Assembly: GCF_003762835.1 (NCBI RefSeq)
Contig: NZ_RJWA01000016.1
Location: 1-40,350, forward strand
Length of the DNA: 40,350 nucleotides
Reading direction: 5' to 3'
Source: Micromonospora sp. HM5-17
GTDB lineage: Bacteria > Actinomycetota > Actinomycetes > Mycobacteriales > Micromonosporaceae
Below, piece after piece: positions 1-40,350 of the stretch (positions are counted from its first letter, which is position 1; every line of letters starts with the position of its first letter). Under the pieces are notes generated by a model. It searched no databases and was not told the DNA's origin. It saw only the letters and a list, made by a program, of their open reading frames with translations. Made by a program: the position numbers and the translations under genes.

Positions 1-93
1 CCGGCGCCGCCGGGCCCGGGACCGGACGGACCGGTCGGCCCGGGTCACCGTGCATCGTGCGGTACGACCGCGGCGAGCGGGACGCGCGGCTCT

Positions 94-154
94 CGGGTGC
101 CGGGTGCCGGCTCGTCGAGCAGGGTCGGCAGGCGCGGCAAGCACCCGGCACCCG
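94..154 (-). terminator. Long-loop inverted repeat downstream of the DUF6325-type gene
   Basis: A 14-bp perfect inverted repeat (arms 94-107 and 141-154, CGGGTGCCGGGTGC against its complement) with a 33-nt loop lies 42 bp past the stop of the minus-strand gene at 196. It is GC-only without a T run, as is usual for actinobacterial terminators. The long loop makes the terminator role plausible but not certain. Confidence 0.4.
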
Positions 155-195
155 CCGGATCCACCGATTCGGCCGACCCGTCCGAGCGGATCGGG

Positions 196-675
196 TCAGC
201 CGTTGTCCGGCGGTATCAGCCCCAGTTCCTGGAGTCCTTCGCGACCGATCCAGGCGTCGGCGAGCGGACGGACCGTCGCCTGCACGACCGAGTCACGGAG
301 CGGAATGGCCCAGCGGTGTTCCAGCAGAAGCGCGAGACCGCCGCTTCCGGGCGGGATCGTCTGTTCGAGCTGGGGGATCTCGTCACCCCGGAAGAGGTAT
401 CCGACGCCCTCGCTCCGGCTCTCCCCCAACGTGTTCGCGGCACTGGCGCGGCGGAAGAGCGCCTCGAGATACCGGCCGGGGTGCTCCACCGAGTCGTCGA
501 TCAGGTCGGGCATCGGGGTCTGCTCGACCGCACGGCTCCGGTCCACCCTCACGAGCAGGGCGTCGATGATCCGCACCACGGGACCGGACCTGAGCCGCCG
601 CAGGTCCTGGGTGATCTGGTCCGGCGGCTCCGACCCCCTGAAGCCGATCACCAGGAGCTGCACCGGTCCGATCAC
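196..675 (-). CDS. DUF6325 family protein
   Basis: A 159-residue protein with a GTG start, preceded by a GGAAGG-type ribosome site. The N-terminus reads GPVQLLVIGFRG and is followed near residue 35 by VVRIIDALLVRVDR, the pattern of the small actinobacterial DUF6325 family (a 'GPV..L...F' strand, then 'IRIIDL.FV.KD'). The C-terminal half alternates helices and hydrophobic strands and keeps a LLEHRWAIPLRDSV segment seen in that family. No signal peptide or membrane helix is visible and no enzyme motif is recognised. These proteins often sit beside SHOCT-type small proteins, but the window ends before a partner could be seen. Function is unknown; the family call rests on remembered pattern similarity. 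Confidence 0.7.
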   Translation of the reverse strand: MIGPVQLLVIGFRGSEPPDQITQDLRRLRSGPVVRIIDALLVRVDRSRAVEQTPMPDLIDDSVEHPGRYLEALFRRASAANTLGESRSEGVGYLFRGDEIPQLEQTIPPGSGGLALLLEHRWAIPLRDSVVQATVRPLADAWIGREGLQELGLIPPDNG

Positions 676-940
676 GCCCTCGTCCTTCCGGAGCTGAAAA
701 ACCCGTCTCGTACCGGCCCGCCGCCCGTCGGGTCGAGGCCGTGGTCGGCGTTCCCGGGCAGCTGGTGGCTAAACGGGGCGGTGGTGGCGTGTCGAGCCCG
801 CACCCCCACGCCCAGCGGGCCGCTCCACGGGTGCCGGACCGGCCGTCGGCTGGGCCGCCGATCTGATCCGTCGAACCGGTCCGTCCGGCGTCCTGGGGTC
901 GCCAGCCGGTACGCCGCGCCACGGTCCGGAACATCTCCGG

Positions 941-949
941 AACTTTCGG
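941..949 (+). promoter_or_regulatory. Candidate xylanase operator box 1
   Basis: AACTTTCGG, within CGGAACTTTCG at 938-948. This differs by one base from the CGAAACTTTCG type of box known upstream of Streptomyces xylanase genes. An inverted copy of the same nine bases lies at 1089-1097. The role in repressing the xylanase gene is inferred. Confidence 0.35.
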
Positions 950-1088
950 AATCAGATTCGGACAGCGATCATTCGTCCAGAGTCTCGCCGGGTTCACGCC
1001 GACCTCAAGATCGATTCTGCGCCACTGCTGTCCAGGATCAATGTCCCGGCGGGAAGATGCGGCGCCCGACAGGGTTTCCACAACGTTT

Positions 1089-1127
1089 CCGAAAGTTGTT
1101 GACAAGTCGACGGGCACAGCCAATACT
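1089..1127 (+). promoter_or_regulatory. Xylanase promoter with abutting operator box 2
   Basis: TTGACA at 1099-1104 and AATACT at 1122-1127 are separated by exactly 17 bp, a near-consensus housekeeping promoter for the xylanase gene at 1329. The nonamer CCGAAAGTT (1089-1097), the inverse of the box at 941-949, ends one base before the -35 element, so a bound repressor would block polymerase. The roughly 200-bp 5' leader between promoter and start shows no further feature. Positions 676-937 show nothing recognisable. Confidence 0.5.
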
Positions 1128-1151
1128 GTCGCCATCGACGTGGCTCAATGA

Positions 1152-2318
<1,167 letters not shown>

Positions 2319-2559
2319 CCGCCCTTGATCGCGGGGGTGGGGTGCCGACGCTGGCCGGCACCCCACCCGCCGTCGCGCGGCCCGAGCGATCGGACGGGTC
2401 CGGGCGGGACCCCGGGTGCCGCCGGTCGACGTCCGGCGGCGGGACGGCGTTCCGAGGCGACCGGGACGGCGGCAGCCACGAGCCCGCCCCGGCCGCCGGC
2501 CGCGCTGGCCGGCCGGATCCCGGTCGACCCCCGGAGGGGCCTGTGGCACGATCGCGGCC

Positions 2560-3408
2560 GTGAACACCGCCGCCGCGATCCTGCGTTATTCGGCCTTCAC
2601 CGCCGACCCGGCCGGAGGCAACCCCGCCGGCATCGTGCTCGACGCCGCCGCGCTCGACGAGGCGGCGATGCTGGCGATCGCCCGGGAGGTGGGTTACTCC
2701 GAGACCGCCTTCGTCACCGTACGCGACGACGAGCGGCGACGGTTCCGCCTCCGCTACTTCAGCCCGCTCGCCGAGGTGGCGTTCTGCGGGCACGCCACGG
2801 TCGCGACCGCGGTGGCGCTCGCCGAACGCCTGGGCCCGGGTCTGCTGACCTTCGACACGCCCGCCGGCGAGATCCCCCTGGTGACGACGACCGACGCCGG
2901 CCTCACCCGCGCCACCCTGACCAGTGTCCCGACCCGGTCTCGCCCCGCCGAGGAGGCCGAGCTGGCCGCCGCGCTGCGCGCCCTGCGCTGGGCACCGGAC
3001 GACCTGGACCCCAGCCTGCCTCCGCACGTGTCCTACGCCGGCAACGAGCATCCCGTCCTGGCCGCCCGTTCCCGGGCCCGGCTGGCCGCGCTGGACTACG
3101 ACTTCGACGGCCTCGCCGAACTCATGCGCCGGCGCGGCTGGACGACCATGCATCTGGTGTGGCGTGAGTCGGACGACCTCTACCACGCCCGCGACCCGTT
3201 TCCGGTCGGCGGAGTCGTGGAGGACCCCGCGACGGGAGCGGCGGCCGCGGCCTTCGGCGGCTACCTGCGCACGATCGGCCGGGCACCCGAGGTCCCGGTG
3301 CTGATTCGGCAGGGCGAGGACCTGGGCCGCCCGAGCGAGCTGGTGGTCGAGATCGACCCGGTCGACCCTCGGGTCCGGGTCACCGGTCACGCCGTACCGA
3401 TCTCCTGA
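2560..3408 (+). CDS. PhzF family isomerase / epimerase-like protein
   Basis: A 282-residue protein of the PhzF superfamily, which adopts a diaminopimelate-epimerase fold and isomerises small molecules by proton transfer. Visible motifs are GGNPAG near residue 20, SETAF at 47-51 (Glu48 in the position of the PhzF catalytic Glu), FCGHATVA near 76-83 and EDPATGAAAAAFGGYL from about 222. The GTG at 2560 gives an N-terminus that matches the family start (ILRYSAFTADPAGGN). The nearest purine-rich site (GGAGGGG, 2532-2538) is rather far, so the start is the least certain part. No phenazine genes are nearby, so this is probably a housekeeping or detoxifying isomerase of unknown substrate. It stands alone, 241 bp after the xylanase. 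Confidence 0.88.
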   Translation: MNTAAAILRYSAFTADPAGGNPAGIVLDAAALDEAAMLAIAREVGYSETAFVTVRDDERRRFRLRYFSPLAEVAFCGHATVATAVALAERLGPGLLTFDTPAGEIPLVTTTDAGLTRATLTSVPTRSRPAEEAELAAALRALRWAPDDLDPSLPPHVSYAGNEHPVLAARSRARLAALDYDFDGLAELMRRRGWTTMHLVWRESDDLYHARDPFPVGGVVEDPATGAAAAAFGGYLRTIGRAPEVPVLIRQGEDLGRPSELVVEIDPVDPRVRVTGHAVPIS

Positions 3409-3454
3409 CCATCGCGACGGGCGGGCCTCGTCGGCGTAGTCAGACGGTTCCGGT

Positions 3455-3473
3455 CCGTTACCTAACCGTTACC
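3455..3473 (+). promoter_or_regulatory. Helically phased direct repeat CCGTTACC x2
   Basis: Two copies of CCGTTACC (3455-3462 and 3466-3473) with an 11-bp period, embedded in an interrupted inverted repeat TTCCGGT/ACCGGAA (3448-3454, 3471-3477). They lie about 190 bp upstream of the large secreted protein gene. The one-helix-turn spacing suggests a regulator site; no regulator can be named. Confidence 0.25.
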
Positions 3474-3657
3474 GGAATTCCCCTCGCTTCCGTCTTCCGG
3501 TCCGCCGGTCGGCGGCCCTAATTTTGTTCAACGACAAGACAGAACTCGGCGGTCGTGGCCTCGGCGGGCCACGACACGGCCCCGTACCCCGAGGCGGACC
3601 TTCGGCGAGCCGACCCGGGATCCCCCAACCGTCCTCATCGGACGAAGGAGATCCTCT

Positions 3658-6600
3658 GTGTTGAGCCATCGCCGTGTCCGCGACATCCCCACGACACCAC
3701 GCGGCGAGCACACCACCCCACGCCGCGTCCCGCTCACCCGTACCCTGCTCGGCGCCACCGCGGCGCTCGCCCTGGCCACGACCGCGCTGACCGCCGCCCC
3801 CGTCTCGGCGGCCCCCGCGGGCACTCCGCTGGCGGCGCCGGCACCGACCGAGACCGACCCCTTCGCCGTCCTGGTCTTCTCCAAGACCGCCGGCTTCCGG
3901 CACGACTCCATCCCGGCCGGCATCGCCGCCATCCGGCAGCTCGGGGCCGAGCACGGCTTCACCGTCGACGCGACCGAGGACGCCGCCGCGTTCACCGACG
4001 AGAACCTCGCCCGATACCAGGCCGTGGTCTGGCTCTCCACCACCGGCGACGTCCTCAACGCGGAGCAGCAGGCCGCGTTCGAGCGCTACATCCGGGCCGG
4101 CGGCGGGTACGCCGGGGTGCACGCCGCCTCGGACACCGAGTACGACTGGCCCTGGTACGGCGACCTGGTCGGCGCGTACTTCGCCTCCCACCCCGCCAAC
4201 CAGCAGGCGAGCATCAAGGTCGAGGACCCGGCGCACCCCTCCACCGCGTCGCTCCCGGACCGGTGGTCCCGGTACGACGAGTGGTACAACTTCCGCGAGA
4301 ACCCCCGGGCCAGCGTGCACGTCCTGGCCTCGCTCGACGAGACCAGCTACTCGCCGGGAGCCGGCGCGATGGGCCACGACCACCCGGTCGCCTGGTGCCA
4401 GGACTACGACGGCGGCCGGGCCTGGTACACGGCCGGCGGGCACACCCCGGAGTCGTACTCCGAGCCGGAGTTCCTGGCCCACCTGCTCGGCGGCATCCAG
4501 ACCGCGGCCGGGGTGGTGGACGCGGACTGTAGCGCCTCGCTGACCAGCAGCTTCGAGAAGGTGACGCTGGACAGCAACACCAACAACCCGATGGAGTTGG
4601 ACGTCGCGCCGGACGGCCGGGTGTTCTACATCGAGCGTGACGGCCGGGTCCAGATCATCAAACCGGACACCGGGCGTACGGTCACCGCCGCCGACCTCGA
4701 CGTCTTCACCGGTAACGAGGACGGGCTGATCGGCATCCGGCTCGACCCGAACTTCGCCACCACCAACTGGGTCTACCTCTACTACGCGCCCAACGATGGG
4801 GTGCCGCGCAACGTCCTGTCCCGGTTCACGGTCGTCGGCGACACCCTCGACCTGGCCAGCGAGAAGGTGGTGCTGACCGTCGACACCCAGCGCAACACCT
4901 GCTGTCACGCGGGTGGCAGCATGGTCTTCGACCGCGCCGGCAACCTCTACCTGGCCACCGGGGACAACACCAACCCGTTCGAGTCCAACTCGTTCACCCC
5001 GATCGACGAACGCCCGGGGCGGCAGGACTACGACGCCCAGCGTACCTCCGGAAACACCAACGACCTGCGCGGCAAGGTGATCCGGATCACGCCGCAGCCG
5101 GACGGGACCTACACGATCCCGGAGGGGAACCTGTTCCCGCCGGGGACCGAGAAGACCCGGCCGGAGATCTACGCGATGGGCTTCCGGAACCCGTTCCGGA
5201 TCGGCATCGACCCGGCGACGGACACGCTGTACGTGGCGGACTACGGCCCGGACGCCGGGGCGGCGAACCCGGACCGCGGCCCGGAGGGGACCGTCGAGTG
5301 GAACGCCATCAGCCAGCCCGGCAACTACGGCTGGCCGTACTGCCACGGCGCGAACTACGCGTACAACGACTACCAGTTCCCGTCCGGGCCGAGCGGGCCG
5401 AAGTTCGACTGCGAGGCGCCGGTGAACGACTCGCCGAACAACACCGGGCTGACCAACCTGCCGCCGGCCATTCCGGCCACCGTCGACTACGACTACAGCG
5501 GCAACCCGCGCTTCCCCGAGATCGGTGGCGGCGGCGCCCCGATGGGCGGCCCGGTCTACCGGTACGACCCGGAAAACCCCTCGGAGCGCAAGTGGCCGGC
5601 GTACTACGACGGCAAGGCGATGTTCGGCGAGTGGAACCAGTCGAAGATGTACGCCTTCCAGGTCGGCGCCGACGGCCGGTCCCTGGTGGACATCAACCAG
5701 CTGCTCGCCGGGATGACGTTCGTCCGGCCGATGGACTTCGAGTTCGGCCCGGACGGGGCGCTCTACCTGATCGAGTGGGGCAGCGGGTTCGGCGGCAACA
5801 ACGACGACTCGGGGGTCTACCGGATCGAGTACGTCGCCGGGGACCGGGCGCCGATCGCGGTCGCCACGGGCAACCCGACCTCCGGCCCGTCGCCGCTCAC
5901 CGTGGCCTTCTCCAGCGAGGGCTCCCGAGACCCGGACGGTGGGCCGATCACGTACGCCTGGACGTTCGGCGACGGCGGCGAGTCCACCGAGCCGAACCCG
6001 ACCCACACGTACACCGAGCCGGGCAACTACACCGCCCAGCTCACCGTCACCAACGACAGCGGGCGGACCGCGGTGGCGAACGTCCCGATCACCGTGGGGA
6101 ACACCGCTCCGACGGTGACCATCGAGTTTCCCCCGGACGGTGGCTTCTTCAACTGGGGTGACCAGGTGCGGTACACGGTCACGGTGACCGACCCGGAGGA
6201 CGGGACGATCGACTGCGACCGGGTGACCCTGCAGTACTACCTGGGCCACGACGAGCACGCCCACCCGCTGGACGAGCACACCGGCTGCACCGGCGTGGTG
6301 CAGACCTCGCTGGCCGGCGGGCACGGCGAGGATGCCGACATCTTCGCGGTCTTCGAGGCCACCTACACCGACGGCGGCGGTGCCGGCGGCGCCAAGCCGC
6401 TGACCGGCCGGGCGATCGAGCAGTTGCAGCCCAAGCGGAAGCAGGCCGAGTACTTCGCGGCGACCGGCCGGGCTCCGGACGGGGTCGGCGGCGGTGACCC
6501 GGGCGTGCAGACCGAGGCCACCAGCGACCCCGAGGGCGGCTTCGAGAACATCGGCTGGATCGAGGACGGCGACTACTGGACCGTCGCCCCGGCCAACCTG

Positions 6601-9525
6601 ACCGGCATCGACGGGCTGCGGTTCCGGGTCTCCTCGGCCGGCGGCGGGGCGCGGATCGAGGTACGCGCCGGCGCGGCGGACGGCCCGGTGCTGGCCACCG
6701 CCACCGTGCCGCACACCGGCGGCTGGCAGACCTGGACCAGCGTCACGACCGAGCTGACCACGCCGAGCACGGCGAGCGGGCCGCTCTTCTTCGTGGCGAA
6801 GAACCCGGTCGGGGCGACCGGCACCGGGGCGATCCTCAACGTCAACTGGGTCGACTTCCTCGGCCGGGGCATCACCGAGAACGCCCCACCGGTGGTGTCG
6901 GTCAGCGCCAACCCCACCACCGGCACCGCGCCGGTCGCGGTCGCCTTCGACGGCACCGCCACCGACGCCGAGGGCGACACCCCGCTGACGTACGCCTGGG
7001 ACTTCGGCGACGGCGGCACGGCCAGCACGCTCGACGTGAACCACACCTACACCGCGCCGGGCACGTTCGTGGCGACCCTCACCGTCACCGACGCCCGCGG
7101 CGCCCAGGCGTCGGCGTCCGTGACGGTACGGGTGGAGGCGCCGAACACCTCCTGCTTCGGCGCCCGCTCGGACGACTTCACCGGCGCCGAGTTGGACCGG
7201 ACGCGGTGGTCGGCGGTGGTCCGGGGTGACCAGCTCCCGGCGGTACGGGACGGCACGCTGGTCCTGCCCACCTCGGTCGGCGACCTGTACGGCACCCGCA
7301 ACGACGCCACCAACCTGGTGCTGCAACCGGCGCCGGACGGCGCGTGGCAGGCCACCACCCGGCTCCGGCTGCCGGTGGCGGCGGACTACCAGCAGGCCGG
7401 CCTGCTGGTGTACGGCGACGACGACAACTACGCCAAGCTGGACCTGCTCTTCTCCGGAGCACCCCGGATCGAGTTCATCCGGGAGACCGCCGGTTCGCCG
7501 CGCAACGAGGCTGACGACTCCACGGCGGCCCCCGCGGCCGAGTGGATCCACCTGCGGTTGACCAGCGACGGCACGAACCTGTCCGCGGCGTACTCGGCCG
7601 ACGGGCAGAGCTTCACCCCGGTCGGGCGGCCGGCTCCGCTGGCCGGAATCGACCAGCCGAAGGTGGGGCTGTTCGCGCTGAATGGCGGCACCACCGCCCC
7701 GGTGATCGACGCCGCGTTCGACTGGTTCCGGCTCAGCCCGGACGAGCCCGCCGGACCGGTGGACCCGTCCGACGAGTTCACCGGGGACGCGCTGGACGCG
7801 TGCCGGTGGGACGGCATCGTCCGGGAGGACCCGGCGGCGTACCGGGTCGCCGACGGTGCGCTGCACATCGACGTGCCGAACGGCGACATCTACGGCACCG
7901 GCAACACCGGCCCGACGAACTTCATCCTGCAGACCGCCCCGGAGGGCGACTGGGTCATCGAGACGAAGGTCGACGGCAGCCGGTTCACCGAGCAGTACCA
8001 GCAGGCCGGGCTGATGGTCTACGGCGACGACGACAACTACCTGAAGTTCGACTACATCGTCGACAACCAGGCCGGGCAGCCGCTGGTCCGGCGGATCGAG
8101 TTCCGCAGTGAGATCGCCGGTACGGTCCAGGACCCGCAGCCGAACGCGTCGAACCTGACCGGCGGGGTCTGGCACCTGCGGCTGGCGAAATCGGGTGACA
8201 CCTACACGGCGGCGTACTCGGCCGACGGGCAGACCTGGACGACGCTGGAGCCGCTGACCAACGCCGCCGTGGGTGACACCCCGCGGATCGGCCTGTTCAG
8301 CCTCGGCGCCGCGCAGACCGCCTCGAAGACCGTCTCGTTCGACTACTTCCGGCTCCGCACGGGGACGGTCGACGAGGTGGCCCCGGTGACCACCGCCGAC
8401 GTCTCGGGGACCCCGACCGCCGGCTGGTACACCGGGCCGGTCACCGTCACCCTCACCGCCACCGACAACGAGGGCGGCAGCGGGGTCGCCGGCACCGAGT
8501 ACCAGCTCGACGACGCCACGACCTGGACCCGGTACACCGAGCCGGTCGCGGTCAGCGGGGACGGCAGCCACGAACTGCGGTTCCGGTCGACGGACAAGGC
8601 CGGCAACGTCGAGGAGACGAGGTCGGTCCAGGTGAGGATCGACGCCACCGCGCCGGTCAGCACCGCGGCCTTCGCGCCGCCGACCGACGACGGCTGGCAC
8701 GGCGGGGCCGTCCCGGTGACGCTCAGCTCGACCGACGCCGGATCCGGGGTCACCACGCTGGAGTGGTCGCTGGACGGCGGGCCCTGGACGCGGTACACCG
8801 AGCCGGTGACCGTCAGCGGCGACGGGCAGCACGAACTGCTGTACCGGGCCACCGATGCCGCCGGCAACGTCGAGACGCTCAAGTCGGCGGTGTTGTCCAT
8901 CGACGGCACGAAGCCCACCGTGTTGGTCTCCGGGCTGGCCGACGGCCAGCTCTACGGGGACAGCCAGGACGTGCGGGTGACCTGGTCGGCGGTCGACCCG
9001 GTCTCCGGGATCAGGGCGACGGTCGGCACGCTGGACGGCCGGCCGTACCAACCGAACACGTTGCAGGCCATGTACGAGCTGTCGCTCGGCCTGCACGAGC
9101 TGACCGTGACCGCGACGGACCGGGCGGGCAACAGCACCACCTCGACCGTACGGTTCTTCGTCACCACGTCGTTCCGGGACATGCGGCACCTGCTGGACCG
9201 GTTCCGGGCGACGGGGTGGCTCTCGGCCACGGCGCACCGGAAGTTGTCGAACAAGCTCGCCGCGGTCCGCGAATCCGAGGCGAATGGCAACGACAGGCGG
9301 GCGATCCAGCAGCTCACCGCGTTCAAGGCGCTCGCCGCCGACCCCGCGCTGGTCGGCGAGGCGGAGGTCCGGGACGTACTGGTCCGGGACGCCGACGCGA
9401 TGATCGTGCGGCTCGGCGGCACGGCCAGTGCCGCCGGGGTCAGGGCGAACGACGGCGCGTCGGTGCAGGGCACCGGCCGGCGCGCCGGTGACCCGACCCG
9501 GGTGTCGCGGGGCGGCCGGCTCTGA
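3658..9525 (+). CDS. Giant secreted ThuA / PQQ-type sugar dehydrogenase-like multidomain protein
   Basis: A 1955-residue secreted protein. The GTG at 3658 is 7 bases after GAAGGAG. A signal peptide covers about residues 25-55 and ends SAAPAG. Domains in order, with rough limits: ThuA-like (68-280, starting VLVFSKTAGFRHDSIPAG); glucose/sorbosone-dehydrogenase six-bladed propeller (299-725, with CCHAGGSM and GFRNPFR); PKD (733-812); cadherin/Ig-like (814-905); CBM6 (927-1075, with AEYFAATG and WIEDGDYW); PKD (1078-1158); two concanavalin-like DUF1349-type domains (1165-1360 and 1370-1570, sharing QQAGLLVYGDDDNY / QQAGLMVYGDDDNY); three Ig-like 'chitobiase C-term / OmpL47' repeats (1580-1835); and a FIMAH-type helical domain (1838-1923). 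It probably oxidises or binds sugars from plant or microbial polysaccharide in the wall or medium. Tandem hairpins follow it. The domain order is read by eye and the substrate is unknown. Confidence 0.92.
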   Translation: MLSHRRVRDIPTTPRGEHTTPRRVPLTRTLLGATAALALATTALTAAPVSAAPAGTPLAAPAPTETDPFAVLVFSKTAGFRHDSIPAGIAAIRQLGAEHGFTVDATEDAAAFTDENLARYQAVVWLSTTGDVLNAEQQAAFERYIRAGGGYAGVHAASDTEYDWPWYGDLVGAYFASHPANQQASIKVEDPAHPSTASLPDRWSRYDEWYNFRENPRASVHVLASLDETSYSPGAGAMGHDHPVAWCQDYDGGRAWYTAGGHTPESYSEPEFLAHLLGGIQTAAGVVDADCSASLTSSFEKVTLDSNTNNPMELDVAPDGRVFYIERDGRVQIIKPDTGRTVTAADLDVFTGNEDGLIGIRLDPNFATTNWVYLYYAPNDGVPRNVLSRFTVVGDTLDLASEKVVLTVDTQRNTCCHAGGSMVFDRAGNLYLATGDNTNPFESNSFTPIDERPGRQDYDAQRTSGNTNDLRGKVIRITPQPDGTYTIPEGNLFPPGTEKTRPEIYAMGFRNPFRIGIDPATDTLYVADYGPDAGAANPDRGPEGTVEWNAISQPGNYGWPYCHGANYAYNDYQFPSGPSGPKFDCEAPVNDSPNNTGLTNLPPAIPATVDYDYSGNPRFPEIGGGGAPMGGPVYRYDPENPSERKWPAYYDGKAMFGEWNQSKMYAFQVGADGRSLVDINQLLAGMTFVRPMDFEFGPDGALYLIEWGSGFGGNNDDSGVYRIEYVAGDRAPIAVATGNPTSGPSPLTVAFSSEGSRDPDGGPITYAWTFGDGGESTEPNPTHTYTEPGNYTAQLTVTNDSGRTAVANVPITVGNTAPTVTIEFPPDGGFFNWGDQVRYTVTVTDPEDGTIDCDRVTLQYYLGHDEHAHPLDEHTGCTGVVQTSLAGGHGEDADIFAVFEATYTDGGGAGGAKPLTGRAIEQLQPKRKQAEYFAATGRAPDGVGGGDPGVQTEATSDPEGGFENIGWIEDGDYWTVAPANLTGIDGLRFRVSSAGGGARIEVRAGAADGPVLATATVPHTGGWQTWTSVTTELTTPSTASGPLFFVAKNPVGATGTGAILNVNWVDFLGRGITENAPPVVSVSANPTTGTAPVAVAFDGTATDAEGDTPLTYAWDFGDGGTASTLDVNHTYTAPGTFVATLTVTDARGAQASASVTVRVEAPNTSCFGARSDDFTGAELDRTRWSAVVRGDQLPAVRDGTLVLPTSVGDLYGTRNDATNLVLQPAPDGAWQATTRLRLPVAADYQQAGLLVYGDDDNYAKLDLLFSGAPRIEFIRETAGSPRNEADDSTAAPAAEWIHLRLTSDGTNLSAAYSADGQSFTPVGRPAPLAGIDQPKVGLFALNGGTTAPVIDAAFDWFRLSPDEPAGPVDPSDEFTGDALDACRWDGIVREDPAAYRVADGALHIDVPNGDIYGTGNTGPTNFILQTAPEGDWVIETKVDGSRFTEQYQQAGLMVYGDDDNYLKFDYIVDNQAGQPLVRRIEFRSEIAGTVQDPQPNASNLTGGVWHLRLAKSGDTYTAAYSADGQTWTTLEPLTNAAVGDTPRIGLFSLGAAQTASKTVSFDYFRLRTGTVDEVAPVTTADVSGTPTAGWYTGPVTVTLTATDNEGGSGVAGTEYQLDDATTWTRYTEPVAVSGDGSHELRFRSTDKAGNVEETRSVQVRIDATAPVSTAAFAPPTDDGWHGGAVPVTLSSTDAGSGVTTLEWSLDGGPWTRYTEPVTVSGDGQHELLYRATDAAGNVETLKSAVLSIDGTKPTVLVSGLADGQLYGDSQDVRVTWSAVDPVSGIRATVGTLDGRPYQPNTLQAMYELSLGLHELTVTATDRAGNSTTSTVRFFVTTSFRDMRHLLDRFRATGWLSATAHRKLSNKLAAVRESEANGNDRRAIQQLTAFKALAADPALVGEAEVRDVLVRDADAMIVRLGGTASAAGVRANDGASVQGTGRRAGDPTRVSRGGRL

Positions 9526-9530
9526 AGAGG

Positions 9531-9562
9531 CGGGGGCGGCCACCGGTCGGTGGCCGCCCCCG
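9531..9562 (+). terminator. Strong hairpin terminator
   Basis: A perfect 14-bp stem (9531-9544 / 9549-9562, CGGGGGCGGCCACC against its complement) with a GGTC loop begins 6 bp after the stop of the 1955-residue protein. It has no T run, but it is an extremely stable GC hairpin between converging genes. Confidence 0.75.
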
Positions 9563-9570
9563 TAACCGCT

Positions 9571-9602
9571 CCGGCGCCGGACCACCCGTGGTCCGGCGCC
9601 GG
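9571..9602. terminator. Second tandem hairpin, bidirectional terminator
   Basis: A perfect 15-bp stem (9571-9585 / 9588-9602, CCGGCGCCGGACCAC against its complement) lies 9 bp after the first hairpin and 62 bp before the stop of the converging lipoprotein gene. It can serve either strand. Confidence 0.7.
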
Positions 9603-9664
9603 CGGAGCCCACCGGACAGCCCGGCCGGCGGCGCCGGGCCGGGTTCGGCGAGCGCGATCGCCGA

Positions 9665-10849
9665 TCAGGGCATCGGATAGGTGTTGAACCACAGGCGGTA
9701 CGTCCACACGCCCCACCCGCCGGATGAGGTCCAGCCGTCGGCGACGGTGTGCACGATCTCCAGGGTGCTCGACGGTGTCGTCCCGTACGGTCCCTGCACG
9801 AGTCCGGAGTTGTGGTTGAACGCGTGCCCGGAGTGCGCCGGGGTGATCCGCTCCTCGACCCGCCAGGTGCCCGAGCCGCTCCAGATGGCGGAGCCCTCGA
9901 TGGAGGCCACCACCGTGTCGGTCTGCACCGGCGGCCCGTTCGGGTTCCTGTTCCACACGCCCGCGTCGTAGGAGATGTAGAACCGGTCGCGGTCCGGGCG
10001 GTAGACCACGGAGGCGTTGTGCAGCCAGTCCGGCAGGCCGGCGGCCGGCAGCGGCACGGCGGGCCCGATGACCGGGTTGGCCATGTCGGCGAGGTTCACC
10101 TCGCGGCGTACGAAGCCGCCGTTGCCCTGGTAGAACAGCAGGATCCGTCCGGCACCGTCGACCGAGGTCGCCGCGGGCTGGCCGACGCAGTAGTGACCGG
10201 TCGGGCACCGGCCGCCGAACTCGCGGTCGTAGGAGATCAGCGGGGTGGGGTAGACCTTCCACCCGCTGGGCGCGGCGTCGAGCGAGTCACTGAAGGCGAC
10301 ACCGAGCTGGTTCGGCGACTCCTGCTCGGGTGGACACGGCGCCGCCTGCGTCTTGCAGCCGTACGCCGTGAAGAAGATCGCCCACGGGTAGACGTGGCCG
10401 TTCCACCGGAACTGGCCACGCAACACCTGGGGGTCACACATGTGGTAGTTGGCCCACGCCGGACCCTGGGCCGGGCCGAATGCCACCCGGGGAGCGCTGT
10501 ACGACCAGGTGTTCCCGTTCCGTTTCCCCACGCTGAGCATGACGTGGTCGTAGACCCGGCCACTCTCCCGGTTGCCGCAGTAGAACACGTGGCGGGTGTT
10601 GCCCTGCTCGACGATCGTGGGCGCGTACGAATAGAAGTTGCCCTGCGGCGGATTGACCCCCAGCGGCTTGGACGCCGGCAGGGAGCTCGCCGCCGTGGTG
10701 GAGACGTCCGGCGCCGCCGCCGTCGTCTCGGTCGCCGCCGGGCCTGTCCCACAACCGGCCAGCAGCGCCAGCAGTGCCGCCGCACCCGCGGCCCGGATCA
10801 CCCGGATCGGTCCCGCTCCCCGGCGCTTCCCCGGGGTGCGTACGTCCAT
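9665..10849 (-). CDS. Secreted lipoprotein, beta-propeller-like
   Basis: A 394-residue lipoprotein. The ATG at 10849 is chosen over two upstream in-frame ATGs because GGAGG lies 9 bases before it and it gives a compact signal peptide. The lipobox is LLAGC with Cys33 as the lipidated residue, followed by a Thr/Ala-rich linker. The mature part has repeated Tyr/Trp/Asp-rich strands (APTIVEQGNTRHVFYCG, LLFYQGNGGF, YRPDRDRFYISYDAGVW) typical of a five-bladed propeller like those of GH32/43/62-type proteins, and several Cys in pairs (GCKTQAAPC, GGRCPTGHYC) likely to form disulfides. No catalytic set can be named with confidence. It converges on the giant secreted protein and may act on the same carbohydrate material. 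Function unknown. Confidence 0.8.
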   Translation of the reverse strand: MDVRTPGKRRGAGPIRVIRAAGAAALLALLAGCGTGPAATETTAAAPDVSTTAASSLPASKPLGVNPPQGNFYSYAPTIVEQGNTRHVFYCGNRESGRVYDHVMLSVGKRNGNTWSYSAPRVAFGPAQGPAWANYHMCDPQVLRGQFRWNGHVYPWAIFFTAYGCKTQAAPCPPEQESPNQLGVAFSDSLDAAPSGWKVYPTPLISYDREFGGRCPTGHYCVGQPAATSVDGAGRILLFYQGNGGFVRREVNLADMANPVIGPAVPLPAAGLPDWLHNASVVYRPDRDRFYISYDAGVWNRNPNGPPVQTDTVVASIEGSAIWSGSGTWRVEERITPAHSGHAFNHNSGLVQGPYGTTPSSTLEIVHTVADGWTSSGGWGVWTYRLWFNTYPMP

Positions 10850-10877
10850 CGTCCTCATCCTCCTCAACACCCGACCG

Positions 10878-10907
10878 GACCGGTCCCGTCCACGGACGGG
10901 ACCGGTC
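10878..10907 (-). terminator. Hairpin between the beta-lactamase-like gene and the lipoprotein gene
   Basis: A perfect 14-bp inverted repeat (10878-10891 / 10894-10907, GACCGGTCCCGTCC against its complement) with a 2-nt spacer lies about 105 bp past the stop of the upstream minus-strand gene and 29 bp before the lipoprotein start. It is most likely the terminator of the former; an operator for the latter is possible. Confidence 0.55.
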
Positions 10908-11012
10908 ACGCCGTACCGGCGGCACCCGCCGGACGCCGCCGTTACCGGCCCGCCGCCGGGGCGGAGCCCGGTAAGGTCCTCGTCCCGCGCGGTCCCGCCA
11001 TGTCGATTCCGC

Positions 11013-12038
11013 TCAGCCGCCGTTGCTGGGCTGGTACCGGCGGGGCTGGTGGACCGGCGCGGCGGGATTGGTCACCCCGTTCACGGCGGCGAGGAACTGG
11101 GGACCCATCACGGCCCGGGCCCGCACCGCCGGATGCGTGGAGCCAAAGTTGTCCGCGTCGGCCTGACCATCCGCGAACAGCACGTACGTCAACACCGCGG
11201 CACCCGCCGGGTCAAACATCACCCCCGCCTCATGCCGCGCGTCGGCAAACCAGCCCGCCTTCGTCGCCACCCGCGCCCGCTCATCGGACGACATCGTCCG
11301 CCGGATCCCATCGGTGAACGCGATCGGCGACCGCAACAGACCGAGCAGAAACGCGGTCGACGCCGGCGACAACAACGTCCCCCCGACCAACGCCTGCAAC
11401 AGATCGTGCGTCTCCCGCGCGGTACTGGTGCCCAGGTAGAACCGGTTCGGGTTCGCCACCGGCTCCACCTGCGTGTTCGGGAAACCCTTGTCCACCAGAA
11501 TCTGGTTCAACTCCGCGGCCGGACACACCAGGCCGCACAACCGCACCGCCGTGTCATCCGACACCGTCAACAACGCCGCGAGCACATGCCCCAACGTCAC
11601 CGAGCTGGGATACGCGCCGTCCAGACTGAAAATACCGTCGCCATTGGGCACCACGATGTCCGCGGTCACATCCACCCGCTGGTCGAGCGTCAGCAGACCC
11701 CGATCAATCTTGTCCAGCACCGCCGTGGCAACCGCGATCTTGTTGACGCTGTACGCCTCGACCACGGTGTCCGGATTTTCCTGCACCGCGACCTGACGCG
11801 CGCCGTCGGACCCCACCACGCTCACGTACGCGTACCAGTTCCCCCCGGCCCGGGTCTTCTCCTGCTGGTACACGTCGGCAACCCGCTGCGCCGGGGTACG
11901 ACGGGGCGCGTCGCCATCCGACTTACGCCCAGCCGCACCACCCGGCGCCGCCGCAGCCGGACCCGCCAACCCGAACACCGCCCCCGCCGTGGCCACCGTG
12001 CCGATACCCAACGCTGCCCGACGACTCATCCTCGCCAC
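11013..12038 (-). CDS. Class A beta-lactamase-like serine hydrolase, Tat-exported
   Basis: A 341-residue exported serine hydrolase of the beta-lactamase / penicillin-interacting fold. The GTG at 12038 is preferred because GGAGG (12048-12052) is 9 bases upstream; the N-terminus then reads VARMSRRAALG, a twin-arginine signal, followed by a hydrophobic stretch and AAAAPGG. The class A pattern is present but altered: EAYSVNK is the SxxK box, SDDTA stands in for the SDN box, and ATKAGW stands in for the KTG box. No convincing Glu166-type omega loop (ExxLN) is seen. It may therefore be a D,D-peptidase-like or degenerate beta-lactamase rather than a true resistance enzyme. It is transcribed alone, with a hairpin downstream, and diverges from the SCP2-like gene. 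Confidence 0.85.
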   Translation of the reverse strand: MARMSRRAALGIGTVATAGAVFGLAGPAAAAPGGAAGRKSDGDAPRRTPAQRVADVYQQEKTRAGGNWYAYVSVVGSDGARQVAVQENPDTVVEAYSVNKIAVATAVLDKIDRGLLTLDQRVDVTADIVVPNGDGIFSLDGAYPSSVTLGHVLAALLTVSDDTAVRLCGLVCPAAELNQILVDKGFPNTQVEPVANPNRFYLGTSTARETHDLLQALVGGTLLSPASTAFLLGLLRSPIAFTDGIRRTMSSDERARVATKAGWFADARHEAGVMFDPAGAAVLTYVLFADGQADADNFGSTHPAVRARAVMGPQFLAAVNGVTNPAAPVHQPRRYQPSNGG

Positions 12039-12241
12039 AGCATCACACCTCCATCCCACACCGAATCCGCCACCCCACGACGGCGGATCGCGAGCCAGCC
12101 GGCCCGCGGTTGGTCCCGATCGTCGATGCCGCGCGCACAGGAACGGCACACGACGGCTTCACGTTCAGCGCCGCATTCAACGGGTGAGCGCCAGCCACGA
12201 CCGCTCCCTCGGCGGGCGGGCCGCGAACGGTGGGAGAAAGT

Positions 12242-12295
12242 CCGCCGGCGCCCGAGGTCGGGAACCGGGCGCCGGCGGCACGGGTTTTGACCCGT
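12242..12295 (+). other. Two hairpins in the leader of the SCP2-like/debranching operon
   Basis: A 13-bp perfect stem (12242-12254 / 12266-12278, 11-nt loop) is followed at once by a second small one (ACGGGT TTTG ACCCGT, 12280-12295). They lie between divergent genes, where no terminator is expected, 62 bp before the plus-strand start. This may be a leader attenuator, or a terminator left from a lost gene. Confidence 0.4.
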
Positions 12296-12356
12296 TGGGG
12301 CGGGGAAGGTACGGGCGGGTTCGACTCGGGTGGTTGAGCTGAGGAGAGGTTGTGGC

Positions 12357-12725
12357 GTGGCGGACCCGACCGGGGAGTTTTTCGAGACGCTTGAGGAGCG
12401 CGGTCACGGTGCCCTACCGGGCGAGGCCCGGGGCACGGTGCGATTCGACGTGACGCGGGACACCGGGACGGAACACTGGTACGTCGACATCCACAGCGAT
12501 GGGATTTCGGTCTCCCATACCGGGAAGGATCCGGCCGACAGCGTGGTGCAGACGGACCGCCACACGTGTGACCTTCTGGTGACAGGAGCGACGACCATCG
12601 TGGCGGCGATCCTGCGTAACCGGGTGCGGGTACAGGGAAACCTCCTCCTCATACTGGCGTTTCGGCAGTTCTTTCCCGATGCACCCAGCGCGCGTGATCC
12701 ACGGGTTGCGGGGCGGGCTCGATGA
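12357..12725 (+). CDS. SCP2-like sterol-carrier domain protein
   Basis: A 122-residue protein with a GTG start 7 bases after GAGGAGAGG (12341-12349). Sequence features fit a free-standing SCP-2 sterol-transfer fold: a central GTVRFDVT...EHWYVDIHSDGISVSH sheet, PADSVVQTDRHTCDLLVTG, and a C-terminal RNRVRVQGNLLLILAFRQFFP segment, which resembles the 'G.l.v.Gd..l...f..lf' end of the family. Such domains bind lipids or act as small regulatory modules. Its stop overlaps the ATG of the debranching enzyme (ATGA, 12722-12725), so the two are translated together, which suggests a functional link in glycogen or trehalose metabolism. It has no signal peptide. The family call is by pattern and the role is unknown. 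Confidence 0.72.
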   Translation: MADPTGEFFETLEERGHGALPGEARGTVRFDVTRDTGTEHWYVDIHSDGISVSHTGKDPADSVVQTDRHTCDLLVTGATTIVAAILRNRVRVQGNLLLILAFRQFFPDAPSARDPRVAGRAR

Positions 12726-14836
12726 GGGAAGCGGAGCCCATCACCCTGCTTGACGGCAACCGGTTCGTGGTCAGTGACGACGCCGGTGACATCTGTTCGT
12801 CATACCACTTTCCGTCCGGCCTGTTTTCGTTTGACACCCGGTTTCTGTCGACCTGGATCCTGTCCATCAACGGGGAGCGGCTCCATCCGTTGTCCGTCGA
12901 CGACCTGCAGTACTTCGAATCGCGATTCTTTCTGGCTCCCGGGGAGCCGACCCACTATATCGACGCACAGCTGTCGGTGATCCGGCGGCGCTCCATCGCG
13001 GGCAGGTTCGACGAGGACCTGACGGTGCTCAACCACCGGTCCGAGTGGGTGGAGCTGACCGTGCGAATCGACATAGAGAATGACTTCGCGGACTTCTCCG
13101 AGATCGGGGAGCCCGTGGTCAAGAAGGGACGCATATCGGTCACCACGGGTGAGAACCAACTCCGCATCAGCTACGCCCGGGAGAGCTTCCTCCGAGAGAC
13201 CGTGATCACTGCCAGCGATCCCGTGACGGTCGACCCGGGTGGCATGACGTTCCATCCCCGGATCGCTCCGCATTCGTCCTGGACCGGCACCCTGACGGTG
13301 GACACCCTGATGCTGGGCGGAGAGGACCGGGATCTCCGGGACAGTCTGAGTAGTCGGGTGAACCGGACCAAGGCGCAGACGCTGGCGGATCTCGACGACT
13401 GGATCGCCCGGGCGCCACAGCTGACGTCGAGGAGCGAGGCTCTCAACGAGGCGTACGAACGCAGCGTCATCGACCTCGCGGCGCTGCGGTACCGGGGGCT
13501 GGTCAGCGGGGAGTACCTGCCGGCCGCGGGTCTGCCGTACTACATGACGCTGTTCGGGCGGCAGGGCATCATAACCTGCCTTCAGACGCTGCCGTTTCTC
13601 CCCGACCTCACCAGGCCGACCCTGCGCGCGCTGGCGGCTGTGCAGGGCACCCGGCTCGACGACTTCCGCGAGGAGGAGCCGGGAAAGATCCTGTACCAGG
13701 TACGGTACGGTGAGTCGTCGGCGTTCGACGAGCTGCCCCACTCGCTCTCCTACGGGGCCGCGGACACCACACCCCTGTTCGTGGTGCTGCTCGACGAGTA
13801 CGAACGCTGGACGGGCGACGCCGACCTCGTACGGCAGCTGCGCCACGTGGCCCGGCGCGCACTGGACTGGATCGACACGTACGGCAACCTGCTGGGCGAC
13901 GGCTACGTCCGGTACGAGCCGCGCAACCCCCACCACGGGCCGGTGAACCAGTGCTGGAAGGAATCGCCGGATGGCGTGTCGTTCGCCGACGGCAGACTCC
14001 CCGGCCCGTACCGGGCAACCTGCGAACTCCAGGGCTACGCGTACGACGCCAAGATGCGGGGTGCGCGGCTGGCCCGGTTGTTCTGGGGTGAGCCGGAGTA
14101 CGCCGACCGTCTGGAACGCGAGGCGTACGACCTCAAGCAACGGTTCAACCGGGACTTCTGGGTCGAGGACGGGGAGTACTACGCGCTCGGCCTCGACAGT
14201 AACGGGGCCAGGATCGACGCCCTGGCGTCCAACATGGGCCACCTCCTGTGGAGCGGGATCGTCGACGAGCAGCGAGCCGCCGCCGTGGCGCGGCGCCTGC
14301 TCGGTCCCGAGCTGTTCTCCGGGTGGGGTGTGCGTACGCTCGCGGCGGGACAGGCCCGGTACAACCCGGTCGGTTACCACGTCGGCTCGGTCTGGCCCGC
14401 CGACAACTCGCTGATCGCCTGGGGACTGCGTCGGTACGGCTTCGCGGAGGAGGCCGGGCGAATCGCCGTCGGCATGTTCGACGCCGCCCGCTACTTCAAC
14501 GGGCGGCTACCCGAAACGTTCGGCGGCTACGACCGGGCCCGGACCAGTTTTCCGGTGCGGTACCCATCGGCCTGCAGCCCGTACGGGGGTTCCGCCGGAT
14601 CGATCCTGCTGCTCATGCGTGTCCTGCTCGGCATGGAACCCATCGGCGGGCGGCTGACCGTCGACGCGGCGCTGCCCGGGGCTGTCGGCGCCATCGCGCT
14701 CGGCGGTGTTCCCGGTCGGTGGGGATACGCCGACGTCTCCGGGCGGCTGTCCAGCCGACCGCCCGGGCATCGCCCGTTGGTCGCCAGACCCCAGGACCAG
14801 AACGTCAGGGGATCGAACCCCTTCGGCCGCGCCTGA
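12722..14836 (+). CDS. Glycogen debranching-like (amylo-alpha-1,6-glucosidase) protein
   Basis: A 704-residue cytoplasmic protein. The N-terminal third (about 5-200) matches the bacterial glycogen-debranching N-terminal domain: ITLLDGNRFVVSDDAGDI, FDTRFLSTWILSINGE, then a beta-sandwich. Residues about 240-670 are an (alpha/alpha)6 glucosidase barrel with AAGLPYYMTLFGRQGIIT, NQCWKESPDGV, GYAYDAKMRGARLARL and GSVWPADNSLIAWGLRRYG; the acidic residues in the KESPDGV and WPADNS segments are candidates for catalysis. It probably trims alpha-1,6 or related alpha-glucans. The last 30 or so residues (after VPGRWGYADVSGRL) are Arg/Pro-rich and do not look like the family's usual end. The DNA there (14803-14833) resembles a tRNA T-arm, so the 3' end may have been replaced. 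The gene is coupled to the SCP2-like gene by a 4-bp overlap. Confidence 0.88.
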   Translation: MREAEPITLLDGNRFVVSDDAGDICSSYHFPSGLFSFDTRFLSTWILSINGERLHPLSVDDLQYFESRFFLAPGEPTHYIDAQLSVIRRRSIAGRFDEDLTVLNHRSEWVELTVRIDIENDFADFSEIGEPVVKKGRISVTTGENQLRISYARESFLRETVITASDPVTVDPGGMTFHPRIAPHSSWTGTLTVDTLMLGGEDRDLRDSLSSRVNRTKAQTLADLDDWIARAPQLTSRSEALNEAYERSVIDLAALRYRGLVSGEYLPAAGLPYYMTLFGRQGIITCLQTLPFLPDLTRPTLRALAAVQGTRLDDFREEEPGKILYQVRYGESSAFDELPHSLSYGAADTTPLFVVLLDEYERWTGDADLVRQLRHVARRALDWIDTYGNLLGDGYVRYEPRNPHHGPVNQCWKESPDGVSFADGRLPGPYRATCELQGYAYDAKMRGARLARLFWGEPEYADRLEREAYDLKQRFNRDFWVEDGEYYALGLDSNGARIDALASNMGHLLWSGIVDEQRAAAVARRLLGPELFSGWGVRTLAAGQARYNPVGYHVGSVWPADNSLIAWGLRRYGFAEEAGRIAVGMFDAARYFNGRLPETFGGYDRARTSFPVRYPSACSPYGGSAGSILLLMRVLLGMEPIGGRLTVDAALPGAVGAIALGGVPGRWGYADVSGRLSSRPPGHRPLVARPQDQNVRGSNPFGRA

Positions 14837-14986
14837 CCGACAGGTCCCTGACGCGGAAACCTCGGCTCGACAGGGCATGGTGCCACCCGTCGACCGGTCC
14901 GTCGGCTCACCGGTCGCAGCCCGAGGGTCACCCCGGGCACGTCGTCGCTCCGGCGGTGCGGCGCCGGTTCGACGCGGCGCGCCACG

Positions 14987-15781
14987 TCAGGCGTCCCGCC
15001 GCTTCAGCAGGAGGTACGCGATCGCGAGCAGGACCGCGGTGGTCGTCGCGAGGACCGCGCACCCCGGCCACGGCGCCAGGCCCGTGGGTTCTATCCGCAG
15101 TAGCTGGATGCCGGCCTCCGTCGGCCACCACCGGAGGGCCGTACGGCCCGCGTCACCGAGCTGGGTGAGCACCATCGGCACGATCAGCACGCCCGCCGCC
15201 AGGGTGCTGATGGCGATGGCGCTGTGTCGGACGACGACGCCGACGGCCAGGGCCAGGCAGGACAGGGTGGCCAGATACAGGGCGCAGCCGGCGAGTGCCC
15301 GGAACACGCCGGGGTCGTCCAGTCCGACGTGAGTTGCCCGGTCGCTGAGGAGGAGCCGTACCACGACGAACGACGCCACGGCACCCGCCGCCCCGACGAC
15401 CAGCGCCAGCGCCGTGACGACGGCGGCCTTGGCCGCCAGCAGCCGGCCCCGGACGGGGACCACGACCAGGCTCGACCGGATCGCGCCGGTGCCGTACTCG
15501 CTGGTGATGACCATCGAGCCGAGGACGCAGACGGCGAGTTGCCCGAAGACGACGCCCTGCAACGCCGCGGTGATGACATCGGCGGGCGGGTACGTCTCCG
15601 CCGGCTGGAAGCCGGGCAGGGCGCGTGCGGTGAGAAACGCGGAACCCACCATGATGATCATGGTCGCGGCCAGGCTCCAGGCGGTGGAGGTGAGCGAGAC
15701 CAGTTTGGTCCATTCGGCCGCGACGGCGTGCCCGAAACCGGACCGGGTGATCGGGGCGGGGGTCGGGGCGGATCGGTTCAT
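14987..15781 (-). CDS. ABC-2 type exporter permease
   Basis: A 264-residue integral membrane protein with about six hydrophobic segments (for example WSLAATMIIMVGSAFL, GQLAVCVLGSMVITSEYGTGAI, a long run near 115-135, and a C-terminal helix ending LLLKRRDA). The VITSEYGTGAIRSSL motif after the second helix is typical of ABC-2 permeases of the bacitracin/lantibiotic-export type. The start overlaps the stop of the ATPase gene (ATGA, 15778-15781), so the pair is one exporter. The substrate is unknown; a broken response regulator diverges from the pair and may once have controlled it. Confidence 0.9.
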   Translation of the reverse strand: MNRSAPTPAPITRSGFGHAVAAEWTKLVSLTSTAWSLAATMIIMVGSAFLTARALPGFQPAETYPPADVITAALQGVVFGQLAVCVLGSMVITSEYGTGAIRSSLVVVPVRGRLLAAKAAVVTALALVVGAAGAVASFVVVRLLLSDRATHVGLDDPGVFRALAGCALYLATLSCLALAVGVVVRHSAIAISTLAAGVLIVPMVLTQLGDAGRTALRWWPTEAGIQLLRIEPTGLAPWPGCAVLATTTAVLLAIAYLLLKRRDA

Positions 15782-16713
15782 CGCTGTTCTCCGAGGGGTT
15801 CGGCGGCACGGTACTGCACCGCCTCCTGGGTCAGTTCCATGAACGCGGACTCCAGCGACGTGCGCTGGGCGCTGAGTTCGTACAGCCGCAGGCCGGCCTC
15901 GGCGGCGAGGTCCGCGATCCGTTCGCTGGGCAGCCCGGACACCGACAGGGTGTCGTCGTCGAGGACGTCGACGGTCGCGGCCGCGTCACGGAGCACCCGC
16001 GCCAACCGCGCCGACTGTGGACTGCGTACCCGCACGTGGTGTTGGCGACCGGACCGCAGGAAGTCGGCCATCGTCGTGTCGGCGATCAGCCGGCCACGCC
16101 CGATGACGATCAGGTGGTCGGCGGTGTCCTCCACCTCGCTCATCAGGTGGCTGGAGAACAGCACGGTCCGTCCCTCGGCGGCCAGTGACCGCACGAGGGT
16201 TCGAACCCACCGGATCCCCTCGGGGTCCAGGCCGTTGACCGGCTCGTCGAGGATGAGCACCGGCGGGTCGCCGAGGAGGGCGGCGGCGATCCCCAACCGC
16301 TGGCGCATACCGAGCGAGAAGGCCCGGATCCGCCGACCGGCGACGTCGGCCAGGCCGACGACCCCCAGCACCTCGTCGACCCGGCGGCGGCCGATGCCGT
16401 TGCTGCGGGCGAGCGCGAGCAGGTGGTGGTACGCGGTCCGGCCGGGGTGCACGGCAGCCGCGTCGAGCAGCGCGCCGGCGCACCGCATCGGCACCGGTGC
16501 CTGGGTGTACGGCCGGCCGCCGACCAGGGCCGCGCCGGAGGTCGGCCGGTCCAGGCCGAGGATCATGCGCATCGTGGTGGATTTCCCGGCGCCGTTCGGG
16601 CCGAGGAAGCCGGTGACCCGCCCCGGCCGTACGACGAACGACAGTCCGGCCACCGCCGTGGTCGCTCCGTACCGCTTGGTCAGCTCGCGTACCTCGATGG
16701 TGTGGGGTTCCAT
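15778..16713 (-). CDS. ABC exporter ATPase subunit
   Basis: A 311-residue ATP-binding subunit. The ATG at 16713 begins MEPHTIEVRELTKRYG, the standard start of this family. Walker A is GPNGAGKST near residue 40. The signature helix is degenerate, FSLGMRQRL in place of LSGGQ, as is common in DrrA/CcmA-type exporters. Walker B is LILDEPVNGLDP, with SSHLMSEVEDTAD as the H-loop region. A C-terminal extension of about 90 residues (HHVRVRSPQSARLARVL onward) resembles the DUF4162-type tail of multidrug or lipid exporters. It works with the permease encoded directly downstream with a 4-bp overlap. It lies divergent from the response-regulator pseudogene, about 170 bp apart. Confidence 0.93.
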   Translation of the reverse strand: MEPHTIEVRELTKRYGATTAVAGLSFVVRPGRVTGFLGPNGAGKSTTMRMILGLDRPTSGAALVGGRPYTQAPVPMRCAGALLDAAAVHPGRTAYHHLLALARSNGIGRRRVDEVLGVVGLADVAGRRIRAFSLGMRQRLGIAAALLGDPPVLILDEPVNGLDPEGIRWVRTLVRSLAAEGRTVLFSSHLMSEVEDTADHLIVIGRGRLIADTTMADFLRSGRQHHVRVRSPQSARLARVLRDAAATVDVLDDDTLSVSGLPSERIADLAAEAGLRLYELSAQRTSLESAFMELTQEAVQYRAAEPLGEQR

Positions 16714-16885
16714 GAGGGACGAGCATGTCGCCGCCGGCCGTGACGCGCGTCGGCCCGCAGACCGGATCTTCGCGCCGCCGGCCGGACGATGTCGAGCGGG
16801 TACCGGCCGCCGGTGTCGTTCCCGAGGATGACGGCCGAGAGACCGACGTGCCGGACGGACGGTGCGGCTATCGTCAGCGGGCCGC

Positions 16886-17537
16886 ATGACCACCGTCGTG
16901 GTCGTCGACGACCAGGCACTGGTTCGGGCGAGCTTCGCCTCCTCATCGAGACCGTCGACGACTTCAGTGTCGTCGGTGAGGCCGCCGACGGGATCCAGGC
17001 GGTCGAGGTGGCCCGCCAACAGCGGCCCGACGTGGTCCTGATGGACATCCGGATACCGCTGCTCAACGGGATCGAGGCGACCGCGCGGATCACCGCGGAC
17101 AACCCGAGGTCAAGGTGCTGATCCTGACCACCTACGACCGGGACGAGTACGTCTACGCGGCGCTACGCGCCGGAGCCAGCGGATTCCTGCTCAAGGACGC
17201 GCCACCGGCCGACCTGCTGGCCGCCATCCGGGTGGTGGCCGCCGGCGATGCCCTGCTCGCTCCGCGGATCACCCGTCGGTTGATCCGCGAGTTCGCCCAG
17301 CGGCCGGAGCCGGCCCGCCGACAGCCGGCGGAGCTGTCGAGCATCACCGGTCGGGAGCGCGAGGTGCTCGTCCTCGTGGCGCGGGGGTTGTCCAACGCCG
17401 AGATCGCCGATCAGCTGCACATCAGCATGGCCACCGCCAAGACGCACGTGGCACGGCTGCTCGCGAAGTTGCAGGCCCGGGACCGCATCCAGCTTGTGAT
17501 CATCGCGTACGAGTCGGGTCTCGTCCGGCCCGAGTAG
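16886..17537 (+). pseudogene. NarL/LuxR-type response regulator with two one-base deletions
   Basis: The ATG at 16886 begins MTTVVVVDDQALVRA, a receiver-domain start with the acidic pair at residues 8-9. The frame breaks near 16929-16937, continues in the next frame with LIETVDDFSVVGEAADG and VVLMDIRIPLLNGIEATARI (the phospho-acceptor Asp is in VVLMD), and breaks again at 17103-17106, continuing with VLILTTYDRDEYVYAALRAGASGFLLKD and a LuxR helix-turn-helix (ITGREREVLVLVARGLSNAEIADQL). Restoring one base (a C or G) near 16936 and one C in the CCC run near 17105 gives an intact protein of about 217 residues. Both changes are losses in GC runs, so a recent pseudogene and sequencing error are both possible. 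No sensor kinase gene adjoins it. It diverges from the ABC exporter genes. Confidence 0.88.
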
Positions 17538-17556
17538 CCGGGGTAGCGCGGACCGG

Positions 17557-17799
17557 CTACCGGCGTTTCCGCTGGGCGTCGAGGAGGCGTTGCAGGTACC
17601 CGTGGAAGCGCCGCACGTCCTCGGCCGACCAGCCGGCGGTGAGCTCGGCGAAGACGGCCTCCTGCTCGGGGTCGGGCTGGTCGTCGCACCCGGGCGCCGT
17701 GACGAACCGGAGGCCGGGCGTACCTGATCCAACTCGTCGACGGGCGGGCACGCGTGCCCGCCCGTCGACGACCGGCAGATCCGGCGGCTCCGCTGCCAC
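17557..17799 (-). pseudogene. Possible remnant of a small regulator (MarR-like C-terminus)
   Basis: An open frame of 80 codons. Only the last 45 or so look protein-like: DPEQEAVFAELTAGWSAEDVRRFHGYLQRLLDAQ resembles the helical C-terminal dimerisation segment of MarR-family regulators. The upstream half is made of the 36-bp palindrome at 17735-17770 and low-complexity Arg/Pro codons, and no winged-helix domain is present. The gene therefore appears cut off at or near the palindrome. It converges on the broken response regulator. It could also be an unrelated small hypothetical gene. Confidence 0.35.
17735..17770. repeat. Perfect 36-bp palindrome
   Basis: Arms 17735-17750 and 17755-17770 (CGTCGACGGGCGGGCA against its complement) flank CGCG, which is itself palindromic, so all 36 bp read the same on both strands. 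It could be a terminator of the converging response regulator, an operator, or a small insertion scar. It lies at the point where the regulator remnant loses similarity. Confidence 0.6.
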
Positions 17800-17857
17800 G
17801 GGGCCTCACCATATGGACTGCGACGGGTGAGGGCGCCCAGCCGCTGCCGGGGCGGTG

Positions 17858-19225
17858 CTACATGTAGAAGTTGGCCTCCGGGTACGCGGCCGACGGGCCG
17901 TCGAGCAGGTGCGAGTCGCGGCCGAGGAGCGTGCGGTCGAAGAACGCGCGGATGTAGGCCCGTTGGGCGGCGATCGAACGGTCGGGGTCGATGGTGCCCA
18001 TCCAGGGGTCGGCCGAGGGGATGATGCCGGCGGCCGCGAGCTGGGGGAAGATGACCTGCCCGTCGGTGTAACTGCCGTGCGACGAGCCGACCAGCGAGAT
18101 GAATCGGCGCCAGCCGCGGAGGTTGTGCCAGACGATGCTGGTCATGATGCCGAATTCGTCGGGGCTGACGCCGATGCTACCCATGATCATGAAGGGTCGC
18201 TCGCCGATGCGCTCGGCGATCCTCTCCAGCGCCGGCTCGATCTCGCCGGGCTGCGCGCCGATCGGGTTGACGTCCTCGGGGAAGAAGCTCCCGTCGAGGT
18301 TGATGCCGGCGATGACCCGCGGGTCGTTGGCCATGGCCTGGGCGGTGGTGGCGCCACCCAGCGAGTGACCGAACATGCCGACCTTGGTCATGTCGAAGCA
18401 GCCCGCCAGGCCGACGGGCAGCCGGCGGCGTCCGGCGTCGGGGTTGGTTCCGGCCGCGAGCGCGGTGAGGCTGTCGAGCACGAACTGCACATCGACACGA
18501 CGGAGCGCCACCGCCTCGTTGGGTACGACGGTCGGGCCCTCACGCCGGCCACGTTCCACCCGGCCGCCCGGGAACTCGACCTCCGGCGCCTGGTAGGTGT
18601 GGCTGATCGTGACCACGACGTAGCCGTGACTGGCCAGCTCCTCGACCAGCGTGGTGCCCTCCTCACGGTTCTGCCCCGCGCCCGGGGAGAAGAGCACCAC
18701 CGGGTACGGCCGGGCCGACAGCGCGACCGGGACGTCCTGACCGGCGTGGGTGATCGGAAACTCGACGCCGGCCAGCGACACCGGCTCGTCGATCGGCTCC
18801 TCGCCGGGCGGCGTGTCCGGGGAGGACGACAAGAACTCCTCCAGCTCCGGGCGGTAGTAGGTGAGCGCCCCCGGCGGCATCCACGGCGCCAGCCGGCCGA
18901 CGCCCCGGGCGGGGTACCAGATGTTGACCATCAGTTCCCGCGGATGCGGAGTCGTCCAGTACGGGTCCTGCCGATCGTGGTCGACGAGGTGCAGTGCCGC
19001 CGTACCGATCCGGTACGGCCCGGTCGGCGCCGGCAGGGTCAGCCGTACCTGGGACCGTTTCGTGGCCGCCGCCGCGACCGCCCGGCGGGCCGTCGGCCAG
19101 CTCGACAGGGCCAGTCCACCGACGAGCGCCGCCGCTCCGGCCAGTAGACGTCGCCGGCTGGTCGTGACCACCCGACGGTGTCGAGGCGACTCAGCGGCGT
19201 GATGGTCCTGCGGATCGGCTGTCAT
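17858..19225 (-). CDS. Tat-exported alpha/beta hydrolase, PAF-acetylhydrolase-like
   Basis: A 455-residue exported esterase or lipase. The ATG at 19225 has AGGAG (19234-19238) 8 bases upstream. The N-terminus carries TSRRRLLAG, a twin-arginine signal, then a hydrophobic run to about residue 50. The mature protein has the PAF-acetylhydrolase arrangement: ELMVNIWYPA, YPVVLFSPGAGQNREEG (oxyanion region), ELASHGYVVVTISHTYQ, the nucleophile elbow FGHSLGGAT (Ser about 288), INLDGSFFP (probable acid) and a late His in GSSHGSYTD. These enzymes hydrolyse short acyl chains from phospholipids or similar esters. It is divergent from the S33 peptidase gene, sharing a 128-bp region with an inverted repeat. 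Substrate not determined. Confidence 0.88.
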   Translation of the reverse strand: MTADPQDHHAAESPRHRRVVTTSRRRLLAGAAALVGGLALSSWPTARRAVAAAATKRSQVRLTLPAPTGPYRIGTAALHLVDHDRQDPYWTTPHPRELMVNIWYPARGVGRLAPWMPPGALTYYRPELEEFLSSSPDTPPGEEPIDEPVSLAGVEFPITHAGQDVPVALSARPYPVVLFSPGAGQNREEGTTLVEELASHGYVVVTISHTYQAPEVEFPGGRVERGRREGPTVVPNEAVALRRVDVQFVLDSLTALAAGTNPDAGRRRLPVGLAGCFDMTKVGMFGHSLGGATTAQAMANDPRVIAGINLDGSFFPEDVNPIGAQPGEIEPALERIAERIGERPFMIMGSIGVSPDEFGIMTSIVWHNLRGWRRFISLVGSSHGSYTDGQVIFPQLAAAGIIPSADPWMGTIDPDRSIAAQRAYIRAFFDRTLLGRDSHLLDGPSAAYPEANFYM

Positions 19226-19297
19226 CGGCTGTTCTCCTCTCGTGCGACGGAACGGATTCCGTGACGGAGCCGATCTCAGCAAACACGACATTTCCCG

Positions 19298-19321
19298 TGC
19301 GTCACCAAAAACGGTGACGCA
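19298..19321. promoter_or_regulatory. Inverted repeat in a divergent promoter region
   Basis: TGCGTCACC (19298-19306) and GGTGACGCA (19313-19321) form a perfect 9-bp dyad separated by AAAAAC. It is centred between the starts of two divergent exported hydrolases and fits an operator for a dimeric regulator. An RNA hairpin in the peptidase leader is the alternative. Confidence 0.4.
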
Positions 19322-19353
19322 GAGGTGACCCGCTCTCTCCCAGGATGTCCGGC

Positions 19354-20961
19354 ATGACGCAATTCCCGATATCCACCCGCCCGCCGACAGGCCGGCGGAT
19401 GGTGACGACGCTGGTCGTGTCGGTCGCGGGGCTCGCCACGATGGTCGTGGGCGCGCCCACCGCTGCGGCACCGCCCTCCCCGGTCCCGACCGTACGCTGG
19501 CAGCCCTGTCCCGAGTACTCGGATGACGAGATCCGCGCCCGCGGCGTACGGGCCGATCGGATACCCGAGTTCCGGGCGTTGCTGGCCCGCACCGAGTGCG
19601 GCACCGTCACCGTGCCGCTGGACTACCGCCGGCCGACCGGGCGCACGATCAGCATCGCGCTGACCCGGCTCAAGGCCACGGACCAGAAGCGCCGCCTGGG
19701 CAGCATCGCGCTCAACCCGGGCGGCCCGGGCGGGCCCGGTTATCTCATGCCCATCGACATCGTGATGACCCACGCCGAGCACGCCCGCCTCAACGAGCGG
19801 TACGACCTGATCGGCTTCGATCCCCGCGGTGTCGGCTACAGCACGAACGTCGAGTGTCCACCACCGGAGGCAGCCGGGTCACCGCAGGCCGGGCCGTTGA
19901 CCGAGGAGGCCGCCCGGCAGCGCTACGACGCGCAGGTACGCCACAACGTCTCCTGCGCCGGCTCCGATCCGGAGTTCCTGGGCCAGCTCACCAGCGCCAA
20001 CGTCGCCCACGACCTCGACCGGCTGAGGAAGGCGCTGGGCGAGCGGCGGCTGAGCTTCCTCGGCGTGTCCTGGGGTACCCGGCTCGGCATGGTCTACCGC
20101 AGCCTCTATCCCGGCAAGGTGGACCGGATGTTCCTCGACAGCGTGGCGATGCCGCACTACCAGTTCGACATGTTCGACGACCGTCGGACCGCCGCCGCCG
20201 AACGCAACTTCGGCCGGATGGCGGAGTGGATGGCGGATCACGATGACGTCCTCCACTTCGGGACGTCCGCCGACGAGGTCCGGGCGGCGGTGGTGGCGCT
20301 CCGGCAGTCGTACGACGACGAGCCCCGGTCGTTCACCGACCTGCCCATGCCCGTGGACGGCTCGATAATCGCCAAACTGGCCAGTCAGGACTCCCGGGGC
20401 TGGCCAACGGCCGCCCGGGCGCTGGCCGAGTTGCGCGACGCCACCGGACCGACCGCTCCGCCGACGGTTCGGCAGATCTTCGGTGGCCAGTCGTCGCCAT
20501 CCGAACCCGGCGTCAGCCGACCGGACAGGTTCAGCCCGACGATGCAGCAGGCGGTGATGTGCAACGAGGATTCCAGCCGACCCGACTTCGCCACCGCCTG
20601 GGCCGCCTACCAGCGTCGGCTCGCCGAGAACCCGGTCACCGGCCGGGCCACCGACTTCTCGGTACGCTGCGCCGGCTGGCCGCTGCCGGTCCAGGAGGTC
20701 CGGCTGCACCGCGCCGCGGGGTCACTCGTGCTGTCCGGACACCGCTACGAGATGATCTCCCCGTACGAGTGGACCGTCGAGGTCCAGAAACTCATCGGCG
20801 GGACCGTGTTCACCGTCGAGGATGACGTACACGGGTCGGTGCTGTTCGAGCCTTCCTGCGGCGCCGAGCTGGTCCGATACTTCGAGACCGGCCGGATCGG
20901 CACGGGATGCCCGGGTGCCGGCGGCCCGCCGCCGTTGGCGAGCGGCGGCGAGAACGCGTGA
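19354..20961 (+). CDS. Secreted S33 family tripeptidyl-aminopeptidase-like hydrolase
   Basis: A 535-residue alpha/beta hydrolase of the Streptomyces Tap/SlpD type. The ATG at 19354 is preferred over that at 19345 because AGGA (19342-19345) is 8 bases before it. A signal peptide spans about residues 15-40 (VTTLVVSVAGLATMVVG, then PTAAAPP). Motifs: GTVTVPLDYRRP, LNPGGPGGPG (oxyanion loop), DLIGFDPRGVGYS, the nucleophile GVSWGT (Ser near 239), VMCNED, and a C-terminal TAP-like domain with the His in DDVHGSV. The usual acid, in a 'LD.xTPY' context, is Glu here (HRYEMISPYEW), a conservative Asp-to-Glu change. It probably removes N-terminal peptides from secreted proteins or imported peptides. Divergent from the PAF-AH-like gene. 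Confidence 0.9.
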   Translation: MTQFPISTRPPTGRRMVTTLVVSVAGLATMVVGAPTAAAPPSPVPTVRWQPCPEYSDDEIRARGVRADRIPEFRALLARTECGTVTVPLDYRRPTGRTISIALTRLKATDQKRRLGSIALNPGGPGGPGYLMPIDIVMTHAEHARLNERYDLIGFDPRGVGYSTNVECPPPEAAGSPQAGPLTEEAARQRYDAQVRHNVSCAGSDPEFLGQLTSANVAHDLDRLRKALGERRLSFLGVSWGTRLGMVYRSLYPGKVDRMFLDSVAMPHYQFDMFDDRRTAAAERNFGRMAEWMADHDDVLHFGTSADEVRAAVVALRQSYDDEPRSFTDLPMPVDGSIIAKLASQDSRGWPTAARALAELRDATGPTAPPTVRQIFGGQSSPSEPGVSRPDRFSPTMQQAVMCNEDSSRPDFATAWAAYQRRLAENPVTGRATDFSVRCAGWPLPVQEVRLHRAAGSLVLSGHRYEMISPYEWTVEVQKLIGGTVFTVEDDVHGSVLFEPSCGAELVRYFETGRIGTGCPGAGGPPPLASGGENA

Positions 20962-20993
20962 GGCGATAGCACGGCGTTGGCACACGACACGAG

Positions 20994-21046
20994 GGCCTCC
21001 GGTTGCTGGCGTGGTGCCCAGACGGCCCGCGCCACAACCGGAGGCC
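20994..21046. terminator. Bidirectional terminator-like inverted repeat
   Basis: GGCCTCCGGTTG (20994-21005) pairs perfectly with CAACCGGAGGCC (21035-21046) across a 29-nt loop. It lies between the converging peptidase and EamA genes, 33 bp after one stop and 32 bp from the other. Confidence 0.6.
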
Positions 21047-21078
21047 TTCGGCCGCAGGTCCGCGACGAGCGTTGTCAG

Positions 21079-22023
21079 TCAGGTACGCGATGCCGGTGAC
21101 GGCGGCCCGCCCTGGACGGCGACACTGCGCGCGTCGGCGCCGGTTCGAGGTGGCGGTCCGACGCTGCGGGTTGAGGCCCAGAGGACCCCACCGATCACCA
21201 GGACGCCGCCGACGAGTTCCAGCCAGGCCGGAACCTCGCCGAGAAACGCCCATCCCGCCAGCAGCCCGGTGACGGGGACCAGCATGGAGAACGGGGCAAC
21301 CGTGCTGACCGCGTGACGGGCCATGAGCCACACCCAGATCGCGGTGCCGAGGACCGTCCCCAACAGCACGGTGTAGGCGAGACCAAGCCAGGCAGGGACC
21401 GCGGCGGCGGAGAACGATCCCACGACGGCGTCCCCGATTCGGCCCGGGCCCTCGGCGACGAGCGAGATGGTGAACAGCGGCAGCGGCGGCACCACCGACA
21501 TCCAGAGGGTGAGGTGCAGGGGGTTGGGTGCCGCCGCTTGACGGCTCGCCAGGTTTCCGACGGCCCAGCCGAGGCCACCCAGCACCACCAGGAGGAACGG
21601 GCCCCAGGCTCCGGCGGAGCCCCGGGAGACGCCGACGAGCGCGAGGCCGAGCACCGCGACCGCGACACCCACGATCCGGCCTGGCGTGATCCGCTCCCGG
21701 AGCAGGAGAGCTCCCAACACCACGCTGAACGGCGCGGAGGACTGGAGAACCAGCGAGGCGAGACCGGCGGGCAGGCCGGCGGCCATACCCAGATAGAGCC
21801 CGATGAACTGCACCGTCCCGAACCCGAGGCCGTAGGCGACCAGCCAGCGTGTCGCCACGGCGGGGCGGGGCACCAGCAGCACGGTCGGGATGGCGACGAC
21901 GAGAAACCGCAGACCCGCCAGGAACAGCGGCGGGAAGTGCTCCAACGACGCGTGGATGGCGATGAAGTTGAGACCCCAGATGACCGACGTGAGCACCGCC
22001 AGGAGGACATGACGAGCGGGCAT
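21079..22023 (-). CDS. EamA family (DMT) transporter
   Basis: A 314-residue inner-membrane protein with two EamA repeats of five helices each. It starts MPARHVLLAVLTSVIWGLNFIAIH, the typical first helix with the WG.NF motif. The repeats end at LLLRERITPGRIVGVAVAVLG and FLGEVPAWLELVGGVLVIGG, which are the paired 'E.....G..l...G' endings. Family members export amino acids, metabolites or drugs by proton exchange; the substrate here cannot be told. The gene is divergent from a LysR gene, with 72 bp between the starts, a common regulator-exporter pair. The C-terminal 25 residues are a polar tail. Confidence 0.92.
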   Translation of the reverse strand: MPARHVLLAVLTSVIWGLNFIAIHASLEHFPPLFLAGLRFLVVAIPTVLLVPRPAVATRWLVAYGLGFGTVQFIGLYLGMAAGLPAGLASLVLQSSAPFSVVLGALLLRERITPGRIVGVAVAVLGLALVGVSRGSAGAWGPFLLVVLGGLGWAVGNLASRQAAAPNPLHLTLWMSVVPPLPLFTISLVAEGPGRIGDAVVGSFSAAAVPAWLGLAYTVLLGTVLGTAIWVWLMARHAVSTVAPFSMLVPVTGLLAGWAFLGEVPAWLELVGGVLVIGGVLWASTRSVGPPPRTGADARSVAVQGGPPSPASRT

Positions 22024-22046
22024 GACCTCGAGACTCCCCGCCCCCC

Positions 22047-22064
22047 ATCGTTAAGTCCAGCGAT
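22047..22064. promoter_or_regulatory. Candidate LysR-type binding site
   Basis: ATCG (22047-22050) and CGAT (22061-22064) form an interrupted dyad containing a T-N11-A arrangement. It sits in the 72-bp interval between the EamA start and the LysR start, where a LysR activator would bind to control both genes. Confidence 0.35.
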
Positions 22065-22095
22065 AGTTTCTACACAGACGGATTAGGCTTCCTTC

Positions 22096-23097
22096 ATGAA
22101 CGCCGCCCACCTGGAGCTGCTTCGGGAGCTGTCGGTCCGCGGCAGCCTGGCCGCGGTGGCAGCCGCAACCCATCGCACCCCCTCGGCACTGTCCCAGCAG
22201 CTGCGTACCGCCGAGCGCGAGATCGGCGTGAAGCTCGTCGAACGCGTCGGTCGCAGGTTGCGGCTGACCCCGGAGGGCGAACTGCTGGCCGACAGCGCGG
22301 ACGAGGTCAGCGCGGTTCTGGCCAGCGTGCGCGCCCGCCTCGACGCGGCCACGGGCCAACCGCGCGGAACGGTCCGGATCGGTGGCCTCCCGTCAGCCGG
22401 CGCCGCACTCCTCCCCCCACTGGTCCAGCGGCTGCGGACGAGCGAGATCGAGCTGGAGATGGACGACTTCGACCTCGCCGAGGTCGACTACGCCGCACGT
22501 ACGCTCGACCTCGACATCGTCATCGCGCACAGTCTCACCGCCGAGTTCCCCAGCGGGAGTGAGGGACTGGTCCGACGTGTGCTCGCGCGCGAGCCGATCG
22601 ATGTGGCGCTGCCCTCGGACCACCCGTTGTGCCGCTACGACCACGTGACCCCCGAACTCCTGCGGGGCACGACGTGGATCGGGGTACCCGAGGGATACCC
22701 CTTCGACACGGTTCTGCAGGCCGTTGAGCGCAGCAATGGCGAATCCCTGCGGAGGTTCGTCCGAATCAAGGACAATCAGCTCGTCGCTGAGCTGGTCCGC
22801 TGCGGTGCCGGCCTGGCACTGTTGCCGAGGTTCACCACGCAACCCGGGCGAGGGCTGGTGTTGCGGCCGCTCCGCGGCGTGCGGTCGGACCGAACGCTCT
22901 GTTCGCTCTCCCGGCCCGACCGTTACGCACGGCTGGCCGTACGGACGGTCGTCGACACGCTCGCCGCGATCGGGGCAGGGCTGTCCGGCGGGTCGCCGGA
23001 TGCTCCGGCCAACACCCTTCGCCAGATCCGCAGCCCCGCCCCGAGCGGAGACGTACTCGACCGGGGGTCGTCCCAGGATGGCGGCACACGTCCGTAA
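22096..23097 (+). CDS. LysR family transcriptional regulator
   Basis: A 333-residue regulator. The winged helix-turn-helix occupies about residues 1-62 (LELLRELSVRGSLAAVAAATHRTPSALSQQL, then LVERVGRRLRLTPEGELL). The periplasmic-binding-protein-like effector domain runs from about residue 90 (GTVRIGGLPSAGAALLPPL) to 285. The last 40 residues are disordered and Pro/Ser-rich. It probably controls the divergent EamA exporter in response to the exported compound. The ATG at 22096 is the only start that keeps the first helix intact. Effector unknown. Confidence 0.93.
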   Translation: MNAAHLELLRELSVRGSLAAVAAATHRTPSALSQQLRTAEREIGVKLVERVGRRLRLTPEGELLADSADEVSAVLASVRARLDAATGQPRGTVRIGGLPSAGAALLPPLVQRLRTSEIELEMDDFDLAEVDYAARTLDLDIVIAHSLTAEFPSGSEGLVRRVLAREPIDVALPSDHPLCRYDHVTPELLRGTTWIGVPEGYPFDTVLQAVERSNGESLRRFVRIKDNQLVAELVRCGAGLALLPRFTTQPGRGLVLRPLRGVRSDRTLCSLSRPDRYARLAVRTVVDTLAAIGAGLSGGSPDAPANTLRQIRSPAPSGDVLDRGSSQDGGTRP

Positions 23098-23172
23098 CCC
23101 CCGACCCCCGGACAGCCCGGGTGCGCCGCCGGTGACCGGGAACGGAACGGTACGTCACGTGGCACCGTCGTC

Positions 23173-23682
23173 CTATGCGGACAGCGCGGTGGTGGCGATC
23201 CGTCGGGCCCGGTCGCTGAGGACTCCCGAGAGCAGTGACGCGATCGTCAGCGGGACGGCCTTGACCAGAACGACATCGATCTGGAGCAGAGCCAGGACGA
23301 TCGCGAGCAGAACAACGAGCCCCGCCCCGATCCACCCGGTCAGTCCCCCCGCGAGCGCAAACCCCGCCGAGGTGCGGGCCGTCCCGGTGGCGACGACGTC
23401 GCCGTGAATCGCCGCGCGACCAGTGACCAGGGCAGCGAGCAGCAGGATGGCGGCGACGGTCGCCACCGCGGCACCCACGACCACGAGCGGCAGGTCGTCG
23501 TCGCCGATCGACGCCACCGTCAGGAACCAGCCGATGGGCAGAAGAATCGCGAGGGCGACCACGGCGACCAGCAGAAGAGTCAGGTACACACGCCGCAGCC
23601 GACGCCCGCCACCGGGCGGCAGCGGGCGAGACTGCGCGTCGACGTGCCCTGCGTACGGGGTGGGGCCCTGGTGCTCAATCAT
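23173..23682 (-). CDS. Four-helix membrane protein of a type VII secretion-associated gene set
   Basis: A 169-residue protein. The ATG at 23682 overlaps the 3' end of the WXG-like gene by 8 bp (stop at 23675-23677), so the two are co-translated. After a polar 30-residue N-terminus there are four hydrophobic helices (VYLTLLLVAVVALAILLPIG; LPLVVVGAAVATVAAILLLAAL; a third beginning GFALAGGLTGWIG; and VVLVKAVPLTIASLL). No enzyme motif is seen. Position at the end of a YbaB / EspC / WXG-like operon suggests a membrane partner for those small proteins. Function unknown. Confidence 0.75.
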   Translation of the reverse strand: MIEHQGPTPYAGHVDAQSRPLPPGGGRRLRRVYLTLLLVAVVALAILLPIGWFLTVASIGDDDLPLVVVGAAVATVAAILLLAALVTGRAAIHGDVVATGTARTSAGFALAGGLTGWIGAGLVVLLAIVLALLQIDVVLVKAVPLTIASLLSGVLSDRARRIATTALSA

Positions 23683-24487
23683 TGGTCTTGATTCGCCAGT
23701 CCGTCGTGTCGCCGTCGCTGATGCTGCCGTCGCTGAAGTCGGAGGTGGTGGACTTCGGCCACTTGCCACCGGGGAACGCGGCGCTGGAGGCCAGGGTCTG
23801 CCGGAGGGACGTGAGGCTGTCCACCAGGGTGCCGACGTAGGCGACGAAGGCGGCGACGATGGCGGTAATCAGACCGACGACCTTGGCTGTCGAGGCGCCA
23901 GCGCCGGCGGCGGCGGGCGGCGCGCCGACGACGGTGGCTGCGGCGGCCGTCTCGGCCGTCAACTCGGCAACGAACATCGCCACCGCGATGACGATAGCGG
24001 CCCAGAGCCCGAAGATGCCGTACGCGGTCTTCTGCAGATTGCTGTCGATCGCGTCCGTCGCCGTCTTGATCGCATTGAGCGCATCCTTCTGGGAGGGCAG
24101 CACCTTGGAGTAGGCCTCGGCCGCCGGGCCCTGCCAGTGGTTGTCGATACGCATCTGCTCTTCGTTGATCTTGGCTGCCTGCTGGGTGGCGGGACCACCG
24201 ACCTTCGCGGTCCAGTCATTGCCGGCCGACATCAGTCCGAACGGCCAGCCCGGGTTGAGGAAGATCTTGGCTATCTCCTCGAAGAACTTCTTGATCAGCT
24301 CGTTGAGCTTGTTCAGTGCGTTGTTCAGCTTCTGCGCCAAGGGAGGCGGCAGGATGCTTATGGCGCGATTGCAGCGGCTGAACAACGTCGTGCAATTCTT
24401 GCTGACGTCGTTGTTCAGCTTCTCCATCTTCGTCAGCTTCGCGCGGAACTCCCCCTCGGACATCACGGTCGGCGCAAACCCAACCAT
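23675..24487 (-). CDS. WXG100-like protein with C-terminal membrane segments
   Basis: A 270-residue protein. The first 150 residues are predicted helical: EGEFRAKLTKMEKLNNDVSKN, a KLNELIKKFFEEIAK coiled helix, and HWQGPAAEAYSKVLPSQ, where WQG is the WxG turn of the WXG100/ESAT-6 fold. Residues about 150-225 hold two hydrophobic helices (GIFGLWAAIVIAVAMFVAEL and KVVGLITAIVAAFVAYVG) separated by an Ala-rich loop. The tail is polar and acidic. It looks like a secretion-system substrate anchored or inserted in the membrane. The EspC-like gene lies 17 bp upstream and a membrane protein gene overlaps downstream. No toxin domain is visible. The ESX class is not determinable. Confidence 0.72.
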   Translation of the reverse strand: MVGFAPTVMSEGEFRAKLTKMEKLNNDVSKNCTTLFSRCNRAISILPPPLAQKLNNALNKLNELIKKFFEEIAKIFLNPGWPFGLMSAGNDWTAKVGGPATQQAAKINEEQMRIDNHWQGPAAEAYSKVLPSQKDALNAIKTATDAIDSNLQKTAYGIFGLWAAIVIAVAMFVAELTAETAAAATVVGAPPAAAGAGASTAKVVGLITAIVAAFVAYVGTLVDSLTSLRQTLASSAAFPGGKWPKSTTSDFSDGSISDGDTTDWRIKTND

Positions 24488-24504
24488 TGTGGTATTCCCC
24501 TTCC

Positions 24505-24828
24505 CTAGTAGATCTTCTTCATGCGGTGCACGGCCTTCTCCTCGTCGCGCGCGTAGCCATCAGCGGCGGTACGCAACGCGCCGGCGATGCTGTCGAAGTT
24601 GGCGCTGCCCTCCTTGAGCAGGCTGGCCATGCGCTCCTGCAGGTTGTTGTACACCTCGTCAAGGCCAACAGCGTGGGCGAGTCCGCTGAACTCGAACGTG
24701 CTGAGGGTGAGTCCGCGGGCCACCCGCTCCATCGCGTCGAGCTGGTCGGCCATACCCGCCCACGTACCCGCGTCGGTATAGAGCGCCTTGATCGAGGCGT
24801 CGATCATGTCCTTGCTCGGAGTACCCAT
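24505..24828 (-). CDS. EspC-like (DUF2580) type VII secretion target
   Basis: A 107-residue, wholly helical protein. The sequence has DAGTWAGMADQLDAMERVARGL, then FSGLAHAVGLDEVYNNLQERMASLL, then FDSIAGALRTAADGYARDEEKA. This matches the EspC/DUF2580 helical hairpin family, including the C-terminal 'L..aA..Y...E' helix with the Y-x3-D/E (here YARDE) signal used for type VII export. The 28-bp gap from the YbaB-like gene and 17-bp gap to the WXG-like gene put it in the middle of one operon. It is likely secreted with the WXG-like protein. The secretion ATPase is not in this window. Confidence 0.8.
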   Translation of the reverse strand: MGTPSKDMIDASIKALYTDAGTWAGMADQLDAMERVARGLTLSTFEFSGLAHAVGLDEVYNNLQERMASLLKEGSANFDSIAGALRTAADGYARDEEKAVHRMKKIY

Positions 24829-24856
24829 CCCCGTGTCCTTCCTGTGACGTCTGTGT

Positions 24857-25600
24857 TCAGCGAATGAGGCCGACCTCGCGGAGGAGCGCCTCGGGGGAGG
24901 CGGTCAGCCGCCGCATCCGTTCCATCCCCGGCACGGTCTCGAAGACGCGTTGCCGCTCCTCCTCGACCGCCCGCCACGAGGCGGCCAGCGCGTCCCGGAT
25001 CGCGTCGGCGATGCGTTCGTGGTGAGCGGACCGTAGCCACTCGTCATCGAAGTCGATCTCGGTGACGGTACCGCCGACGCTGGTCACCCGCACGGTGCGG
25101 GTGGGATTCGTCGCCGTCGTGCTCCGCGTGGCCGCACTCTCGGCGGCCTCCGCCATGCGGTCGAGATGCTCGAGAGCGCCATCGACAAGGTCGAGCAGAT
25201 CCCGCATGGCATACATGGACTGCCGGGAGGAGGGGTCACCGACCTCCGCCCGCTCCAGCCGGTCAATCGTTGTCGGCTGCTGAGTGTCCGGCCCGCCCTC
25301 GAACGTCGAGGCTTCGGTGGCCCACGCCGTCAGCCGCTCGTTGGTCGCCGCCTGTACGGCGTCGATGACGGCAGGGCCGAGACCCGACATTCCTGTGATC
25401 CGCAGCCAGTCCCGGTCCAGACGCACCCGCACCGGCGCTCCGCTGCCGTCGATGGTCACCTCGACCGCACCGGCGCTGTCACCGCCCACGAATTCCGCCT
25501 CGGCCGCGGCGGCCGCGGCGGAGAGTTGGGCGGCGAGTTCCTCAGCCTGGCGCTGGAGGTCCCGCAGGCCGGCAAGGTCGACGTGGTCGTCTCTCCACAT
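24857..25600 (-). CDS. YbaB/EbfC-like protein
   Basis: A 247-residue protein. The ATG at 25600 (MWRDDHVDLAGLRDLQRQAEEL) is preferred because upstream codons are low-complexity. An N-terminal helix rich in Ala/Gln/Glu is followed by VEVTIDGSGAPVRVRLD and a helix (GPAVIDAVQAATNERL), the YbaB/EbfC fold. A second, similar unit appears at about 170-215 (VRVTSVGGTVTEIDFD, then an ADAIRDALAASWRAV helix), so the protein seems to contain two YbaB-like halves. In actinobacteria such genes lead operons of EspC- and WXG-like proteins and are associated with type VII secretion, unlike the stand-alone nucleoid protein. The role is inferred from context. Confidence 0.75.
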   Translation of the reverse strand: MWRDDHVDLAGLRDLQRQAEELAAQLSAAAAAAEAEFVGGDSAGAVEVTIDGSGAPVRVRLDRDWLRITGMSGLGPAVIDAVQAATNERLTAWATEASTFEGGPDTQQPTTIDRLERAEVGDPSSRQSMYAMRDLLDLVDGALEHLDRMAEAAESAATRSTTATNPTRTVRVTSVGGTVTEIDFDDEWLRSAHHERIADAIRDALAASWRAVEEERQRVFETVPGMERMRRLTASPEALLREVGLIR

Positions 25601-25700
25601 GGTTTCCGCTTCCGATGAGTTGTGACGTGGCAGGGAAGACCCTGGTGTCAAGGGCATACGGCTTCCCGACGGTCCCGGGGATGGTGACGCCGGCACGCTC

Positions 25701-26037
25701 GGTGTCCCGACCCTGGATCGGTCTCACCTCGTCCCGGGAGCCGACATGGTCAACAAGATAGGGCAGCTGATCGGGGTCCGGGGACCCCGGCCGACGCGCC
25801 CCGGGCGCCGCCGGCCTGCGCCTCGACCTCCCATCGCACCGTCGATTCCACCGAGTCGTCCGGTGGATCCGGTGGCGAGTGGGCATGACGCCGACCGGGT
25901 AGTGGACCCTGGGCCGAGGCGTCAGGGCCGCCTGCTCGGTGCGCCGGGCAACCCGGTCGGGGCTGAGTACGACGGTGCCGGGCCTCTCCTGGTCGGCGGC
26001 TGACGTCCGGGCACGGAGGTCGGCGTGGAATCGCGCG
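25701..26037 (-). pseudogene. Decayed duplicate of the SDR gene 3' region
   Basis: Positions 25701-25884 match 26275-26458 and 25885-26033 match 26594-26742 at roughly 90 percent identity; about 135 bp carrying the SDR C-terminus is missing between them. The minus-strand translation still reads ARFHADLRAR...RPGT then LTPRPRVHYPVGVM, as in the intact SDR. At about 26038 similarity to the SDR gene stops and the sequence becomes the upstream region of the KASIII-like gene, as if everything between had been deleted. It appears non-functional. Confidence 0.8.
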
Positions 26038-26244
26038 TCAGCGGACACGCACCCGCCAGCGTCGTCCACGTCATCCCGTCTCCCCCCAAGACTTCGCTTC
26101 GCCGCAGTGGCACGGGCGTACGGCAACCGCAGAGACGATGCCAGACGAGTGCACACCATCTGCACATTTATTGCGCGAATGGCGATGGGCGCCGCAATGT
26201 CCGCGCCCTCGACGTCGTGTGTTCGCCCCGGGACCAGGGGCAGC
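26038..26244. repeat. Direct repeat copy A of the cluster-upstream region
   Basis: This segment is a diverged copy of 35548-35748 in the same orientation. Shared anchors include CAGCGGACACGCACCCGCCA, CCAAGACTTCGCTTCG, GGCGATGGGCGCCGCA and CCCCGGGACCAGGGGCAG. The minus strand keeps the ribosome site and the first codons of the leader peptide found at the other copy (ATG at 26074). A further shared piece (26255-26273) matches the 3' end of modC (35902-35919). The stretch 26245-26499 holds only these repeats and the non-coding part of the SDR flank. Confidence 0.85.
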
Positions 26245-26499
26245 GAACGTGACTGCCGTCCCTGTCGGTCAGTCGGTATCCCGACCCAGGATCGGTCTCA
26301 CCTCGTCCTGGGAGCCGACATCGTCAACAAGATAGGGCAGCTGATCGAGGTCCGGGACCCCGGCCGACGCGCCCTGGGCGCCGCCGCCCTGTGCCTCGCC
26401 CTCCCATCGCGCCGTCGAGGCCACCCGAGTCGTCCTGTGGAGCCGGTGGCGAGTGGGCCTGCCTCATGGCCGGGTTCCCCCTCGTGGATGGTGGACGGG

Positions 26500-27348
26500 T
26501 CAGGACGGTCGGGGTGTCAGGAACATCCGCCGCACCATCGCGTCGACGACCGCGTCCGGGAGCAGGCGTCGGGTGGCGATGACGAAGCGGCACATGACGC
26601 CGACCGGGTAGTGGACCCTGGGCCGAGGTGTCAGGGCCGCCTTCTCGATGCACCGGGCAACCCGGTCGGGGCTGAGCACGAAGGTGCCGGGCCTGTCCTG
26701 GTAGGCGGCTGACATCCGGGCACGGAGGTCGGCGTGGAATCGGGCGTACGGCCCCGAATCGCTGCCGGCCGGGATCGTGGTGTTGGCCTTGTCGGAGAAC
26801 GGCGTGGCGATCGGGCCGGGCTCGACGGCGGTGACCGTGATCCCGAAGGGGCGCAACTCCATGCGCAGGGCGTCGGTGACGGCCCGTACGGCGTGCTTCG
26901 ACGCGTGCAGCGCTCCGGTTCCGGGCAGGACGAAGTACGCGCCCATCGCCGAGACGTTGACCACGCGTCCCCGGCCCCGCGCGCGCATGCCCGGCAGCAC
27001 GAGCTGGGTCAGTCGTACCAGCCCGAACAGGTTCGTCTCGAACTGGTGGCGAATGTGGTCGACCGACAGCGTCTCGATCGCGCCCTGGAGCCCGTAGGCG
27101 GCGTTGTTGATGAGAATTCCCACGGCGCCGTGGTCGTGCTCGACCCGCTTGACCGCCGCCATCATCGACTCCTCGTCGGTGACGTCCAACCCGAGGGTGA
27201 CGGCTCCGGCGGCGGCCAGGTCGGCGAGGGTGTCCGGATGTCGGGCCGTCGCGTACACCGGATAGCCGGCGCTCCGGAAGCGAAGCGCGGCGGCACGGCC
27301 CACCCCCGACGAGCAGCCGGTGATCAGCACAGCGGGTAGCGGCGACAT
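26500..27348 (-). CDS. Short-chain dehydrogenase/reductase lacking the catalytic Tyr
   Basis: A 282-residue classical SDR, last gene of the biosynthetic operon. The ATG at 27348 has GGGAG 9 bases upstream. The NAD(P) site is TGCSSGVG (10-17), with NNAAYG (81-86) and the Ser133 region NVSAMGA. The active-site segment reads GALHASKHAV: Lys151 is present but the position four residues before it, normally Tyr, is Leu147 (CTG codon). The rest of the fold, including PGPIATPFSD, looks intact, so this is not general decay. The protein may have lost redox activity, use another acid, or act as a binding or dehydratase-like partner. It is 38 bp downstream of the methyltransferase gene. A decayed copy of its 3' half lies at 25701-26037. 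Confidence 0.9.
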   Translation of the reverse strand: MSPLPAVLITGCSSGVGRAAALRFRSAGYPVYATARHPDTLADLAAAGAVTLGLDVTDEESMMAAVKRVEHDHGAVGILINNAAYGLQGAIETLSVDHIRHQFETNLFGLVRLTQLVLPGMRARGRGRVVNVSAMGAYFVLPGTGALHASKHAVRAVTDALRMELRPFGITVTAVEPGPIATPFSDKANTTIPAGSDSGPYARFHADLRARMSAAYQDRPGTFVLSPDRVARCIEKAALTPRPRVHYPVGVMCRFVIATRRLLPDAVVDAMVRRMFLTPRPS

Positions 27349-27386
27349 GAGATGTTCTCCCTCACTCGGTGCCAGGGCGGGCTGTT

Positions 27387-28022
27387 CTACCGCGACACTG
27401 GTTCGGCGAGGGCGGGGTCGGTGGCCGCCGGCGGCGCAGCTGCCGGCTCGATGTCGCGCGACCTGGTCAGTCGGGGTATGAACCGGCCGGTGCGCCGCAT
27501 GTACCGCTGGTAGTCCGGCCCGAATTCGGACGCGCTGAGGCGCCGCTCTTCGCCAGCGGCGGTAATGGTCAGCGCCGTGAACATGTAGCAGGTCAGGAAG
27601 AGCGTGCTCCAGTGCGGGAAGAACACCAGGGTCGACAGGTAGAGCAGGAGATAGGAGGAGTAGAAGGGGTGACGGATGTACCGGTACGCGCCATGGGTCA
27701 CGACGTGCTGCGGCACGTCGTCGTCCTGGTGGTACCGGGCCAGCGGGATGCGGTGGGTTCCCCAGGTGAGATACATCAACGCAATCGAGGCAACACCCAG
27801 CGTCACCGCCACCAGATCCCGCGCCGTGGTCCAGCTCGCCGGAGCCATCGGCGTCACGTCCGCCACGTAACCGGCGACCACCAGTAGTGGTCCGATGAAC
27901 AGCGGCAGACTGGTGAGCCACCAGCGCGCGGTGAACCGGCCGTCCCGGCGGAAGAACCAGATCGTCAGCAGGCCGATGGAACTGAAACCGAGCAGGATCA
28001 GCAGCAGGACTGCCGAATTCAT
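27387..28022 (-). CDS. ICMT-like membrane methyltransferase
   Basis: A 211-residue integral membrane protein with five hydrophobic segments. It matches the isoprenylcysteine carboxyl methyltransferase / phospholipid methyltransferase family: HVVTHGAYRYIRHPFYSSYLL (about 107-125) holds the R-H-P motif that binds S-adenosylmethionine, and GEERRL (157-162) followed by YQRYMRRTGRFIP is the typical second SAM-site region. Such enzymes methylate carboxylates or other groups on lipidic substrates at the membrane. In this cluster it may cap a carboxylate, hydroxyl or N-OH of the lipid-like product. The start overlaps the PPTase stop (ATGA, 28019-28022). The substrate is inferred only. Confidence 0.85.
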   Translation of the reverse strand: MNSAVLLLILLGFSSIGLLTIWFFRRDGRFTARWWLTSLPLFIGPLLVVAGYVADVTPMAPASWTTARDLVAVTLGVASIALMYLTWGTHRIPLARYHQDDDVPQHVVTHGAYRYIRHPFYSSYLLLYLSTLVFFPHWSTLFLTCYMFTALTITAAGEERRLSASEFGPDYQRYMRRTGRFIPRLTRSRDIEPAAAPPAATDPALAEPVSR

Positions 28023-28753
28023 GGCTGTCTCCCTTCGTACGCCGATGACCGGGCGGACGCATCCGAGGAGGCCACCAGGTCGGTGGCGAGGCGCTCCCGA
28101 ACCGGCAGCGGGCGGTCGGTGAGGACGGTGAGCGCGGCCCGGTAGCCGGCTGGCGGGGTGAGGTCGGTGATCGTGGCGGCGATCCGCGGGCGACCGGCGT
28201 AGGCCAGCAGGCGCGGCGGGGCGTCCGGGGGCGTGAGCGTGACCGCACGCAGCGCGGCGAGGCCGTCGCCGGTGGCCTTCACCACCGACTCCTTCCTCGT
28301 CCAGCAGCGGAAGAAGTCCTCGGTCGAGTGCACCCACCGGGCTTCGCGGTCAGGGCAGATGTAGCGCAGCATCCGTTGGTACTCGATGCTGGTCACCCGT
28401 TCGACGTCGATTCCCACCGGTCCGACCCGCGTCACCACGACGGCCGCCACCCGCGACGAGTGGGACACGGACACGTGCAGCCGGTAGCCGGGAATCCGTG
28501 GCTTGCCGTGCGGCTGCCCGCACTGACGACAGGCACGGTCGATCCGTACCTCGCGGGGCGTGGCGTCCAGGACCGCGGCGGCGGCGGTGCGCAGAAGGAC
28601 CACGCCAAGCACGAACCGGTCGCGGTCGTCGCCACGGCGGTAGCCGGCGTACCTCGCGCGCTCGGTTTCGTCGAGCAGATCGAGGTGGTGTGGTCGGAGC
28701 AGGTCGGTGCTGCCCCACCACACGTCGCAGCCGAACTCGGCGTGGGGCGTCAC
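28019..28753 (-). CDS. Sfp-type 4'-phosphopantetheinyl transferase
   Basis: A 244-residue enzyme that transfers phosphopantetheine from CoA to a carrier-protein Ser. Motifs are in order: HVSVSHS (93-99), GIDVE (114-118, Mg-binding Asp and Glu), and FFRCWTRKESVVKATGDGL (about 147-165, the W-x3-KE-x3-K motif). The GTG start at 28753 overlaps the stop of the ligase gene (GTGA). Two free carrier proteins are encoded in the same operon and are its obvious substrates, so the operon carries its own activating enzyme. A C-terminal 20-residue tail is disordered. Confidence 0.93.
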   Translation of the reverse strand: MTPHAEFGCDVWWGSTDLLRPHHLDLLDETERARYAGYRRGDDRDRFVLGVVLLRTAAAAVLDATPREVRIDRACRQCGQPHGKPRIPGYRLHVSVSHSSRVAAVVVTRVGPVGIDVERVTSIEYQRMLRYICPDREARWVHSTEDFFRCWTRKESVVKATGDGLAALRAVTLTPPDAPPRLLAYAGRPRIAATITDLTPPAGYRAALTVLTDRPLPVRERLATDLVASSDASARSSAYEGRQP

Positions 28754-30441
28754 GTCGCCGTACCTGCCGGTGCGAGGTCGGGGTCGATGGTGACGTCGGT
28801 CAGCGAGCCGGCCCGCAGTTGTTGCCAGAGGAACCGGCGCCGCGGTTTGCCACTGGAGGTACGCGCGACGAGTCCTCGACGGCCCACGATGATGGTGATC
28901 TGCGGCTCCGGGCCGAGTTCCTCACGGAGGAGCCGACGCGCGCGCGGTACCCAGTCCAGATCTTTGGCCTCGGCGAACAGCGCGACCCCCTGTCCGCCGC
29001 TGTGGACCATGCTGACCGCGGCGACGCCGCTCTTGGGGAGGCCCGTCGCCTCCGCCACCCGGACGTCCAGGTCCTCCACGAAGACGTTCCGGCCACGCAG
29101 TTTCAGGCTGTCGCCCATCCGACCAAGGACGTACAGCTCACCGTCGTGAACGAAGCCCGCATCGCCGGTGCGGAGCTCGCGGCCCACAAACCGGGTCGAC
29201 CCCTCGTGGTCGGCGCCGCGGTAGCCGGCGGCGACGGACGGGCTGCTCACCGCGATCTCGCCGACATGACCAACCGGGAGCGGTTCCCCGGCGTCGTCGA
29301 GGATCCGGATGTGCACGCCCTCGCTCTCCGGCGGGTATCCGTGGCCGACGAGCCAGCCGGTTTCCTCCAGCGGTACGTCGCCCAGCCGGCCGGCGCCCAG
29401 AACCGGGGCCGGGGCGCCGAACGACAGGCCGCTCCAGTCCACCCGCGTCATCCGAGGTGCCTCATCGTGCGCGGCGAAGGAGACCGCGAGGGTGTGTTCG
29501 GCGAGGCCGTAGGCGGGGGTGAACCCCCGCGGCGTGAATCCGGCCGGCTCGGCGTGGCGCGCGAACCGGTCCAGCACGGTGGCGTCCACCATCTCGGCGC
29601 CGACCACGGTCGACCGCATGCCGGAGAGGTCCAGGGTCGCCAGGCGGGCCTGCGGCACCCGGCGGACCGCATACTCGAAGGCAAAGGAGGAGGCCGCGGA
29701 GAGGGTGGCCTGCCCGGGCGCGAACAGTGCCAGCCACCGGGCCGGGTCGCGGATGAACTGATCCGGCCGCATCAGCCACAGGTTGGTCTGCCGTGCCACG
29801 GACGCGAGGAGGCAGCCGATGAGGCCCATGTCGTGATGCAGCGGGAGCCAGGACGCGCATCCGTCGTGGTCGCTCCACTCGACCCGTCGCTGGATGAACC
29901 CGAGGTTGGCGTCGATGTTGGACCAGGTGACCCGTACGGCGCGGGGCACGCCGGTCGAGCCGGAGGTGAACTGGAGCAGCGCGGTCGTGCCGGGCGGCTG
30001 GAGGGTGCCCGGTTCCTCGGCCGGGCGGGGGGTCCACAGCACGTCCGGCAGCCCCGCCTCGACGGCCGCGCGCCGGACCGGGCCGGCCAGCTCCGGGCTG
30101 GTGACCACCACCACCGGTGCGGCCTGACGCAGGATCGCGGCGGTATGCGCCGTGTACTGCGCCTCCGGCTGGAACGGCGTGGGTGGCGGCAGGATCGACA
30201 CGGTGGCTCCGCACGCCCACGCCCCGAAGAGGACCGCAAGGCAAGTGTGACTAGCGGGTATCCCGACGCACACGACGTCGTCGGCGGTCACGCCGCGGGC
30301 CCGTAGTGCGGCGGCGATCCGCAGGGCGGACGAGGCGAGCTGCGAGTAGCTGGTGTACCGCCAGCCACCATCCGGCCCGTCGGCGAGATGAACCCCCCGA
30401 CCGTCGATGGGGTCGGTGAGCCAATCCGTGATCAACGGCAT
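28750..30441 (-). CDS. Fatty-acyl-AMP ligase (FAAL)-like adenylating enzyme
   Basis: A protein of 563 residues from the ATG at 30441 (an ATG two codons upstream at 30447 is possible, but GGGAG is better spaced for 30441). It is an ANL-superfamily adenylating enzyme of the FAAL branch: P-loop LQFTSGSTGVPRA, then the FAAL hallmark WLPLHHDMGLIG, YGLAEHTLAVSF, and GDSLKLRGRNVFVEDLD. FAALs make an acyl-AMP from a free fatty acid and load it onto a carrier protein. The C-terminal domain is complete (SGKPRRRFLW). The ACP with its DSM site is encoded 16 bp upstream and is the likely acceptor. It therefore provides the fatty half of the product. Chain length cannot be read from the sequence. Confidence 0.92.
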   Translation of the reverse strand: MPLITDWLTDPIDGRGVHLADGPDGGWRYTSYSQLASSALRIAAALRARGVTADDVVCVGIPASHTCLAVLFGAWACGATVSILPPPTPFQPEAQYTAHTAAILRQAAPVVVVTSPELAGPVRRAAVEAGLPDVLWTPRPAEEPGTLQPPGTTALLQFTSGSTGVPRAVRVTWSNIDANLGFIQRRVEWSDHDGCASWLPLHHDMGLIGCLLASVARQTNLWLMRPDQFIRDPARWLALFAPGQATLSAASSFAFEYAVRRVPQARLATLDLSGMRSTVVGAEMVDATVLDRFARHAEPAGFTPRGFTPAYGLAEHTLAVSFAAHDEAPRMTRVDWSGLSFGAPAPVLGAGRLGDVPLEETGWLVGHGYPPESEGVHIRILDDAGEPLPVGHVGEIAVSSPSVAAGYRGADHEGSTRFVGRELRTGDAGFVHDGELYVLGRMGDSLKLRGRNVFVEDLDVRVAEATGLPKSGVAAVSMVHSGGQGVALFAEAKDLDWVPRARRLLREELGPEPQITIIVGRRGLVARTSSGKPRRRFLWQQLRAGSLTDVTIDPDLAPAGTAT

Positions 30442-30456
30442 CGCCATGCTCCCGAG

Positions 30457-30687
30457 CTACTGCGACCGCAACGCCTCAACGAGTTCGCCGAGCGTGTTGA
30501 TCCGGCTGAGCTCGGCCTGCGACAGCATGACGTCAAACTCCTCCTGCAGGTCGACGACCATTTCGACGAGGAGCATGCTGTCCAAGGCCAGATCCCGGAT
30601 CGTGGTCTCGGGCGTCAGCTCGGCGACCCTGACCGGGACCGTCGCCCGGATGTGCTCGGCCACCTGCTCGAACGTGACTGCGGGCAC
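30457..30687 (-). CDS. Acyl carrier protein 1 (partner of the FAAL)
   Basis: A 76-residue free-standing carrier protein. The GTG at 30687 follows AGGAGG (30694-30699) at 6 bases; that site overlaps the stop of the ferritin-like gene, so translation is coupled. Helix II starts DLALDSMLLVEMVVDLQEEF, with Ser37 in the D-S-M motif as the phosphopantetheine site. Size and charge are normal for an ACP. It lies directly before the fatty-acyl-AMP ligase gene and probably accepts the fatty acyl group. Confidence 0.92.
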   Translation of the reverse strand: MPAVTFEQVAEHIRATVPVRVAELTPETTIRDLALDSMLLVEMVVDLQEEFDVMLSQAELSRINTLGELVEALRSQ

Positions 30688-30697
30688 GACGTACCTC

Positions 30698-31312
30698 CTA
30701 GTGGCTTTCCTGCTTCCCGGCGGCCAGGGCGGAGAACTCGATGTCGGCCGGCTCGTCCGCGCCGTCGGTGGGAAGCAGCGCGAACCGCTCGGCGTACTCG
30801 GCGAGGCCCTCGGCGTAGATGGCACGATCGGCCTCGGTGTATCGCTGGACCGTTCGCGCGACCTCTTCCTCGCCGTACTTGCCGGCCAGGCGCTGGAGTT
30901 CGTCCCGGACGTACTGCACGTGCCAGCGCTCGTCGAGCATGATCTTTTCGATGGTCGCCTTCACCACCGGGTTCAGGTTCGGAATGCGCAGATGCTGGCG
31001 GTAGTGACCGATGACCCGCTTCTCCAGCACGTTGGTGGCCGCCATCACCTCCATGACGTTGGCCGGCAGGCCGACCGCGTCCAGGTACTTGTCCTGGTAC
31101 GCGCGGTGGAGCTTGATCGGCCGGTGTCCCAGCTCCGTGATGCAGTCGGTCCAGAGCCGGGAGTGGTTGGCCTCGTCGGAAAAGTGGTGGGTAACGTCCT
31201 TCTGCAGCGGGCCGCGGATGAAGCGGGACACGTGCCCGAAGAACAGTGCGGCGCTGATCTCAGACGACCGGTAGAAGCTGAGCAGCCACAGGTCGTTCTC
31301 GCTCAGCGTCAT
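30698..31312 (-). CDS. Ferritin-like diiron protein
   Basis: A 204-residue four-helix protein with the ATG at 31312 (AGGAGG 4 bases upstream). It has two E-plus-ExxH sets that can bind two irons: Glu18 with SDEANH (Glu47, His50), and Glu97 (NVLEKR) with LDERWH (Glu128, His131). It resembles non-haem diiron oxygenases/oxidases of the ferritin-like superfamily, for example the tRNA-hydroxylase (MiaE) type and small diiron proteins in N-N or N-O bond-forming pathways, rather than iron-storage ferritin. It is coupled to the thioester-reductase gene by ATGA at 31309-31312. It is the second diiron enzyme of the cluster and is likely to oxidise a pathway intermediate. Substrate unknown. Confidence 0.82.
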   Translation of the reverse strand: MTLSENDLWLLSFYRSSEISAALFFGHVSRFIRGPLQKDVTHHFSDEANHSRLWTDCITELGHRPIKLHRAYQDKYLDAVGLPANVMEVMAATNVLEKRVIGHYRQHLRIPNLNPVVKATIEKIMLDERWHVQYVRDELQRLAGKYGEEEVARTVQRYTEADRAIYAEGLAEYAERFALLPTDGADEPADIEFSALAAGKQESH

Positions 31313-32409
31313 GGAGCCTCCTGCTGGGTCTTGCCCCACCTCGTCCGAACCAGGTGGGAGACGGTGGATGTGACCAACGGGATGGATTTCGGTGCGGCAC
31401 AGCCCGGCCACGCGGAGCGGAGCGCGTCGGTCTGGAACGTCTTGGGCCGGTAGAGCTGCCCACCGAATGGCGCGACCGTGCCGAGGACGTCGCTGAGCAC
31501 CGCCTGTCGCATGCTGCGGGCGGCCGAGGTGAGTCGGTCGAACGCGGGTTCATCGCAGTAGATGGGGCGAAGAATCCGGCGCCGCCGAAACCAGTCGTCG
31601 CTCTCGAAGACGGCGAACGCGGCGTCGATGACGGCACCGAGCGCGGGTGTGTCGTCCGGATCGGCGCAGACGTGGAAGACCCCGCGGGGTGCCCGGTCGT
31701 CGAGCAGGTGCGCCACAGCGTCGGAGACGAACGCCGCAGTGGTGACGCTCAGTGGCGTCGCCGGGTTACCGGGGACCAGGCCCAACAGGCCGTAGAAGAA
31801 CAGCCTGAGGGTGTGGTGGAAGGCGTTGTACTGGGTCACCCGCCCGCTGTCGTCGTCGGCGATGACCGTCGGCAGCCGGAGCACCGACACCGGTAGGTGG
31901 GCGTACTCGCCGAAGACCCGCTCCTCGGCCGCCCACTTGGACCACTCGTAGTGGTTGACGAAGCCGCGGTCGTCCAGCCGGTGTTCGGCGACCGGGCCTT
32001 CGTGCCGGCCGGAGACGTACAGCGTGGAGAGCACCAGGTACCGGTCGAGGTTTACGCAGGTGGCGGCGAAGTCGCAGACGGCGGCGGTACCCTCCAGGTT
32101 CACCTGCCGCGCGCTGTCCCGATCGACGTTGAACCGGGTGATCGCCGCGGTGTGCACGATCCGGCGTACGGTCGCGGGGTCGACGTCGACGAACGGCTTC
32201 GGCTGTCGCAGGTCGGCCGCGACGACCCTGATCCGGCCCGGCGCTGCGTCGAACGCGGTGGCCGCCCACTCCCGCTTGGTGGCGAGCTCCGTGTCGTCGG
32301 CGGCGCGGACGGCGAGCACCAGCGGATCGTCGGTGCGGGCGAGCAGGGTCGACACCACCCGACGACCGAGATAGCCATCCGCGCCGGTGACCATCGTCGC
32401 GCCGGTCAC
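31309..32409 (-). CDS. Thioester-reductase-like extended SDR
   Basis: A 366-residue NAD(P)-dependent protein with a GTG start at 32409 overlapping the upstream stop (GTGA). The nucleotide-binding start is VTGADGYLGRRV. Further motifs are RIVHTAAITRFNV, VNLEGTAAVCDFA and LSTLYVSG, with the catalytic pair Tyr154 and Lys158 in NHYEWSKWAAEE. This arrangement is that of the thioester-reductase / fatty-acyl-CoA reductase branch of extended SDRs, which release carrier-bound acyl thioesters as aldehydes or alcohols. As a free-standing enzyme in an operon with two carrier proteins it is the best candidate for chain release. A plain epimerase-type role is the alternative. Confidence 0.85.
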   Translation of the reverse strand: MTGATMVTGADGYLGRRVVSTLLARTDDPLVLAVRAADDTELATKREWAATAFDAAPGRIRVVAADLRQPKPFVDVDPATVRRIVHTAAITRFNVDRDSARQVNLEGTAAVCDFAATCVNLDRYLVLSTLYVSGRHEGPVAEHRLDDRGFVNHYEWSKWAAEERVFGEYAHLPVSVLRLPTVIADDDSGRVTQYNAFHHTLRLFFYGLLGLVPGNPATPLSVTTAAFVSDAVAHLLDDRAPRGVFHVCADPDDTPALGAVIDAAFAVFESDDWFRRRRILRPIYCDEPAFDRLTSAARSMRQAVLSDVLGTVAPFGGQLYRPKTFQTDALRSAWPGCAAPKSIPLVTSTVSHLVRTRWGKTQQEAP

Positions 32410-33407
32410 TCCGACCTCCCCGCGCCGGACGCGGCGACGGTCGGCCGGACCACGGACGCCTCCGCCACGACGGTCCGCGAGGCGGCCACCAGATCTGGCC
32501 AGTCGGCGGGATCGGAGCCGTGCTGGTCGGTGATGGCAAACAGCCACCGTTCGAGCCCGAAGGCCAGGCAGCCGCTGTACGCCGGCTTTCCGTCGCGCGA
32601 CAGGTCGAAGCGCTCACCGAAGTGGTCGTGGTGCAGGTTCACCGACGCGATGGCCAACCCTGCACCGTAGGTCGCCTCGTGCTTCACGGGCTGGACGAGT
32701 TGCATCAGGTACTTCGGGTTGCGCATCGGCTGGAAGAATGGATCGGTGGCCTGCTGCCACGCGATCGGTAGGTCAACAAGTCGGGTAAACCGGTTGACCA
32801 CCCACCGCGCCCGGTCCAGGAACTCACCGACCTCGGCCCGGGTACCGATGCAGACCACCTCGCGCATCGTGAAGCTCCACTGCCGCCGCAACGGCCGGTA
32901 CGACTCCTCGTGACGGAAGCAGGTGTTTCGGGTGGTCAGGTAGCGGGGCCGGGTCAGCCGCTCACCCTCGTGATGCTGGTAGAGGTGGTAGCACGCGGCG
33001 GGGGTGAGCACCGCGGAGATGGGCGCCAGTCGGGTGGGGGCGACGTGCCCGGCGTCGTCCACGACCGGTCCGTTGAGAAAGTCCTCGACGTTGGCCTCGC
33101 TGCTGTCGAGCGTCACCGGGAACGTAGCCTGGTGGGGAAACGAGCGAAGATAGTCCAGTCGCGCGATGCACTCGGCGGACAGGAAGGCCGGATGGCTTTC
33201 GTCCTCGGCATGCCACACGTCAGCCAGGCGGCGGAACGCCTGGTCGCACTCCTCGGCCAGCTTCCACAGCGGGCCGAAGAGGCTTGCCTGCCCGTGTGTC
33301 GCGTGCCAGCGCAAACCGATCTGGGCCAGCCGGCATGGCACCCCGGGCCCCTCGGCCGACGTGTCGTCTGTGGTCACCCCGTCGGTGCGCGTCTCGGCCG
33401 TACTCAC
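32406..33407 (-). CDS. Amino acid:[carrier protein] ligase-like protein (class II aaRS homolog)
   Basis: A 333-residue homolog of the catalytic core of class II seryl-tRNA synthetases without a tRNA-binding arm. The GTG at 33407 has GGAG 8 bases upstream. Motif 2 is RNTCFRHEESY (160-170, Arg160 and Arg165), running into WSFTMREVVCIGT. Motif 3 is SGCLAFGLERW (Arg288). Cys139 (TPAACYH), Glu183 (MREVV) and Cys280 (SGCLAF) fall where atypical SerRS enzymes and amino acid:[carrier protein] ligases hold their zinc, which contacts the substrate amino group. Such ligases adenylate a small amino acid and load it on a carrier protein. The next gene upstream encodes an 86-residue carrier-like protein, overlapping by 4 bp. 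The amino acid (Gly, Ala, Ser or another) is not known. Confidence 0.85.
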   Translation of the reverse strand: MSTAETRTDGVTTDDTSAEGPGVPCRLAQIGLRWHATHGQASLFGPLWKLAEECDQAFRRLADVWHAEDESHPAFLSAECIARLDYLRSFPHQATFPVTLDSSEANVEDFLNGPVVDDAGHVAPTRLAPISAVLTPAACYHLYQHHEGERLTRPRYLTTRNTCFRHEESYRPLRRQWSFTMREVVCIGTRAEVGEFLDRARWVVNRFTRLVDLPIAWQQATDPFFQPMRNPKYLMQLVQPVKHEATYGAGLAIASVNLHHDHFGERFDLSRDGKPAYSGCLAFGLERWLFAITDQHGSDPADWPDLVAASRTVVAEASVVRPTVAASGAGRSE

Positions 33408-33664
33408 GGGGCCGACTCCGGTACGCAGACGAACCGGACCATCGCGTCCAGGCTTCCGAAGTTGTCGAGGTTCAGGTGCTCCACCTCGATCGGCGCACCG
33501 CGAAGCCGCTCGAGCAGCAGCAGGAGTTCGGGTAGGTGTACCGATCGCAGGTAGCGCTGCTCGAACAACGCCGTCGAATCGGCCAGTTGCTCGGGATCCA
33601 GCCCGCTCGCCTTTTTCAGCACCCAGTCCCGCAAAACCGCCCGGGTCTCGGCCTCAGTACGCAT
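33404..33664 (-). CDS. Carrier protein 2 (probable aminoacyl carrier)
   Basis: An 86-residue acidic helical protein. The region FEQRYLRSVHLPELLLLLERLRG has Ser41 at the start of helix II, where aminoacyl carrier proteins paired with SerRS-like ligases carry the phosphopantetheine arm. The usual Asp before Ser is Arg here (RSV), which is odd for an ACP. It overlaps the ligase gene downstream by 4 bp (GTGA) and the AurF-like gene upstream by 11 bp, a tight arrangement implying equal amounts of all three proteins. It is the likely site where the amino acid is held during N-oxidation. The carrier call rests on size, helix pattern and neighbours. Confidence 0.8.
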   Translation of the reverse strand: MRTEAETRAVLRDWVLKKASGLDPEQLADSTALFEQRYLRSVHLPELLLLLERLRGAPIEVEHLNLDNFGSLDAMVRFVCVPESAP

Positions 33665-34562
33665 CGTGTGGCTCCTCGCTCAGGATCCCGGTGGAGATAA
33701 GAAACTTGACGCATCCAGCAGACACCCGGCGCCGCAGGTCACGCTGGTACGGTGTCGTCCAGGCGGTCTCCGCGAGCTCCCAGGGTTCGGGCAGATTCAC
33801 CTCGGCGTAGACGTCCGGGTTGTAGAACTCCCGCCAGGTCATGACGAAAAACTGGCTGAGGTAGTCACGCACGTCGTCGACCTGCTCGGCGGTCAGCTCG
33901 GCTGTGCACACCTCCCAGAGCACGGCGAGCAGCCGGCGCCCGAAGACCAGGTGCCGCGCCTCCTCGTAGTGATGGTTGTGGTTGATGAACCGCGCCACCG
34001 GGTGAAGGCGTCCATCGCGCGCCTGCACCCGGTTGTAGTAGTCGACGATTTCCTCGAAGATCAGCGTCTTTGCGAAGAACAGCAGGTCCTCGACGTGCTG
34101 CGGACGTGTCTCCGTACCGGCGATCTGGCGGCTGCGGTAGATGCGCGCATACTTCCGGCAGAACTGACCAAAGTAGATGCTGTGCTTGTTTTCCTCGTCG
34201 AGGAAGTGGTGCAGGTAGTCGGCGACGCCCAGGAGGTCCGGCCGGTAGAGCCGAGCCGCGAGTCCACGCATCAGGCTCTTTTCGCCGTGGATGTTCAGGC
34301 TGTAGAAGTTGGCCGCCTCCTGGAATGCCAGCCGCCGCCGAGCCGGCTCGTCCAGCTCGTCCCACATCCGCGTTCCGTACAGGCTGACATACTCCGGGCT
34401 GCTGAACCACTCCTCGTCCGGCCGCACCGTCTCCGGCCACTCCGACAGGGCGGTGTACGGGTTTTGGTACGAGCGCCGCGACAGGTGGCTCAGTCTGGCC
34501 ACCGTGTCGTCGATGGATGCCAGCGCTGTGCTGAGCGCACTCCCGGCTGCTGCCTTTGTCAT
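33654..34562 (-). CDS. AurF-like diiron N-oxygenase
   Basis: A 302-residue protein with the ATG at 34562 (GGAGG 7 bases upstream), overlapping the stop of the KASIII-like gene (ATGA). It matches the p-aminobenzoate N-oxygenase AurF family. Candidate iron ligands are Glu82 (FQEAANFY), Glu124 and His127 (LDEENKHS), Glu170 (LIFEEIVDYY), and His197, Glu201 and His204 (HHYEEARH). The spacing 170-197-201-204 equals the Glu196-His223-Glu227-His230 pattern of AurF. Members oxidise amines to hydroxylamine, nitroso or nitro groups, and some act on carrier-bound amino acids. Being sandwiched between KASIII-like and carrier-protein genes suggests on-carrier amine oxidation. All expected ligands are present. 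Substrate inferred. Confidence 0.88.
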   Translation of the reverse strand: MTKAAAGSALSTALASIDDTVARLSHLSRRSYQNPYTALSEWPETVRPDEEWFSSPEYVSLYGTRMWDELDEPARRRLAFQEAANFYSLNIHGEKSLMRGLAARLYRPDLLGVADYLHHFLDEENKHSIYFGQFCRKYARIYRSRQIAGTETRPQHVEDLLFFAKTLIFEEIVDYYNRVQARDGRLHPVARFINHNHHYEEARHLVFGRRLLAVLWEVCTAELTAEQVDDVRDYLSQFFVMTWREFYNPDVYAEVNLPEPWELAETAWTTPYQRDLRRRVSAGCVKFLISTGILSEEPHDAY

Positions 34563-35530
34563 GACACCGCCTCCGTGGCCTGCAGAATCGCGCACTGCCA
34601 GTTGAGCCCGTGTCCGGCCGCCACCAGGGCCAACCGGTGGCCGGGACGCAACCGGCCCGAGTCCACCAACGCCTGAAGATTGATGATCGTGTCGGCGGAG
34701 ACCACGTGGCCTGCCCGGGCGACCGACGGCAACCAGACCCGGGACTCCGGCACCCCCAGCAGCCGCGCGAACACCTCCCACGCCGCCGGGTTGGCGTTCT
34801 GCGCGACCACCCAGTCCAGGTCCCCAGCCGTGAGTCCCGCCTTTTCCAAGGCCTCCACGACCACCCGGTGGGTATAGGTGAAGAAAGCCCCAACGATCTC
34901 GTCGGCACCGGCAAGGCCGAGACCACCGTTGGTGATCTGGTGACCGGCGATGATGCGGAACGCGGCCGGCTGTCGGCTCACCACGCACGCCGCGGCGCCG
35001 TCGGAGATCAGGTTGTACGCCTGTTCGTACATCGCGCCGTCGGGCAGACGGTCCGCGGTCACGCACAGCACCCGCCGCCAGTCCGACTCGATCGCCAACA
35101 GGGCACGGGCCAGGTGCAGCGATCCGAGCAGACCCGTACACGCCTGCTGGTTGAGACCGACGACAACCGCACCGTCGAGGTCGAAGTCCACCTGCAGCCG
35201 GCTGCCCGGAAAGTCCATCAGGTGCGCGATGTCGCGGGTACGACGCGCGGTGTCCAGGTCACCGACGGTGCCGTTCGTCGGCAGCGCCGTCGCGTAGATG
35301 ATCGCGTCCACGTCGCGCAGCCCGCCGGCCGCCGCGATCCGGGCGGTCGCCGCCCGTGCGAGGTCATAGGCGGAGGTCGTCGGATTGCAGACGTGGTGCA
35401 CGGCGAACCCGGCCTCGGCAAGGTCCCGCGGCTCCGACCGCAGCCTGCCGTTTGCCGCCGACGTGGCCAGATCGATCCGTCGCTCCCCCAACGCATACGC
35501 CAGACAGCCGACGAACGCGTTCCCGCTCAA
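34559..35530 (-). CDS. KASIII-like condensing enzyme with altered active site
   Basis: A 323-residue thiolase-fold protein. The TTG at 35530 gives MSGNAFVGCLAYALGE, the correct first strand for a FabH-type enzyme, and overlaps the stop of the leader peptide (TTGA). A GTG at 35557 in the same frame is the alternative start. The nucleophile is Cys131 in NQQACTGLLG. The FabH His-Gln-Ala-Asn box reads QNAN (Gln244 for His) and the Asn box RHGNTSA reads RAGHVVSA (His275 for Asn). The Cys-His-Asn triad is thus Cys-Gln-His. Decarboxylating condensation would normally need the His/Asn pair, so this may instead transfer acyl groups to an amine or alcohol, or use a non-malonyl partner. It is the first structural gene of the operon. 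Confidence 0.9.
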   Translation of the reverse strand: MSGNAFVGCLAYALGERRIDLATSAANGRLRSEPRDLAEAGFAVHHVCNPTTSAYDLARAATARIAAAGGLRDVDAIIYATALPTNGTVGDLDTARRTRDIAHLMDFPGSRLQVDFDLDGAVVVGLNQQACTGLLGSLHLARALLAIESDWRRVLCVTADRLPDGAMYEQAYNLISDGAAACVVSRQPAAFRIIAGHQITNGGLGLAGADEIVGAFFTYTHRVVVEALEKAGLTAGDLDWVVAQNANPAAWEVFARLLGVPESRVWLPSVARAGHVVSADTIINLQALVDSGRLRPGHRLALVAAGHGLNWQCAILQATEAVS

Positions 35531-35580
35531 CGGCGACCGTCCCCAACCAGCGGACACGCACCCGCCAACATCGTCGTCAC
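35527..35580 (-). CDS. 17-residue leader peptide, translationally coupled to the KASIII-like gene
   Basis: GTG at 35580, 5 bases after a strong GGGGGAG ribosome site, opens a 17-codon frame (VTTMLAGACPLVGDGRR). Its TGA (35527-35529) shares bases with the TTG start of the KASIII-like gene. The diverged copy at 26038-26244 keeps the ribosome site, an ATG start at 26074 and the codons for LAGACPL, with a length change of exactly three bases, so the frame has been maintained. It may serve to start translation for the weak TTG codon, or as an attenuation leader. An N-terminal frameshift of the main gene is the alternative reading. Confidence 0.5.
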   Translation of the reverse strand: MTTMLAGACPLVGDGRR

Positions 35581-35748
35581 CTCGTCTCCCCCAAGACTTC
35601 GCTTCGCTGCATTGGCACGGGCGTACTGCAACCGCAGAGACGGTGCCAGGCCGGCGCACACCCTCCGCACATCTCCCGCCCAAGTGGCGATGGGCGCCGC
35701 AGGGTCCGCGCCTCGACCTCGTGATCGCCCCGGGACCAGGGGCAGACC
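35548..35748. repeat. Direct repeat copy B, upstream region of the biosynthetic operon
   Basis: This is the intact counterpart of the repeat at 26038-26244. It contains the leader peptide start and presumably the operon promoter on the minus strand, though no convincing -35/-10 pair can be seen. The rest of the gap to modC (35749-35913) is unique non-coding sequence until 35896-35919, where a second block shared with 26249-26273 covers the modC stop. Confidence 0.8.
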
Positions 35749-35913
35749 GGATCGGTGCTGTCCCGACCGTCGGGCTCTCGGACTGGACGAGTACGTCCGA
35801 CGCCTGGTCAGTGGCTGTGGAGGAAAAGGGATCTGGTGGTCGGTTGGCCGGTGGCGCGTTGTGCCAGGCGGCAGCGGTCGTCGCGAGAAGGCGTTGATTG
35901 CCGTCCCTGTCGG

Positions 35914-37038
35914 TCAGTCCGTCCCGGCCGTTCGGGGGCTTCCCGCCGGGTAGACGCGGGTCTCGGTGGCCTTGACCGCGGCCCAGAGGGGTTGTCCCGG
36001 GGCGAGGTGCAGGTGGGCGGCGGCGGCCGGGGTGATGTCGGCAGCCACGTCGACGGGGCCGGCGAGTTGGATCCGCAGGTTGTCGCCGTGGCGTTGGATG
36101 CCGGTAATGGTCGCGGGCCAGACGTTGCGGGGGCTGCCGTCGGGGCGGAGCGGGTAGAGGGCGACGGCGGATGGTGGGAAGGCGACGAAGACGTCTCCGT
36201 CGTGGCGGTCGGCGATGGTGAGGACGAAGTCGGCACCGATGCGTACGGTGTGGCCGTCGGCCCAACCGCGGTGCAGGTTGAGCCCGACGAGCCGGGCGAC
36301 GTAGTCGGTGCGGGGTTGCGCGGTGATGGTGCCGGCGTCGCCCTCCTGCACGATCCGACCGTGCTCGACGATGACGAGCCGGTCGGCGAGGACGAGGGCG
36401 TCGAGCGGGTCGTGGGTGACCAGCAGGGTCGCGCCGGGATGTTCGGCGAGGTGGCGTTGCAGTTGGGCGCGGGTGTCGAGGCGGGTACGGGCGTCGAGGG
36501 CGGCGAGCGGTTCGTCGAGCAGCAGCAGTGCCGGGTCGACGGCGAGGGCGCGGGCCAGCGCGACCCGTTGGGCCTGCCCGCCGGAGAGCTGCCGTGGCTT
36601 GTGGCGGCCGTAGTCGGCCAGCTCCATCCGGTCGAGCCATTCCGCGGCGCGCTGGCGGGCCTGTCGCCGGTCCAGTCCGCGCCGGCGGGGGCCGAACGCG
36701 ACGTTGTCCAGGGCGCTCAGGTGGGGAAAGAGCCGGTAGTCCTGGAAGACGACGCCGATCGGGCGTCGCTCGGTGGGTGTCCACCGCCGGGCAGCGGGGC
36801 GGTCGAGGTCCTGACCGGCGAGGGTGATGTGCCCGGCCGACAGCGGTAGCAGGCCGGCGAGGGTACGCACCGCGGTGGTCTTGCCGGCGCCGTTCGGACC
36901 GAGAAGTGCGACGACCTCGCCCGCATTGATCCGCAGTGCCACGTCGAGCCGGAAGCTGTCGCGTACGACGACGAGGTGCGCGTCGAGCATCGGCGTACCG
37001 GTGTCGGGTTCGGCTCTGGTGACGGTGAGGGCGGTCAT
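35914..37038 (-). CDS. modC: Molybdate ABC transporter ATP-binding protein
   Basis: A 374-residue ATPase energising molybdate import. The ATG at 37038 overlaps the permease stop (ATGA). Walker A is GPNGAGKTT, then the Q-loop FQDYRLFPHLSALDNVAFG (a ModC-type pattern), signature LSGGQAQRVALARAL, Walker B LLLLDEPLAALD and the H-loop VTHDPLDAL. A C-terminal TOBE/MOP-type domain (about 295-365, NVWPATITGIQRHGDNLRIQL) is the oxyanion-sensing module. The genes run modA-modB-modC on the minus strand. Its last bases are part of a repeat also found at 26249-26273, so the duplication that made the flanking repeats extended into this gene. Confidence 0.95.
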   Translation of the reverse strand: MTALTVTRAEPDTGTPMLDAHLVVVRDSFRLDVALRINAGEVVALLGPNGAGKTTAVRTLAGLLPLSAGHITLAGQDLDRPAARRWTPTERRPIGVVFQDYRLFPHLSALDNVAFGPRRRGLDRRQARQRAAEWLDRMELADYGRHKPRQLSGGQAQRVALARALAVDPALLLLDEPLAALDARTRLDTRAQLQRHLAEHPGATLLVTHDPLDALVLADRLVIVEHGRIVQEGDAGTITAQPRTDYVARLVGLNLHRGWADGHTVRIGADFVLTIADRHDGDVFVAFPPSAVALYPLRPDGSPRNVWPATITGIQRHGDNLRIQLAGPVDVAADITPAAAAHLHLAPGQPLWAAVKATETRVYPAGSPRTAGTD

Positions 37039-37886
37039 GGGCCGGTGATCCAGCGGTCGCGGAGGCTGGCGAGGATGGCGACGGAGACGGTGAGCAGGAT
37101 GAGGCTGAGCACGATCGCGGCCTCCAGGTCGGTCTCCAGGGCAAGGTAGACCGCCAGGGGCATGGTCTGGGTACGGCCGGGAAAGTTGCCGGCGAAGGTG
37201 ATGGTGGCACCGAACTCGCCGAGGGCGCGGGCCCAGCACAAGACGGCTCCGGCGGCGACACCAGGGGCGACGAGTGGCAGGGTGACGTGGGTGAAGGTGG
37301 TCCACCGGCCGGCGCCGAGGGTGGCGGCGGCCTCCTCGTAGCGGGTGTCCGCGCCACGTAGTGCGCCTTCGACGGCGATGATCAGAAACGGCATGGCGAC
37401 GAACGCCTCGGCGAGGACGACCCCGGTGGTGGTGAACGGCAGCGTGATGCCGAACGTCGAGTCGAGCCAGGAGCCGAGCAGTCCCCGGCGGCCGAAGACG
37501 AGCAGCAGGGCGACGCCGCCGACCACGGGTGGCAGCACGAGTGGGACGGTGACCAGGGCCCGTACGAGGCGGCGGCCCGGGAACTCGACCCGGGCGAGCA
37601 GCCAGGCCAGCGGTACCCCGAGGGCCAGGCAGAGCAGCGTGGCCGTGGTCGCCGTCTCCAGCGACAGCCGCAACGCGGTGAGGACGCCCGGTTCGGTGAG
37701 CCGCCGCGGCAACGTGGTCCAGGGTGTGCGTACCAGCAGCCCCAGCAGCGGTAGGACCAGGAAGAGCAGGCCCAGCGCGGCTGGCAGGAGCAACGCAAGC
37801 GGGATCCGACCGTCGCGCCGGCGTCGCTGCGGCGACCCGGCCTCGTCCGGTCGGGCCGCAGGTCGCGTGTCGTCGGTACGGAACAC
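37035..37886 (-). CDS. modB: Molybdate ABC transporter permease
   Basis: A 283-residue inner-membrane permease. The GTG at 37886 is the first reasonable start after the modA stop (37891-37893); no good ribosome site is seen, so coupling to modA translation is likely. The first helix begins LALLLPAALGLLFLVLPLLG. The coupling segment is EEAAATLGAGRWTTFTHVTLPLVAPG, the EAA loop that contacts ModC, followed by ARALGEFGATITFAGN, a segment highly typical of ModB. About six membrane helices are visible. The overlap with modC is 4 bp. Confidence 0.94.
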   Translation of the reverse strand: MFRTDDTRPAARPDEAGSPQRRRRDGRIPLALLLPAALGLLFLVLPLLGLLVRTPWTTLPRRLTEPGVLTALRLSLETATTATLLCLALGVPLAWLLARVEFPGRRLVRALVTVPLVLPPVVGGVALLLVFGRRGLLGSWLDSTFGITLPFTTTGVVLAEAFVAMPFLIIAVEGALRGADTRYEEAAATLGAGRWTTFTHVTLPLVAPGVAAGAVLCWARALGEFGATITFAGNFPGRTQTMPLAVYLALETDLEAAIVLSLILLTVSVAILASLRDRWITGP

Positions 37887-37890
37887 CGGT

Positions 37891-38691
37891 TTACGGGGCC
37901 TGGAAGCCGGCCTCGGTGAGGACGCGCATCCCGGCGTCTGAGCGCACGTAGGCGACGAACGCCTGCGCGGCCGTCCTGTTGGGGGCATTCTTCAGGACGA
38001 CGATCGGGTAGTCGTTGATCGCCCCGGCGGATTCGGGAAACTCGATCCCGTCGACGTCGGCGGCGGCGGACGTCGCGTCGGTGCGGTAGACCAGCGATGC
38101 GTCGACCTCACCGAGCCTCACCTTCGACAGGGCGGCCTTGACGTCCTGCTCGAGCGTGACCGGGGTGAGTTTCACACCGGCGGCGTCGAGAGCCTTCCTC
38201 GCCGCCGCACCGCACGGCACCTGCTCGGCGCAGAGCGCGACCTTGACGTCGGGCTTCGTCAGGTCGGCCAGCCCGGTCACCCCGTCCGGGTTGCCCCTGG
38301 GTACGGCGATGACGAGCTGGTTGCGCACGAACGTGATCGGGGCACCGTCGCCGTTGCCGGCGTCGGTGACGGCCCTCATGTTCGCCGGCGCCGCGGAGGC
38401 GAACACGTCGGCCGGAGCACCCTCGTTGATCTGGGTCGCCAGTGCGGAGCTGCCGGCGAAGCTGAACGTGACCTTCACCCCGGGATTCGCCGCCTCGAAG
38501 TCCTTGCCGATCTGGGTGAACGACTCGGTCAGCGACGCCGCCGCGAACACCGTCACCGTCCCGGAAACCCCCGAGCTGCCGCCGGCCCGCGAACCCGGCT
38601 CGGCGGCGTCGTCACCACCACAGCCGGACAACCCCACCACCGCCGCGGTGGCGAGTGCGGCCAGGGTGGTACGGAATCGTCGTGCCCTCAC
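37891..38691 (-). CDS. modA: Molybdate-binding lipoprotein
   Basis: A 266-residue substrate-binding lipoprotein. The GTG at 38691 follows GGGGAGGAG. The lipobox LSGC places the lipidated Cys at 24. The mature domain begins VTVFAAASLTESFTQIGKDFE, the ModA hallmark with the oxyanion-contacting Ser, and continues VTFSFAGSSALATQINEGAPADVFASA, another conserved binding loop. GEVDASLVYRTDATSA near 205-220 provides the Tyr/Val-Tyr contact. It captures molybdate (or tungstate) outside the membrane for ModBC. Molybdate feeds molybdopterin enzymes; none is encoded nearby. Confidence 0.95.
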   Translation of the reverse strand: MRARRFRTTLAALATAAVVGLSGCGGDDAAEPGSRAGGSSGVSGTVTVFAAASLTESFTQIGKDFEAANPGVKVTFSFAGSSALATQINEGAPADVFASAAPANMRAVTDAGNGDGAPITFVRNQLVIAVPRGNPDGVTGLADLTKPDVKVALCAEQVPCGAAARKALDAAGVKLTPVTLEQDVKAALSKVRLGEVDASLVYRTDATSAAADVDGIEFPESAGAINDYPIVVLKNAPNRTAAQAFVAYVRSDAGMRVLTEAGFQAP

Positions 38692-38712
38692 AGACTGCTC
38701 CTCCCCCGTCGA

Positions 38713-38832
38713 TCACCCGGTGCCCGTGTCCGTCCCGGACGGCTGGTAGGTGCCCGGCTCGACCCAACGCCTGACCGTGTCCACGCTGACCTCGAACAGC
38801 TCGGCGGCCTCACCGAGGCGAAACACCGTCAC
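38713..38832 (-). pseudogene. Truncated helix-turn-helix regulator upstream of modA
   Basis: A 39-codon frame starting at a GTG (38832): VTVFRLGEAAELFEVSVDTVRRWVEPG is a MerR/excisionase-type DNA-binding helix-turn-helix. In related actinobacteria a protein with this N-terminus plus a C-terminal TOBE domain precedes modABC and senses molybdate. Here the frame ends 12 codons after the helix-turn-helix and no TOBE domain follows, so the gene is cut short. It lies 21 bp upstream of modA on the same strand and may be a remnant of the molybdate regulator. Confidence 0.55.
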
Positions 38833-38919
38833 CCGGACACCGTAGCTGGCCGCAACTGCCACGTATAAGTGCCCGAACGGCTCGCATTCACCGGCAAACC
38901 TAGCCAGTTTTCCCTCGCA

Positions 38920-39225
38920 TCTGCAATCGACGTGGTGGCCATCAACGCACCGCTGCATCCCGAGACCGCAGGACTCGTCGACAACACACTGACCGGCGGC
39001 ACGAGACGCGGCGCGTATTCGATCAACACCGCTCACGCGAGGACCTGCGACCGCGACGGGCGTCGACCGCACCCTGCGAAGCGGCCAGCTCGCCGGGTAC
39101 GCCACGGACGTGCGGCACACCAACCCGCCCCCCCGGACCACCCGGGCGAACCATGCCGTGCCAGGGGACGACCCCCGCACGTCGCCGGATCGCCACTGTC
39201 CGGCCAGGCCCGCGACACCGGTGAC
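38920..39225 (+). pseudogene. Decayed NAD-dependent formate dehydrogenase fragment
   Basis: The plus-strand reading shows IDVVAINAPLHPETAGLVDN followed by RRGAYSINTAHARTCDRD, clearly the NAD-binding-domain region of NAD-dependent formate dehydrogenase (family pattern 'DVVTINAPLHP.T', 'RGAYLVNTARG', 'CDRDA'). After frame changes, RSGQLAGYATDV (39076-39111), then codons matching the QPAPxDHPWRTMP region (about 39120-39155) and the TPH.SG.SLSGQAR region (about 39174-39213), can be followed. The N-terminal catalytic part is missing and at least three indels are present, so it is non-functional. It lies between the truncated mod regulator and the DUF6331-like gene. Confidence 0.8.
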
Positions 39226-39277
39226 GGCGCTAGCATCGGCTACCCGTCACCGGTGCGGGCTCGCGGAAGGAGCGTCG

Positions 39278-39610
39278 ATGGGGGAGGTCTCGGTCGACAT
39301 ACCAGCGCCCCTGAGCGAGGGCATCATCTTCTGCGAGGTCGAGTGTGTCCGCGCGTGCTGCGGCATCGACGCCGTCTCCACCGATCCCGCCCTCATCGAG
39401 GCGTGGTGCCGTCAGGTGGGGTCGGCCGTGGTGGTCGAGGCTCGCCGTCAACTCGCCGAGCTGGTCACGGTGGTCGAGGACCGCTCGCACCGCGTCACGT
39501 CGACATTCCTGAACCACTACACAAGCGACGAGGCGGCACGGCGTCAGTTGCTGGACTTCCTGGCCGCGTTCGACGCGGGACTAGCGGCCTGCGCCGCGTC
39601 GCCACCGTAA
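39278..39610 (+). CDS. DUF6331-like small protein
   Basis: A 110-residue cytoplasmic protein. The ATG at 39278 follows AAGGAG (39267-39272) at 5 bases. The N-terminal half contains FCEVECVRACCGIDAVSTDP, a Cys-rich ECxxxCCGxDA motif that fits the actinobacterial DUF6331 family. The second half is helical (SAVVVEARRQLAELVTVV and ARRQLLDFLAAFDAGL). The clustered Cys could bind a metal but no function is known. It stands alone between the formate-dehydrogenase remnant and the sensor-kinase fragment. The family name is from remembered pattern similarity. Confidence 0.7.
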   Translation: MGEVSVDIPAPLSEGIIFCEVECVRACCGIDAVSTDPALIEAWCRQVGSAVVVEARRQLAELVTVVEDRSHRVTSTFLNHYTSDEAARRQLLDFLAAFDAGLAACAASPP

Positions 39611-39622
39611 GGTGGTGGGCGG

Positions 39623-39785
39623 ATGACTGAAGCATCGGCCCGCGCGCGTACAAGCGACGATGCCCTGGGCGTCGGGCGCCTGGCGGCCGGTGCTTCCAGG
39701 TCCTGGTTTCGGCAGCGCCCCTGGGTCGTGGATCTGGTTGTGGTGCTCGCCGTCTTCACCTACAACCTGCCGATCCAGGTGAGTT
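39623..39785 (+). pseudogene. N-terminal fragment of a sensor histidine kinase-like protein, cut by the CRISPR array
   Basis: An ATG at 39623, 12 bp after the previous stop, opens a frame with a polar 28-residue N-terminus and then WFRQRPWVVDLVVVLAVFTYNLPIQ, which resembles the first cytoplasmic stretch and membrane helix of NarL-type sensor kinases of actinobacteria. The frame passes directly into the first CRISPR repeat at 39786, so the gene's remainder is absent here. The identification rests on about 25 residues. Confidence 0.5.
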
Positions 39786-40350
39786 GGATCACCCCCGCGT
39801 GCGCGGGGAACACACACGCTGGCGGTCTGGTCGACGATCGCCAACGGGATCACCCCCGCGTGCGCGGGGAACACGACGTGTTCGGCGGGGATGCCCCGGC
39901 GGGTCAGGGATCACCCCCGCGTGCGCGGGGAACACCAGCTGGCGCTGTGGCGGTCGCCGCTGTCGGTGGGATCACCCCCGCGTGCGCGGGGAACACCGAC
40001 CGGATGGCCAGAGAGGCCGATCGGCGGGGGGATCACCCCCGCGTGCGCGGGGAACACGACGAACGGTGGCATCCGCTCGCCCGGGACTGGGGATCACCCC
40101 CGCGTGCGCGGGGAACACGTAGCGGCATCGCCCGCGAGGTGGCTCGTACCGGGATCACCCCCGCGTGCGCGGGGAACACAGTAGGATCCTGGTATACGAG
40201 CGCGACCCCGAGGGATCACCCCCGCGTGCGCGGGGAACACCCGGAAGGGTTCGGCGAAGGGTTCCCGGAAGGGGGATCACCCCCGCGTGCGCGGGGAACA
40301 CTTCAGCGGCGACGTGAACATCATCGACGAGGCGGGATCACCCCCGCGTG
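39786..40350 (-). CRISPR. Type I-E-like CRISPR array, leader-distal part
   Basis: Ten copies (last cut by the window end) of a repeat that on the plus strand begins GGATCACCCCC and ends GCGCGGGGAACAC, starting at 39786, 39847, 39908, 39969, 40030, 40091, 40152, 40213, 40274 and 40335: an exact 61-bp period, 29-nt repeat and 32-nt spacers. All visible 28-nt cores are identical. The repeat folds as a CCCCGC/GCGGGG hairpin and, read on the minus strand, begins GTGTTCCCCGCG like the E. coli I-E repeat, so transcription should run right to left with the leader outside the window. All copies but the leftmost have an extra G before GGATC (39785 is T). No cas genes are in the window. Nine full spacers are present; none obviously matches the window. 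Confidence 0.98.

Follow-up and report, generated by a model that had tools for sequence, protein, structure and literature searches.

A compact Micromonospora operon that may make a lipidated, N-oxygenated amino acid on free carrier proteins

What might be assembled by an operon that encodes two free carrier proteins and ligases to load them, with no NRPS or PKS? Within the 40,350-nucleotide stretch of the Micromonospora sp. HM5-17 genome analysed here (hereafter the window), eleven minus-strand genes run from 35530 to 26500, and ORF reading, Pfam/NCBIfam matches, and, for CP2, conservation and a structure model place each in the family that an initial annotation had given it. Likewise as annotated, neither NRPS nor PKS genes were found in the operon or among ten other large ORFs scanned (some mutually overlapping), in a window that holds 70 ORFs of at least 200 aa. 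Chance ORFs are ruled out, since orthologous operons occur in named actinobacteria at ~45-70% protein identity. The sequence itself shows the enzyme families, the conserved residues and carrier serines, co-inheritance, and two replacement patterns; from these we infer all substrates, the product, and the order in which the steps occur. Our preferred reading, held with about even confidence, is of an NRPS-free, dissociated pathway to a small amino acid that would be lipidated, N-oxygenated, and O-alkylated.

Operon architecture and the five-gene core

Overlap at "nearly every junction," as first described, is slightly generous wording: 7/10 junctions overlap and 3/10 are gaps. Overlaps of 4 nt join the KASIII-like/AurF-like, CP2/aaRS-like, SDR1/ferritin-like, FAAL/PPTase, and PPTase/ICMT genes, and one of 11 nt joins AurF-like to CP2; the aaRS-like/SDR1 junction is a 4-nt overlap if SDR1 starts at GTG 32409 and a gap if it starts at ATG 32394. 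Gaps separate ferritin-like from ACP1 (10 nt), ACP1 from FAAL (9 nt), and ICMT from SDR2 (38 nt). The KASIII-like gene most likely starts at TTG 35530. All coordinates given below refer to the minus strand.

The KASIII-like, AurF-like, CP2, class II aaRS-like ligase, and SDR1 genes form a core. KASIII adjoins AurF in 57/80 named relatives (the best 80 of 299 found); one locus begins at AurF (L083), such that the presence of KASIII cannot be judged there, and three (L061, L064, L070) are short contigs. With the window added, the resulting 58 core loci cover nine phyla, as assigned by record title. Both this distribution and the alternation of methyltransferase and BtaA-like genes described below are new relative to the initial annotation. 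One locus (L071) has no SDR1 match, and relatives of SDR2 at 59-63% identity lie beside the operon in four (L048, L067, L069, L076). An MmpL-like exporter adjoins 12/58 core loci (two of the 12 being distant), which would fit a lipid product.

AurF and aaRS-like ligase genes are also adjacent in five Streptomyces loci (L117, L119-L122), together with methionine-synthase-like genes in 5/5 and with SAH-hydrolase-like and methyltransferase-like genes in 4/5, as named by inspection. Viral contigs scanned with AurF peptide patterns gave no match, and plasmid records held no KASIII homologue at E 1e-40; relatives of the aaRS-like ligase were present on 94 plasmid records, all at <60% identity.

Proposed amino acid loading and N-oxygenation on CP2

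Two free carrier proteins had been claimed, and both are borne out. ACP1 (30457..30687; 76 aa) matches Pfam PP-binding (E 5e-12) and has Ser37 in 26/26 aligned sequences (26 of 31). CP2 (33404..33664; 86 aa) has no Pfam or NCBIfam match at E 0.01; its presumed attachment site, Ser41, is invariant in 45/45 aligned homologues (45 of 57 sequences). The AlphaFold2 model of CP2 (mean pLDDT 85.8) displays carrier-like helices, with Ser41 opening the second long helix. In Foldseek it best matches carrier proteins or domains (E-values 0.004 and weaker, TM ~0.7), including the carriers in Bradyrhizobium japonicum glycine:[carrier protein] ligase complexes 4h2x, 4h2u, and 4h2w. This predicted structure is better evidence for a carrier than the comparison of CP2 and ACP1 profiles, which is weak (probability 2%, E 0.02).

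The class II aaRS-like amino acid:[carrier protein] ligase (32406..33407; 333 aa) is homologous to the solved Bradyrhizobium protein Bll0957 (PDB 3mey and others; E 2e-28), with which it shares the class II core, the Cys/Glu/Cys set (Cys139, Glu183, and Cys280, kept in 60/60 aligned out of 61 sequences), and, as predicted here, a small carrier partner. Unlike Bll0957, it lies in a putative N-oxygenation operon and scores below the NCBIfam equivalog cut-off (142 bits against 357 for PRK07080), making it a relative and not that equivalog. A stand-alone A domain is encoded in 4/4 uncut core loci without this ligase (L082, L096, L099, L100) and in 0/51 core loci with it (BLAST E 1e-30, two queries, locus DNA examined); this replacement suggests an amino acid as the cargo of CP2. 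Two of the four A domains (L096 and L099) score above the TIGR01733 cut-off, their next matches being DltA models under cut-off, while those of L082 (39%) and L100 (68%) were recognised by BLAST to L099 and not by the model. Outside the core, one locus has both the ligase and the A domain (L094), and another pairs an A domain with a distant aaRS-like match (L103). The specificity codes of the four core A domains, read by eye against the general code positions and uncalibrated, appear small and DltA-like.

The Cys/Glu/Cys set would serve in Zn binding. Solved relatives of the ligase hold the alpha-amine at their Zn site, and loading should therefore begin with a free amino acid. The ligase would thus adenylate a small amino acid, for which glycine is our best guess, and load it onto CP2.

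The AurF-like ferritin-type diiron protein (33654..34562; 302 aa; Pfam AurF E 1e-33) contains E82, E124, H127, E170, H197, E201, and H204, which are invariant in six sequences and at least 93% conserved in 81 (in the 81-sequence alignment, numbering is window residue +5). A search of solved structures with the AurF alignment gave no match at 1e-3. The last six of these ligands are spaced as in the Dob3 set, per the relevant passage of PMC12154687, with the first glutamate 6 residues further. An extra histidine is presented there as characteristic of N-oxygenases; its counterpart here is H197, invariant in the six sequences. The Pfam match and this N-oxygenase ligand set support the N-oxygenase chemistry assigned initially, by which the enzyme would oxidise the CP2-bound amine to the N-hydroxyl, oxime, or nitro/nitronate level.

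Lipid-side genes, reductases, and alternating putative alkyl transferases

The KASIII-like acyltransferase (34559..35530; 323 aa; Pfam ACP_syn_III and ACP_syn_III_C) has Cys131, Gln244, His275, and Asp280 in 58/58 core orthologues. FabH uses a Cys-His-Asn triad to decarboxylate malonyl-ACP; by alignment, the FabH Cys is kept here, whereas the FabH His is replaced by Gln and the FabH Asn by His, both fixed in 58/58. The resulting Cys-His-Asp pattern is common to ChlB3 (7eqi). KASIII-type acyltransferases with this triad, such as CerJ and ChlB3, move acyl groups to heteroatoms. With Cys-His-Asp kept and the FabH His/Asn pair lost, the acyl chain should therefore go to a nucleophile other than malonyl. 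This reading leans on CerJ and DpsC as precedents, and DpsC, itself a condensing enzyme, is a point against it.

The fatty acyl-AMP ligase-like protein (FAAL; 28750..30447; 565 aa; Pfam AMP-binding) is matched best, among solved structures, by 3pbk, whose title is fatty acyl-adenylate ligase. FadD32, FadD23, and FadD28 are among its 18 solved matches, of which other titles include acyl-CoA synthase and polyketide synthase; in NCBIfam, PRK07768 (CoA ligase, 284 bits) and PRK09192 (fatty acyl-AMP ligase, 278 bits) both score under their cut-offs. A window-type FAAL was detected in 27/58 core loci; among the others, some have a different AMP-binding ligase (cluster c6) and some have none in the locus DNA. 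An amino acid loader for CP2 and a FAAL-like protein beside ACP1 are both supported; that each carrier always has its own ligase is too strong, given the 27/58 count.

Next to ACP1, the ferritin-like diiron protein (30698..31312; 204 aa) has six Glu/His residues (E18, E47, H50, E97, E128, H131) that are invariant in all 40 aligned sequences (of 43). Its AlphaFold2 model (pLDDT 86.9) gave weak fold matches, with aldehyde deformylating oxygenase first (E 3e-3), as well as PaaC, bacterioferritin, and SznF; these are too weak for a reaction to be assigned from them.

SDR1 (31309..32409; 366 aa), a thioester-reductase-like extended SDR (Pfam NAD_binding_4 E 3e-29), scores 87 bits against the thioester reductase model TIGR01746, under the cut-off of 213; its Y154 and K158 (alignment positions 159 and 163; Tyr-x3-Lys) are at least 93% conserved in 55 sequences. 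SDR2 (26500..27348; 282 aa) is a classical short-chain dehydrogenase (Pfam adh_short E 2e-43). An Sfp-type 4'-phosphopantetheinyl transferase (PPTase; 28019..28753; 244 aa; Pfam ACPS E 1e-12) was detected in 29/58 loci by regular-expression search, a count that is probably low, as it was also present in the gaps of 6/6 loci read by eye; it would activate both CP2 and ACP1.

The ICMT/PEMT-type membrane methyltransferase (27387..28022; 211 aa; Pfam PEMT and ICMT) alternates with a BtaA-like enzyme, which by family is SAM:aminocarboxypropyl transferase-like. The 58 core loci, window included, comprise 36 with ICMT, 17 with BtaA-like, none with both, and five with neither (one of these, L066, is BtaA on the tree, as its BtaA-like match runs into the contig end). 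GNAT is encoded in 16/17 BtaA loci, and none of the 58 core loci has GNAT without BtaA. On a quick tree of the core (30/58 rows flagged for odd letter composition; L087 and L101 filling under half of the columns), ICMT and BtaA-like genes switch at least three times; the exclusion is clustered on the tree, hence independent events are few (three). Changes in the ferritin-like gene were counted on this tree with L061, L064, L070, L087, and L101 set aside. Mutual exclusion with at least three switches suggests two ways to alkylate one group. The known acceptor of BtaA is an alcohol. In ten BtaA-type loci, ferritin-like, ACP1, and FAAL genes were not detectable in the locus DNA, save for a partial 34% FAAL-like match at the edge of one; at 1e-5, a ferritin-like homologue was likewise missing from two whole genomes of this kind. 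For these ten loci, we are therefore less sure of the acyl donor and even of the lipid part.

Proposed pathway, precedents, and alternatives

Our proposal for the later steps runs as follows. FAAL would load a fatty acid onto ACP1, where the ferritin-like enzyme would probably oxidise the chain. KASIII would then take the acyl group from ACP1 (where a locus has no ACP1, a different acyl-ACP or an acyl-CoA would be the donor) and acylate the CP2-bound unit at its N-O group or acidified alpha-carbon. SDR1 would reduce the CP2 thioester, releasing the product, and SDR2 would adjust a carbonyl. Methylation of the N-O oxygen by ICMT would take place in the membrane; lineages with the BtaA-like enzyme would instead add 3-amino-3-carboxypropyl at that oxygen, with GNAT acylating the new amine. 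The initial annotation had outlined an N-oxidised amino acid joined to a fatty chain, released reductively and methylated; the amino acid loader, FAAL-like protein, and N-oxygenase family speak for this outline, with its reductive release weakened by the sub-cut-off score of SDR1. In a more specific version, which we judge unlikely, AurF would form nitroacetyl-CP2 from glycine and its carbanion would replace malonyl for the decarboxylation-defective KASIII; the chain would gain a nitro-bearing two-carbon unit, and the nitronate or oxime oxygen would be capped by methyl (ICMT) or SAM-derived 3-amino-3-carboxypropyl (BtaA-like), yielding a new lipid class. We know of no N-O precedent for the latter cap.

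None of the literature matches listed describes a pathway with these genes, consistent with the earlier remark that the combination was unfamiliar. The type of reaction is not as foreign as it then seemed, because enteromycin, althiomycin, and fragin/valdiazen provide precedents; by analogy, the operon would follow, in dissociated form, the logic of the enteromycin, althiomycin, and fragin pathways, in which an AurF-type enzyme oxidises an amino acid bound to a carrier. The nitronate pathways of enteromycin and akazaoxime were reportedly described by He and Ryan in 2021. In the sections of PMC9967187 that treat akazaoxime, althiomycin, and enteromycin, the enzyme that acts on carrier-bound glycine is of the AurF type, and a nitronate is O-methylated. 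Carrier-bound glycine, AurF-type diiron oxidation, and subsequent SAM-dependent O-methylation (PMC9967187, PMC12154687, PMC11035981, in their relevant parts) would thus be shared with our operon, for which the glycine and the methyl target are predicted. In contrast, for enteromycin and akazaoxime these sections mention neither a KASIII nor a FAAL/ACP pair or a ferritin-like partner; the methyl group is added in those pathways by a nitronate O-methyltransferase, as opposed to the membrane ICMT-type enzyme here and the BtaA-like one in other lineages. Akazaoxime is also described as using NRPS/PKS modules, which our operon is without, and althiomycin, though alike in having a diiron oxygenase on carrier-bound glycine for oxime formation, is described as a hybrid NRPS/PKS product (PMC9967187).

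A possible, if doubtful, alternative is that AurF only N-hydroxylates and KASIII N-acylates the hydroxylamine, to give an N-acyl-N-hydroxy (hydroxamate) lipid that ICMT would O-methylate and whose carboxyl end SDR1 would convert to an alcohol or aldehyde; the product would be a (capped) metal chelator like lipothrenin. Heteroatom acyl transfer by Cys-His-Asp KASIII-type enzymes is in keeping with this. So is the lipothrenin (lit) cluster, which in the portions of PMC10616846 bearing on it joins a FAAL, a stand-alone ACP, a KASIII, a further, presumably diiron protein (LitE, ribonucleotide-reductase-like), and an AurF-like N-oxygenase (LitN), and yields an iron-binding N-hydroxy threonine-fatty acid amide; a fatty acid-amino acid with an N-O bond is also what we propose here. 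However, according to the same portions, deletion of litB (KASIII) altered the fatty acid made and not the amide step, and LitN is placed after amide formation by the authors. Table 5 of that paper shows one annotated carrier and lacks the CP2-aaRS-SDR1 genes, ICMT, and BtaA, and O-methylation would spoil hydroxamate chelation. Very unlikely, in our estimation, is a route in which SDR1 frees an N-hydroxy amino aldehyde that cyclises or dimerises (pyrazine N-oxides) or forms a diazeniumdiolate, with the lipid genes as decoration. Such a route would resemble ham/pvf (fragin, valdiazen), where, in the passages of PMC11659414 concerned, AurF-type HamC acts on valine tethered to HamD, which has a reductase domain; loader, carrier, reductase, and AurF here would be the HamD/HamC set in pieces. 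HamD is described there as a single NRPS-like protein with all three functions, whereas these occupy three genes in our operon, with an aaRS-type loader and additional KASIII and lipid genes. Moreover, the operon's Pfam matches include no cupin or haem-oxygenase-like partner, and the route leaves no role for the KASIII that adjoins AurF in most of the best 80 relatives.

We give an equally small chance to the AurF-like protein oxidising a C-H of the CP2-bound amino acid or of the acyl chain, with ICMT/BtaA alkylating a plain hydroxyl or carboxyl. The alcohol acceptor of BtaA would suit this. Ferritin-like diiron oxygenases also carry out C-H oxygenation and desaturation in addition to N-H oxidation (PMC12154687, in the part on their reactions). 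Against it, the extra histidine of N-oxygenases has its invariant counterpart in H197, the cargo of CP2 would be an amino acid, and nitrogen is the atom oxidised by the described relatives that work on carrier-bound amino acids. Two further systems were set aside: the nocuolin A cluster, with FAALs and distantly AurF-like proteins, has PKS/NRPS genes and an aminotransferase, its available description making no mention of the core; the DOBA diazo pathway has another loader and hydrazine chemistry.

On our preferred reading of a dissociated, NRPS-free pathway, a compact gene set in loci assigned to nine phyla appears to N-oxidise on a free carrier without an assembly line. If true, this would constitute a portable amino-acid-to-N-O module coupled to a KASIII with an unusual nucleophile, along with a natural experiment, the substitution of methyl transfer by aminocarboxypropyl transfer and vice versa. 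As the carriers and ligases are separate, small to mid-sized proteins, the early steps are each accessible to intact-protein mass spectrometry.

Upstream region and probable repeat scar

The region upstream of the operon (35548..35922) contains short leader ORF(s) and a presumed promoter, and has a degenerate repeat at 26039-26277. The leader ORF, with its ATG at 35672, has an open frame, and many amino acids differ between the two copies by eye. As a conserved part of the operon, the leader peptide did not hold up: a counterpart short ORF (two or more cysteines, with its end close to the start of KASIII) was found in 3/23 actinobacterial relatives, all dissimilar by eye. With the copies diverging as well, a Cys-rich attenuator leader was rejected; no Rfam family reached its gathering score in the window. 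A second copy of the operon probably once existed and left a scar at 25699..26277, in which the degenerate upstream region is fused to duplicated sequence covering the 3' part of SDR2 and the stretch beyond, with direct repeats at offsets of 9502-9509 (one at 9645), 709, and 573-574.

The operon and its distribution

The eleven-gene minus-strand operon described in the initial annotation is real. It runs from 35530 to 26500 and encodes the expected families, in the order KASIII-like enzyme, AurF-like protein, stand-alone carrier 2 (CP2), class II aaRS-like ligase, thioester-reductase-like SDR1, ferritin-like diiron protein, acyl carrier protein ACP1, fatty acyl-AMP ligase-like protein (FAAL), PPTase, ICMT-type membrane methyltransferase, and the classical short-chain dehydrogenase SDR2. 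Overlap at nearly every junction had been reported; this holds for seven of the ten junctions but not for the other three. The operon would constitute a dissociated, lipid-linked new variant of carrier-bound amino-acid N-oxygenation, with loci assigned to nine phyla. In line with the earlier remark that the gene combination was not recognised from a described pathway, no paper recognisable as describing this gene set was found among the open-access matches listed, some of which came from searches aimed at single precedents.

An AurF match at 1e-10 was absent from each of six same-genus genomes, and one of at least 60% identity occurred in four of 101 genomes, counting the window's own (6.17 Mb). 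GTDB genomes scanned with an alignment of six AurF relatives gave 299 relatives, the best 80 of which were kept; a KASIII orthologue adjoins AurF in 57 of these, i.e., 58 core loci with the window. Genes were called by BLAST with window or relative proteins as queries (at least 60% of the query covered, with divergent genes undercounted), in locus DNA stopping at the contig end or at 10 kb. Core genes were thereby found for AurF in 58 loci, CP2 in 52, the aaRS-like ligase in 51, and SDR1 in 54. The fatty module was sparser (ferritin-like 42, ACP1 36, FAAL 27), as were ICMT (36), a BtaA-like protein (17), GNAT (16), MmpL (12), and SDR2-like proteins (7). Record titles, many of them from metagenome bins such that individual assignments are soft, place the loci in Actinomycetota, Pseudomonadota, Acidobacteriota, Melainabacteria, Omnitrophota, Myxococcota, Nitrospirota, Bdellovibrionota, and Fidelibacterota. 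Most loci retain the order KASIII-AurF-CP2-aaRS-SDR1, but not L061 and L064 (KASIII, SDR1, and FAAL on the opposite strand), L071 (aaRS on the opposite strand, no SDR1 match), or the loci without the aaRS.

Past a gap of ~380 nt on the 5' side, minus-strand ORFs resemble a molybdate-type ABC transporter, and 3' of the operon small ORFs have a WXG100/YbaB look (translations read by eye). Repeats offset by ~9.5 kb relate 25699-26461 to 35548-35922, and the end of SDR2 is likewise duplicated together with what lies beyond it; these repeats are best explained by an old tandem duplication of the entire operon, with the second copy having lost its middle. Elsewhere in the window are carbohydrate-degradation genes, encoding a GH11 glycosyl hydrolase (1158-2315) and a 1955-aa multidomain protein (3658-9522, plus strand) with ThuA, GSDH, PKD, CBM6, and other domains.

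Proposed carrier loading and nitrogen oxidation

CP2 has no Pfam match, yet its Ser41 is invariant and its model is carrier-like. The aaRS call is absent from seven of the 58 loci. Three of these (L087, L101, L109) are truncated by contig ends, and L101 still shows an aaRS match; each of the four uncut loci (L082, L096, L099, L100) instead encodes a stand-alone adenylation domain, found in none of the 51 loci with the ligase (within locus DNA). Those of L096 and L099 pass TIGR01733 (amino-acid adenylation), with DltA models next best, below cut-off. Since two unrelated amino-acid loaders replace each other beside the same carrier, this is good evidence that CP2 would hold an amino acid, although four loci are few and three are closely related on the tree. 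As for the proposal that each carrier has its own ligase, an amino-acid loader for CP2 is supported; as a general rule the proposal is too strong, FAAL being detected in fewer than half of the core loci.

Outside the KASIII set, an adenylation domain occurs in 11 AurF loci (L097, L102, L103, L105-L108, L112, L114, L115, L118), which may be another offshoot of this chemistry. These often have a CP2-like carrier, seven have a GNAT/FemAB-like protein, and none has a KASIII match. Both loader types are present in L094 and L103; in the former (Polyangium, L094:10001-18182), AurF and the aaRS-like ligase adjoin a large protein reading as a FAAL-ACP-C-A NRPS.

The AurF-like protein keeps its diiron ligands, six of seven spaced as in an N-oxygenase described in PMC12154687. 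Comparable steps are proposed in two other papers: AurF-type HamC acting on HamD-tethered valine (PMC11659414), and an AurF-type enzyme acting on carrier-bound glycine in akazaoxime, with althiomycin and enteromycin cited likewise (PMC9967187).

AurF also adjoins an aaRS-like ligase in five Streptomyces loci (L117, L119-L122). From reading of translations, all five encode a methionine-synthase-like protein, four (L117, L119, L120, L122) SAH-hydrolase-like and methyltransferase-like proteins, both loci read further a SAM synthetase, and L120 an AcpS-type protein. This methionine/SAM-cycle set would suit O-methylation following N-oxidation, and the loci are perhaps enteromycin-like or other O-methylated N-oxidised amino-acid clusters. 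A 2021 Nature Chemistry paper reportedly deals with glycine-derived nitronates.

A second AurF-CP-aaRS cassette follows a similar ~340-aa protein (no Pfam match for the L041 copy) in L041:5933-8934 and L042:12080-17300; the L042 cassette is followed by an apparent PPTase and an apparent FAD halogenase-like protein.

Proposed acyl transfer, fatty module, and alternative caps

Cys131, Gln244, Asn245, His275, and Asp280 are fixed in all 58 KASIII orthologues. Aligned to FabH sequences, Gln replaces the decarboxylation His and His replaces Asn, while the Cys/His/Asp set is that of ChlB3; this argues that malonyl extension would be disfavoured and acyl transfer to another nucleophile (nitrogen, oxygen, or carbon) favoured.

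Among solved structures, the FAAL-like protein best matches a fatty acyl-adenylate ligase; its top NCBIfam label, by a few bits and below cut-off, is CoA ligase. Six ligand residues of the ferritin-like protein are invariant across 40 sequences, and all 36 ACP1 calls fall in loci encoding this protein. Neither protein was found in ten BtaA-type actinobacterial loci (within locus DNA), and a search of two of the corresponding genomes for a ferritin-like homologue found none at 1e-5. On gene content, the fatty module is thus an accessory of the five-gene core; in those BtaA-type strains the acyl donor must come from elsewhere.

Within locus DNA, 36 core loci have ICMT only, 17 a BtaA-like protein only, none both, and five neither (Fisher p 1.3e-10, kinship ignored). 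A quick concatenated-core tree, in which 30 of the 58 sequences were flagged for unusual composition, requires at least three ICMT/BtaA changes, all forced by strongly supported branches; the kinship-corrected support for exclusion is therefore three switches, not 53 points. The one BtaA-like protein tested matches DUF3419 (187 bits), and BtaA is known to move the 3-amino-3-carboxypropyl group of SAM onto an oxygen. On the simplest interpretation, both enzyme types would alkylate one same oxygen, and the N-O oxygen is the one that the core would create. GNAT is encoded in 16 of the 17 BtaA-like loci and in no other core locus, and could acylate the amine left by the BtaA-like transfer.
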